Source of the DNA: Lathyrus oleraceus
Taxonomy: Eukaryota; Streptophyta; Magnoliopsida; Fabales; Fabaceae
NCBI RefSeq assembly: GCF_024323335.1
Contig: NC_066580.1
Coordinates: 253,990,977-254,054,976 of the forward strand
Reading direction: 5' to 3'
Length of the DNA: 64,000 nt
Shown piece by piece: positions 1 to 64,000 of the stretch; the stretch's first letter is position 1; every line of letters begins with the position of its first letter. The notes beneath the pieces were generated by a model that did no database searches, was not told the origin of the DNA, and worked only from the letters and a program-made list of their open reading frames with translations. Both the position numbers and the translations under genes were made by a program.

Positions 1-843
1 AAGATCTCTTAGCTCTCTCAAGTTTACGGGCTTCACAAGTCACTTGAGGAAATATTCAACAACTATTTGAGAATTACAAGGAAGTGTTTAGTGCTTCTAA
101 ATAAGCAATTTTAACAAATAAGAACAATAAGAATTCACACTAAGAGCAACAACTCATATGAACAGATTTGAACAAGAGTTAAAGAATGAGTATTTAGTAT
201 TCTTGTATGATGCTTCGTGCTTGGCATGATAATGATTCTGCCTTTATATAATGCTTTGAATATGAGACCGTTGGTTGAGGCATTAATGTAGTATTTTGGC
301 AATGATGGAACTTAATTGTCATTAAGTTTGTTGTTCTTTCCATAGCAATTTTGGAGAGTGTTTATTATTTTCCAAATAAAGATTCATACCAAAACTAGAA
401 TACTTCATTACTAAGTCTTGTGGTTGATCTGTTTGACTTGAGTCAGAGTGCGCGGAATCTAGATCTTCTTGTTCAACATGTTTTCCTCAGATAGTTTCTT
501 AGAGTTGAATTTCTTTTGAAGTTCTTGATATGTCTTCTCTAGGACCTTCTTCAGATTAACGAATTAGCAGAGTAATTGTGTGGAATCCTTCAAATTCAGA
601 GTATCTAAATTTTCAACCTTCAGGCGCTGTGAGCACTATTGTCTTCAGAGCCAGAGTGGTTGCTTTATTTGACTTTAAGTCGGCTATTCTGGACTTGTGT
701 GATGTCAGATGTTGTCTATTAGATCCATTTTCTATTAGATTCCTTCACACTTAGATAAATTCGTTAGGGTACCAATTTGTTTCATCCTTTATTATCATTA
801 AAACTTTATAGATGAATTGTAGACCCAAAATCTTGTTCTAACA
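1..843 (-). repeat. 3' LTR (partial) of the SIRE/Maximus-type element
   Basis: The right edge is set by TGTTAGAACA on the minus strand (ends at 843), directly after a purine-rich tract. The other end lies outside the window, so the LTR cannot be paired or dated. No ORF of note is present. Confidence 0.7.
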
Positions 844-1310
844 ATTTCCCCCTTTTTGACGATGACAAAAACATCAGACTGATGATGAAACAATGATACT
901 TCATAAAAATTTAAAGGAGTTATCTCAAAGTCAGATGTATGATGACTCCCACTGAGATAAGCAATCTCCCCCTAAATCTGATGTTTACGAAGGTTTAGAA
1001 GTTCTTACCAATTTTCCTTAAGTTGCGTAGCTTGTTTCTTAGATATTTTACTCAGATACTTCCTACAGAACTTTAGACTTCATAATAATATTTAAATGTT
1101 CGCAGTGCATTATGAGGTTTAGATATTATTTCATCAGAGGTTGTATAATTTATTCTCCCCCTTTTGTTAGACTCAAAAAGACTTAGTAAAGTAAGTAAGG
1201 CAAAACGTATGACATTGATAAGAGAAGAGTACATATAAGAGTGATAAACACTTAGAAGAATAGCATAGAAGATAAGAACTTAGAGAAATAACAACAAATC
1301 CTAAGTGTGC
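844..1310 (-). other. 3' UTR with several polypurine tracts
   Basis: On the minus strand this stretch lies between the env-like ORF and the LTR. A purine run next to the LTR (844-856) is the expected PPT for plus-strand DNA priming. Two more purine runs of the same flavour occur at about 966-976 and 1153-1163. No coding signal is seen. Confidence 0.55.
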
Positions 1311-3637
1311 CTAAGGGTTCGGAGGAGGCGGCATCCTCTGCAGCAACTGGGTCAGCAGATTTTGAATGTTGGAGTTGACAGAGTCCTGTTGATCCAGTCT
1401 TGCTCTCACGATTTGTTGCTCTTTTTGTAGTTCTTCTAGAGTTTTCAACACAAGTGGAGAGAAATCATTGTGAGATGGCTCCTCCTGAGTCAGAGCAGCG
1501 TCCTTAGCCTTGGCAGCCTCTTCCGCAGTAATGTGTATTGCTTCTTCAGCATCAGCCTTGGCTTTGGCTTTAGCTTCAGCAACAGTGTCAGCGGCGGCCT
1601 TTTCTGTAGCTTCTCTTGCTTTCTCTTCTTCTCCTAAGTGAGCCTTTTCCTCGGCTTCTCTACGAGCTATTTCCTCTGCCTCTCTGGCCATACAGGCCTG
1701 CAACCTCTCTCCAACTTCTCTGATAAAGTCGTTTCTGACTTGTTCAAAGAGGCCTTTGAAAGTTGAAAGCCCCAGATGTGATCCATCTGATTACTTTGTT
1801 CTAGTGAATCCTCATTACAGAGGGATCATCACTGATTCTAGAGTTTTCAGACAGTGATATGATCTTTTCCATTGACGACTTAGAAAATAGGGCTATTGCC
1901 TCTTCCAAAGTGGGAAAGGAAGGTTCAGGTTCAGAGGTGGGAGATATAGGTGCTGGTGGTACGGGGATGGTTTCAGTGGGAGGGTCAGATGGTTGGGTAA
2001 TAGGGTTTTCAAAGGGTGTTTCTGTGTGAGGTTCAAAGGGTGGTGTTGTTGGGTGTTTATATGGGGAAGGGATGGTTGTTTCTAGCTCAGATGGATTTTG
2101 AGCGGAGATGGCGTGAGCTTGGAGTTGCGTAAGAGTAGGGGATTGAGGGTCAGATGGTTCAGATTGGTCAGAGTCAGATGAAATGTTGTAGTAGGGTGGA
2201 GATGAGGGAGTGGAGGAGGGTGGTGATATGGGTTCATTGAATAGTTGGGCCTCAGATATTAGTAGTGTTGTGGTGGTTAGATTGAATTTCTGAAGGGGAG
2301 GTGAGGGTGGGTTAGAGGTATATGTTTCAGAAGGATTTATGGTTGGGGTTGTGGGTTCAGAGTGTGTGTATATAGGGGATGGTTGAGGTAAGGAAGAAGA
2401 CAATTACCTTAAATGTAAAGTAGGAGAGTCAGAGGGTTGAGACTTGGATAGGAGGAGGAGATCAGAGGCACAGGTGGTCTGAATACAAAGGGTTCCCCCA
2501 ACTTTTGATATTTCTTCTTTGACTTCCTTTCATATGGCTTGCGCATCCTCTTCATGAAATGTGGTGGATGTTCAGGTAGCCAATCCACCAAAAAGTCAAA
2601 GATGTCTACCCCTTGATTAACCAGGTCCTGTAAATAGTAGGCGATAACCTATGGAGGGTCTATCTTAGAGAACAAATAGATACCATTGGGTATCTTCCTC
2701 TGATCCCTCAGAGCTTCCCAGGAGGTGTCCAGAGATGGCTTGACTAGAACTCTCTCAATGATGCCCATGCTCTTCAGATTCCTTGAGTTTAGAGGCCTAC
2801 TCGTGTCTACCGTCACATCTTCCATCAGATTGTGGGATATCAGATGATCCACCAATCCGCTTTCTATCAGAACGTCGGAAATTAGCCTTCCTAGAGGAAT
2901 GTAGGTTCTGGGCTTCATGTTGTTCCTGGTGTCCCTGACGGAGTCCCTCAGATACTTGAACAAGAGAGCTAGCAGATTCAACTTGAGTCCTTTGTGGAGG
3001 CAGTAGAGGATGCATTTCTGGTAAGTATTGATGTAATGTGACGAATTTGATGTTGGGCGGTGATGAATAGTCCCCAGAATAATCTTCAGCCAGACCTTTA
3101 GATTCTGGTGAAGTTCTTTGTTCTTGGAGGATTTTCCTTCAGCGCTTTGCTTGAAGATTGTGGGAATAATCTCCTGGGACATATATTTTGCCCTAGGGTT
3201 GATGTTATAGATTCTTCTTCCCCCTGTCTTCTCCATATTCAGAAGTTTGGTGATGGATTTCTCAGTGATAACCATCTTCACCCCCAGAACGTATGAGACG
3301 ATGTCGTGGTCATCTGAATCTGCAAATCTCTAGAACTCCTTGACCAGAAATGTTAGATTGGGCCATAGAGACGCTAAAAGTAGTTTTCCCACCCTTGCTT
3401 TCTCAATTCCTCCGTGAGGTTAATACCATTTCTCTTCATATTTTCAAAGTCTACCAAAGATTCACAAAGAACTTCTAGTTTTTCAAAAGGAGTAGCAAGA
3501 TGAATGTGGGGTGGATGATCCAAAATGTGAGGTTCCTTGTAGATTGGAGTTGATATTGCAGCAGTTACAGTGGTGGTTTGTTGGGAAGCAGTTGAATGTT
3601 GTTTAGTGGATTCCATTTGCTGAGAGAAGTTGTACAC
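1311..3637 (-). pseudogene. env-like ORF remnant downstream of copia pol
   Basis: Five minus-strand open pieces (3637-3374, 3281-2649, 2591-2409, 2403-1801, 1703-1311) follow each other with frame changes and stops, together about 750 codons. The order matches the extra ORF of SIRE/Maximus elements: a conserved globular block (3281-2649), a Pro/Ser/Thr-rich stretch (2403-1801), then an Ala/Glu/Lys-rich coiled coil (1703-1311) ending in a short proline run. Such ORFs are often called env-like, but an envelope role is unproven. I see no clear signal peptide or membrane segment in the surviving pieces. The reading frame is dead. Confidence 0.65.
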
Positions 3638-3639
3638 TT

Positions 3640-4165
3640 GTTGTTATTGTGAATCCATGAAGAAGATGAAGAACGAGTGAAGAATACTGAAGAACTTAGA
3701 GAGAGGGTTGATGACAAGGGTTTGTGTTGGCTGTGAGTGAAAAGTGTGAAAGTGGGAGTTGTGACATGAATATATACACAATGTTGGCATGCAAAACGAA
3801 ATCATTTAATGGAATTAGAAAACAACAAAACATAAATAGCACAGAAATTGAGTTGACACGCGACGGAAAATTAAGTATAGCTTATGATGGATGTGTAATC
3901 CCAAAAATCTGCACACTGCTCGAGGATACCTCAATAGACTGACTCTTGAGTTCTGTGCTAGACAGTTGTCTAGAAGATCTACGATCAGACGCAAGAGAGG
4001 CCATATGTTGATATATCTGATCTACAAGAATACCAAGAGATTGGGTCCTGAGGATTTCTGATTCAGATCACTTCTAACTGGTAGAAATATCAGAGTCAAA
4101 TCCAGATGCCAGAAGTTTTAAGTTAGAGCCTATTTTGCCATTTTAGAGAAGCACATATTTTTGAG
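3640..4165. other. spacer between pol and env-like ORF
   Basis: About 500 bp without a supported coding region. A 72-codon plus-strand ORF at 3724-3942 resembles nothing I recognise and is probably chance. The stretch sits where SIRE/Maximus elements have the pol to env-like junction. Confidence 0.4.
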
Positions 4166-6190
4166 TCATTTTGGGAAATTTGCCATGTTTAGATATTTCA
4201 GAATGAATGAGAGTCTATCTTCATCTAGGGGTTTTGTGAAGATATCAGCCCATTGGTAGTTCGTATCTATGAATTTTAATGTAATTACCCCTTTCTGAAC
4301 ATAGTCTCTGATAAAATGATGTTTAATTTCTATGTGGTTTGCTCTAGAGTGCAAAATAGGGTTCTTACTTAAACATATGGCAACAGTTTTGTCACAAAAG
4401 ATAGGAACGTTACTCTCATATATCTAAAGGTCTTCTAGTTGATTCTTCATCTAGAGCATCTGAGTAGTGCATAGTGAAGCCGAAATATATTCTTCTTCTG
4501 TAGTAGAGAGTGTTATGGTTGATTGTCTTTTGCTAACACAAGAGATAAGATTTCCTCCCATAAATTGACAGTTTCCAGATGTACTTTTTCGTTCTAATCT
4601 GTCTCCAACGTAATCTATATCACAATATCCAGAAAGCTTATACTCTGATGTTTTCTCATACATCAGGCCAAGATTAGGTGTTCCTTTCAGATACCTTAGG
4701 ATCTCTTAACAACTGTTAGATGAGATTCCCTTGGATCTGATTGGAATCTGGCACATAGACAAACGCTGAAGAGAATATCAGGTTGTGTAACAATCAGATA
4801 GAGAAGAGAGCTTATAATACCACGATAGAGCTTCTGACAAACCTTTTGACTTACCTCTTCTTTCTCCAGAATGCAGGTAGGATACATGGGAGTCTTTTCT
4901 AGTTTGCTTTCTGACATTTCAAATTTCTTCAGAATGTCTTTTATGTATTTGCTTTGATACACATATGTAGCGTTTGAAGCTTGGTTAATTTGAATTCCCA
5001 GAAAGAATTTTAATTCTTGCATCAAACTCATTTCAAATTCTGCTTGCATTAGCTCAGAGAATTCTTGACAAATAGAAGGGTTAGCGGAACTAAAGATTAT
5101 ATCACCAACATATATCTGACAGATCATGAGGTCATTTCTGATGTTTTTACAAAAGAGTGTAGAGTCAACTTTTCCTCTGATAAAATCATGTTCCAGAAGA
5201 AAAGTGCTTAGTCTTTCATACCAAGCTCTAGGAGCTTGTTTTAGACCATACAAAGATTTTTTTAGTTTAAAAACGTGTTATGGACATTTTGAATTTTCAA
5301 AACCCGGAGGTTGATGAACATAAACTTCTTCAAAAATATATCCATTCAGAAATGCACTCTTGACATCCATCTAATATAATTTAATGGAATGATTTACAGC
5401 GAATGATACAAGTAAACGAATAGATTCTAACCCGATGACTAGAGAAAAGGTTTTGTTGTAGTCAATGCCTTCTTGTTGACTATAACCTTGTGCTACCAGT
5501 CGTGCTTTATTTCTGACCACTTCTCCATTTTCATTTATTTTGTTTATGTACACCCATTTTGTTCCAATAACGTGGGTACCTTTTGGCTTTGGTACAAGAT
5601 CCCAGATGTCGTTCTTTTTAAATTGATCAAGCTCTTCTTCCATTGCCATGATCCATTCTTTGTCTTAAAGTGCCTCATCACAGGATGTTGGTTCTATCAG
5701 AGACACTAATCCCAGAGGGGTTTCCTCAGATACTTTGAATGTAGAACTTGTTCTGACAAGTTCATCCTTGTTTCCCAAAATCAATTCTTCAGAGACGTTT
5801 AGTCTATTTCTTGATCTTTTCTGTGTAGTTGAGATTTCCGTTGTTTCTGGGGTTTGCCTTTCAGCTTCCTCAGATTCTTTAGTCTTTTCGTTAGAACCTG
5901 CAAGTGTTATCTCCATATCTGCAAGTTTTTCAACTAGGTTTGACTTTTTAGAGTCAAGCTTATCATCAAACCTGACATGTATTGATTCTTCCATAATTTT
6001 AGTTTTTGTATTGTATACTTTGTAGCCCTTAGAGTGCTCTGAGTATCCCAATATAATACCTTTTTGTGCTTTTGAAATAAACTTGTTCAGATTTTTTTTA
6101 GTGTTTAGGATCAAACTGGAGCATCCAAAAGGAAGAAAATAGGAAATATTGGGTTTTCTTCCCTTACACAATTCATAAGGAGTCTTGAGG
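4166..6190 (-). pseudogene. copia pol remnant (INT C-terminus, RT, RNase H)
   Basis: Minus-strand pieces in order: integrase C-terminal region (6190-5665, with a GKRPNI-like block seen as KGRKPNI and the FGCSS block), RT N-terminus (5649-5371, KWVYINKINENGEV and KARLVAQGYSQ), RT centre (5253-4696, YGLKQAPRAWYERL) and RNase H (4663-4451 and 4354-4166, ending near DIFTKPL). These are standard Ty1/copia blocks. The RT catalytic box, normally YVDD, reads YVGD, so a metal-binding aspartate is lost. There are also several stops and frameshifts. The 5' part of pol, gag and protease are missing. Inactive. Confidence 0.85.
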
Positions 6191-6339
6191 CTTCACATAT
6201 GAACCCCATGCCTATGGTTTGTGGGACATTGTGGATTATTAAGTACAAATTCATATGATATGACATGTATGTGAGGTATGCTAATGAATTAGGGTTCAAG
6301 AAGGTGATCTGGGGATAGGGTAGATTTAAGGGTATGACA
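6190..6339 (-). repeat. 3' LTR stub of element H
   Basis: On the minus strand the LTR begins TGTCATACCC immediately after the tract AAATAGGGGTAGC. The arrangement parallels AAATAGGGGCATC followed by TGTAAGACCC in the nearby Ogre-like element. Only about 150 bp remain before the copia remnant. Confidence 0.55.
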
Positions 6340-6356
6340 GCTACCCCTATTTAATC
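6340..6356 (-). promoter_or_regulatory. polypurine tract of element H
   Basis: Minus strand reads TTAAATAGGGGTAGC next to the LTR start, nearly the same as the PPT of the compound Ogre-like element (AAATAGGGGCATC). It is the inferred plus-strand DNA primer site. Confidence 0.55.
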
Positions 6357-6639
6357 TTCTCAAACCAGAATATATAGATTCCAACCGCTCTCAATGTGTT
6401 CAAGGTATGAGAGGATTAAATACTAAAAAGAGTAACTGTAAATTTTCCTTGTTGGGGATGAGAGTTTTATGATTTGCGGGGGATTATATATGGGAAAATA
6501 TTTACGAGATGGAAAATGATCTTAATAGGAACCAGTTGTTGGGGATAATGAATATGGACATGATGATTATGCATGCAATGCGATGTATTCAACATAAGTA
6601 TCTCCTCAAAGAGGAAAGTTCAATGTCAAAACTCCAAGA

Positions 6640-7800
6640 TAATGGGTCGGGAAGAAACTCTGTTGGGGAATGATAATTTCGGTAAAAGAAAAGGTTGATT
6701 TCCCCTAATAATATGTGGAGAAAAATCACGGTGATTTCTAGCAACGGCTGGAACACCTAACTCTGATGGGGAAATATAGATTCAACAACGATTCCTAGAA
6801 ACGACTGGAATACCAAACATCTAATGAGGATCAACCAAGTGAATTTAGCGACGATTCTTAGCAACTTCTACAATACCCGACTCAGTGGGGATAATATACG
6901 GGTTTAGTGATGATTCCTAGCAACGACTGGAATACCTGACTCAGCTGGACAGAATGATGAGGTACGGTGTCGATTCTTAGCTACGACTAGAATACCTGAC
7001 TCTGTGGAGAAAATAATTCATTCAATGATGATTCCTAGTAAAGGCTGGAATACCTGACTCGACTAGGGATATAAACCCAAATAGTTCAGCGATGATTCCT
7101 AATAATAGCTAGAAATACCTGAATTTGTTTGGAGATAAACTTCTCAAGAAGGTATAGTAACGATTCTTATCAACGACTAGAATACCTGACACTGCTGAGG
7201 AAATATAGAAGTTCAATGATGATTTCTAGCAACGGCTGAAATACCTGACTTTGTTGGGGAGATCAAATAGTTCAGTGACAATTCCTTATAAAAGGTTGGA
7301 ATACCTGACTCAACTGAGGAGGATTGAAAGTTCAGTGACGATTCATAGCAACGACTAGAATACCCAACTCTAGCTGGGGAAGAGAGCAAATCAGTGATGA
7401 TTCCTTATAAAGATTGGAATACCTGACTTATGCTGGGAAAAGAATACGGCTATGAATGTCTGACTCGGCTGGGGAGCAAGCTTAAAAACGCCTCTTGTCT
7501 AGAAAAAAAAAGAAAGTTCAGTAAAGGTTCTTAACAAAGCCTAAGAATATCTGACTCTGGTTGGGGATAAATGAAAATGTAGTGATGATTCTCAGCTACA
7601 GCTGGAATATCTGACTTTGCCGAGGAGAGAAGAAGTTCATCAAAGTTTCTTTAGCAACAATTATAATACCTGACTCTTATGGGAAAACTTGAGAGGAAAC
7701 AAAGCAGTTCAACAACGATTCCTAGCAACAGATGGAATACCTGACTTTTATTGGGGAGAAATCTTGGGAATGAATGTTGACTTTACTAGGGATTTTTTTT
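6640..7800 (-). repeat. degenerate tandem array in the 3' UTR of element H
   Basis: About 15 imperfect copies of a unit near 65-75 bp. On the plus strand each copy runs GATTCCTAGCAACGACTGG, then AATACCTGACTC, then a variant of GCTGGGGA, then AATAnnGTTCAGTGA. Copies differ by substitutions and small gaps, so the array is old. Variable 3' UTR tandem repeats are a known trait of Ogre-type elements. The core ACTCnGCTGGGGA is, on the element's own strand, TCCCCAGCnGAGT, complementary to the PBS used by this group (see findings). Confidence 0.8.
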
Positions 7801-8657
7801 AACAATGGTTGGGAAATTCCGGAGTTTGATGAATCATTCTTGAGTACAAATCGAGAAGTGCACTTCGGAAGATACTTATGATGCAATGTTATGTATGTAA
7901 GATGCTGATGCATGTTCGGGGTTTTGGGGCTATGCAAATGCAAGGTTTGTAAGTTACGCCAAGTGTGATTGGGCTTAGATTTTGTTTCGGGAGAGTGGAC
8001 TAACTTTTCGATATTGAAATCTTGGAATTTCTGATGTCCCAGCTATGACAGGTGCAATGGCTGGGGATTTTTTCCGAGAAGAAACTTTGATTAAGCCAAA
8101 TCTGAAGGATTTTATGGCGTTGTGGTGTTGAAGTATGCCAAGCATGTTTTTGGTTACCTTTAGATATTTTTCAAAGAGACTTAATTCGATGTCTTCCATT
8201 AAAAAAATCAGCAAAAGTTGTTTACCAAAAAACTTCCAATGTGATGTCAATTTAAGAAAAGTCACATTCACAAACAAAGCAGGAAAAGTAAAAACATTAA
8301 GCACATATGAGGGAATTGATTTTATTGATAAAATGGTCCCAAAGATGGGTAACTTGTATAAAGGAGCAATTCCTAAAAGAGGTGATTGTAATAAGAAATT
8401 GAAAAACTATAATGGCAATGAAACTAGCTCGAATTTCCACCAAATTCTGATTCTGCCATAGTCCTTTTGTCCTTGATTGTCATTAGATCTTGCTTCAAAA
8501 GGAGAGTGACTGGATTGACTCGTTGGGGAGTAAATAAAGATTCTTTACGGGACGCAGCCTCTTGCTTTTATGAATCCCTAATTTTTGCATAGACCACTCT
8601 TTCGGGTTTTCAGTCTACCGGGATACCCATTTTTTCATAAGTTGCCCTCTCGTGTTT
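7800..8657 (-). other. 3' UTR of element H between array and integrase end
   Basis: The part next to integrase (8480-8657) reads on the minus strand as blocks like AAGTTGAAAACnCnAnAGGGC followed by ATGCAAAAATTAGGGATT, matching the start of the 3' UTR of the compound Ogre-like element (21540-21720). The part 7975-8460 is unlike its surroundings and holds a 108-codon plus-strand ORF (8135-8461) and an overlapping minus-strand ORF, neither of which I recognise. Confidence 0.45.
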
Positions 8658-9180
8658 TCAACTTACCGGAATCTTTTTATTTAAAATGTAGTATTTTTTT
8701 ACTGCATCTGCATTCACAGGAGATGGAAGATCTTCACCATCCATAGTTGAAAGGATTAAGGTTCCTCCATAGAAGACCTTCCTTACAACATATGGGCCTC
8801 CGTAGTTTATCGTCCATTTTCCCCTTGGGTCAGTATGAATCGGTAGAATCTTCTTCAACACGAGGTCTCTAGCCTTGAAGTTGCGGGGAAAGACCTTCTT
8901 GTCATGTTCCCTCTTGATGCGCTTTTGGTATAGGTCGTGGTAGATGGCTACCAAGCACTTCTCATCAATGAGGTTTAGCTGACCAAACTAGGCTGGCACC
9001 CACTCGGCTTCGTCAAGCTTAATATTGGTCAAAATTGTTAAGGAAGTAATTTCTACTTTGATGGGCAGGACTACATCCATGCCATACACTAGAGAGAAAG
9101 GAGTTGCCCCAGTGGGGGTACGTACAAAGGTAGCCATGTAATACAAACAGGAGCATCTCATGCCAATCTTTGTAGGTTTC
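8658..9180 (-). pseudogene. integrase C-terminal part of element H
   Basis: Minus strand 8954-8658 encodes the C-terminal integrase domain: basic residues, DLVLKKILP, then GKWTINYGGPYVV and a tail ending near NADAVKKYY. This is the same ending as the Ogre-like integrases at 21185-21523. Upstream, 9180-8988 encodes RTPTGATPFSLVYGMDVVLP, the classic gypsy integrase block after the catalytic core. A stop at about 8985 and frame changes break the gene. The rest of the integrase lies at 45375-46173. Confidence 0.85.
9176..9180. repeat. target site duplication, left copy (GTTTC)
   Basis: GTTTC lies directly before the first LTR (TGTAAGACC at 9181) and again directly after the third LTR (ends CTACA at 45374). 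A 5-bp duplication is the normal product of gypsy integrase. It shows that the whole three-LTR block behaves as one insertion. Confidence 0.9.
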
Positions 9181-10308
9181 TGTAAGACCCCAATTTTGTC
9201 CCTAAGATCCCTCATGGCATCATATCATATCATATCATTGCCTCAAGGATCATTGTGCACCTTGCTCCCTTCCCTGTGGGTGGGTTATCTTTTGAGTGTG
9301 ATTCTTGATCACCAAGCATGTTTTGCATTTGTATATCATTTCTTTTCATTTGTTTACTAACCAAAAGTACAAAAATATGTCATCTAACCCTTGTCTTACA
9401 GATGAAGCAATCAACAGTCAAAGCAGTCAAAGGCAGTCATTGAGCTATAGATGGTGGCTATTCTTGAGAATTTGGACCCCACAATCATTATCAAGAGTTC
9501 ATATGAGCTATGATATCATTTTGAAGCAAAACCCCAAGTGGTAGAGGCCTGAATGTCATCTGAGCATAGCCAGGTCAACTGAAGGCCTAGAAAGTCAACT
9601 GCCAAGTCAACTGTGGATTTGGAGGTGGGAAGTGACTAGAAATACTTCATTCATGTTCAAATAAGTCTCATTTGACATTTCAAATATCAACAATGAAGAA
9701 TTTGAGGTCAGGTTAAAACTTTCCCAAAATAGAAAGTGACCTATAATTCAAAATTGCCAAAAATGGAAAGGTTTTAACCTAGCTTCAACTTCAAATTACA
9801 TCATCAAGAAAGCTTCAAATGAAATTTTGTTGAACATGAAAGTTGTAGATCTTTCTTTCCCATTTCCAAAAAGTCCAAGATCATCCATTTCTCATGTGTG
9901 GTTAAGGAGTTATGGATCAATCATGGCCAAGGGTGACATGAACTTCAAACATGCATAACTTTCAAACCAAAAGGCCAAATGAAGTGTTTCTTTTTTGTAC
10001 ATTCATGTCTTGACATATACTATCCAGATCATGCATCACATGCCATGCATTCTCATCATATGATCATTTGAAATTTCACCTAAATTTTGGAGGGAAAATT
10101 ATAATTTAAAATTGGTGCATTGTTTTCACATTCCAACACTTGCATTGGCTTCCAAACAACATTTCAAGTGAATTCCAAGGCATTTTCGTGCACTGTTCCA
10201 TTCATTTTCATGCATAGAGGTGCATTTGCTAATTTGCATTTACACCTTCATTTTACTAATCCATTTGCCTTTTGCTTAAGTGTGATTAAGAACATGATTA
10301 AGAGGGAG

Positions 10309-10315
10309 TATATAA
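10309..10315 (+). promoter_or_regulatory. LTR 1 TATA box
   Basis: TATATAA within GGGAGTATATAACCC, the only strong TATA box I noticed in this part of the LTR. It is identical in LTR 2 and LTR 3. It probably marks the U3/R boundary, with transcription starting about 30 bp downstream, which would leave a very long R/U5. Confidence 0.6.
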
Positions 10316-13306
10316 CCCTAAGCATAACTGTTTTTCTGCTAACAACACTTCATTTTTCAGATCTAGAAATTTTTCACACTTTTTTTTCTCTCAAAATTTT
10401 CTTCCAATTTCTTCATATTCAATTCATTTCCTTGTTTAATCCTTGTTGTTGAGTTGATCTTGAGCAGGATCATCCATAGAATCAGTGGAATTCGTGCAAG
10501 GTGGAAGCATTCATGAAGCTTGATGCATCTATGGAAAATCCAAAATTCTGGTGAATTATGTGCAATTGAGCTTTGATCTTCCTTCCATTCATCTTCACAA
10601 GCATTGTAGAGGAGATTTTGAGCACTGCAAGGTCTGAACAACATCAAATCCAGTTCTGCTTCTACAAGAGGTTACAAATCGCATCTCCTAATCTTGCTTT
10701 TCATTGCCATAATATGATAGATCTTGTGATGCTGAGTAGTTTAGGCTTTGAATCAACGAATTTCGTGCAAAATTGAGTGAGAAATGATTGATTGAAGTTT
10801 GATGCATGATTCTATATCTCTTCGATCCGTGCTTGTTGTTATGATTCATGTTGAAATGATTATAGATTGTGAATGTATGATGCAAGACCTTTCCAATGAT
10901 ATGCGCCATGCTGATTTCTGTGCACTTTGGATTTTTCTGGAAATTTGAAGATGAAGATCTTGAAGATCTTCATCATGTTCATGAATGCCTGCGTTTTTCC
11001 TACGAATTTAGTTACAACCTTCATGTGCTTACCTGCGAATTTTGATGCGTGTTCTTCATGATTTCCTGCGGATTTCGTATCCAGCCGTGCATGCATTAGC
11101 TAGGGTTTCACATGTATAGGTCCACGTATCCGCTTGCATGGCATTTTGGTGTGTTTTCATTCGTTTGACCGAGCACACGCGGGCTTTGATTGCCACATAT
11201 GATTAATGAAACGGCGCGTTTCATTGTTGGCGCCAGTCACATTCAAATTGTGACATGCTTCGATTCCTGGCCATGCTTCTTTTTAAAATTGCCATGCTAT
11301 TATTTGTTTTCCCTCCATATTCATGTACATGCTTCTCATACTTTTTTTTATTTTTTCTCCATCTTCCAAATTTCATATTAAATTGAAAATAGCTCTAAAA
11401 AATGTGTAGTTTTTTGATTGATGTCACATTTTCTGTCTAGGAATTTTTGAGCATTTTTCCATAAATTGTGCATGGTTAGAAATTAATTTTGCCTAGGGTT
11501 TGTGAACATGTATGCCTTTTTGTACCTTGCTTGCCATATCTTTTGTGAAATGATGAGTTTTAATCCAATGCCTATGAGATTTGACATGTTGAAACAAGAC
11601 TCTTGGCTGGACATTTTGGTGTTGAGTTTGCATTTTTACGACTTGTGGTTTCTGTTTTATGATCATGTGAATGTAGGTGTGACAATTTGTGTCACACCTT
11701 TGCTTGTCCAACTTGATTAATTGATTTTCCATGCCAAATGAATTCGAATTGATGTGATTTTTTGTATGATGTTCCTTGTGGATGTTGTGAATGCTCATGA
11801 TTTGTTGTGGAATTTTTGGATTGATTTCTGATTTGATTGAGATTTTTCATTCTGGATGTTCATTTGTGCACTTTTGAATGGTCTTGAATTTCATTGGTTT
11901 GTGAAATGCTTGTGCTTTATCCTATGGATGTGAAATTTTACACATTAATTCTAGACATGTTGAAGATTGTTTTGGCTTTGATTTGAGGTTTTTTACCATG
12001 TTTCATTTCTGTTTTAGGTTTGTGCTAAGTTGATGTGTCATTTGGTGTCATATTTGAGCTTGTTTTGATTGCCTTGCCTTATACAATTTGATTACCATGC
12101 TTAATCATGTCCAATTGCCCTAATTTTTGTTGTGTTGATCATGTTGTATGCTCTGTTCATCCATGAATTTTCTCAAGATTATTTGAATCATTTTTGAATT
12201 AATGTGCATTTGTTCATTCTGATGTCACAATGTGGTTACAACTTGCATACCTTGCCATGTTTAGCTTGTGAAATACTTTTGGTACATGATATTGATGTGA
12301 GACCTTTTGGATTGTTTCAAGATTTGTTTGAAGTTGATTCATGTTAATTTTCAGCTTCTGTTTTAAATTTTTTCTCCATATTTGACCCTAGGCTTTGACC
12401 TAGTGGTTTGCCTCTCATGTTTGAAGCTTTGTTTCAGGTTACACATTCAAGTTACACAATTGATGATGCCTCATCTTGAGAGCATTTGATATTTGCTTTT
12501 GACTAACATTGTGTGTTTTGTAGGGTTGTTAACTCATTTGAGTTGGACTTGTGGCTTATGCCTTTGCTTATTGGGTTTGACTGTTGATATTGATGTTGTT
12601 TGATTGTCTGAGTTGTATACTGATTTGTTTGATGTTTCCACAGGTACATTAGTTGCTTAAGTTCATTTTGAACTTGCTTTTGCTTGGTTGCTTAACCACT
12701 TAGGTATAACCTCTCTTCTTCATGTAGTCTGGAAGACCTGGCCTGTTATGTGGTCAGGCACCTGTCTGAAGTCCTCCTTAAGAGGCAATGCTTGTGTTTG
12801 TTTACTTTTTGTGCCAAGCAGGAAAAGTCCTTTGATAAGGCAATTGGTAGATAAAAGAGATGTGTAGTCCATCTCCTACTATTCAGTGTGTCATTCCTTT
12901 GCTCACATAACATGTTGATGCATTGTGGATATTAACCCAAGATCTATAGAGTCATTCACTTGTGGAGAGAGTTCCAACTTTCTGAACTCCCACACCTTCT
13001 ATTATTCAAAGATCTCCCAGGCTAGGGATAGAAGCTATGAGGCACACCCCTCATCTCCATTTCATCTGCTTCACCTTAACTCTCAATGTTAAGGTTAAGA
13101 GCACAACGTACCCCATTCCAGTTGACTGTAAAGTTTAACCTTGTTTGAGCCTAATTGCTTGTATATAGTGTGTGCTAATTGACTTGTTTGTCTGTTTGCT
13201 TGATTCATCTGTGCATATTTGCTTGAGTTTGTCTTTGTGCATTTATCATCATCATTTGTATATCATTTCATAAACCTTGCTTTATAGCATTTTTTGCTTT
13301 GTCCAT

Positions 13307-13556
13307 GGAGGAGACAAGCATAAGTCCATTACTTGGCAGTTGTTCCAATGATATGGTGTGAGACTAGTATAAGTCCAGTGATTGGCATCTGGTATCATTT
13401 ATTTTGTTTAGGAGATTGGTGTAAATCCATTGATTGGTATCCGGTATCCATGTTTGTTTGTGAGATTGGTATAAGTCCATTGATTGGCATCCGGTATCAT
13501 GGTTTTGTTTTAGGAGATTGGTATAAGTCCAGTGATTGGCATCCGGTATCCATTTG
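13307..13556 (+). repeat. ~50-bp tandem repeat inside LTR 1
   Basis: Five imperfect copies of a unit running GAGATTGGTATAAGTCCAnTG, then ATTGGCATCCGGTATC, then T-rich filler. The frame stays open through the array (13333-13608), but the peptide is only the repeat translated. The same array stands in LTR 2 and LTR 3. Confidence 0.8.
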
Positions 13557-14582
13557 TTTTGCTTATTTGTTATTGCTCATTATTGCCTATTCCAGAGGAA
13601 ACACTTGAATCATCTTCCATATGATTTCAAGAGGTGAACATCTGAGAAGTTTTACACTCCCTCACCCTCCATCCTTTTGTTTCTTTAAACTTCCATTTGC
13701 ATGTTAATCCAAAACCTGAAAACCATTGTGCAAACATTTTCATGTCTTTTCAAATTAGAAACCTAGGCCTTAAGCCTTTGACTTTTCAAACTTCATTTTC
13801 TTAACACTTCTTTGAATTAAATTCTAATCATACTTTGACCATCTTTTGTGAATAAATCCTAATTGGTTAATCCAACTCATTCAATGATTTTGTGGCTTTG
13901 TCCATTCTTGATAAGTTTTCATACATTAGCCATAGGTTTGATTTATCCTAGTTGGTTGATGTTAATCTCACCTTTTTGTCCTTAGTGATTGAATTGTAAG
14001 ACTTCCTTGCTTATTATAGGGTTAACCCCTCACTAGCAAGTTGAAGCTTTTCTCACGTGGTGGACTCGTTGTTTGTATAAGGTTGAGTTTTCTCCCGTGG
14101 ATAATGAAAGACCTTAGGGCTTTTGTTTTAAAATGAACCCACTCATATTTTGGAAATCTTTTAGCCGAACTAAGGCGTTTTGATCCTTACCTTTCATGGA
14201 AGGTACGTAGGCAACGGGTTCATCCGTTCAAACACAAAAACAATAAAAATTGTATATTCTTTTCTCATCCCTTCATTCATGTTTGCACAATAAACATTTT
14301 CATAACAAATAACATTTCATTACAACAAGTGTGAAAAGGGCTCCCTAGGAGTACCTAGGACGCTTTGGGTGCCTAACACCTTCCCATTGCGTAATTTACC
14401 CCTTACCCAGATTCTCTGATCTTTTCATTAGTTTTCTATGTGTAAAACTTCTTAGGCTTTTGTTCGCTTTTTAGCCATTCCTTTGGATAAATAAAAGTGC
14501 GGTGGCGACTCGATTCTTTGTATGCTTTGCTTTTGATTTAATCAATAAATCATAAAGTGACGAATACACCGCTACAGAAAAG

Positions 14583-14600
14583 TGGCGACTCTGCTGGGGA
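14583..14600 (+). promoter_or_regulatory. primer-binding site, tRNA-Arg type (unit 1)
   Basis: TGGCGACTCTGCTGGGGA, 6 bp after the LTR end. It begins TGG, complementary to the CCA end of a tRNA, and agrees with the tRNA-Arg PBS described for Ogre elements. Its complement TCCCCAGCAGAGT recurs in degenerate form in the 3' UTR. Confidence 0.85.
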
Positions 14601-15591
14601 TCTAAAGATCCTTGGTGGTATTGCCTACTTTTCACCCTTGTTGTGTGATATTGTTATTTGTTATGTGACATATTTTTGTATAATTTGGGATAACTGTATT
14701 GATTGTAATGTTTGAATTGCTTGATATACAATTGTTGTTTGCTTTGGTGATCTCTGTGAGATGAGTTCTATACCCGAACTCGAGTGCACCTTAGGATAGG
14801 AGAATGGCATAGTCTTGTCGACTGGTGTGGAGTATTCATTAGCCAGTTGACTTGCGAGTCCATTCACTTGGTGGAGGTCATGTTGGATTAATAATGTCAC
14901 ACAAGTTATTTGTGGTTAGGCATTATTCTTTCAATCATGTGCCTTAGAAGCCAAGGACCTTAGTTTACCAAGCCCATCTTGGCCTATTTTTAGGACGTAG
15001 TGCGGAGGTCGTTCAGATGTCAGATCTGATGCGATTGTTACGCGATACTACACTCATATGAGTCTCTCTTGAGAATATTTTTGGAATACGAGTATTCGTT
15101 TCTCCGATAATATTCGAAAGATGGGATGATGACTATGGGAACCTTTGGTAGAACATGCTCGACAGGTTTAAACCCTAGTACACTCCTTTTGGGTGGTTCT
15201 TAACCGAGACTCCATGCTCGTGACTCTCAGCAAACCCGTGATTCATGGTTGAGTCGTTCAGACAGCCTTAATATCAATGGAACCTGGGTGTTGATAAGGT
15301 GTAAAGCCTAAATCCACCAAAATGGATGGTTGACATTAAGGATGATTGAGCCGGTTCATGTACCGTTAATATCAATGGAACTTGGGTGTTGATAAGGTGA
15401 AAACCATAATCCACCAAAATGGATGATTGATATTAGGGATACAATGAGCTTTCCCATGACCTTTGTCTGGTGTGATTTGCTTGATCCTTGAGTGTGATTG
15501 TTACATTCATGCATTCATCTGCATTCATGTCATCAGAAAAATGAGAAAATTTTCAAGGAACTTAAAGGGTTTATTTGCAAAATTTTCAGAC
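14601..15591 (+). other. 5' leader of unit 1, with a 97-bp duplication
   Basis: About 1 kb of untranslated leader before ORF1. It holds a direct duplication: a block starting TAATATCAATGGAACCTGG at 15269 recurs at 15366 (period 97 bp), each copy including CCACCAAAATGGATG. Unit 2 has the same duplication (32448 and 32545), so it predates the tandem arrangement. I see no ORF of note. Confidence 0.7.
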
Positions 15592-17040
15592 ATGGAAAGA
15601 CCGAAAAAGCATACAAAGAAGTACAGCTTTAGACAACCTGATGTGAAAGAGTTAAGGAATCTGACATCTTATGTACTAGATCCCTTGGGTTTCAAAGCTC
15701 GTTATGGGAAGCTTCTGCCTCTGTTGACTACTCAGGTTGATGAGGGGTTGGTGAGTACTTTGGCGCAGTTTTATGATCCTCTGTATCACTGCTTCTCTTT
15801 TCCGGACTTCCAGTTGTTGCCTACCTTGGAGGAGTATGCTCATCTTGTGGGTATTCCCGTTCTGGATCAGGTGCCGTTCAGTGGCTTAGAGAGTATTCTG
15901 ACTGCTCGAGAGATCGCAGACTTGTTGCACATAGATGAATCTTTGATTAAAGCTAATCTGACTACCAAAGATGGAATTCAGGGTCTTCCTTCTGATTTCC
16001 TCATTGCTCAAGCTACCGTGTATGGGAAGGCCATGAGTGAGGATGCCTTTGAGGCTTTATTTGTGATGTTCATCTATGGTTTGGTATTGTTCCCCAACAT
16101 CGACAAATTTGTGGATGTGAACGCCATTAGGATCTTTTCGGTTCTTAATCTCGTTCCTACTCTGTTGGGTGATGCCTATGTCTCTTTGCATCTGAGGAAT
16201 GCAAAAGATGGAGGAGTTATTGCGTGCTGTTCACCTCTGTTGTATAAGTGGTTTATTTCTCACTTACCGCAGACGATTGCTTTCAAGGAGAACAAGGGAT
16301 GTCTACGGTGGTCTACGAGACTCATGTCTCTCACTAATGACGATATCTCTTGGTATGATCGCGTGTATGATACTGTTCAGATCATTGATTATTGTGGTGA
16401 ATTCCCTAATGTGCCTCTTCTTGGTACATGTGGTGGGATCAGCTACAATCCTATCTTAGCACGTCGTCAGCTTGGGTTCCCCCTAAAGGATAAACCTCAT
16501 AACATTCTGTTAGAAGGTGTGTTCTTTCAGGAGGGTAAAGATCCCCAAGGCCTGAAAGCCAGGATGGTCCGCGCTTGGCGCAATATTCATAAGAAGAGTA
16601 GAAATGAATTGGGTCCGAAGAATTGCATCGCTTTGGAGCCATATACTTCTTGGGTCAGACAGAGAGTTGTTGTGTACCTTATGCCGTATGATCATCCGAG
16701 ACCTACACCGTTGGATGTGGCTGGGCCTTCAACCCTCCCCAACCAAGGCGTAGAGGAGTTGAGAGAAGAAGACCTTTCACGTGCTTGGATCCGTGAAAGA
16801 GAAGAATTGCTTCATCAGATTAAGGAGAAGGACGCTCTGATTGAGTTTCTCGAGCATCAGGTGATCGACGATCCGAATGATACTTGGACTTCTCTGCTTC
16901 CTCATTCTTCCAAATTCTGGAAGAGGAAGTATGATCGGCTTGCAAAGGAGAAAGCGGACATGGAAGCTGCCTATGAGAGAGAGATCAAGAAGCTTTGTGC
17001 ATCTCGTCTTCCAGCATCCCGAGCTTCTAGGGATCCATAG
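15592..17040 (+). CDS. Ogre-type ORF1 protein, unit 1
   Basis: Intact ORF of 482 codons from ATG 15592. The frame is open upstream to 15463, but the in-frame ATG at 15541 is GTG in the second copy, so 15592 is the first start shared by both. ORF1 upstream of gag is diagnostic of Ogre-type Tat elements and its function is not known. Residues 30-260 (FYDPLYHCFSFPDFQLLPTLEEYAHLVGIPV) resemble the plant mobile/aminotransferase-like domain of plant transposon proteins. Residues 400-470 are rich in Glu, Lys and Leu and look like a coiled coil. It stays open here and in unit 2, although gag-pro next door is broken. Confidence 0.85.
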   Translation: MERPKKHTKKYSFRQPDVKELRNLTSYVLDPLGFKARYGKLLPLLTTQVDEGLVSTLAQFYDPLYHCFSFPDFQLLPTLEEYAHLVGIPVLDQVPFSGLESILTAREIADLLHIDESLIKANLTTKDGIQGLPSDFLIAQATVYGKAMSEDAFEALFVMFIYGLVLFPNIDKFVDVNAIRIFSVLNLVPTLLGDAYVSLHLRNAKDGGVIACCSPLLYKWFISHLPQTIAFKENKGCLRWSTRLMSLTNDDISWYDRVYDTVQIIDYCGEFPNVPLLGTCGGISYNPILARRQLGFPLKDKPHNILLEGVFFQEGKDPQGLKARMVRAWRNIHKKSRNELGPKNCIALEPYTSWVRQRVVVYLMPYDHPRPTPLDVAGPSTLPNQGVEELREEDLSRAWIREREELLHQIKEKDALIEFLEHQVIDDPNDTWTSLLPHSSKFWKRKYDRLAKEKADMEAAYEREIKKLCASRLPASRASRDP

Positions 17041-17335
17041 GATGTTTACATTCCTTTTCCCTTGTAATAATCAAAAATGTTGTACTTCTTGGTCAAATAT
17101 ATTTGATGAGATATTTTCCATATGCTATTAAATGCTTTAATATTCAAATTTGCAAATAATGCCCTAAAAGTTCCTTGAAATAAAAAACAAAGCATATGCA
17201 CAAGCATTGCATGCATCATTTTGCATAAGCAGGTTGTTCTGGTCTTCTTGTCTGTAGCCTAACTCTGTACTCTTCATTTATTTTGAAGACAAGCTGACTC
17301 ACCGGTACTATACCAGAGCCAATTCTGCTAGAGTG

Positions 17336-18739
17336 ATGGATCAATTGGAACAAGAGAACAGAGAACTGAAGGAAGAGGTCGCTCGTCTGAGTGCTCTGAT
17401 GGAGCAGTTCTTGGCTGCCCATAATCAACCTTCTCCACCTCCTGCAACTCCTCCCCAGAGGACAGTTATTTCAGAGGTCGTTGCTCCGACTGTGCCAGCT
17501 GCCAATGCTCATTTCATGCTGAATGCCATGCCAGCCGGGTTTCCGTGGGGTATGCCTCCAGGTTTCATGCCAGATATTCCAGCTCCAACCTTTGCTTCTA
17601 TGCCGGCATCTAGCCCGGTCCTTGCTGCTCCTTCTCCTGTCATGCATACCGTTCCCAGGGTAGACGACACCATCTATCATTCTGAGCCATCTGAGGGCCC
17701 AGATGTCAATGAAAAGATGGATGCAATGAATGACCAATTCCTTTAGCTGCGAAAGGAATTGAAGACCCTCAGAGGGAAAGATTTGTTTGGCAAGTCTGCT
17801 GCTGAACTTTGCCTGGTTCCCGGTGTGAAGATTCCGATCAAGTTCAAAGTGCCTAACTTTGAAAAATACAAGGGGAACACCTGCCCTCTCGCTCACCTGG
17901 TCATGTATGCCAGGAAAATGTCTACGCAAACTGATAATGATCAGCTTCTGATCCATTACTTTCAGGATAGTTTGTCTGGTGCAGCTCTTCGTTGGTATAT
18001 GAGCCTTGATAGTGCAAACATCCGATCCTTCAACGATCTTGGTGAAGCCTTCGTCAAGCAGTACAAATATAATGTTGATATGGCTCCTGGCCGTGATCAA
18101 CTCAGGGCCATGTCTCAGAAGGATAAAGAGACATTCAAAGAGTACGCCCAGAGGTGGAGAGAGCTGGCAGCTCAGATTACTCCTCCGCTAGAAGAGAAGG
18201 AAATGACTAAGATCTTTTTGAAGACTCTTAGCTCATTCTATTATGAGCGGATGGTTGCAAGTGCTCCCTCTGATTTCACCGAGATGGTGAACATGGGGAT
18301 GCGTTTGGAGGAAGGAGTCTATGAGGGACGTCTATCAAAAGATGAGAGCACTTCTAAACGGTATGGGGCGTTTAAGAAGAAAGATGGGGAGGCACATGTT
18401 GTGCAATCCCATGCTAAACCAAGAAGACCCTCTGTTAAGAGGAAGCCGGCGCGTCATCAGCACCAGGTGGCTCATATAGCACCTGTTTTCAGAGATAATG
18501 CTCAGTATCAGCAGCCTAATCAACATCAGCAACAACCTCAGTATCAACAGCAACATCGTCCACAGCAACAAGCTTACCAGCCTCGTGGCAGTACCAGCAA
18601 CCAAGCCAATCTGAATTATGATAGGAAGAAGATCAGCTTCGATCCCATTCCTATGTCGTATGCTGAATTGTATCCTTCCTTGTTGGAAAGGAAACTGGTT
18701 ACTCCCAGGGACCCTCCGGTTGTGCCTGCTAACCCGTAG
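17336..18739 (+). pseudogene. gag: gag, unit 1 (nonsense mutation)
   Basis: Encodes the Ogre-type Gag: N-terminal coiled coil (MDQLEQENRELKEEV), a Pro/Ala/Met-rich linker, then the conserved capsid block (17759-18330; LIHYFQDSLSGAALRWY, FKEYAQRWRELAAQI) and a Gln/His-rich basic tail. A TAG at 17744 interrupts the frame where unit 2 has GAG, so unit 1 cannot make full-length Gag. A second TAG at 18737 is shared with unit 2 and separates Gag from the knuckle and protease part. About 295 bp without a gene lie between ORF1 and this start. Confidence 0.85.
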
Positions 18740-20625
18740 TGGTGGTACAAGCCAGATCAACATTGTGTGTATCATTCCGGTGCTCCGGGACACAACATTG
18801 AGAATTGCTTTCCTTTGAAGACTAAGGTTCAAGACCTTATGCGATGCGGTATTCTGAGCTTTGAGGACTCAGGCCCCAATGTTACAAAGAACCCATTGCC
18901 CGAGCATGGGAAATCAGTGAACATGGTCCAGGGGTGCCCTGGGAAATATAAAGTCAAATATGTGAGTCATATTCGACAGTCATTGGTCGAGTTGCATCGT
19001 TTGCTGTGTCAGTATAGTCATATGGAGCATGACCATGACAGATGCCGCATTTGTTCTGTTAATAGACTGGGTTGCCGCCAAGTGCGAAGAGAGCTTCAAG
19101 AATTGTTGGATGAAGGAACCATAGAGATTCTTCAGAACCGTAATGTTGATGAAGATGAACCAGAAGTCAATGTTATCTCTCCTGTGTTCAAGTTGCCTGA
19201 GCCTGTTGTCATCCGTTAGGATGGTAGCAAGCCGAAGGTCTCTCCTTCTCTGATAATCAAGCCTGCAGGCCCTGTGCCTTATTCTTTGGATAAAGCGATC
19301 CCTTTCCGTTACAATCCCGTTGTTGTGGAAGATGGGAAAGAAGTGTCGTTGCCTTCAACATCCATGGTTAATATTGCTGACGTGAGCGGGTTGACCCGTA
19401 GTGGTCGTGTGTTTTCTGCACCCCCAAAGCCTCATGATGCTTCTGATTCTGCTGAGCGTCCGGTTGGGACTGCTGTGAATGTTCAGAACCCGACACTTGC
19501 TGTTGCCAAACCCTCCTCTGTACAAAAGACTCCTGCTTCTTCTGTTGGCCCGAGTGGCACTGTGAATGAAGAATGTGATGAGATGCTGAAGCTCATCAAG
19601 AAGAGTGAGTACAATGTTGTAGACCAGCTTCTACAAACTCCATCCAAGATATCCGTTTTATCTTTGCTGCTGAATTCAGAACCCCATAGGGAGGCTCTGC
19701 AGAAAGTTTTGGACCTGGCTTATGTTGATCATGATGTCACAATAGAACAGTTCGACAGTATAGTTGCAAACATTACTGCTTGCAACACTTTGAGTTTCTG
19801 TGACGCTGATCTCCCTGAGGAGGGAAGAGACCAAACATGGCTCTACATATCTCCATGAACTGCAAGACTGATGCCATGTCCAACGTGCTGGTGGACACTG
19901 GATCATCTTTGAACGTATTGCCGAAAACCACTCTTTCGAGACTGTCATATCAGGGGCCTCCCATGAGGCAGAGTGGTGTTGTTGTGAAGGCTTTTGATGG
20001 GTCGCGCAAGACCGTGATTGGGGAAGTTGATCTCCCAATTAAGATTGGACCAAGTGATTTCCAGGTTACCTTTCAGGTTATGGATATCCACCCATCTTAT
20101 AGCTGTCTCCTTGGTAGACCATGGATTCACGAGGCTGGCGCCGTGACATCCACCCTACACCAGAAGCTGAAATTTGTCAAGAATAAGAAACTGGTTGTGG
20201 TAGGGGGAGAAAAGGCTCTCCTGGTTATCCACTTGTCTTCTTTCTCATATATTGATGCTGAGGATGAAGTTGGAACGCCTTTCCAAGCTTTGTCTATTGC
20301 TGAGCCGATTGAGAAGAAGTCTCCTTCATTTGCTTCCTATCGTGATGCGAAACTGGCCATTGAATGTGGTGCAGTTGCTGGTTTAGGGAAGATGATTGAG
20401 CTTGAAGACAATAAGTCCCGGACTGGCATTGGCTATTCTTCTGGGGCATTTAATGAGCAAGGTTTGTTCAAGAGTGGAGGTTTCATCCATGCTGATCAGG
20501 CTGAAGAAGCTGCTGCTATCTTGGAAGAGGATGCAGAGGATTTGAGCAACTTCATCATACCTGATGGTGTCTGCCATAATTGGGTCGCTGTAGATGTTCC
20601 TACAATCATTCATAGATCAGAGTAA
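18740..20625 (+). pseudogene. zinc-knuckle and aspartic protease, unit 1 (broken)
   Basis: In frame with gag after the TAG at 18737. It begins with a variant knuckle CVYHSGAPGHNIENC (C-x2-H-x5-H-x4-C), then a long linker, then a retropepsin domain with catalytic LVDTGSSLNVLP (DTG at 19894-19902) and the flap/second-half block YSCLLGRPWIHEAGAV. Two lesions are private to unit 1: TAG at 19217 (TAC in unit 2) and a 1-bp loss near 19834 that shifts the frame just before the protease. Protease would mature Gag in the virus-like particle. This copy is inactive. Confidence 0.85.
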
Positions 20626-21184
20626 TGGTTCACTTTGTTCAAAACCCTTCTCCCATGCCAAAAGGAGAAGTGATGACATTGTTGGCGGCATTTAATACAA
20701 TGATATTTCATTCAATTAATGCATTGTTATACATTTGTTTTTCCATTTGTTTTCACTTTTTGCTTTTTGCATGAAATCAGTGATCACAAAAAACCCTAAA
20801 AAACAAGAATAAAAGCAATCTTTTTCATCTGCATAATGATTGCCTTGTTTGATTTCAAAAAGCTTTTCATATCAAAATCATTATGCAGGTTAATTCTTAA
20901 ACCCATTGAACATAATGATCCAACGCCATCTCCCAATCTTGAATTCCTTGTATTTGAGGCAGAGGAAGATGATGTTGAAGGGGATTCTTGATGAGATTAC
21001 CCGTCTTCTTGAGCACGAAAAGAAGCTCATTCAGCTGTATCATGAGAATCAGTAAAACAGTCAAACTGGGGCATTACAAATGTAATAAAAAAAAGAGAGA
21101 AGTGGGTGAAAAAAACAAAATCAAAAAAAATCAAAAAAAAAATTTCAAAAGAAAGAAGAAATAGTATACCCTCAAATCCCTAGA
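20626..21184 (+). other. intron-like region, RT-start remnant and pol deletion junction, unit 1
   Basis: After protease comes a T-rich, non-coding stretch ending in TTATGCAG (to 20888), a good plant splice acceptor after a pyrimidine-rich run. Ogre elements are known to carry an intron between protease and RT. Next comes a short remnant of the region before RT (about 20918-21060; PSPNLEFLVFEAEED, then DEITRLLEHEKKLIQ in another frame). An A-rich run (21085-21165) follows, and then the integrase C-terminus. RT, both RNase H domains and the integrase core are gone. Confidence 0.7.
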
Positions 21185-21523
21185 TTGACTGATGCTGAAT
21201 GGATTCAGAGTCATTACAACCAGTTGAATCTGATTGAAGAGAAGCGATTGACTGCCATGTGCCATGGTCAGTTATATCAGCAGAGAATGAAGAAAGCATT
21301 CGATAAGAAGGTCAAGCCTCGTGTGTTCCGAGAAGGTGGCCTCGTGCTCAAGAAAGTCTTGTCTTTCGCGCCCGATTCCAGGGGCAAGTGGACTCCAAAC
21401 TACGAAGGTCCATATATTGTTAAGAGAGCCTTTTCAGGCGGTGCTTTGATGCTTACCACAATGGATGGGGAGGATTTCACTCGTCCTGTGAATTCAGATG
21501 CAGTCAAGAAATACTTTGCCTAA
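21185..21523 (+). pseudogene. integrase C-terminal domain remnant, unit 1
   Basis: About 112 codons in one open frame, with no proper ATG start. Blocks seen: EWIQSHYNQLNLIEEKRL, then basic KKAFDKKVKPRVFREG, LVLKKVLSF, GKWTPNYEGPYIVK and the tail ending VNSDAVKKYFA. This is the last part of gypsy pol; the zinc finger and the DDE catalytic core are absent. The same remnant with the same left junction stands in unit 2. Confidence 0.85.
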
Positions 21524-23869
21524 AAAAAGTATAAGAAAAACATAATAGCTCGCTAAGTTGAAAACCCAAAAGGGCGGCTTAGGCAAAAATGAGCGTCTCG
21601 GTGGAGAACCCGCAAGGGTAATCCAGGCAAAAGTTAGAGACTTGAAAAAAGGAATATTTGCATCCCGCTAGATTGAGTACCTCACCCTGGGGCAATCTAG
21701 GCAAAAATTAGGGATTTGGCAAGTAACTGCATCCTGACAAGACTTTATGTTCCACAACCGTCTTTTCGTCAGAGATTCTCGATTCGTCGTCAACTGAAGC
21801 TTCGAATACATCGAGATTCAAGTTGGTAGAGAAAGGATCATTATGTTTAATGTATCCCTCTTCCAATATATATCACTGATTTCAAATTTGTACAGATCTA
21901 TGGAGTCTTGCCCTTTGCAGGCTACCATTCCATCAAATCAATTTGAGCTTTTATCCAATTATTTGCACTCTTATTTGTTTCAATTCAACAAATGTTTTGC
22001 ATGTTTTAATTGATAAAATGTCATTGTTTTAAACAAATAAATTTTTCAAAATTTGTTGTTTTAAACAAAGTGAACATTCACAATGATGAAAGGATACTTA
22101 AGAATCTCTCAGTGCTCTCCCAAGGGTGGCATGATTTCCAACAGGTAAGACATTTGTTCATACCCTGGCTTGGTTGTATCCTCTTTCTCCAGATCGTTGT
22201 TGGGGTTGTTCCCCAAGCAGAGTTGTTGTTGTGGGTTGTTCCCCAAGCAGAGTGCTTGTTGAAGACTTCGTTTTCTTCTCCAGCAATTTTATCTCCCCAG
22301 CATGGGTGCGTTCCTTTGGAAGATTCGGTAGTTGGTGGTTTGAGACCCCGGTACCCCGCCACTTTCCTCAGCGCAGTTGCCGACAGAGTTGTTACTTCTC
22401 TCCTTAGCATGGTTGCTTTCTTTTTGAAGATTCAGTGGTTGGTGGAGTGATATCCCGGTACTTTACCATTTTCCTCAGCGCAGTCGCCAGCGGAGTTGTT
22501 GCTATCTCCCCCATCGGAGCGTTTAGCCTTCAGCAGAGTAGTGATTATTTTCCTCCTCAGTAGTTGTTGATTTGTTTTTGGAAGGTGTAGCATTCAGTGG
22601 TTGATCCCCCAGCTCTCCTCCATATCCCCAGTGGGTTCCTCAGTGGATTCCCTGGCCGCCAGTAGATCTGTGGTATGTTGGATTGTATTTATGCAAAATC
22701 CCCAAGAGTTGGTATCCCTGACAGAGTCAGGATTGCATCTGTGATAATCCCCTCAGAGTCTCCGCCAGAGCTGGTATCCTCGACAGAGTTGCTTTTGTGG
22801 CAGTTTCTGCTTGTTGAAACCTCTGTTTCCCCAGTAGGGTCGGTTGGTGGTCTAGCATCCAGAGATTTGATTGATTTCCTGATTGCTTTTGATCCTCAGT
22901 AGAGTGACTTGTTGCAGAATCTACTTGTGTGATCTATTCTTCCTCCTCAGTGGGTGTATCCCCAATGGAATGGCTGACCGTATTTCCCAGTAGAGTTGCT
23001 TGTGCAGCTAAATTCTACATGGATGATCTGTTCTCCCTTTGTGGGTTGTTCCCCAGCGAAGTTATGTGGAGTTGCTTTCATAGCAGTTCTCGCCTGTGCA
23101 GTGAACTCTTGTTTCTCAGTTGATACTGAGGATCCCCCTGCGGAAATTTTGGGATTTCTCCCATTCCCCAACAGATTGGTCTTTGTGGCTGTTCATGCCT
23201 GTTGTGACTTTCTGTGCCCTAGTTGGGTTGTTTGTTGATCCATCACTCAGAGATTGTGATATCTCTGATCTTTTGCCTCCCCGCAGATCTTTGCTTTTTA
23301 GCATGTGGATCTCCAGCAGATTGGCTTTCCAGTTGGTTTTTCCTATGGAATTGTAGTACCGGGCGTTTGACTTCGGGACCTTATTTGTGTTAGATATGTC
23401 TGTTTTGTCAGCATTCATCAAACATAAGTTACGCATATTCATGCATAATCATAAAACATTTAGATATTCATGTTGCATTTGTTGCCATATATCTCTTGTT
23501 TGTTGTCTCCTGCTATGGGTGATATAGATCTCTTCAGTAGATCTCCCCAAGCAGATGTCGGGTGTCTAATCTCTCAATATAGAGTCTGCCCTATAAGCAG
23601 AAAGTGTTTGTCGTTCCTTCTGCAGTTCCCCACTGAGATATATCCTCGTGGATGAGGGTTTCTTCCGTTTCCTCCCAACACATATATTGGGATGGATTTT
23701 CCTATTGAGTTATATCCTCATAGGACGAGTCTTGATTCAGTCTGTCTGTTCGGATTGATCCCGAATTGGCTATTTGTCAACTGTTTCTTGTGCTTCCCTG
23801 TGGAATAAATGAATGAATTGCCCAGTAACCGGCAATAATTTTTTTATCCCCAGCGGAGTTTGGGCCTCT

Positions 23870-24370
23870 ACCCTTATACCGGTAGTTGTAAGTCCTATGT
23901 TCCCTCTTCTTGGCGGAATTTGTGGTTATATACCTTTTATTCCTCAGCAAGAGTTTGGTGGGTTTTCTACCCAGTATTCGGTAGTCGTAAATCCTCGTTT
24001 TTCTGCTCTCCAGCAGTTTGTGGTTTGTTATAAACCCTATTTTGTTCCCGTGTAGAATTGTGATTTCTTTCATTCCCACGCGGACGTTGTGGTTTTCTAC
24101 CCCGTATTCGGTAGATGTAAACCCTATCTTTTATCCTCATCGGAGTTGTTGGCTACTACCCTGTATTCGGTAGTCGTAAGTCCTATCTCTTTTCCCCTAG
24201 CAGAGGTAACCTTTGTGGTTCATTCTAGTTGATGGTGGATTTTGTGCTGTTGTGGTTTTATTCCCAACGGAGTCTGTGCTTTTTGTGGATAGTTGCCGGA
24301 TACTAGCAACCCTATCCCCAGCCAGAGTTTTGGTATTCTACCCCGTATTCGGTAGTTGTAAACCCTAATT
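23870..24370 (+). repeat. 3' UTR repeat family A
   Basis: Five copies of CGGTAGTnGTAAnnCCTA at about 23878, 23980, 24109, 24167 and 24350, most preceded by TACCCnGTATT and followed by a CCCCAGCnGAGT-like word. Spacing is irregular (58-183 bp), so this is a degenerate dispersed array rather than a clean satellite. It is absent from unit 2 because of the deletion. Confidence 0.65.
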
Positions 24371-24649
24371 TCTCCCCTTTGCAGAGTTAACTTTGTTGTT
24401 CATCCTAACCGATGATGGTTACTCTTTGTGGTTATCTTCATCCAGTATTCAATGTTGATATTCCTCCCTTGCTTCTGGATAATTGCCTTTTGCTAGCAAT
24501 TGTATCCCCAACAAATCTTCTTCTGGATAATTGTCGTTTGCCTGCAATTTTATCCCCTTTGAAGTCGCCAGCAAGTGCCCGGATAATTGTTGTTTATGCA
24601 ATTTATCCCCAGCAGGTCATCTTTCCTTTACCCTTTTGTTGGTAATGTT

Positions 24650-25570
24650 GTTGTTCCCTTTGATTGGTCATCTTTATATACCTAGTTTTGGTATCCCGAT
24701 GCCTTTCTTTTCGGTCGATTTATCCTTTATTAACCCAGTAACCGGTTGTGGATAATCTTCCATGCGAGTATGTTATCCACGTTCTGACGGTAATGGATAA
24801 TATATCTCATGCACTCTTCAGTCGAAGCCTGTTGTGTTTCCTCAGTCGAGTAAGATTCGTTATTTCCCTTTGTGGGAATCGAATATTCTTTGTTGTTCTC
24901 TTGGATAATTGAAGGAAGCTTGCAATTTATCCCCTGTGAGTTGTCTTTCGTTTACCCTGTTGTTGCTGGTAACGATTGTCTCTCTTTTTGGTTAGTCACC
25001 TATTATATACCTTGTAACCGGTATCTCTGGTGTCTCTTCCTTTCGAGTATATTATTCATGTTCTGACGGTAATGAATAATGTATCTCATTCACTCTTTGG
25101 TTGGAGTCCTTTGTTGATTATCCCCAACTGAGTAAGATTCGTATTCTTTGTAGAATCGAATATCCATCCTTTAACAAGTTTGTGTTTTGGATGATGAGTG
25201 TCTTGGCATATATACCAATTCACGTTTTCGGTAGGTCACCTATTATATACCCAGTAACCGGTATCCCTGGTGTTTCCTTCCATGCGAGAATATTGTCTAC
25301 GTTCTGACGGTAATAGATAATATATCTCATGCGAGTATTCTATCCATGTTCTGACGGTAATGGATATTATACCTCATGCACTCTTTGGGTTTGTGTCCCC
25401 AGCTGAGTAAGATTCGTTTTCCCGTTATGGATTCGAATATCCATCCTGTAAGTCGATTTGCTTTTTCAAGCCCTCCTTTCGGATGATGAGTGTCTTGGCA
25501 TATATACCAATTCACGTTTTGGTCGGTCGCCTATTATATACCCAGTAACCGGTATCCCTGGTGTTCCCTT
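24650..25570 (+). repeat. 3' UTR repeat family B (~240-290 bp)
   Basis: Four imperfect copies of a long unit containing TATATACCCAGTAACCGGTAT (varied; near 24736, 25014, 25255, 25545), then TTCTGACGGTAATGGATA and TATCTCATGCACTCTT, then GAGTAAGATTCGT. It is a candidate seed for a satellite, as Ogre 3' UTRs are known to give rise to satellites. It is lost from unit 2. Confidence 0.7.
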
Positions 25571-26349
25571 CTTTCTGCTCCCTATTATGACTTTGGTCCC
25601 CTGTGGAGTCAGATTTTCCTGAGTTGATGTACCTTTTTTAGGTCTTTCTCAGATGTTTGGTTGATTGATATCTCTCACCCTTATACCGGTCTTAGATATT
25701 CATTCTTCCTGAGTTTGTTACCCTTATACCGGTGACACCTCATTCTTTGTTGCTTCTCCAGGAGAGTCTTTTGTTAGACTTTCTCCAGTGGAGTTTCCGT
25801 TGTGATTTTACCCTTTTGCTGTATTGGCGTTTTCCCCAATATATGCATTTTTTCCCCAGCAGGGAGGTTCTTTGTGAATCTTTTCCCCAGTCCGAGTCCG
25901 GATTTCTATCCGAAGTATCCTTCGTGGATAGTTTGAGTCAGCTTGTGTCTTTCCAATGGAGGTGTTTTCCTTTGGAATTCTTTCTTTCCCCAGTGTGAGT
26001 CCTTCACTTCCCAGTGAGGTCTCTAATCTAGTCGTGTCTTGTTCACTCAGTGTCAGTTGTTTTCCCTAATTCAGAGTCGTGTCTTGCTCACGCATTCTTT
26101 TTTCTTTTTCTTATCCCCATGAGAGTCCTGTTAGAGTTCCTGTTCCTGGTGAGTATATTACTTCGATGGATCGTCTTCTCTTCTTTGTGGATCCATATTC
26201 CCCACAGAGTTTTGTTTCTTTTGCATGCATACATTTGCATCATGAGGTCTCTTAGGGACCAAAATTTGTCTCATTACTGTTATTTAAGCCCATTCTATCG
26301 CGTCGAGATGAAGATTTCTAAACTTCACTTCTCCGGCTAGAATGACCTT

Positions 26350-26362
26350 AAATAGGGGCATC
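26350..26362 (+). promoter_or_regulatory. polypurine tract, unit 1
   Basis: AAATAGGGGCATC immediately before LTR 2. It is the same sequence as before LTR 3 and close to the PPT of element H. Confidence 0.7.
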
Positions 26363-27490
26363 TGTAAGACCCCAATTTTGTCCCTAAGATCCCTCATGGC
26401 ATCATATCATATCATATCATTGCCTCAAGGATCATTGTGGACCTTGCTCCCTTCCCTGTGGGTGGGTTATATTTTGAGTGTGATTCTTGATCACCAAGCA
26501 TGTTTTGCATTTGTATATCATTGCTTTTCATTTGTTTACTAACCAAAAGTACAAAAATATGTCATCTAACCCTTGTCTTACAGATGAAGCAATCAACAGT
26601 CAAAGCAGTCAAAGGCAGTCATTGAGCTATAGGTGGTGGCCATTCTTGAGAATTTGGACCCCACAATCATTATCAAGAGTTCATATGAGCTATGATATTA
26701 TTTTGAAGCAAAACCCCAAGTGGTAGAGGCCTGAATGTCATCTGAGCATAGCCAGGTCAATTGAAGGCCTAGAAAGTCAACTGCCAAGTCAACTGTGGAT
26801 TTGGAGGTGGGAAGTGACTAGAAATACTTCATTCATGTTCAAACAAGTCTCATTTGACATTTCAAATATCAACAATGAAGAATTTGAGGTCAGGTTAAAA
26901 CTTTCCAAAAATAGAAAGTGACCTATAATTCAAAATTGCCAAAAATGGAAAGGTTTTAACCTAGCTTCAACTTCAAATTACATCATCAAGAAAGCTTCAA
27001 ATGAAATTTTGTTGAACATGAAAGTTGTAGATCTTTCTTTCCCATTTCCAAAAAGTCCAAGATCATCCATTTCTCATGTGTGGTTAAGGAGTTATGGATC
27101 AATCATGGCCAAGGGTGACATGAACTTCAAACATGCATAACTTTCAAACCAAAAGGCCAAATGAAGTGGTTCTTTTTTGTACATTCATGTCTTGACATAT
27201 ACTATCCAGATCATGCATCACATGCCATGCATTCTCATCATATGATCATTTGAAATTTCACCTAAATTTTGGAGGGAAAATTATAATTTAAAATTGGTGC
27301 ATTGTTTTCACATTCCAACACTTGCATTGGCTTCCAAACAACATTTCAAGTGAATTCCAAGGCATTTTCGTGCACTGTTCCATTCATTTTCATGCATAGA
27401 GGTGCATTTGCTAATTTGCATTTACACCTTCATTTTACTAATCCATTTGCCTTTTGCTTAAGTGTGATTAAGAACATGATTAAGAGGGAG

Positions 27491-27497
27491 TATATAA
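27491..27497 (+). promoter_or_regulatory. LTR 2 TATA box
   Basis: TATATAA in GGGAGTATATAACCC, same context as in LTR 1. Confidence 0.6.
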
Positions 27498-30485
27498 CCC
27501 TAAGCATAACTGTTTTTCTGCTAACAACACTTCCTTTTTCAGATCTAGAAATTTTTCACACTTTTTTTCTCTCAAAATTTTCTTCCAATTTCTTCATATT
27601 CAATTCATTTCCTTGTTTAATCCTTGTTGTTGAGTTGATCTTGAGCAGGATCATCCATAGAATCAGTGGAATTCGTGCAAGGTGGAAGCATTCATGAAGC
27701 TTGATGCATCTATGGCAAATCCAAAATTCTGGTGAATTATGTGCAATTGAGCTTTGATCTTCCTTCCATTCATCTTCACAAGCATTGTAGAGAAGATTTT
27801 GAGCACTGCAAGGTCTGAACAACATCAAATCCAGTTCTGCTTCTACAAGAGGTTACAAATCGCATCTCCTAATCTTGCTTTTCATTGCCATAATATGATA
27901 GATCTTGTGATGCTGAGTAGTTTAGGCTTTGAATCAACGAATTTCCTGCAAAATTGAGTGAGAAATGATTGATTGAAGTTTGATGCATGATTATTTATCT
28001 CTTCGATCCGTGCTTGTTGTTATGATTCATGTTGAAATGATTATAGATTGTGAATGTATGATGCAAGACCTTTCCAATGATATGCGCCATGCTGATTTCT
28101 GTGCACTTTGGATTTTTCTGGAAATTTGAAGATGAAGATCTTGAAGATCTTCATCATGTTCATGAATGCTTGCGTTTTTCCTGCGAATTTAGTTACAACC
28201 TTCATGTGTTTACCTGCGAATTTTGATGCGTGTTCTTCATGATTTCCTGCAGATTTCGTATCCAGCCGTGCATGCATTAGCTAGGGTTTCACATGTATAG
28301 GTCCACGTATCCGCTTGCATGGCATTTTGGTGTGTCTTCATTCGTTTGACCGAGCACACGCGGGCTTTGACTGCCACATATGATTAATGAAACGACGCGT
28401 TTCATTGTTGGCGCCAGTCACATTCAAATTGTGACATGCTTCGATTCCTGGCCATGCTTCTTTTCAAAATTGCCATGCTATTATTTGTTTTCCCTCCATA
28501 TTCATGTACATGCTTCTCATACTTTTTTTTATTTTTTCTCCATCTTCCGAAATTCATATTAAATTGAAAATAGCTCCAAAAAATGTGTGGTTTTTTGCTT
28601 GATGTCACATTTTCTGTCTAGGATTTTATGAGCATTTTTCCATAAATTGTGCATGGCTAGAAATTAATTTTGCCTAGGGTTTGTGAACATGTATGCCTTT
28701 TTGTACCTTGATTTCCATATCTTTTGTGAAATGATGAGTTTTAATCTAATGCCTATGAGATTTGACATGTTGAAACTAGACTCTTGGCTGGACATTTTGG
28801 TGTTGAGTTTGCATTTTTACCACTTGTGGTTTCTGTTTTATGATCATGTGAATGTAGGTGTGACAATTTGTGTCACACCTTTGCTTGTCCAACTTGATTA
28901 ATTGATTTTCCATGCCAAATGAATTCGAATTGATGTGATTTTTTGTATGATGTTCCTTGTGGATGTTGTGAATGCTCATGATTTGTTATGGAATTTGTGG
29001 ATTGATTTCTGATTTGATTGAGATTTTTCATTCTGGATGTTCATTTGTGCACTTTTGAATGGTCTTGAATTTCATTGGTTTGTGAAATGCTTGTGCTTTA
29101 TCCTATGGATGTGAAATTTTACATATTAATTCTAGACATGTTGAAGATTTTTTTGGCTTTGATTTGAGGTTTTTACCATGTTTCATTTCTGTTTTAGGTT
29201 TGTCCTAAGTTGATGTGTCATTTGGTGTCATATTTGAGCTTGTTTTGATTGCCTTGCCTTATACAATTTGATTACCATGCTTAATCATGTCCAGTTGCCC
29301 TAATTTTTGGTGTGTTGATCATGTTGTATGCTGTGTTCATCCATGAATTTTCTCAAGATTATTTGAATCATTTTTGAATTAATGTGCATTTGTTCATTCT
29401 GATGTCACAATGTGGTTACAACTTGCATACCTTGCCATGTTTAGCTTGTGAAATACTTTTGGTATATGATATTGATGTGAGACCTTTTGGATTGTTTCAA
29501 GATTTGTTTGAAGTTGATTCATGTTAATTTTCAGCTTCTGTTTTAAATTTTTTCTCCATCTTTGACCCTAGGCTTTGACCTAGTGGTTTGCCTCTCATGT
29601 TTGAAGCTTTGTTTCAGGTTACACATTCAAGTTACACAATTGATGATGCCTCATCTTGAGAGCATTTGATATTTGCTTTTGACTAACATTGTGTGTTTTG
29701 TAGGGTTGTTAACTCATTTGAGTTGGACTTGTGGCTTATGCCTTTGCTTATTGGGTTTGACTGTTGATATTGATGTTGTTTGATTGTCTGAGTTGTATAC
29801 TGATTTGTTTGATGTTTCCACAGGTACATTAGTTGCTTAAGTTCATTTTGAACTTGCTTTTGCTTGGTTGCTTAACCACTTAGGTATAACCTCTCTTCTT
29901 CATGTAGTCTGGAAGACCTGGCCTGTTATGTGGTCAGGCACCTGTCTGAAGTCCTCCTTAAGAGGCAATGCTTGTGTTTGTTTACTTTTTGTGCCAAGCA
30001 GGAAAAGTCCTTTGATAAGGCAATTGGTAGATAAAAGAGATGTGTAGTCCATCTCCTACTATTCAGTGTGTCATTCCTTTGCTCACATAACATGTTGATG
30101 CATTGTGGATATTAACCCAATATCTATAGAGTCATTCACTTGTGGAGAGAGTTCCAACTTTCTGAACTCCCACACCTTCTATTATTCAAAGATCTCCCAG
30201 GCCAGGGATAGAAGCTATGAGGCACACCGTTCATCTCCATTTCATCTGCTTCACCTTAACTCTCAATGTTAAGGTTAAGAGCACAACGTACCCCATTCCA
30301 GTTGACTGTACAGTCTAACCTTGTTTGAGCCTAATTGCTTGTATATAGTGTGTGCTAATTGACTTGTTTGTCTGTTTGCTTGATTCATCTGTGCATATTT
30401 GCTTGAGTTTGTCTTTGTGCATTTATCATCATCATTTGTTATCATTTCATAAACCTTGCTTTATAGCATTTTTTGCTTTGTCCAT

Positions 30486-30735
30486 GGAGGAGACAAGCAT
30501 AAGTCCATTACTTGGCAGTTGTTCCAATGATATGGTGTGAGACTAGTATAAGTCCAGTGATTGGCATCCGGTATCATTTATTTTGTTTAGGAGATTGGTG
30601 TAAATCCATTTATTGGTATCCGGTATCCATGTTTGTTTGTGAGATTGGTATAAGTCCATTGATTGGCATCCGATATCATGGTTTTATTTTAGGAGATTGG
30701 TATAATTCCAGTGATTGGAATCCGGTATCCATTTG
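30486..30735 (+). repeat. ~50-bp tandem repeat inside LTR 2
   Basis: Same array as in LTR 1, with a few private substitutions (ATCCGATATC at one copy). Confidence 0.8.
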
Positions 30736-31761
30736 TTTTGCTTATTTGTTATTGCTCATTGTTGCCTATTCCAGAGGAAACACTTGAATCATCTTCCATA
30801 TGATTTCAAGAGGTGAACATCTGAGAAGTTTTACACTCCCTCACCCTCCATCCTTTTGTTTCTTTAAACTTCCATTTGCATGTTAATCCAAAACCTGAAA
30901 ACCATTGTGCAAACATTTTCATGTCTTTTCAAATTAGAAACCTAGGCCTTAAGCCTTTGACTTTTCAAACTTCATTTTCTTAACACTTCTTTGAATTAAA
31001 TTCTAATCATACTTTGACCATCTTTTGTGAATAAATCCTAATTGGTTAATCCAACTCATTCAATGATTTTGTGGCTTTGTCCATTCTTGATAAGTTTTCA
31101 TACATTAGCCATAGGTTTGATTTATCCTAGTTGGTTGATGTTAATCTCACCTTTTTGTCCTTAGTGATTGAATTGTAAGACTTCCTTGCTTATTATAGGG
31201 TTAACCCCTCACTAGCAAGTTGAAGCTTTTCTCACGTGGTGGACTCGTTGTTTGTATAAGGTTGAGTTTTCTCCCGTGGATAACGAAAGACCTTAGGGAT
31301 TTTGTTTTAAAATGAACCCACTCATATTTTGGAAATCTTTTAGCCGAACTACGGCGTTTTGATCCTTACCTTTCATGGAAGGTACGTAGGCAACGGGTTC
31401 ATCCGTTCAAACACAAAAACAATAAAAATTGTATATTCTTTTCTCATCCCTTCATTCATGTTTGCACAATAAACATTTTCATAACAAATAACATTTCATT
31501 ACAACAAGTGTGAAAAGGGCTCCCTAGGAGTACCTAGAACGTTTTGGCTGCCTAACACCTTCCCATTGCATAATTTACCCCTTACCCAGATTCTCTGATC
31601 TTTTTATTAGTTTTCTATGTGTAAAACTTCTTAGGCTTTTGTTCGCTTTTTAGCCATTCCTTTGGATAAATAAAAGTGCGGTGGCGACTCGATTCTTTGT
31701 ATGCTTTGCTTTTGATTTAATCAATAAATCATAAAGTGACGAATACACCGCTACAGAAAAG

Positions 31762-31779
31762 TGGCGACTCTGCTGGGGA
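31762..31779 (+). promoter_or_regulatory. primer-binding site, tRNA-Arg type (unit 2)
   Basis: TGGCGACTCTGCTGGGGA, identical to unit 1 and again 6 bp after the LTR end. Confidence 0.85.
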
Positions 31780-32770
31780 TCTAAAGATCCTTTGTGGTAT
31801 TGCCTACTTTTCACCCTTGTTGTGTGATATTGTTATTTGTTATGTGACATATTTTTGTACAATTTGGGATAAGTGTATTGATTGTAATGTTTGAATTGTT
31901 TGATATACAATTGTTGTTTGCTTTGGTGATCTCTGTGAGATGAGTTCTATACCCGAACTCGAGTGCACCTTAGGATAGGAGAATGGCATAGTCTTGTCGA
32001 CTGGTGTGGAGTATTCCTTAGCCAGTTGACTTGCGAGTCCATTCACTTGGTGGAGGTCATGTTGGATTAATAATGTCACACAAGTTATTTGTGGTTAGGC
32101 ATTATTCTTTCAATCATGTGCCTTAGAAGCCAAGGACCTTAGTTTACCAAGCCCATCTTGGCCTATTTTTAGGACATAGTGCGGAGGTCGTTCAGATGTC
32201 AGATCTGATGCGATTGTTACGCGATACTACACTCATAAGAGTCTCTCTTGAGAATATTTTTGGAATACGAGTATTCGTTTCTCCGATAATATTCGAAAGA
32301 TGGGATGATGACTATGGGAACCTCTGGTAGAACATGCTCGACAGGTTTAAACCCTGGTACACTCCCTTTGGGTGGTTCTTAACCGAGACTCCATGCTCGT
32401 GACTCTCAGCAAACCCGTGATTCATGGTTGAGTCGTTCAGACAGCCTTAATATCAAGTGAACCTGGGTGTTGATAAGGTGTAAAACCTAAATCCACCAAA
32501 ATGGATGGTTGATATTAAGGATGATTGAGCCGGTTCATGTACCGTTAATATCAATGGAACTTGGGTGTTGATAAGGTGAAAACCATAATCCACCAAAATG
32601 GATGATTGATATTAGGGATACAATGAGCTTTCCCATGACCTTTGTCTGGTGTGATTTGCTTGATCCTTGAGTGTGATTGTTGCATTCATGCATTCATCTG
32701 CATTCATGTCATCAGAAAAGTGAGAAAATTTTCAAGGAACTTAAAGGGTTTATTTGCAAAATTTTCAGAC
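31780..32770 (+). other. 5' leader of unit 2
   Basis: Collinear with the unit 1 leader, including the 97-bp duplication (32448 and 32545). One copy has a small change (ATCAAGTGAACC). No gene seen. Confidence 0.7.
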
Positions 32771-34219
32771 ATGGAAAGACCGAAAAGGCATACAAAGAAG
32801 TACAACTTTAGACAACCTGATGTGAAAGAGTTAAGGAATCTGACATCTTATGTACTAGATCCCTTGGGTTTCAAAGCTCGTTATGGGAAGCTTCTGCCTC
32901 TGTTGACTACTCAGGTTGATGAGGGGTTGATGAGTACTTTGGCGCAGTTTTATGATCCTCTGTATCACTGCTTCTCTTTTCCGGACTTCCAGTTGTTTCC
33001 TACCTTGGAGGAGTATGCTCATCTTGTGGGTATTCCCGTTCTGGATCAGGTGCCGTTCAGTGGCTTAGAGAGTATTCCGACTGCTCGAGAGATCGCAGAC
33101 TTGTTGCACATAGATGAATCTTTGATTAAAGCTAATCTGACTACCAAAGGTGGAATTCAGGGTCTTCCTTCTGATTTCCTCATTGCTCAAGCTACCGTGT
33201 ATGGGAAGGCCATGAATGAGGATGCCTTTGAGGCTTTATTTGTGCTGCTCATCTATGGTTTGGTATTGTTCCCCAACATCGACAAATTTGTGGATGTGAA
33301 CGCCATTAGGATCTTTTCGGTTCTTAATCCCGTTCCTACTCTGTTGGGTGATGCCTATGTCTCTTTGCATCTGAGGAATGCAAAAGGTGGAGGAGTTATT
33401 GTGTGCTGTTTACCTCTGCTGTATAAGTGGTTTATTTCTCACTTACCGCAGACGGTTTCTATCAAGGAGAACAAGGGATGTCTACGGTGGTCTACGAGAC
33501 TCATGTCTCTCACTAATGACGATATCTCTTGGTATGATCGCGTGTATGATACTGTTCAGATCATTGATTATTGTGGTGAATTCCCTAATGTGCCTCTTCT
33601 TGGTACATGTGGTGGGATCAGCTACAATCCTATCTTAGCACGTCGTCAGCTTGGGTTCCCCCTAAAGGATAAACCTCATAACATTCTGTTAGAAGGTGTG
33701 TTCTTTCAGGAGGGTAAAGATCCCCAAGGCCTGAAAGCCAAGATGGTCCGCGCTTGGCGCAATATTCATAAGAAGAGTAGAAATGAATTGGGTCCGAAGA
33801 ATTGCATCGCTTTGGAGCCATATACTTCTTGGGTCAGACAGAGAGCTGTTGTGTACCTTATGCCGTATGATCATCCGAGACCTACACCGTTGGATGTGGC
33901 TGGGCCTTCAACCCTCCCCAACCAAGGCGTAGAGGAGTTGAGAGAAGAAGACCTTTCACGTGCTTGGATCCGTGAAAGAGAAGAATTGCTTCATCAGATT
34001 AAGGAGAAGGACACTCTGATTGAGTTTCTCGAGCATCAGGTGATCGACGATCCGAATGATACTTGGACTTCTCTGCTTCCTCAGTCTTCCAAATTCTGGA
34101 AGAGGAAGTATGATCGGCTTGCAAAGGAGAAAGCGGACATGGAAGCTGACTATGAGAGAGAGATCAAGAAGCTTTGTGCATCTCGTCTTCCAGCATCCCG
34201 AGCTTCTAGGGATCCATAG
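32771..34219 (+). CDS. Ogre-type ORF1 protein, unit 2
   Basis: Intact ORF of 482 codons from ATG 32771, the second copy of the unit 1 ORF1. The in-frame upstream ATG of unit 1 is GTG here, which supports 32771 as the start. Differences from unit 1 are scattered single amino-acid changes (for example VMFIYG to VLLIYG, PLLYKWFISHLPQTI to PLLYKWFISHLPQTV) with no stop or frameshift. The N-terminal plant-mobile-domain-like block and C-terminal coiled coil are conserved. Function unknown; see unit 1. Confidence 0.85.
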   Translation: MERPKRHTKKYNFRQPDVKELRNLTSYVLDPLGFKARYGKLLPLLTTQVDEGLMSTLAQFYDPLYHCFSFPDFQLFPTLEEYAHLVGIPVLDQVPFSGLESIPTAREIADLLHIDESLIKANLTTKGGIQGLPSDFLIAQATVYGKAMNEDAFEALFVLLIYGLVLFPNIDKFVDVNAIRIFSVLNPVPTLLGDAYVSLHLRNAKGGGVIVCCLPLLYKWFISHLPQTVSIKENKGCLRWSTRLMSLTNDDISWYDRVYDTVQIIDYCGEFPNVPLLGTCGGISYNPILARRQLGFPLKDKPHNILLEGVFFQEGKDPQGLKAKMVRAWRNIHKKSRNELGPKNCIALEPYTSWVRQRAVVYLMPYDHPRPTPLDVAGPSTLPNQGVEELREEDLSRAWIREREELLHQIKEKDTLIEFLEHQVIDDPNDTWTSLLPQSSKFWKRKYDRLAKEKADMEADYEREIKKLCASRLPASRASRDP

Positions 34220-34514
34220 GATGTTTACTTTCCTTTTCCCATGTAATAATCAAAAATGCTGTACTTCTTGGTCAAATATATTTGATGAGATATTTTCCAT
34301 ATGCTATTAAATGCTTAAATATTCAAATTTGCAAATAATGCCCTAAAAGTTCCTTGAAATAAAAAACAAAGCATATGCACAAGCATTGCATGCATCATTT
34401 TGCATAAGCAGGTTGTTCTGGTCTTCTTGTCTGTGGCCTAACTCTGTACTCTTCATTTATTTTGAAGACAAGCTAACTCACCGGTACTATACCAGAGCCA
34501 ATTCTGCTAGATTG

Positions 34515-35918
34515 ATGGATCAATTGGAACAAGAAAGCAGAGAGCTGAAGGAAGAGGTCGCTCGTCTGAGTGCTCTGATGGAGCAGTTCTTGGCTGCCCA
34601 TAATCAACCTTCTCCACCTCCTGCAACTCCTCCCCAGAGGACGGTTATTTCAGAGGTCGTTGCTCCGACTGTGCCAGCTGCCAGTGCTCATTTCATGCTG
34701 AATGCCATGCCAGCCGGGTTTCCGTGGGGTATGCCTCCGGGTTTCATGCCAGATATTCCAGCTCCAACCTTTGCTTCTATGCCGGCATCTAGCCCGGTCC
34801 TTGATGCTCCTCCTCCTATCGTGCATTCCGTTCCCAGGGTAGACGACACCATCTATCATTCTGAGCCATCTGAGGGCCCAGATGTCAATGAAAAGATGGA
34901 TGCAATGAATGACCAATTCCTTGAGCTGCGAAAGGAATTGAAGACCCTCAGAGGGAAAGATTTGTTTGGCAAGTCTGCTGCTGAACTTTGCCTGGTTCCC
35001 GGTGTGAAGATTCCGATCAAGTTCAAAGTGCCTGACTTTGAAAAATACAAGGGGAACACCTGCCCTCTCGCTCACCTGGTCATGTATGCCAGGAAAATGT
35101 CTACGCAAACTGATAATGATCAGCTTCTGATCCATTACTTTCAGGATAGTTTGTCTGGTGCAGCTCTTCGTTGGTATATGAGCCTTGATAGTGCAAACAT
35201 CCGATCCTTCAACGATCTTGGCGAAGCCTTCGTCAAGCAGTACAAATATAATGTTGATATGGCTCTTGACCGTGATCAACTCAGGGCCATGTCTCAGAAG
35301 GATAAAGAGACATTCAAAGAGTACGCCCAGAGGTGGCGAGAGCTGGCAGCTCAGATTACTCCTCCGCTGGAAGAGAAGGAAATGACTAAGATCTTTTTGA
35401 AGACTCTTAGCTCATTCTATTATGAGCGGATGGTTGCGAGTGATCCCTCTGATTTCACCGAGATGGTGAACATGGGGATGCGTTTGGAGGAAGGAGTCTA
35501 TGAGGGACGTCTGTCAAAAGATGAGAGCTCTTCTAAACGGTATGGGGCGTTTAAGAAGAAAGATGGGGAGGCACATGTTGTGCAATCCCATGCTAAACCA
35601 AGAAGACCCTCTGTTAAGAGGAAGCCGGCGCGTCATCAGCACCAGGTGGCTCATATAACACCTGTTTTCAGAGATAATGCTCAGTATCAGCAGCCTAATC
35701 AGCATCAGCAACAACCTCAGTATCAACAGCAACATCGTCCACAGCAACAGGCTTACCAGCCTCGTGGCAGTACCATTAACCAAGCCAATCTGAATTATGA
35801 TAGGAAGAAGATCAGCTTCGATCCCATTCCTATGTCGTATGCTGAATTGTATCCTTCCTTGTTGGAAAGGAAACTGGTTACTCCCAGGGACCCTCCGGCT
35901 GTGCCTGCTAACCCGTAG
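34515..35918 (+). CDS. gag: gag, unit 2
   Basis: Open from ATG 34515 (frame open back to 34386) to TAG 35916, 467 codons. Domain order as in unit 1: coiled coil, Pro/Met-rich linker, capsid block with LIHYFQDSLSGAALRWY and FKEYAQRWRELAAQI, Gln/His-rich tail. The stop TAG comes just before WWYKPDQHC, the start of the zinc-knuckle part, and is present in both units. So either it is an old mutation carried by the family or Gag-Pro is made by readthrough. This is the only full-length Gag frame in the window. Confidence 0.85.
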   Translation: MDQLEQESRELKEEVARLSALMEQFLAAHNQPSPPPATPPQRTVISEVVAPTVPAASAHFMLNAMPAGFPWGMPPGFMPDIPAPTFASMPASSPVLDAPPPIVHSVPRVDDTIYHSEPSEGPDVNEKMDAMNDQFLELRKELKTLRGKDLFGKSAAELCLVPGVKIPIKFKVPDFEKYKGNTCPLAHLVMYARKMSTQTDNDQLLIHYFQDSLSGAALRWYMSLDSANIRSFNDLGEAFVKQYKYNVDMALDRDQLRAMSQKDKETFKEYAQRWRELAAQITPPLEEKEMTKIFLKTLSSFYYERMVASDPSDFTEMVNMGMRLEEGVYEGRLSKDESSSKRYGAFKKKDGEAHVVQSHAKPRRPSVKRKPARHQHQVAHITPVFRDNAQYQQPNQHQQQPQYQQQHRPQQQAYQPRGSTINQANLNYDRKKISFDPIPMSYAELYPSLLERKLVTPRDPPAVPANP

Positions 35919-37804
35919 TGGTGGTACAAGCCAGATCAACATTGTATGTATCATTCCGGTGCTCCGGGACACAACATTGAGAATTGCTTTCCTTTGAAGA
36001 CTAAGGTTCAAGACCTTATGCGATGCAGTATTCTGAGCTTTGAGGACTCATGCCCCAATGTTACAAAGAACCCATTGCCCGAGCATGGGAAATCAGTGAA
36101 CATGGTCCAGGGGTGCCCTGGGAAATATAAAGTCAAATATGTGAGTCATATTCGACAGTCATTGGTCGAGTTGCATCGTTTGCTGTGTCAGTATAGTCAT
36201 ATGGAGCATGACCATGACAGATGCCGCATTTGTTCTGTTAATAGACTGGGTTGCCGCCAAGTGCGAAGAGAGCTTCAAGAATTGTTGGATGAAGGAACCA
36301 TAGAGATTCTTCAGAACCGTAATATTGATGAAGATGAACCAGAAGTCAATGTTATCTCTCCTGTGTTCAAGTTTCCTGAGCCTGTTGTCATCCGTTACGA
36401 TGGTAGCAAGTCGAAGGTCTCTCCTTCTCTGATAATCAAGCCTGCAGGCCATGTGCCTTATTCTTCGGATAAAGCGATCCCTTTCCGTTACAATCCCGTT
36501 GTTGTGGAAGATGGGAAAGAAGTGTCGTTGCCTTCAACCTCCGTGGTTAATATTGCTGACGTGAGCGGGTTGACCCGTAGTGGTCGTGTGTTTTCTGCAC
36601 CCCCGAAGCCTCATGATGCTTCTGATTCTGCTGAGCATCCGGTTGGGACTGCTGTGAATGTTCAGAACCCGGCACTTGCTGTTGCCAAACCCTCCTCTGT
36701 ACAAAAGACTCCTGCTTCTTCTGTTGGCCCGAGTGGCACTGTGAATGAAGAATGTGATGAGATGCTGAAGCTCATCAAGAAGAGTGAGTACAATGTTGTA
36801 GACCAGCTTCTACAAACTCCATCCAAGATCTCCGTTTTATCTTTGCTGCTGAATTCAGAACCCCATAGGGAGGCTCTGCAGAAAGTTTTGGACCTGGCTT
36901 ATGTTGATCATGATGTCACAATAGAACAGTTCGACAGTATAGTTGCAAACATTACTGCTTGCAACACTTTGAGTTTCTGTGACGCTGATCTCCCTGAGGA
37001 GGGAAGAGACCACAACATGGCTCTACATATCTCCATGAACTGCAAGACTGATGCCATGTCCAACGTGCTGGTGGACACTGGATCATCTTTGAACGTATTG
37101 CCGAAAACCACTCTTTCGAGACTGTCATATCAGGGGCCTCCCATGAGGCAGAGTGGTGTTGTTGTGAAGGCTTTTGATGGGTCGCGCAAGACCGTGATTG
37201 GGGAAGTTGATCTCCCAATTAAGATTGGACCAAGTGATTTCCAGGTTACCTTTCAGGTTATGGATATCCACCCATCTTATAGCTGTCTCCTTGGTAGACC
37301 ATGGATTCACGAGGCTGGCGCCGTGACATCCACCCTACACCAGAAGCTGAAATTTGTCAAGAATAAGAAACTGGTTGTGGTAGGGGGAGAAAAGGCTCTC
37401 CTGGTTATCCACTTGTCTTCTTTCTCATATATTGATGCTGAGGATGAAGTTGGAACGCCTTTCCAAGCTTTGTCTATTGCTGAGCCGATTGAGAAGAAGT
37501 CTCCTTCATTTGCTCCTATCGTGATGCGAAACTGGCCATTGAATGTGGTGCAGTTGCTGGTTTAGGGAAGATGATTGAGCTTGAAGACAATAAGTCCCGG
37601 ACTGGCATTGGCTATTCTTCTGGGGCATTTAATGAGCAAGGTTTGTTCAAGAGTGGAGGTTTCATCCATGCTGATCAGGCTGAAGAAGCTGCTGCTATCT
37701 TGGAAGAGGATGCAGAGGATTTGAGCAACTTCATCATACCTGATGGTGTCTGCCATAATTGGGTCGCTGTAGATGTTCCTACAATCATTCATAGATCAGA
37801 GTAA
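35919..37804 (+). pseudogene. zinc-knuckle and aspartic protease, unit 2 (one frameshift)
   Basis: In frame with gag across the TAG. It is open from 35919 to 37565, containing CMYHSGAPGHNIENC and the protease DTG at 37074-37082 (LVDTGSSLNVLP) with CLLGRPWIHEAGAV. A 1-bp loss near 37513 relative to unit 1 shifts the frame after the protease core. The last block continues at 37571-37804 in another frame and ends HRSE, as in unit 1. The protease core is intact, so this copy decayed less than unit 1. Confidence 0.82.
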
Positions 37805-38361
37805 TGGTTCACTTTGTTCAAAACCCTTCTCCCATGCCAAAAGGAGAAGTGATGACATTGTTGGCGGCATTTAATACAATGATATTTCATTCAATTAATG
37901 CATTGTTATACATTTGTTTTTCCATTTGTTTTCACTTTTTGCTTTTTGCATGAAATCAGTGATCACAAAAAACCCTAAAAAACAAGAATAAAAGCAATCT
38001 TTTCATCTGCATAATGATTGCCTTGTTTGATTTCAAAAAGCTTTTCATATCAAAATCATTATGCAGGTTAATTCTTAAACCCATTGAACATAATGATCCA
38101 ACGCCATCTCCCAATCTTAAATTCCTTGTATTTGAGGTAGAGGAAGATGATGTTGAAGGGGATTCTTGATGAGATTACCCGTCTTCTTGAGCACGAAAAG
38201 AAGCTCATTCAGCTGTATCATGAGAATCAGTAAAACAGTCAAACTGGGGCATTACAAATGTAATAAAAAAAAGAGAGAAGAGGTGAAAAAAAACAAATCA
38301 AAAAAAATCAAAAAAATTTTTTCAAAAGAAAGAAGAAAGAGTATACCCTCAAATCCCTAGA
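37805..38361 (+). other. intron-like region and pol deletion junction, unit 2
   Basis: Same layout as unit 1: T-rich stretch ending in TTATGCAG, remnant of the pre-RT segment, A-rich run (38262-38340), then the integrase tail. Because the deletion junction matches unit 1, it arose before the two units separated. Confidence 0.7.
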
Positions 38362-38700
38362 TTGACTGATGCTGAATGGATTCAGAGTCATTACGACCAG
38401 TTGAATCTGATTGAAGAGAAGCGGTTGACTGCCATGTGCCATGGTCAGTTATATCAGCAGAGAATGAAGAAAGCATTCGATAAGAAGGTCAAGCCTCGTG
38501 TGTTCCGAGAAGGTGACCTCGTGCTCAAGAAAGTCTTATCTTTCGCGCCCGATTCCAGGGGCAAGTGGACTCCAAACTACGAAGGTCCATATGTTGTTAA
38601 GAGAGCGTTTTCAGGCGGTGCTTTGATGCTTACCACAATGGATGGGGAGGATTTCACTCGTCCTGTGAATTCAGATGCAGTCAAGAAATACTTTGCCTAA
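38362..38700 (+). pseudogene. integrase C-terminal domain remnant, unit 2
   Basis: Second copy of the 112-codon integrase tail, ending VNSDAVKKYFA. It differs from unit 1 at a few residues (HYDQ for HYNQ, EGDL for EGGL, YVVK for YIVK). No catalytic core. Confidence 0.85.
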
Positions 38701-39976
38701 AAAAAGTATAAGAAAAACAGAATAGCTCGCTAAGTTGAAAACCCAAAAGGGCGGCTTAGGCAAAAATGAGCGTCTCGGTGGAGAACCCGCAAGGGTAATC
38801 CAGGCAAAAGTTAGAGACTTGAAAAAAGGAATATTTGCATCCCGCTAGATTGAGTACCTCACCCTGGGGCAATCTAGGCAAAAATTAGGGATTTGGCAAG
38901 TAACTGCATCCTGACAAGACTTTCTGTTCCACAGCCGTCTTTTCGTCAGAGATTCTCGATTCGTCGTCAACTGAAGCTTCGAATACATCGAGATTCAAAT
39001 TGGTAGAGAAAGGATCATTATGTTCAATGTAGCCCTCTTCCAATATATATCACTGATTTCAAATTTGTACAGATCTATAGAGTCTTGCCCTTTGCAGGCT
39101 ACCATTCCATCAAATCAATTTGAGCTTTTATCCAATTATTTGCACTCTTATTTGTTTCAATTCAACAAATGTTTTGCATGTTTTAATTGATAAAATGTAA
39201 TTGTTTTAAACAAATAAATTTTTCAAAATTTTGTTGTTTTAAACAAAGTGAACATTCACAATGATGAAAGGATACTTAAGAATCTCTCAGTGCTCTCCCA
39301 AGGGTGGCATGATTTCCAACAGGTAAGACATTTGTTCATACTCCTGGCTTGGTTGTATCCTCTTTCTCCAGATCGTTGTTGGGGTTGTTCCCCAAGCAGA
39401 GTTGTTGTTGTGGGTTGTTCCCCAAGCAGAGTGCTTGTTGAAGACTTCGTTTTCTTCTCCAGCAATTTTATCTCCCCAGCATGGGTGCGTTCCTTTGGAA
39501 GATTCGGTAGTTGGTGGTTTGAGACCCGGATTTCTATCTGAAGTATCCTTCGTGGATAGTTTGAGTCAGCTTGTGTCTTTCCAATGGAGGTGTTTTCCTT
39601 TGGAATTCTTTCTTCCCCAGTGTGAGTCCTTCACTTCCCAGTGAGGTCTCTAATCTAGTCGTGTCTTGTTCACTCAGTGTCAGTTGTTTTCCCTAATTCA
39701 GAGTCGTGTCCTGCTCACGCATTCTTTTTTCTTTTTCTTATCCCCATGAGAGTCCTGTTAGAGTTCCTGTTCCCGGTGAGTATATTACTTCGATGGATCG
39801 TCTTCTCTTCTTTGTGGATCCATATTCCCCACAGAGTTTTGTTTCTTTTGCATGCATACATTTGCATCATGAGGTCTCTTAGGGACCAAAATTTGTCTCA
39901 TTACTGTTATTTAAGCCCATTCAATCGCGTCGAGATGAAGATTTCTAAACTTCACTTCTCCGGCTAGAATGACCTT
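38701..39976 (+). other. shortened 3' UTR of unit 2
   Basis: Matches 21524-22348 of unit 1, then jumps at 39527 to sequence matching 25898-26349. Repeat families A and B and most TCCCCAGCAGAGT-like words are lost; two at about 39388 and 39418 remain. The missing ~3.55 kb equals the whole length difference between the two internal regions (11786 versus 8234 bp). Confidence 0.85.
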
Positions 39977-39989
39977 AAATAGGGGCATC
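39977..39989 (+). promoter_or_regulatory. polypurine tract, unit 2
   Basis: AAATAGGGGCATC directly before LTR 3, identical to unit 1. Confidence 0.7.
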
Positions 39990-41116
39990 TGTAAGACCCC
40001 AATTTTGTCCCTAAGATCCCTCATGGCATCATATCATATCATATCATTGCCTCAAGGATCATTGTGCACCTTGCTCCCTTCCCTGTGGGTGGGTTATATT
40101 TTGAGTGTGATTCTTGATCACCAAGCATGTTTTGCATTTGTATATCATTGCTTTTCATTTGTTTACTAACCAAAAGTACAAAAATATGTCATCTAACCCT
40201 TGTCTTACAGATGAGCAATCAACAGTCAAAGCAGTCAAAGGCAGTCATTGAGCTATAGGTGGTGGCCATTCTTGAGAATTTGGACCCCACAATCATTATC
40301 AAGAGTTCATATGAGCTATGATATCATTTTGAAGCAAAACCCCAAGTGGTAGAGGCCTGAATGTCATCTGAGCATAGCCAGGTCAACTGAAGGCCTAGAA
40401 AGTCAACTGCCAAGTCAACTGTGGATTTAGAGGTGGGAAGTGACTAGAAATACTTCATTCATGTTCAAACAAGTCTCATTTGACATTTCAAATATCAACA
40501 ATGAAGAATTTGAGGTCAGGTTAAAACTTTCCAAAAATAGAAAGTGACCTATAATTCAAAATTGCCAAAAATGGAAAGGTTTTAACCTAGCTTCAACTTC
40601 AAATTACATCATCAAGAAAGCTTCAAATGAAATTTTTTTGAACATGAAAGTTGTAGATCTTTCTTTCCCATTTCCAAAAAGTCCAAGATCATCCATTTCT
40701 CATGTGTGGTTAAGGAGTTATGGATCAATCATGGCCAAGGGTGACATGAACTTCAAACATGCATAACTTTCAAACCAAAAGGCCAAATGAAGTGGTTCTT
40801 TTTTGTACATTCATGTCTTGACATATACTATCCAGATCATGCATCACATGCCATGCATTCTCATCATATGATCATTTGAAATTTCACCTAAATTTTGGAG
40901 GGAAAATTATAATTTAAAATTGGTGCATTGTTTTCACATTCCAACACTTGCATTAGCTTCCAAACAACATTTCAAGTGAATTCCAAGGCATTTTCATGCA
41001 CTGTTCCATTCATTTTCATGCATAGAGGTGCATTTGCTAATTTGCATTTACACCTTCATTTTACTAATCCATTTGCCTTTTGCTTAAGTGTGATTAAGGA
41101 CATGATTAAGAGGGAG

Positions 41117-41123
41117 TATATAA
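41117..41123 (+). promoter_or_regulatory. LTR 3 TATA box
   Basis: TATATAA in GGGAGTATATAACCC, conserved with LTRs 1 and 2. Confidence 0.6.
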
Positions 41124-44104
41124 CCCTAAGCATAACTGTTTTTCTGCTAACAACACTTCATTTTTCAGATCTAGAAATTTTTCACACTTTTTTTTCTCTC
41201 AAAATTTTCTTCCAATTTCTTCATATTCAATTCATTTCCTTGTTTAATCCTTGTTGTTGAGTTGATCTTGAGCAGGATCATCCATAGAATCAGTGGAATT
41301 CGTGCAAGGTGGAAGCATTCATGAAGCTTGATGCATCTATGGCAAATCCAAAATTCTGGTGAATTATGTGCAATTGAGCTTTGATCTTCCTTCCATTCAT
41401 CTTCACAAGCATTGTAGAGAAGATTTTGAGCACTGCAAGGTCTGAACAACATCAAATCCAGTTCTGCTTCTACAAGAGGTTACAAATCGCATCTCCTAAT
41501 CTTGCTTTTCATTGCCATAATATGATAGATCTTGTGATGCTGAGTAGTTTAGGCTTTGAATCAACGAATTTCGTGCAAAATTGAGTGAGAAATGATTGAT
41601 TGAAGTTTGATGCATGATTATTTATCTCTTCGATCTGTGCTTGTTGTTATGATTCATGTTGAAATGATTATAGATTGTGAATGTATGATGCAAGACCTTT
41701 CCAATGATATGCGCCATGCTGATTTCTGTGCACTTTGGATTTTTCTGGAAATTTGAAGATGAAGATCTTCATCATGTTCATGAATGCCTGCGTTTTTCCT
41801 GCGAATTTAGTTACAACCTTCATGTGCTTACCTGCGAATTTTGATGCGTGTTCTTCATGATTTCCTGCGGATTTCGTATCCAGCCGTGCATGCATTAGCT
41901 AGGGTTTCACATGTATAGGTCCACGTATCCGCTTGCATGGCATTTTGGTGTGTTTTCATTCGTTTGACCGAGCACACGCGGGCTTTGACTGCCACATATG
42001 ATTAATGAAACGACGCGTTTCATTGTTGGCGCCAGTCACATTCAAATTGTGACATGCTTCGATTCCTGGCCATGCTTCTTTTCAAAATTGCCATGCTATT
42101 ATTTGTTTTCCCTCCATATTCATGTACATGCTTCTCATACTTTTTTTTATTTTTTCTCCATCTTCCGAAATTCATATTAAATTGAAAATAGCTCCAAAAA
42201 ATGTGTGGTTTTTTGCTTGATGTCACATTTTCTGTCTAGGATTTTATGAGCATTTTTCCATAAATTGTGCATGGCTAGAAATTAATTTTGCCTAGGGTTT
42301 GTGAACATGTATGCCTTTTTGTACCTTGATTGCCATATCTTTTGTGAAATGATGAGTTTTAATCCAATGCCTATGAGATTTGACATGTTGAAACTAGACT
42401 CTTGGCTGGACATTTTGGTGTTGAGTTTGCATTTTTACCACTTGTGGTTTCTGTTTTATGATCATGTGAATGTAGGTGTCACAATTTGTGTCACACCTTT
42501 GCTTGTCCAACTTGATTAATTGATTTTCCATGCCAAATGAATTCGAATTGATGTGATTTTTTGTATGATGTTCCTTATGGATGTTGTGAATGCTCATGAT
42601 TTGTTATGGAAATTTTGGATTGATTTCTGATTTGATTGAGATTTTTCATTCTGGATGTTCATTTGTGCACTTTTGAATGGTCTTGAATTTCATTGGTTTG
42701 TGAAATGCTTGTGCTTTATCCTATGGATGTGAAATTTTACATATTAATTCTAAACATGTTGAAGATTGTTTTGGCTTTGATTTGAGGTTTTTACCATGTT
42801 TCATTTCTGTTTTAGGTTTGTGCTAAGTTGATGTGTCATTTGGTGTCATATTTGAGCTTGTTTTGATTGCCTTGCCTTATACAATTTGATTACCATGCTT
42901 AATCATGTCAAGTTGCCCTAATTTTTGGTGTGTTGATCATGTTGTATGCTCTGTTCATCCATGAATTTTCTCAAGATTATTTGAATCATTTTTGAATTAA
43001 TGTGCATTTGTTCATTCTGATGTCACAATGTGGTTACAACTTGCATACCTTGCCATGTTTAGCTTGTGAAATACTTTTGGTATATGATATTGATGTGAGA
43101 CCTTTTGGATTGTTTCAAGATTTGTTTGAAGTTGATTCATGTTAATTTTCAGCTTCTGTTTTAAATTTTTTCTCCATCTTTGACCCTAGGCTTTGACCTA
43201 GTGGTTTGCCTCTCATGTTTGAAGCTTTGTTTCAGGTTACACATTCAAGTTACACAATTGATGATGCCTCATCTTGAGAGCATTTGATATTTGCTTTTGA
43301 CTAACATTGTGTGTTTTGTAGGGTTGTTAACTCATTTGAGTTGGACTTGTGGCTTATGCCTTTGCTTATTGGGTTTGACTGTTGATATTGATGTTGTTTG
43401 ATTGTCTGAGTTGTATACTGATTTGTTTGATGTTTCCACAGGTACATTAGTTGCTTAAGTTCATTTTGAACTTGCTTTTGCTTGGTTGCTTAACCACTTA
43501 GGTATAACCTCTCTTCTTCATGTAGTCTGGAAAACCTGGCCTGTTATGTGGTCAGGCACCTGTCTGAAGTCCTCCTTAAGAGGCAATGCTTGTGTTTGTT
43601 TACTTTTTGTGCCAAGCAGGAAAAGTCCTTTGATAAGGCAATTGGTAGATAAAAGAGATGTGTAGTCCATCTCCTACTATTCAGTGTGTCATTCCTTTGC
43701 TCACATAACATGTTGATGCATTGTGGATATTAACCCAATATCTATAGAGTCATTCACTTGTGGAGAGAGTTCCAACTTTCTGAACTCCCACACCTTCTAT
43801 TATTCAAAGATCTCCCAGGCCAGGGATAGAAGCTATGAGGCACACCCCTCATCTCCATTTCATCTGCTTCACCTTAACTCTCAATGTTAAGGTTAAGAGC
43901 ACAACGTACCCCATTCCAGTTGACTGTAAAGTCTAACCTTGTTTGAGCCTAATTGCTTGTATATAGTGTGTGCTAATTGACTTGTTTGTCTGTTTGCTTG
44001 ATTCATCTGTGCATATTTGCTTGAGTTTGTCTTTGTGCATTTATCATCATCATTTGTATATCATTTCATAAACCTTGCTTTATAGCATTTTTTGCTTTGT
44101 CCAT

Positions 44105-44353
44105 GGAGGAGACAAGCATAAGTCCATTACTTGGCAGTTGTTCCAATGATATGGTGTGAGACTAGTATAAGTCCAGTGATTGGCATCCGGTATCATTTAT
44201 TTTGTTTAGGAGATTGGTGTAAATCCATTGATTGGTATCCGGTATCCATGTTTGTTTGTGAGATTGGTATAAGTCCATTGTTTGGCATCCGGTATCATGG
44301 TTTTATTTTAGGAGATTGGTATAAGTCCAGTGATTGGCATCCGGTATCCATTT
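44105..44353 (+). repeat. ~50-bp tandem repeat inside LTR 3
   Basis: Third copy of the array seen at 13307 and 30486; one unit reads TTTGGCATCC where LTR 1 has ATTGGCATCC. Confidence 0.8.
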
Positions 44354-45374
44354 GTTTTGCTTATTTGTTATTGCTCATTGTTGCCTATTCCAGAGGAAAC
44401 ACTTGAATCATCTTCCATATGATTTCAAGAGGTGAACATCTGAGAAGTTTTACACTCCCTCACCCTCCATCCTTTTGTTTCTTTAAACTTCCATTTGCAT
44501 GTTAATCCAAAACCTGAAAACCATTGTGCAAGCATTTTCATGTCTTTTCAAATTAGAAACCTAGGCCTTAAGCCTTTGACTTTTCAAACTTCATTTTCTT
44601 AACACTTCTTTGAATTAAATTCTAATCATACTTTGACCATCTTTTGTGAATAAATCCTAATTGGTTAATCCAACTCATTCAATGATTTTGTGGCTTTGTC
44701 CATTCTTGATAAGTTTTCATACATTAGCCATAGGTTTGATTTATCCTAGTTGGTTGATGTTAATCTCACCTTTTTGTCCTTAGTGATTGAATTGTAAGAC
44801 TTCCTTGCTTATTATAGGGTTAACCCCTCACTAGCAAGTTGAAGCTTTTCTCACGTGGTGGACTCGTTGTTTGTATAAGGTTGAGTTTTCTCCCGTGGAT
44901 AACGAAAGACCTTAGGGCTTTTGTTTTAAAATGAACCCACTCATATTTTGGAAATCTTTTAGCCGAACTACGGCGTTTTGATCCTTACCTTTCATGGAAG
45001 GTACGTAGGCAACAGGTTCATCCGTTCAAACACAAAAACAATAAAAATTGTATATTCTTTTCTCATCCCTTCATTCATGTTTGCACAATAAACATTTTCA
45101 TAACAATTAACATTTCATTACAACAAGTGTGAAAAGGGCTCCCTGGGAGTACCTAGGACGTTTTGGGTGCCTAACACCTTCCCATTGCGTAATTTACCCC
45201 TTACCCAGATTCTCTGATCTTTTCATTAGTTTTCTATGTGTAAAACTTCTTAGGCTTTTGTTCGCTTTTTAGCCATTCCTTTGGATAAATAAAAGTGCGG
45301 TGGCGACTCGATTCTTTGTATGCTTTGCTTTTGATTTAATCAATAAATCATAAAGTGATGAATACACCGCTACA

Positions 45375-45379
45375 GTTTC
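45375..45379. repeat. target site duplication, right copy (GTTTC)
   Basis: Matches 9176-9180 exactly and closes the three-LTR insertion. Confidence 0.9.
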
Positions 45380-46173
45380 CACCATTTTCTGCATGATCTT
45401 CTTGATATTCTTGTTAGCTGCCTCAACAACACCATTCATATTGGGGCTATAAGGCGATGAGTTATGGTGTTCTATCTTTAAGCTTTGTCAAAGCTCTTCC
45501 ATCATTTTGTTATTGAGGTTAAATCCATTATCAGTAATGATCTTGTTGGGACCCCATAACGGTAAATGATTTCTTTTCTTATGAATCGAGCCACTACTTG
45601 TCTTGTGATATTGGTGTAGGAGACCGCTTCCACCCATTTAGTAAAGTAGCCTCTGGCTACCAAGATGGAACGATGTCTGTTCAAGGCATTTGGCTCAATG
45701 CGTCTAATCACGTAAATGCCCCATATGGCGAAAGGCCAAGGTGATGTTAAGATATTGAGTGACATTGGTGGTACATGGATCTTGTCGATGAAGATTTGGA
45801 ACTTGTGACGTGTTTGGATGTCGTGGTAACAGTCAACCTCCATGGTCATCCAATAATAACTGACCCTCAAGATTTTCTTCACCATCGTGTGTCCACTCGC
45901 ATGTGCCCCAAAGGATCCCTCATGGATTTCCATTATAATTTGGTTTGCTTCTTGCATGTTCACACATATAAGCAAAACTGAATCATAATTCCTTTTGTAC
46001 AATACCCCTCCGCTTAAGAAGAACTTGGATGACAACTTTCGAATATACTTCTTGTTGATGATGGATGCGTTCTCAGGGTACTCTTGGTTTTCCGAGAACT
46101 TCATGATGTCATAGAACCAAGGATGGCCATCAGCTTCGTCTTCGACTGCCAAACAGTGGGCTGGCTCGTCCAA
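45375..46173 (-). pseudogene. integrase zinc finger and core of element H
   Basis: Minus strand 46173-45502 carries the integrase N-terminal part (GGVLYKRNYD, HEGSFGAHASGHTMVKKIL, a zinc-binding HHCC region) and the core around YFTKWVEAVSY. 45490-45375 continues with SSPYSPNMNGVVEAANK, which holds the catalytic Glu of the DDE triad. The finger cysteines are damaged (the CxxC region reads CYHDIQTRHKFQ) and there are frame changes, so it is inactive. The C-terminal part of the same gene lies at 8658-9180, on the other side of the compound insertion. Confidence 0.83.
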
Positions 46174-47253
46174 GTAGTCGAGGTGGAAAGTTGGTGCTTC
46201 ATTTTTCCATTTGAAAACATGGATGACAAAGTTTTCAGGGCGTCGGCCAGCTGATTTTCCTCTCTGGGGATGTGGTTGAATGTAATCTCGTCAAAGTATG
46301 GGATCAGCTTAAGGACATGCTCCTTGAAAGGGATGAGCTTGTGATCTCGAGTTTCCCAATCTCCTTTGACTTGGCTGATGACCAAGGTTGAATCTCTGTA
46401 GACTTCAAGAATTTTGATCTTAAGATTAATCGCGACTTCAATGCCAAAGATACAGGCCTAGTATTCTGCCATATTGTTGGTACATTCGAAGCATAACCTT
46501 GTAGTGAAGGGTAAGTGAAAACCAGTTGGGGGAGGTGATGACTGCCCCAACGCCATTTCTATGAGCGTTAGAAGCTCCATCAAATACCATGGTCCACCGA
46601 GACCCAGGTTCTGGTTCTTCCTCAGGGTCGGGTATATTGCAATCCCTTATCAGCATGATGTCCTCGTCAGGGAACTCAAAGCACATAGGCTGGTAGTCCT
46701 CCAAAGGTTGATGTGCAAGATAGTCTGACAGTACACTCCCTTTGATGGATTTTTGAGTGACATGTTGGATGTCGTACTCGGTTAAAGCCATTTGCCAATG
46801 AGCCACTCTACCGGTTAGAGTTGACTTCTCGAAGATGTACTTGATTGGGTCCATCTTGGAGATTAACAGCGTTGTATGGGTGAGCATATATTGCCTTAGG
46901 CATTTGAAAGCCCAAGCAAGTGCACAACAGGTCTTCTCGAGCATCGAGTATCTACTCTCACAATCGGTAAACTTATTGCTTAAGTAGTATATGTTATGTT
47001 CTTTCCTACCAGTCTCGTCTCGATGGCCGATGACACATCCCATAGACCCTTCAAGGACGGTGAGGTACATGATCAATAGTCTGTTAGGCACAGGAGGCAT
47101 CAGAATAGAAGGTTCTTGTAAATACTCCTTTATCTTCTCGAAAACATTTTTGCAGTCGTCGTTCCAAATAATAGTTTGGTTCTTTTGGAGCAGTTTTAAG
47201 ATTGGCTCACAAGTGGCTATAAGGTGAGATATTAATCTTGCTATGTGAAGCTA
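46174..47253 (-). pseudogene. RT C-terminus and two RNase H domains of element H
   Basis: Minus strand 47253-47100 encodes the end of RT (ARLISHLIATCEPI). 47100-46438 gives the first RNase H (YLSNKFTDCESRYSMLEK) and then DGASNAHRNGVGAV, the start of a second, archaeal-type RNase H typical of the Tat lineage. 46385-46174 continues that domain (VISQVKGDWETRDHKLIPF). Two RNase H domains in a row support the Tat/Ogre assignment. The RT catalytic part, protease and gag are missing: coding sequence stops at about 47253, where LTR-like sequence begins. Confidence 0.83.
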
Positions 47254-47723
47254 GCGGAAATATACCCGAACGTATCGCACGCTTGAACATACAACAGAGT
47301 CACCATCGAACTTTATTTATTTCATAAGGAAATGGAAAACATTGATAAAATCCCGGGGAAAGAGATATACTGAGTAAGGAAGTCGGTTATGCGAAGGGAA
47401 GGTATTAGCACCCCAAACATCCATGGTACTCCATGGGAACTGTTTTGATTGTTCTCACTCGAATAGGTGTGATATCTAAAGATTACTCACAAAAGAATGG
47501 GGAAAAGGAAAAGAGATAGATAAAGTGCTCGGTGAGGATTTGGGCCCTCATGCCTACGTATCCTCATGGTGCAATGAGGAATTCAGAGATTCGTAGTTCA
47601 AGGAACTAGAGGAAGCAAATGGAAAGAAGTGTGATCGGAAGTATGGTATAAACCAAATAATAATTTTGTTTGAACTCCAAAAGAGGGGTGAGATATGAAC
47701 CCAAGAGTAAATTGGTGTGAACT
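47254..47723 (-). repeat. end of a Tat-type LTR, probably the 5' LTR of element H
   Basis: On the minus strand it reads GGTGCTAATACCTTCCC, then CGCATAACC, and later GGTGACTCTGTTGTATG. These parallel GGTGCCTAACACCTTCCC, TGCGTAATTTACC and GGTGGCGACTCGATTC at the 3' end of the Ogre-like LTRs (for example 14360-14516). So this is the 3' end of a related LTR joined directly to RT by an internal deletion. I cannot prove it belongs to H, because the 3' LTR stub of H does not overlap it. Confidence 0.55.
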
Positions 47724-48630
47724 TGTAAGACCCCAATTTTGACCCTAAGATTCCTCATGTAATTTCATCATATGCATTAGCGTTGGGATCAGACCTTGGC
47801 ATCCTCCTTACCCCTCTTTCATTGGGTTTGTTTTGGGAGAGATCATCAAGCACCATTTAATTGTATCATACTTGTATATTATCATTTTACTAACCAAAAT
47901 ACCAAAAATATGTCTTTGCATTTGCCTAACCCTTTTGTAGGTAGGGCATGATCACATTGATTTATCAAGTTCATATCTAGGGGTTTCAGGCCCTCATGAC
48001 AAAGAGCATAACCATGAATTTGATCCAAGAATGGTTATAAGCACCAAATATGAGTTCCAATGATCTCTACATGTTATATTGATCAGGTTTTCTTCAAGAG
48101 TTTGGAGGTGATTTGCCTTGGAAACCCTAGTTTGTCTGGGTATCTTGAGTAACTTCTCCAACAAGCCATCTCACCAATTGATCAAATTTATCAAGGGAAA
48201 CTTCAAAATTCATCATCTTATGCATATTTGATCTACCATGATCCAATAAAGTCAAGAGAATTGAAGGTTAGCAAGTTGGTTGATGGTGGTTGCCCAAATG
48301 AATTCATCTAATCAAAACTGCGTCTCCCTAGACCCCGTCTCCTACAATTTTCACCATATGAAAATGATTTCAAGAGAAACGTTACTCTAAATGACACTCA
48401 AAACAACTTTCATGTTGATACCTAGACCTAGTTTTGCTTGGAAAATCATTTTCTATGTTGAAACATTATAGGTCATTTTGTCTAAACCCTAATTTGAAAG
48501 TCAACTTCCCAAGACCATAACTTGCTCAATTTTTATGAGATGAAATATTTCCAAGTTTCACAATCCAATTAAATATGTATACTTCAACTTTTATGTTTGG
48601 AGTGAGAGCTAATTCAACTTTTATGAGCAT

Positions 48631-49990
48631 TGAAGGAGAATTGCCATCCAAGGCGCAGCGGAATATAAAAATTTCTCCTTTAATGATCCTTACGAATGAG
48701 CATGATTAGTGATAGAATCGTTACCTCTTGTGGAGATTCAAAACTTTGGTGCAGATCTCTGACAATGATCAACCTTTGATACAGATCCACGGGGCGATCA
48801 CGAACGTTGAACGATGACAACGTCTCTACTCAGTCCACACGAACGGATTCCTTCAATCGCAGTGCTAGCTGTTTGTGAGTGAAGGCTTTGAGTGAGAGAG
48901 AGAGAGATACGAAATTCCAACTCTTCAGTTGTGTTGTCTGGAGTCTGAATGCTTCTACCCAAGGGGTTCTATTTATAGAACCACTTGTGTGGGCTTCAAG
49001 CCAAAAAGCCCACTTAAGTGCATTTTGGCCCATATCTCAGAATATGCCAAAATCACTTAAGTATTTGGTACTTTACCATATTTCGTATTCTTCTTAAGTA
49101 CACCGTACCTTACGATGTTCCTTAATTATTCTATCTCTCATCAATCCGTCCTTTGTGTGTGACCCTATAGGTTTTCGCGGCGTTGGCAATTATATTAAAT
49201 CATGCATTTAACATAATAAACAGTGAGCGGTATCTAGCAACACATCACTGCTACCCAAGTCACGAAAATGTCATGTGATCTGACAAAACCTCCTGTGATA
49301 ATAATTATGTGTATAATTACCCCTTTGCCCTTATGTCTATATTGAACACAAGGTACAGACCGTGTCACCCTTGTCCAGTTCAATATTGGGCCCATAGACA
49401 TTTATCCTGTTACGCAGGATTGGCAAATTCCATCTAGGACACTCATGTCCCTCAGCATGCTTCGTGGAGTACCCATCAACTGTCTTTATGGTTATCCAGT
49501 TACGGACAACGTTGGATCAGCAATAAAACACTCGACTCTACATCTAGGATCCATAGTGGTTTCAGGTCGAAGAGTGGTATACACTATTATCACCATGAGA
49601 ATAACTTATGACACTTTGCATAACTTTCTATATAGTATTCTCATAGCGGGTCAATCCGGTATAAATATTACTCCTAATATTCATACCTATGTTTAAGACT
49701 TGATAACTCTTTATCCATGATCCATGAGATGTGATCATCAATCTACAAACATAATAGTCTTAATGCTTTAATGTTATCCCACTTCACATTAAAGCTCGAC
49801 TACGGATACTTTAAGAATAGTGTCCTTATGTTTAATGTGTTCTCATGATTAAGTCACACTTAATACATTAAACAGACTATCTATTCCAGGGACTTTATTA
49901 ATCAACCATAATAAAGAAAATGCCTTTTATTATTAATAAATAATTCGATACAAGTACCAAAAGTATTGGCCTCTAGGGCTTACACCAACA
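48631..49990 (-). repeat. copia 3' LTR
   Basis: 1360 bp. The minus-strand start is TGTTGGTGTAAGCCCTAG; the end is ATTCTCCTTCA. The minus-strand TATA box TATAAATA lies at 48970-48977 inside an inverted repeat (48965-48982, GGTTCTATTTATAGAACC, 8-bp arms). A short AG microsatellite stands at 48893-48907. Confidence 0.93.
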
Positions 49991-50004
49991 ATCTCCCACT
50001 AGCA
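49991..50004 (-). promoter_or_regulatory. copia polypurine tract
   Basis: The minus strand reads TGCTAGTGGGAGAT directly before the 3' LTR start TGTTGG. Confidence 0.7.
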
Positions 50005-50460
50005 CTAGAGCCAATCAGACATACCCCGTATGCCCATTGATCTAGTATGGCCATCATGCTTCTGCTGCGCAAGAGGCTTTCTCAGTGGGTTAGCAACATT
50101 GTCAAGTGTAGGTACTTTACATATTTTCACACAACGCCTAAGTATGTGTTTGGATCGTTGGTGAGATCTAGGCTCCTTAGCTTGTGCGATAACACCATTG
50201 TTATCATAATAGAGACCAATGGGATCCACAATGCTAGGGACTATGCCAAGTTTATTGATCCAAACAGCTTCCTTTGCTGCACTCAAGGCAGCAATATACT
50301 CGGCCTTAGTTGTAGAATCAGCAACTGCATCTTGCGTTGAACTTTTCAAGCTCACAATGCCACCATTTAAGCAAAACACATAACCAGATTGGATTCATAT
50401 TAAAGCGTCTCAGCACTTTGTCCATGTACTCTGACTTAGGCCAAGCATTTCATAATCTAT
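50005..50460 (-). pseudogene. copia RNase H remnant
   Basis: Minus strand, at the 3' end of pol. Blocks: SWKSSTQDAVADSTTKAEYI-type motif seen as SLKSSTQDAVADSTTKAEYI, AAKEAVWINK, and the LYYDNNGVIAQAKEP block, followed by HQRSKHI. The active-site pattern of copia RNase H is visible, but the N-terminal part is missing: the RT end (50460-50400, MDKVLRRFNMNP-like in another frame) joins directly to GYVFCLNGG. Inactive. Confidence 0.8.
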
Positions 50461-50462
50461 CT

Positions 50463-50723
50463 CTATAGATTCTGATAGGCTGCTTCACCCAGGTCCTTCA
50501 TAGAAAAGCATTTCCCCAACCAAGACTTTACTTGTTGCAGGGTAGGGATATCGATTCCAATGAGTAATATGTCATCTACATATAATACCAGGAATACGAT
50601 CATGCTCCCACTAACCTTCTTGTAGACACAAGGCTCATCTTCCTTCTTGATGAATCCATACAGTCTTACTGTTTCATCAAGGCGAAGATTCCATGAGTAG
50701 GTCACAGGCTCATCTTGATCCAT
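50463..50723 (-). pseudogene. copia RT core remnant
   Basis: 86 codons holding RLYGFIKKEDEPCVYKK and the catalytic box YVDDILLIG, which is intact. The N-terminal half of RT is deleted: frame DQDEPVTY, which belongs near the RT start, is fused directly to SWNLRLDETV from the middle. The C-terminus stops after DLGEAAY. The open frame across the fusion reflects recent deletion, not function. Confidence 0.8.
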
Positions 50724-51483
50724 GAGTAATACATCACCTTGATCAGATATCCATATATCTCAGGTAGGTGACGTATCCTGCCTGACCTACGCTGGTCTTG
50801 TTCTACTTGAGCAGGTTGCTCTTACACAACTACTTGTGTTTCCTGCTCTAATTCCTCCATAGGTGTATCGATGCTTTGTGATTCTTGAATTTCTTCAAGT
50901 TCTACTTTCCTCCCACTGATTCCTTTGGAAATAAGATCCCTTTCTAGGAAAACTCAAGTTCGAGCGACAAACACTTTGCCCTTAGGAGGATTGTAGAAAT
51001 AATATCCTCTTATTTCTTTAGGATACCCCACAAATAAGCGTTTGTCAGATTTGGGCTCAAGCTTAGTTGAAATTTGTCATTTCACATAAACTTCGCAACC
51101 CCAAATCTTCATGTAAGACATATGTGGTCTCTTACCACTCCATATCTCATATGGTGTCTTTTCAACCTTTTGGATGGAACACGGTTAAGTGTGTAAGCTA
51201 ATGTCAATGGTGTATGTCCTCAAAAGGAGTTTGGAAGATTGGTGTGACTCATCATGGATCGGACCATGTCCAACAGGGTTCGATTTCTTCTCTCAGGTAC
51301 ACCCTTCCATTGGGATGTTCCAGGAGGAGTAAGTTGGGATAGGATCCCACACTCTTTCAGATGGTCATCAAACTCTAGGATTAAATACTCATCACTTCGA
51401 TCTGATCGAAGAGTTTTAATATTCTTACCTAGTTGTATTAATGTTATTAATAGGCATTTCAAGATCAAGGACATATAGTCCAT
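50724..51483 (-). pseudogene. copia integrase remnant and linker to RT
   Basis: Minus strand 51483-51220 includes IKTLRSDRSDEYL (second catalytic Asp region) and GVPERRNRTLLDMVRSMM (catalytic Glu block). The zinc finger and the first Asp are missing, because gag-pro sequence joins straight into the middle of the core near 51430. Downstream (51219-50760) the frame-shifted remainder of integrase and the acidic Gln-rich linker to RT can be followed. Confidence 0.78.
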
Positions 51484-52690
51484 TGTTCATTTGTGCAGTA
51501 GCATAGAATATATCATTCAAATAAATTGAGCAACAATTGTTCTTTATTATAAATGAAAAACCAAACTTGTCCAAACAAGCAATGGAAATAATATTCCTGC
51601 TAATTGCAGGTACATAATAACAGTTCTCTAACTGAATTATTAAACCACTAGGTAAAGTCAATACAAAAGTTCCTACGGCTAAAGCAGCAACCTTTGCTCC
51701 ATAGCCAACTCGTAGGTCGACTTCACCTTTTGCCAAATCTCTACTTCTTTTCAGCCCATGCACATTTGTATAAATGTGAGAACCGCATCCAGTATCTAAT
51801 ACCCATAATGCAGAAATAGATAAATTAATAACAAAAATACCTGAAATTGAAGTCTCTACTCCATTCTTCTTATCTTCCAGGTACTTTGGGCAGTTCCTTT
51901 TCCAGTGTCCGGTCTTACCGCAATGGAAGCAGGTGCCTTCTTTTGCTATACCTCCACTAGGCTTCAAAGCAGCAGTGGGTCTGGGATTGGCAACTTCCTT
52001 GCCCTTCCCCTTATCACTCTGCTTAGTGGGCCTTTTGTTCTGTCTCTTTCCATTTCCGATCATCAGAATGGACTTCCCTTTTGACTTCAGATTCTGCTCG
52101 GCAGTTCTTAACATGGCGAGCAGTTCAGGAAGAGATTTGTCCATATCAATCATATTGAAATTTAGGACAAATTGACTGAAACTATCTGGCAACGATTGCA
52201 AGATCAAATCAGTTGCAAGTTCCTTTTCGAGGGGAAAACCCAATCTCTCAAGGTTTTCCACATACCCAATCATCTTGAGTACATGGGGACCTACAGGGGC
52301 TCCCTCAGCTAACTTGCTTTGAAAAAGGGCTTTTGAAACTTCAAACCTCTCATGCCTTGCTTGCTCTTGATAGAGCAACTTCAGGTGTTCGATCATATCG
52401 AATGCTGACATGTTCTCATGTTGCTTTTGCAATTCTGAGTTCATGGTAGCCAGCATGAGACAAGCAGTTTCATTGGCATCATCGACATGCTTCTTATAAG
52501 CATCTCTTTCTGCCTTAGGTGCAGAACTAGGAGGTTCCTCTTCAGGAACAGGTGTCTCCAAGACATACAGCTTTTTATCATGTTTGAGGATAATCCTCAG
52601 GTTTCGGTGCCAATCCAGAAAAATTGTCCCAGACAATTTTTCCTTATCAAGGAATGATCGCAGGATGTTGTTAGAGGTGTTTGTTGTCAT
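51425..52690 (-). CDS. gag: copia Gag-protease, truncated
   Basis: 421 codons from ATG 52690 on the minus strand. Gag capsid region about residues 1-200 (FLDWHRNLRIILKHDKKLYVL, then a region like retrotransposon gag PF14223). CCHC zinc knuckle CFHCGKTGHWKRNC near residue 257. Copia-type aspartic protease with WVLDTGCGSHI near residue 296. The start of the pre-integrase segment (NNGLYVLDLEMP) follows before the frame runs into the integrase deletion. Gag coats element RNA into particles; protease matures it. It is the longest intact frame of this element and could still be translated. Confidence 0.88.
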   Translation of the reverse strand: MTTNTSNNILRSFLDKEKLSGTIFLDWHRNLRIILKHDKKLYVLETPVPEEEPPSSAPKAERDAYKKHVDDANETACLMLATMNSELQKQHENMSAFDMIEHLKLLYQEQARHERFEVSKALFQSKLAEGAPVGPHVLKMIGYVENLERLGFPLEKELATDLILQSLPDSFSQFVLNFNMIDMDKSLPELLAMLRTAEQNLKSKGKSILMIGNGKRQNKRPTKQSDKGKGKEVANPRPTAALKPSGGIAKEGTCFHCGKTGHWKRNCPKYLEDKKNGVETSISGIFVINLSISALWVLDTGCGSHIYTNVHGLKRSRDLAKGEVDLRVGYGAKVAALAVGTFVLTLPSGLIIQLENCYYVPAISRNIISIACLDKFGFSFIIKNNCCSIYLNDIFYATAQMNNGLYVLDLEMPINNINTTR

Positions 52691-53019
52691 GGTGATCTAC
52701 ATAAGGATTAATGAAAATGTAAGTATCATTGACATATTCAATTAGGCCTTTAATTAAACATGCTCCCACTATTTTACTCAAAACAAATGACCCTCATCAT
52801 CTGATTCGAAAAATCCCGTTGGAAGATTTTCTAGTGGGTCGAGATCCATATTTCACTTCGTTCTAAGTCCGCGTAGGCGGATTACACAAAACTAGGTTAT
52901 TTTAGGTAGGAACTCCTTCCAATTGTATCTCATACAACTCTCGAAAATTCAGTTGGGTGAATAACTCCTTATTCTAATCCATCATATGGATTATTCCCAA
53001 CTCTTGCTTCTAAACATAT

Positions 53020-53345
53020 ATAATAAAATTATAATTAAGTTTGAACCATTGTCTTAGCAGTTGGATATTACATTTATCCCATCGCACCCTACTAATATAG
53101 AACATGCACCTCGCGTAGGCGAAACCTACATATCCTATACCAATCTTGATGAGTGCTAAAACTTGGAAAGCAAACACATATAATATTATTATAATTTGTT
53201 TAGTTAAGTTTGACCCATTGTTTTAACAGTTGGATATTACAATTATCCCATCGCACCTTACTAATATATAGATCATGCACCTCGCGTAGGCGAAACCTAC
53301 ATTATCCATTACTAGTCTTGATGAGTGTTAAAACTTGGAAAGCAT
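53020..53345 (-). repeat. ~175-bp tandem duplication in the copia leader
   Basis: Two imperfect copies, each with CAGTTGGATATTACA, ATTATCCCATCGCACC, CATGCACCTCGCGTAGGCG and AAAACTTGGAAAGC (the last at about 53157 and 53329). They differ by about 10 % including small gaps, so the duplication is much older than this insertion. Confidence 0.75.
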
Positions 53346-53880
53346 AAAACTTAATATTTAGTTTTGAGGGAATTGCAATTTTACTGATCTCACCGGCTTG
53401 TTTATCATATAAACCGTCTCTCACATGCATCAACATACATTCACATGCATCAACATACATACAAACAAAATGAAACAGTTATGGCCCCTAGCGCAATTGT
53501 TCTCCCAAGCCAATGAGAGAACCTAAGCTAACCTACAACGATCTAAGCTTCTCCAAGCAAGATCTTCAAGGTTGTCCTCCTTTGGCACTGACTTCTTTGC
53601 TTTCTTCATATCATTACATTACATGAAAGAAACTCGTTTTACATACGAGGGAGTGAGATGAGAAAAGAAGTTACATTTTGGAGATTAAGAGAGAGGCACG
53701 ACACGCAGGTTGTATTTTAAAATCCAAAATCAAACAAAGGAAAACTAAGGCCATAACCGATCACCACAAGGCAATAATAAACACTTTATTATTATTATAA
53801 TTAATTCCTTTAATTAATTAAAATCAAATTAAATTTCGACGACCGATCACACTACGCAGAGTTAGCCGGGGGTCCGCAGC

Positions 53881-53903
53881 GCCCCTTGCGGGGTCTAAGG
53901 GGC
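53881..53903. other. GC-rich hairpin
   Basis: GCCCCTT (53881-53887), 9-nt loop, AAGGGGC (53897-53903), inside a GC-rich island (53867-53914) in otherwise AT-rich DNA. The wider island can also pair in other ways (GCGGGG with CCCCGC). Confidence 0.55.
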
Positions 53904-54020
53904 AGCGCCCCGCTCGAAAATTTTAATGAACAATTCATTTAAAAATTGACGTCGTTTTTCGTATCAACACTTGATACTTCAAAGCACTTTTTCTAGCCGA
54001 ACCGGTGAATTTTTTCTTGC

Positions 54021-54346
54021 GTTAACCGGTTAACCATATGCGTTAACCGGTTAACACTGTTTGAAAACATTTAAAAAAAACTCTTTTCTGCCTTGCGTTA
54101 ACCGGTTAACCAAATGCGTTAACCGGTTAACACTGTTTGAAAATATTTAGAAAACTCTTTTCTGCCTTGCGTTAACCGGTTAACCAAATGCGTTAACCGG
54201 TTAACACTGTTTGAAAATCTCAAAATTTTATTTCGCATTCCGTTAACCGGTTAACCAAATGCGTTAACCGGTTAACACTGTTCCAAAAATTAAAAAATTA
54301 TTTCGTATTACGTTAACCGGTTAACCATACGCGTTAACCGGTTAAC
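54021..54346. repeat. array of ten 14-bp palindromes in five pairs
   Basis: GTTAACCGGTTAAC occurs, perfect, at 54021, 54042, 54097, 54118, 54171, 54192, 54242, 54263, 54312 and 54333. Members of each pair start exactly 21 bp apart (7-bp spacer CAAATGC, CATATGC or CATACGC). Pairs are 70-76 bp apart, and the DNA between pairs varies in sequence and length. CACTGTT follows the second member of every pair. It lies in the leader between the PBS and gag of the copia element. Confidence 0.95.
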
Positions 54347-54756
54347 ACTGTTCGGAAAAGTGTTTAGGACGCACAACTCTTGTGAAATCAAACCCCAATC
54401 GCATAACTCTCTAACAACACAACCCTTGTGTCGTCACTAACCCTGATGCACCAATTTCAGACCGTCAAACACGTCTCGATTGTTAATTCAGTATGATTGA
54501 TCAACACGTCATTGCTTCACCATACTAATGTCGGATCAAGAAGCAAACGACCATTGATCGCTCAAAGGAAAACAATCATCGAGGTTTTTTGAATGAATGA
54601 AACAAGAACACTATATCATATATAATGTATTTTGCATCAGGGTTACATATATCACATATATGTAACTTGATCGATCTCAATTTAACCTTTGATTTATTCT
54701 GTTTTAATCATATTATTACAGAACAAAAACAGATATCAGATTCATGGTTTCGTAAG

Positions 54757-54770
54757 TGGCTCTGATACCA
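54757..54770 (-). promoter_or_regulatory. copia primer-binding site, initiator tRNA-Met
   Basis: The minus strand reads TGGTATCAGAGCCA one base after the 5' LTR end; TGGTATCAGAGC is the standard plant initiator tRNA-Met PBS of copia elements. Confidence 0.9.
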
Positions 54771-54771
54771 C

Positions 54772-56131
54772 TGAAGGAGAATTGCCATCCAAGGCGCAGC
54801 GGAATATAAAAATTTCTCCTTTAATGATCCTTACGAATGAGCATGATCAGTGATAGAATCGTTACCTCTTGTGGAGATTCAAAACTTTGGTGCAGATCTC
54901 TGACAATGATCAACCTTTGATACAGATCCACGGGGCGATCACGAACGTTGAACGATGACAACGTCTCTACTCAGTCCACACGAACGGATTCCTTCAATCG
55001 CAGTGCTAGCTGTTTGTGAGTGAAGGCTTTGAGTGAGAGAGAGAGAGATACGAAATTCCAACTCTTCAGTTGTGTTGTCTGGAGTCTGAATGCTTCTACC
55101 CAAGGGGTTCTATTTATAGAACCACTTGTGTGGGCTTCAAGCCAAAAAGCCCACTTAAGTGCATTTTGGCCCATATCTCAGAATATGCCAAAATCACTTA
55201 AGTATTTGGTACTTTACCATATTTCGTATTCTTCTTAAGTACACCGTACCTTACGATGTTCCTTAATTATTCTATCTCTCATCAATCCGTCCTTTGTGTG
55301 TGACCCTATAGGTTTTCGCGGCGTTGGCAATTATATTAAATCATGCATTTAACATAATAAACAGTGAGTGGTATCTAGCAACACATCACTGCTACCCAAG
55401 TCACGAAAATGTCATGTGATCTGACAAAACCTCCTGTGATAATAATTATGTGTATAATTACCCCTTTGCCCTTATGTCTATATTGAACACAAGGTACAGA
55501 CCGTGTCACCCTTGTCCAGTTCAATATTGGGCCCATAGACATTTATCCTGTTACGCAGGATTGGCAAATTCCATCTAGGACACTCATGTCCCTCAGCATG
55601 CTTCGTGGAGTACCCATCAACTGTCTTTATGGTTATCCAATTACGGACAACGTTGGATCAGCAATAAAGCACTCGACTCTACATCTAGGATCCATAGTGG
55701 TTTCAGGTCGAAGAGTGGTATACACTATTATCACCATGAGAATAACTTATGACACTTTGCATAACTTTCTATATAGTATTCTCATAGCGGGTCAATCCGG
55801 TATAAATATTACTCCTAATATTCATACCTATGTTTAAGACTTGATAACTCTTTATCCATGATCCATGAGATGTGATCATCAATCTACAAACATAATAGTC
55901 TTAATGCTTTAATGTTATCCCACTTCACATTAAAGCTCGACTACGGATACTTTAAGAATAGTGTCCTTATGTTTAATGTGTTCTCATGATTAAGTCACAC
56001 TTAATACATTAAACAGACTATCTATTCCAGGGACTTTATTAATCAACCATAATAAAGAAAATGCCTTTTATTATTAATAAATAATTCGATACAAGTACCA
56101 AAAGTATTGGCCTCTAGGGCTTACACCAACA
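54772..56131 (-). repeat. copia 5' LTR
   Basis: 1360 bp, the same length as the other LTR with about four substitutions. The TATA box is at 55111-55118 (minus strand), 6141 bp from its twin, exactly the LTR offset. Flanked on the right by AGCAT. Confidence 0.93.
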
Positions 56132-56747
56132 AGCATGTGATATGAGGATACATTATAGGTCATTTTTTACCTATACCATTGGACAAGTGATTTTTCCAAA
56201 CTTCAAAAATGCATAACTCTATCATTATAAATCCAAATGACAAGAAATTGGTGACCATTGTGAAGGTCTTTGAAAGAGATACAACTTTTATGAAGACACG
56301 TTTCTCATTTGAAGCTCACATAAAAAGTTAAGCAAGGTTGAATATTGAGATATATGGCTTGACACTTAGAAAACTTTTCAACATGTTGAAATTCCCAAAC
56401 TTCCACCTCAAAATTCACCATGATCCAAGCTTCAAATGGAAAAGTGTTCAACATCAAACTTGTTCCGCTTGATCCAAGCTTTCCAAATAACTCAAGTTCA
56501 TGCATTTTGGATGAAGTTTGCTAGGTCTGCGCATGGCTTTAACAGAGCTGTAGCATTGGAGGAAATCAAATGTCCAAAACTCCATTTCACTTTGCCTTGC
56601 CAATCAAGCATCATTTGAACTTCAGTACAGTTGCAATTGGATCAAAATGGATTGCTTCATGGGCTTGTACACGCCCATGTAAGCTTGTGCATCACATTGC
56701 CAAATTTTTAGCAAATTTTCAAGTGTGCAATTATCAATCCCAAATGC

Positions 56748-56755
56748 TATAAATA
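56748..56755 (+). promoter_or_regulatory. Ogre-2 LTR TATA box
   Basis: TATAAATA in AATGCTATAAATACATGGCC, a good plant TATA context, followed by a CTCAACTCAAACACACC-like start region. Confidence 0.55.
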
Positions 56756-57830
56756 CATGGCCTCTGAGCTCAACTCAAACACACCTTGTGCGCCAGCTTT
56801 TCCCCCCAATTGAAACCCTCTCATTCTAAAGGAAAGCCTGATAATTTTCAATCTGAAAATTGAGTTTGAATCTCAACTGTTGGAGATTCAAGAACTCCAG
56901 GATCCAAAGCCTTGCACTATTGCTAACCACTCCCTGCAAGCTTCTCAAGTGTGATCAGATCGTGTTTGAAGCAAGCAACCTCAAGTTCTACACAACATTG
57001 AAGGTAATTTTCAGAAAACTTCATCTCTTCGATTCTCACTCAATTCTCATCAATTCTCTTGAATCTTTGGTTGTCTGAAGTCCTACCAATGTAGGCAAGA
57101 AGATTGAGTTACTTAGAGGTCAAATCGAAGTAACTCAGTTGACACACCTCAAAATTCAACTCCTCATATCTTTCTATATACGTGGAGTTAGTTAAAACTG
57201 AGGTCATATTCGTGCTCTACGCCATTTTTCTTTCAGATCATGTCCTCCTTTTTTATTTTGGTGATGGTTGAGGGTGGACCAGTCCGGTGAGGTCCACCGG
57301 AGAAGAAGACCAGAGTTACAGCTCCGGCGGTGCGTTGGCACGTTTCCCATCCATAAGATCCTTTCAAATTATTTTAATCCTGAGCGCCCATTGTGATTAC
57401 CCTTGGTACAACGCACTGACTCGTGTGTTTGGTGGAACGCGCGTTTCAGGCCACTTGATCTGCCACCTCAATTAATGAGGGAGATCAAGTGGCTCACGTT
57501 TTTTTGATTTTTTTATTTTAATTTTTATTCCTTTGATTTTCATTAATTCATATTAATTTTAATATTGATCCAAAAAATATGAGAGTTTCATCAAAAAAAT
57601 TCAAATAATTTCCTCTTTCACATTTTAAATTAAAATTATTTTTTGGATCATTATTAATATTTTTCATGATTTAATTGATCTTGTGAATATTTTTAATTGT
57701 TTAAAAATACTCTTAAGTCTTTAAAAATTCTGAAAAATTTTCTCCAAGGTCCTTTGACCTTGTTTCACCTATGATAAATGTCATGGCCATTTCTTTTGTG
57801 TTTTGATGGGGTTTTAGGAATTTGACAAAT

Positions 57831-59537
57831 TGATGCGTGCTTTTCGCAAGTATAGGAACGCGTCAGAGTAATATAAAAGATTGTCGAATCCACAGAGACC
57901 AAGTGTCAAGATATCGTTATCTGTTGTTATGGTGTTTATCAAAGGCAGTCAAAATAGGTGTTTTTCGTAGTGTGCAATGAAAAGTAAAGTATTTAAATAG
58001 ATTTAATTAATAAAGACAGGGTCGAATGTAATTCACGTAATCAATTGATGATCCAAGTACTTGCTAATAGAACTACTTATGGGCAATGTTTCCTACTTTG
58101 AAAAGAACTAATTTAATAGGAACTGTCGCTTTCGCGTATTCAGAACCGAGTTGTACTCCCGTATCAAACCCTCTTATTGTCACTTATAAAAAGGCGCGCA
58201 TTGCGTTAGAGTAGTAAACCTATTTTTAAGAAATATAGTATCTTGACTAAGTTGAAAAGTATTATAACCTGGACTTCTTAACCAAAAGAGGTTCTTACGA
58301 ACCAGACTCTAAACTTATAAACGCGTCCGAAAATAGTTTTAAAATCTCTTTTCTTCTTAATGTTAAAAACTCCTAATGAACTAAACAAAGCGCTTTCGCT
58401 GTTTTTGAAATAGTTAAAAACAATTAAGTTTATAAAGACGTTGGACGGCTTTCGATCTTACCCAACGGAATTGAAGTGCGGGAAAACTTAATTTGAAAGT
58501 TAAAATAGCCCTTAAGTGTTTCTACGAACAATTGTACGGATTATCGGTTCAATTACGATCCTTACATTCTAACCTTTTAGATTTAGTTAGACATGGTAAA
58601 ATAAAAGTGCATTAATTTAAATAAAAGTAGTGCGAGTGCGGAAAGTAAATAAAAGTAGTGCGAGTGCGGAAAGTAAATAATTTAAAGCGAGTGCGAGGAA
58701 ATAAATAAAGTAAAAGCGAGTGCGGGAAATAAATAAAGTAAAAGCGAGTGCGGGAAATAAATAAAGTAAAAGCGAGTGCGAGGAAATAAATAAAGTAAAA
58801 GCGAGTGCGGAAAATAAATAAAGTAAAAGCGAGTGCGAGGAAATAAATAAAGTAAAAGCGAGTGCGGGAAATAAATAAAGTAAAGACAAGAAATAAAAAC
58901 CTGCTCCAATTGGAGGGCTAAGTAAATTGCAATGCGGAAAAGAAAATGGCGGCAGGATTAACTTCCTTCCAAAGTGCTCCAAACTCGATTACAGACTCTA
59001 TCACAGACTTGATGACACAATTGTGGTAACACTCCAATGCGAAGCGATTACCACTATAAAATACTGAATATATGCCTAAGTGAAACAAAGTTGCTTCTGA
59101 GTTTGCCTCTGCTCTAAGTTTGGATCATTGTAAAACTGAATTCACGTTTCTATTTATAAGCAAATAAAAAAAGTGGAATTGACTTGGATGCCCTTCAACT
59201 TGAAAATAGAGGAAACTGTTTCCTTCTTGTAGCGCCCGCCACAAGCACAAAGTGGGGCGCCTTAGTGGATGTAGTGGGGAAACGTGGGAGTTGAGGAAGT
59301 TGGACTTGGACACGTCATGGCTTGGTTTGTGGCGCCCGCCATGGGGTAGGCCATAAGCACAAAATGCTGAATTTTATTGTTTTTAGCTCTTTTTCACTCC
59401 TTTTCTCGATCGGGGTTCCGATTAAAGTAAAAACCTGAAAACAAAGGAAAACACAGTAATAACACAACAAAATGATAATAAACAGCTAGAATGCATGTGA
59501 AATCGGAGTCGAAAATACGTAAATTTTAGTGTGATCA
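57831..59537 (-). repeat. 3' LTR of the Athila-like element (~1.7 kb)
   Basis: The minus strand starts TGATCACACTAAAATTTACG (59537) after the PPT and ends CACGCATCA (57831). It contains the 29-bp array (58617-58890) and two GGCGGGCGC motifs. No gene inside; the long hydrophobic minus-strand frames at 58617-58982 are just the array translated. Confidence 0.7.
58617..58890. repeat. ~29-bp tandem repeat in the Athila-like LTR
   Basis: Nine copies of a unit like AAATAAATAAAGTAAAAGCG followed by AGTGCGnGG. The central copies are nearly identical and the outer ones are degraded, as expected of a recently expanding minisatellite. Confidence 0.88.
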
Positions 59538-60659
59538 AACTCTCCCACACTTAAACCTTTGCTTGTCCTCAAGCAAAACATTATAAAGCTCATAAAAGAA
59601 AAACTGGTGTAAACGAGTGCTTCTGGTGAAAATTCTAAGTTCAGGTCGGGATGCAGTGATAGGTACTAACTGAGTGAACTAAGGGTATCATGATGACACT
59701 AATCCGCAAATACGGACATAAACTTCATTCCTATATTAACCAACCCATATTATCCCACAATACCTAGGCCTGCCTCTTCATCTCTTTTTGTGTCCTTTTC
59801 ATTCAGGCGCAATCACATTAAGCCCGTTATCCGTACATGCTTCATAGTAGAGTGGCCTGTTAGTGATTATGATCGGAGCTTGGGGTTTCTGGCACATAAA
59901 CATGTGTAAACCCTTTTATTGGACCCAACTGTAGTTGTGGGGGATCGGATCGTAATCCGTCCTACCGAGTTTAGTGCCAGATATCTCTGAACCAACTGGC
60001 AGTGGGTACTGCTTTTTGCTTTATTTTTCTTTTTCTTTTTGTAGCAATTTTTTACAATCCTTTGGTTTAAACGACTTTGTGAGGGTCACCTATACCGGAG
60101 TTGCCTTTTTGCTTTCTTTTTTTTTCTAGATCATTCACTTATTTGCATCGGTCCCCTACGTAGAGGATGCGTAGGCCGGAGCTGACTGCTAGGATAAACT
60201 ACTGAGGACTTATACGGAAATGATGATTAAGGCCATGGTATATGGGGTTTCGGGAATGATTCCTATATTTACGAAGTTTATGGTGCTAAAACAGATACTG
60301 ATGTTTCGCAAAGTTCTCCCATGTCACCGCATCCTTACTCAAAACAAGTCCTTAAAACCTGAAAACTTTCGAAAGACACTATTTTCTTTTGCAAAAATTT
60401 TTGGTGGGGCTAAAGGTATGGGGAGGTAGGATTGTACTAAGGATCTACTATATTTGGTGACTCGTCAGACTCATCCATTATACTAAAAAGAAAAATAAAC
60501 AACTAAAAGGGAAATTAAACAACTAAAAGGAAATAAATAGTTTAAAAACAGCAAATAAAACTGGAAATAAAAGGAAAACGATAAATGCTCCTCCCACACT
60601 TAAATAGAACATTGTCCCCAATGTTCTGAAATAAGATAAGGGAAGAGTTACCTGGCAAC
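59538..60659 (-). other. PPT and 3' UTR of the Athila-like element
   Basis: PPT at 59538-59552 (minus GTGTGGGAGAGTT), preceded by the TTGAGGACAAGCAAAGG phrase. The remaining ~1.1 kb has T-rich runs on the plus strand (60010-60130), an A-rich tract (60480-60580) and a second TGGGAGGAGC-like purine block at 60588-60600. No supported gene. Confidence 0.55.
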
Positions 60660-62117
60660 CTATTGCTGACCACTAGTGCCCTCGCCATCTTGAGGTGGAC
60701 GACGGGATCGGGTACGACGACGGTCTCTCTGATCCATCCTCGCCTGTAGGGCATCCTGAGTGGTCCTCACCTCTCGAAGGTTACCTAGAATGGAACCTTG
60801 AGTAGCTTCGATGAGTGCCATGTGTCGCTGGTTGTAGTGTTGTTGACGGGCCTGTGTGTCTGTGATCACTTGCAGAGACTATAGAACAGTGTCGTAGGAC
60901 CTGTATGTCCTCCGCTGCGATTCTTGCATGAAGTTCATATTATCCGTCATTTGTTGTTGGATGGTAGAGAGTAGGTCATCTCGCCTTTGCTCTCTAGCCA
61001 TGTGGTCTCGCCACATCTCCTCTGTAATATAGAAGCCAGGAGTGGTACCTGCAGAAGAAGAAGATGGTGCGGTGTGTGGTGGTGAAGGATGATGGGGGGA
61101 CACATGGGGTACGGGAGATCTCTCTCTCCGGTCATATTCATCATCAGTGTCTGGTCCCGCCTCATCAGGAATGTTAGGAGGAAGAGGACCCAAAACAAGT
61201 GGAGCATCTAAATAGTAGGTCCAATTCCTCTCATCATGTATATCGGTACGTCTAGTGCAAGGTAGAATAATAGATGGGATGGCTACACCATGAACCGTAA
61301 GTCTATAACCTCTTTCTCTCCTTGAACGGCACAATTTCATGTCTCTCAGAAATTTTAAGTTAATTGTGCGAGGAGGTAAGGGGTCTAGGGTAGCCATCTC
61401 ATTGTTCAGGTTGAGTGTCCGAGCAATAGACGTAATCAGTCCACCAAAAGAAATCGGTCCCGCCTTATTCAGAGTTAAAATCATATGGGCGAGCATAAAC
61501 GGAACCGAATTAATTCTCCTATTTGTGAGGCTTCCTTGCAAATATAGAAGCTCTCTAGCGTTAACCTTATTTGGATTCTCCCGGCCAAAAATAGTGCATG
61601 CCAACAGATATCTAAAAACTCTGATGGTCGGGTTATGGATAGTTGAGGCAAGAACTCCTTCAAAAGAGTTTATGGAAGTGTTGGATAAACGCTCCCAGAA
61701 GGAAAATACCTCAACAGACCATTCGGAATCCAAAAGGACCTCACAAATAGCACCTTCCCCATGAGGGATCCCTAACAAGCTGGCTAGTTCGTCGGTACTG
61801 AATTGGTATTCAACAGCAAACATTCTAAATTTGACAGTACCAACTGTGCTAGCAGTGTTAGGGTTGACAATATAAATTAAGGAACTTAAAAATTCGATTG
61901 TCAACCACTCATAGGTGGGTTCTTTGTTGATAAAGAAATTATGCAAACCTAAGTTGTCTAATAAATGGAAAATGTTATGGTAGATGCCTAAAGTATAGAG
62001 ACAATTTTCGTCAACATACCTTGTGGGAAGAATTTCCCGATTTTGCAACCGTTCAATGATTTTTCTTTGTCTCTCCCCCGGTTTCCCTCCTCGAAGGATG
62101 AATCCGTTGAACTCCAT
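60660..62117 (-). pseudogene. Athila-type ORF, copy a (one in-frame stop)
   Basis: 412 codons from ATG 62117 to TAG at 60881-60879. The same frame then continues for ~73 codons to 60660, so one nonsense codon splits a ~485-residue protein. The N-terminal half (YEWLTIEFLSSL, KFRMFAVEYQFSTDELASLLGIP, TIHNPTIRVFRYLLACTIF) is the conserved domain of Athila ORF / plant transposon proteins. The middle is Pro/Ser-rich (PHHPSPPHTAPSSSS); the C-terminus is Gln/Arg-rich and helical. Position before the 3' LTR matches the extra ORF of Athila elements, sometimes called env-like; no membrane segment is evident. Function unknown. Confidence 0.75.
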
Positions 62118-62799
62118 TTGAATGCTCTTGAAAAGTGGATGAAGAAGATGAAGTGGTTGGTGAAAAGGTTGGATTTTTACAAAATCCGGCGGATGAAATC
62201 GAAAATGGAAAGTGGGTTAATGATTTGTGTGGTATGATGGTTAGGAAAGTATGAGCTTTTTGTGGGTTCAAGGGCTTTTTTCCAAGGTGAAAAAATAGGT
62301 TTTGGAGGTTGTAAGTTGCAAAAATTGGTGAAGAAAAGTGGTCTGCCCCGACCATTTACAGACGCTGTGACGGGCGCCACAGGTCCTATGGCGGGCGCCA
62401 CAAGGCAAAATCTGGCTGGGCCAGATTTTGGTCCTTTGGTTTGGGCTTCGCTTGTCTTTTGGCTTTGAGGGGTCTGGATAGCATTTGTCTTGAGATTCTC
62501 CTAGTTTCTTTGACTTGCATAATTTTATAAAAGTAAAAACGAAAATAAAAAGTGAAACTGAAACAAAAACAAAAACAGAAATTAAAAATAAATAAACAAA
62601 TAACTGAAAAATTAAAATGCAAATAAAATAAATATAAAACATATATGGATAAAAATAGAAATACTAATGTATAGTAGTGGTTTATATAATATTCTTAATG
62701 CGATAATATAAAATAGATAATGCAAATACGATAAATATATAAAAGAGAAATAGAATGAAATGGTGAGATCAAGTATTAGGGGTGTCGTCTGCCTGAGTG
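62118..62799. other. A-rich spacer between the two Athila-type ORFs
   Basis: No supported gene. On the plus strand it holds two GCGGGCGCCACA-type motifs (62364-62402) and a long A-rich tract (62525-62760) like the shorter one after copy a (60480-60580). No LTR boundary is visible, so the two ORFs are not obviously in separate elements. Confidence 0.5.
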
Positions 62800-64000
62800 G
62801 ATCCACGGAGCACGGCTAACTCCTGCTTGAGCTATGTGATCTCCTGGTATAGACAATCGGCTTCAGTAGCATGGGTGAGATCAGACACTCCTATCTGTAA
62901 AGTTAGGTTCGCCACTTCCTGTCTAAGCTCTGCAATCTCTCTACGACACTCAACAATCTGGGTGCGTATGTCGGGTGTCTACAATGAATGATTATTAGAG
63001 AAAACAGTGATTCTAGGAGATGGTGGTGTAGGCGTGTATTCAGCAGCGGGAGGTGATCTCGGTGCCTCGACAGTCTCTCCCTGGCCCTCTAGAGCATAAC
63101 TCCAATTCGCTGGATCATGCACACTGGTCATCATAGGGTCTGGCAATGTGAAGTAATGGATAGCCTCACTGTCGACTAGCAATCGGAACTGACATGGGTG
63201 GAAAGAGGCTCTCCTCATCAATCCTCTGGTCAAACAGAAGATGTGACAGCTTGCGAGACAGACCCAAAGCGACTGCAATCTGTGTGATGATTCCACCAAC
63301 ATGGATGACTCCTTCGGTGGATCTAGAGATACCGCTGAGATTATTCAATGAAAAGTTCCCACATGCTACTGGGCGAGACTGGGATGCGCAAAATAAGAGG
63401 AAGATCTCCTCTTCACTCAGTAGTGTCTCTGCATCCTGTCTTCCCAAGAAGGAATGTGTTAATATCATCTAAAAATATCTGAAGGCTGGGTTATGTATGA
63501 CATAAGATAACTGCGTAGATGGATCCTGGCTTCCGCCACCTGATATATCACTCCAAAACTTCTCCACTTCCTTACCCAGGAAATATCCCATGGGTGTCTC
63601 CGGGATAGCATCAGGAGTGGTCTGGAAGCCCAATAAGTTGCCGAACTCTTTCTGGCTAAAGGAGTATTCAACTCCAAAAAGTCTGAAAGCAGCATACCCA
63701 TCTGGTCCAGAATATGGGTCATAGTCGAATGAACTCAGGAATTCAAAAGTCAGGTTCCTATATGTGTTATTCAAGTCATCAGCAAATTCGTCCCAGTGGA
63801 GCTGGTGGCTAAGGAATGGGATACTAGGCTCGATACCCAGTGCCTCCATACAGTGTTGATCAGGATAACATGTGGGTGCCATAGGGCACTAATACAAAGC
63901 AATGTAGCGCTCCCTCTGAGCATTATCTCTATAGGCAACATGCATGTCATCAAAACCCTGCATCCTGTAAAAGTTAGGAAAGTGATCCTGAAAATGCAAA
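62800..64000 (-). pseudogene. Athila-type ORF, copy b (broken, runs off the window)
   Basis: Minus-strand pieces 63882-63469, 63468-63166 and 63302-62979 form one protein with a TAG near 63889, a TAG at about 63466 and a frameshift near 63190. Blocks match copy a in order: RNLTFEFLSSFDY / FRLFGVEYSFSQKEFGNLLGF / YVIHNPAFRYF, then a Pro-rich stretch (SPPAAEYTPTPPSP), then a heptad-rich C-terminus (62970-62830). The two copies are well diverged in sequence. The N-terminus lies beyond the right edge. Confidence 0.7.

Follow-up and report, generated by a model that had tools for sequence, protein, structure and literature searches.

The element at the locus

The stretch analysed, hereafter the window, comprises 64,000 nucleotides of the pea (Lathyrus oleraceus) genome (C2:253990977-254054976), and the genome-wide searches described below were carried out on the 3.795-Gb assembly of the same species. 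On the minus strand of the window lies a young, pol-defective retrotransposon that, judged from its sequence, is a Ty1/copia element: this copy has a copia-type gag (Retrotran_gag_2, 2.4e-16), and a relative whose LTR is 95% identical to that of the window element (L018) gives an RVT_2 match of 2.1e-74. The element carries an LTR pair, a primer binding site and a polypurine tract (both read by eye), and a 5-bp target site duplication. An array of palindromes is located in its untranslated leader of about 2.1 kb, downstream of the 5' LTR, in agreement with the position that an earlier note on this DNA had given it. The features are as follows.

54772..56131, minus strand: 5' LTR (TGTTGG...CTTCA), exact ends read from the sequence
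48631..49990, minus strand: 3' LTR
48626..48630 (3' side; partner at 56132-56136): target site duplication, ATGCT in minus-strand reading
55113..55118, minus strand: TATA-like box CTATAAATAG in the 5' LTR, putative promoter element
54759..54770, minus strand: primer binding site TGGTATCAGAGC, by eye
52691..54771, minus strand: untranslated leader (about 2081 nt; 55 ATGs precede gag)
51425..52690, minus strand: gag to protease-side open reading frame (Retrotran_gag_2, zf-CCHC, Pol_BBD; Pfam)
50005..50394, minus strand: open frame reading as the RNase H end of pol, by eye
54016..54352, minus strand: tandem array of units of about 74 bp, 4.6 copies (TRF)
54021..54055: pair 1, PAL CATATGC PAL (plus-strand reading)
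54097..54131: pair 2, PAL CAAATGC PAL (plus-strand reading)
54171..54205: pair 3, PAL CAAATGC PAL (plus-strand reading)
54242..54276: pair 4, PAL CAAATGC PAL (plus-strand reading)
54312..54346: pair 5, PAL CATACGC PAL (plus-strand reading)

The two LTRs, compared by BLAST (54769-56132 against 48628-49991), were found to be 99.6% identical over 1364 bp, with five differences. Most of the integrase and reverse transcriptase is missing or broken in the window copy, and the frame read as the RNase H end gave no match in Pfam. We take the primer binding site to be of the tRNA-iMet type and, on features of gag and RNase H, the element to lie outside the Sirevirus group. Given the location of the TATA-like box, the array would fall within the transcribed leader. 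The same leader contains a second tandem duplication (53012-53358; about 160-170 bp, 83.5%) with GGTTTCGCCTACGCGAGGTGCATG in the element sense and, amid otherwise AT-rich sequence, a GC-rich stretch (53866-53925) in which GCAGCGCCCC occurs twice.

The palindrome array

The repeated motif GTTAACCGGTTAAC (PAL) is a perfect 14-letter palindrome with ten exact copies in the window, starting at 54021, 54042, 54097, 54118, 54171, 54192, 54242, 54263, 54312, and 54333, and forming five pairs with a within-pair offset of 21 bp. All ten are exact where the earlier note had placed them, and the pair-to-pair steps on the plus strand (76, 74, 71, and 70 bp) came out at the same values. A scan of the window allowing up to two mismatches returned these ten sites and none besides, against a chance expectation of 0.15 in dinucleotide shuffles (100 shuffles, each with 2 at most). 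The leader holds the whole set, with no palindrome at this tolerance in either LTR or in the interval between pol and the 3' LTR. In the element sense, about 425 nt separate the end of the 5' LTR from the start of the array, and the five spacers read GCGTATG, GCATTTG (three times), and GCATATG.

The DNA between the pairs was said to have diverged, and it has: 13 of the 35 ungapped columns in the four inter-pair stretches are variable, compared with 0 of the 28 palindrome columns (Fisher P = 2.5e-4), and 2 of the 7 spacer columns vary. The constant 21-bp offset inside one element is not independent evidence, because tandem duplication of a single unit gives the same result. Since the units arise by duplication, the constancy of the offset therefore needed support from elsewhere—support that is supplied by the genome-wide counts.

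Genome-wide occurrence of the pair

The arrangement PAL-N7-PAL was found 56,985 times without mismatch in the pea genome and 70,604 times with up to two mismatches, while the reversed pattern has zero occurrences there. Perfect pairs with other spacers number 118 (55 with spacers of 0-6 and 63 with spacers of 8-27), that is, the spacer is 7 in 56,985 of the 57,103 perfect pairs with spacers of 0-27. The offset does not vary freely, as expected from the earlier claim that the spacing is under selection. Spacers of 8-38 gave 35,148 matches; with 63 of these at 8-27, the remainder must lie at 28-38, the usual gap between adjacent pairs. Among the 194 offset-21 pairs in the fetched loci (both-LTR copies included, L001-L008 left out), 15 distinct spacer sequences were counted after merging of the strands, and the spacer length is constant at 7 across families that differ in spacer sequence. 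Furthermore, three consecutive palindromes at 21-bp steps were observed at C1:3555235-3555290 and C1:4154882-4154937, suggesting that the unit is extendable in the same register.

Exceptions to this grammar were also observed. One locus (L040) has a one-base deletion in a palindrome, another (L046) has lost one palindrome, and a third (L055) has kept the first pair alone. Two stretches fetched because they were listed as exceptions show, respectively, two overlapping palindromes (L056) and, within a 208-bp direct repeat, perfect palindromes separated by 40 bp (L057, 1679-1940), the latter being a variant grammar. A number of the spacer variants come as couples separated by 6.3-6.6 kb, resembling the two LTRs of a single element, and an altered spacer in one unit would thus be no bar to transposition.

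Outside pea, a search of viral contigs for the pair pattern (spacers of 0-30) and for the gag gave no relative. Four contigs from prokaryote genomes have a paired 14-mer, with spacers of 17, 18, 17, and 2. In the two of these four contigs that were examined, the pair is located beside frames judged by eye to encode a LacI-type regulator and a sugar-binding protein (L001, 1991-2035) and near a MarR-like frame, also by eye (L003, 6704-6748). The bacterial pairs were taken to be unrelated; they are probably operators that happen to use the same dyad.

Other retrotransposon families carrying the pair

A survey of 17 stretches, fetched from the listed matches in the first 3.1 Mb of C1, showed that the paired motif is not peculiar to the window family and is found, among others, in unrelated retrotransposon families. 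The window family itself (family A; L017, L018, and L019) has the array in the leader. Family B is Ty3/gypsy (Del-like), with LTRs of about 2.0 kb that start with TGTAACACCC and are 99.3-99.95% identical in the pairs compared. In one copy (L023), an open frame encodes protease, then reverse transcriptase, RNase H, and integrase, as in Ty3/gypsy elements, and the gag-PR-RT-RH-INT order and the U3 end are both present in the family; there is no chromodomain among the 12 Pfam families of the domain analysis. The array of family B is located at about position 560 to 840 of the LTR, and similarity to the window element is confined to the array. Separate fragments resembling the window family lie beside the gypsy copy in L021 and L022. 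Both the gene order and the U3 attachment consensus at the start of the LTR are as in Del/Tekay Ty3/gypsy elements (PMC4029996), whereas the available portion of that article describes no palindromic, inverted, tandem, or repeated motif.

Family C (L009/L010) is a copia family that we take, from sequence features of its gag and RNase H, to be Sirevirus-like; two short pieces of it gave no Pfam match. Its LTR stretches are 98.2% identical between L009 and L010, and the RNase H end of the window element is 31% identical to that of family C. The array extends from about +320 to +430 of the LTR, and a TATA-like box follows its end at a distance of about 97 bp. The linker holds another pair (L009, 4318-4352), downstream of a frame read as RNase H. 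Four palindromes per LTR and two in the linker were seen, the element being partly covered and interrupted by insertions. Family D (L056 and L057) is unclassified, with a putative LTR start at TGTAATATCCC and array variants 0.5 to 1.05 kb further on. Relative to transcription, the array of family B runs opposite to that of family A, and units of either orientation occur in family C.

The occurrence of the same paired motif in unrelated families suggests that a common host DNA-binding protein is used. Alternatively, the sites could bind a protein encoded by a mobile element—for example, an anti-silencing factor like VANC of the Arabidopsis VANDAL elements—with the retrotransposons having borrowed the sites. 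Anti-silencing proteins that bind short motifs in element repeats provide a precedent, and the motif is indeed common to several element families. Nevertheless, in one gypsy copy (B3), a single sense frame, 1491 codons long, takes up the interval from one LTR to the other and leaves no room there for an accessory gene, and we regard such an origin of the protein as very improbable.

Conservation of sites and spacing

Conservation was examined both in units found through the motif and in a sample drawn blind to it. In 54 units from 16 arrays or single pairs, which were found via the motif and taken at offset 21 so that intact units are favoured, 5 mismatches occur in 1512 palindrome bases. The palindromes are nearly invariant in the 51 units from families A and B, and the only well-shared bases outside them are TGC before the unit, C....G in the spacer, ACTGTT after it, and a T at -10; the shared TGC, C....G, and ACTGTT bases point to common descent of the unit or to a wider binding site. 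In an alignment of six of the seven gypsy LTRs (B4b left out), none of the 84 ungapped palindrome columns varies, compared with an invariant share of 66.6% (0.666) among the 1702 others, and the longest invariant run in the 2-kb LTR of family B, 41 columns, is a pair.

The motif-blind sample covers the window family only. A 400-bp flank of the leader without the motif served as the query, and 40 of 2290 candidate places were scored, yielding 30 loci (including the window copy) whose query flank matches that of the window at an identity of at least 99%. Among these, 231 of 237 sites are perfect, five have one mismatch, and one has three, with four sites of four mismatches set aside as chance. 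The within-pair offset is 21 in 117 cases and 20 in one, a further value of 24 involving a set-aside site; the steps between pairs range from 48 to 57. In the 26 loci with eight sites each (L026, L032, L046, and L055, with a different site number, left out), variable columns amount to 6 of 112 in the palindromes, compared with 22 of 113 between pairs (P = 0.002) and 109 of 502 in the downstream leader (P = 1.4e-5). The spacers (3 of 28) do not differ significantly from the inter-pair DNA (P = 0.41), and the upstream query flank (7 of 300) is as low as the palindromes. Because many deletions in the downstream leader between copies make for a loose alignment (445 gapped columns), the count was repeated on the 13 of these loci in which the downstream leader aligns end to end (210 gapped columns); variable columns were then 2 of 112 in the palindromes, 3 of 28 in the spacers, 14 of 114 between pairs (P = 0.003), and 44 of 420 in the downstream leader (P = 0.002). 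Selection on the sites, as the earlier note had proposed, is thus supported by the aligned leaders of relatives. In L027-L054, numerous deletions that differ from copy to copy have removed parts of the leader between array and gag, in window-family copies that are otherwise 99% alike; the array is retained.

These comparisons bear on the possibility that the array has no present function, one unit having been duplicated and copied into several families, with the uniformity reflecting recent spread. Such a history would suit the youth of the elements, evident from the LTR identities in the window element and the compared gypsy pairs, and the TGC and ACTGTT flanks common to the units, which point to common descent. 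However, filler and spacer have diverged within units whose palindromes have not, homogenisation would have carried the filler along with the palindromes, and the spacer length is still 7 where spacer sequences differ between families; the motif-blind sample of the window family likewise goes against it. We therefore judge an array without present function to be unlikely.

How the array may act

We consider it somewhat probable (about 0.6) that the array is a cis-regulatory module—paired dimer sites on one face of the DNA, maintained by selection, exchanged across superfamilies, and bound by a host regulator that aids transcription. In each pair, the two sites, two helical turns apart, would allow two protein dimers to bind on the same face and probably to cooperate. 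A host DNA-binding protein recognizing TTAACCGGTTAA-like dyads would bind the array and raise, rather than repress, transcription of the element, putatively through leader sites in the window family and through LTR sites in other families. Recombination or template switching may have exchanged the module between the Ty1/copia and Ty3/gypsy elements of pea, and selection acting on elements that are active would keep the palindromes and the pair spacing while spacer and filler drift. A host regulator is favoured because of the dyads, the retention of the offset despite changing spacers, the mobile position of the array, and the small weight of the RNA fold discussed below. The location of the array in the window family, downstream of the presumed start site, is unusual for an enhancer and counts against this model. 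A literature search with fragments of the 14-mer yielded, among the papers listed, no plant factor site recognizable by title and no candidate protein; a MYB-like CNGTTR site or a GT-box are readings of the palindrome that we would assume as candidates.

The earlier note had allowed for either a host protein on the leader DNA or a paired RNA structure. Acting as RNA, the array could form 14-bp hairpins with 7-nt loops, or pair between RNAs through its palindromes, and serve in dimerisation, packaging, or ribosome shunting; the accessible part of PMC3735527 mentions signals for the first two of these roles in BARE. The leader array folds at -142.7 kcal/mol, compared with a mean of -74.3 kcal/mol for shuffles (z = -12.65). 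The individual pairs are able to fold into hairpins of -22 to -26 kcal/mol, and all five do so when pairing is limited to 60 nt. The leader RNA is thus far more stable than shuffled sequence, but this follows from the repeats: any repeated palindrome folds automatically, and folding was for that reason rejected as proof of an RNA function. Moreover, in the unconstrained fold, several palindromes prefer partners other than their pair mate. A hairpin requires complementary arms, not arms that are individually palindromic, whereas the dyad within each 14-mer suits a dimeric protein. In addition, the gypsy and Sirevirus-like families hold the motif in the LTR, the latter upstream of the TATA-like box and so outside the 5' leader, which favours protein–DNA binding over RNA structure. 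The shifts among LTR, linker, and leader, together with the two orientations, fit an enhancer-like DNA module and not a 5'-leader RNA signal. Of the two options, protein binding to DNA would accordingly be preferred, and a role as RNA appears improbable.

A different role for the same sequence would be that of a host silencing target, with hairpin transcripts or a repressor marking the elements for small RNAs and methylation. Every palindrome has a central CCGG, and the array is CpG-rich, with an observed/expected ratio of 2.15 compared with 0.68 in the LTR; the maize Sirevirus palindrome clusters are described, in the available text of PMC10760457 (citing Bousios 2016), as having a small-RNA excess. 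An element, however, gains nothing by keeping a silencing target, and conservation in active lineages would thus require some benefit as well. Stems of 14 bp are, in addition, short for Dicer-like processing. Overall, a silencing target seems rather unlikely.

Returning to a module bound by a host regulator, its broadest form would be that one dimeric host regulator drives several unrelated pea retrotransposon families through a portable PAL-N7-PAL unit. Ty1/copia and Ty3/gypsy elements would have exchanged this unit, with shifts in its location (LTR, linker, or leader) and orientation, and the approximately 57,000 perfect paired sites would be potential enhancers for the elements and for nearby genes. 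We offer this extension tentatively, at somewhat under even odds. If it is true, a single regulator could be connected to pea genes through tens of thousands of uniform sites. The identical site with fixed spacing in copia and gypsy elements of one genome provides a defined 35-bp bait for pulling down the binding protein, and the question of whether unrelated transposons share control elements becomes directly testable.

Relation to known systems

Palindromic repeated motifs (RMs) in the LTRs and linkers of Sireviruses have been described as Sirevirus-specific and absent from classic retrotransposons, with regulation by stress-related factors suggested, in the available text of Bousios et al. 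2010 (PMC2829016). The criteria given there for RMs are at least eight copies, a location in LTR and linker, and a CGG-CCG signature. As in the pea array, many near-identical palindromes are present per element. They occupy the upper half of the LTR, ahead of the TATA box, and also the linker, where they precede ENV (PMC2829016, available part); the palindromes of family C lie in the corresponding upper-half LTR and linker positions. The ten copies in the window element exceed the eight-copy minimum, whereas six were seen in the partly covered family C. Several differences are also evident. The copies in the window element are all in the leader, with none in LTR or linker. A Ty3/gypsy family of pea has the motif in its LTR, and the copia family that has it in the leader differs from Sireviruses in its gag. 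The pea core is CCGG rather than CGG-CCG, although the published Tnd-1 motif is likewise without the signature, and the accessible sections of PMC2829016 make no mention of strict 21-bp pairing. The palindromic repeat cluster of Sirevirus LTRs is known; the pea array departs from it in being strictly paired, in lying within a leader, and in occurring in more than one superfamily.

A maize palindrome, CACCGGACNNNGTCCGGTG, is abundant in structured regions of Copia elements and Helitrons and has been linked to small RNAs (PMC10760457, in the part available). As in pea, one palindrome occurs in two element classes, and it is viewed there as cis-regulatory and as a small-RNA source; unlike in pea, it is shared with Helitrons and not with Ty3/gypsy, the sequence and species are other ones, and the available part mentions no pairing.

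Two further leaders invite comparison. An enhancer reportedly resides in the untranslated leader of Drosophila copia. Association of MOF with this leader has been described (PMC2443393, as far as available). As in the window element, the leader is that of a Ty1/copia retrotransposon and follows the LTR promoter; it binds regulatory proteins, as the pea array would. It differs in belonging to an animal element, and paired palindromes of this kind are not mentioned in that portion. BARE of barley likewise has a Ty1/copia untranslated leader, whereas its signals are RNA and the accessible part of PMC3735527 mentions no comparable array. In the literature searched, which covers few subscription journals, the 14-mer GTTAACCGGTTAAC was unmatched, and none of the papers listed was seen to describe one motif shared by Ty1/copia and Ty3/gypsy elements.

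Other features of the window

Three 5.4-kb copies (9179-14577, 26361-31756, and 39988-45375) are 98.6-98.9% identical, with about 11.8 and 8.2 kb between them. They look like a large-LTR gypsy array with three LTRs, perhaps originating from LTR–LTR recombination, and by size we presume this array to be Ogre-like. A 28-bp minisatellite of 9 copies is present at 58632-58884, and an ATHILA ORF-1 family protein (Pfam PF03078) is encoded on the minus strand at 60879-62216.
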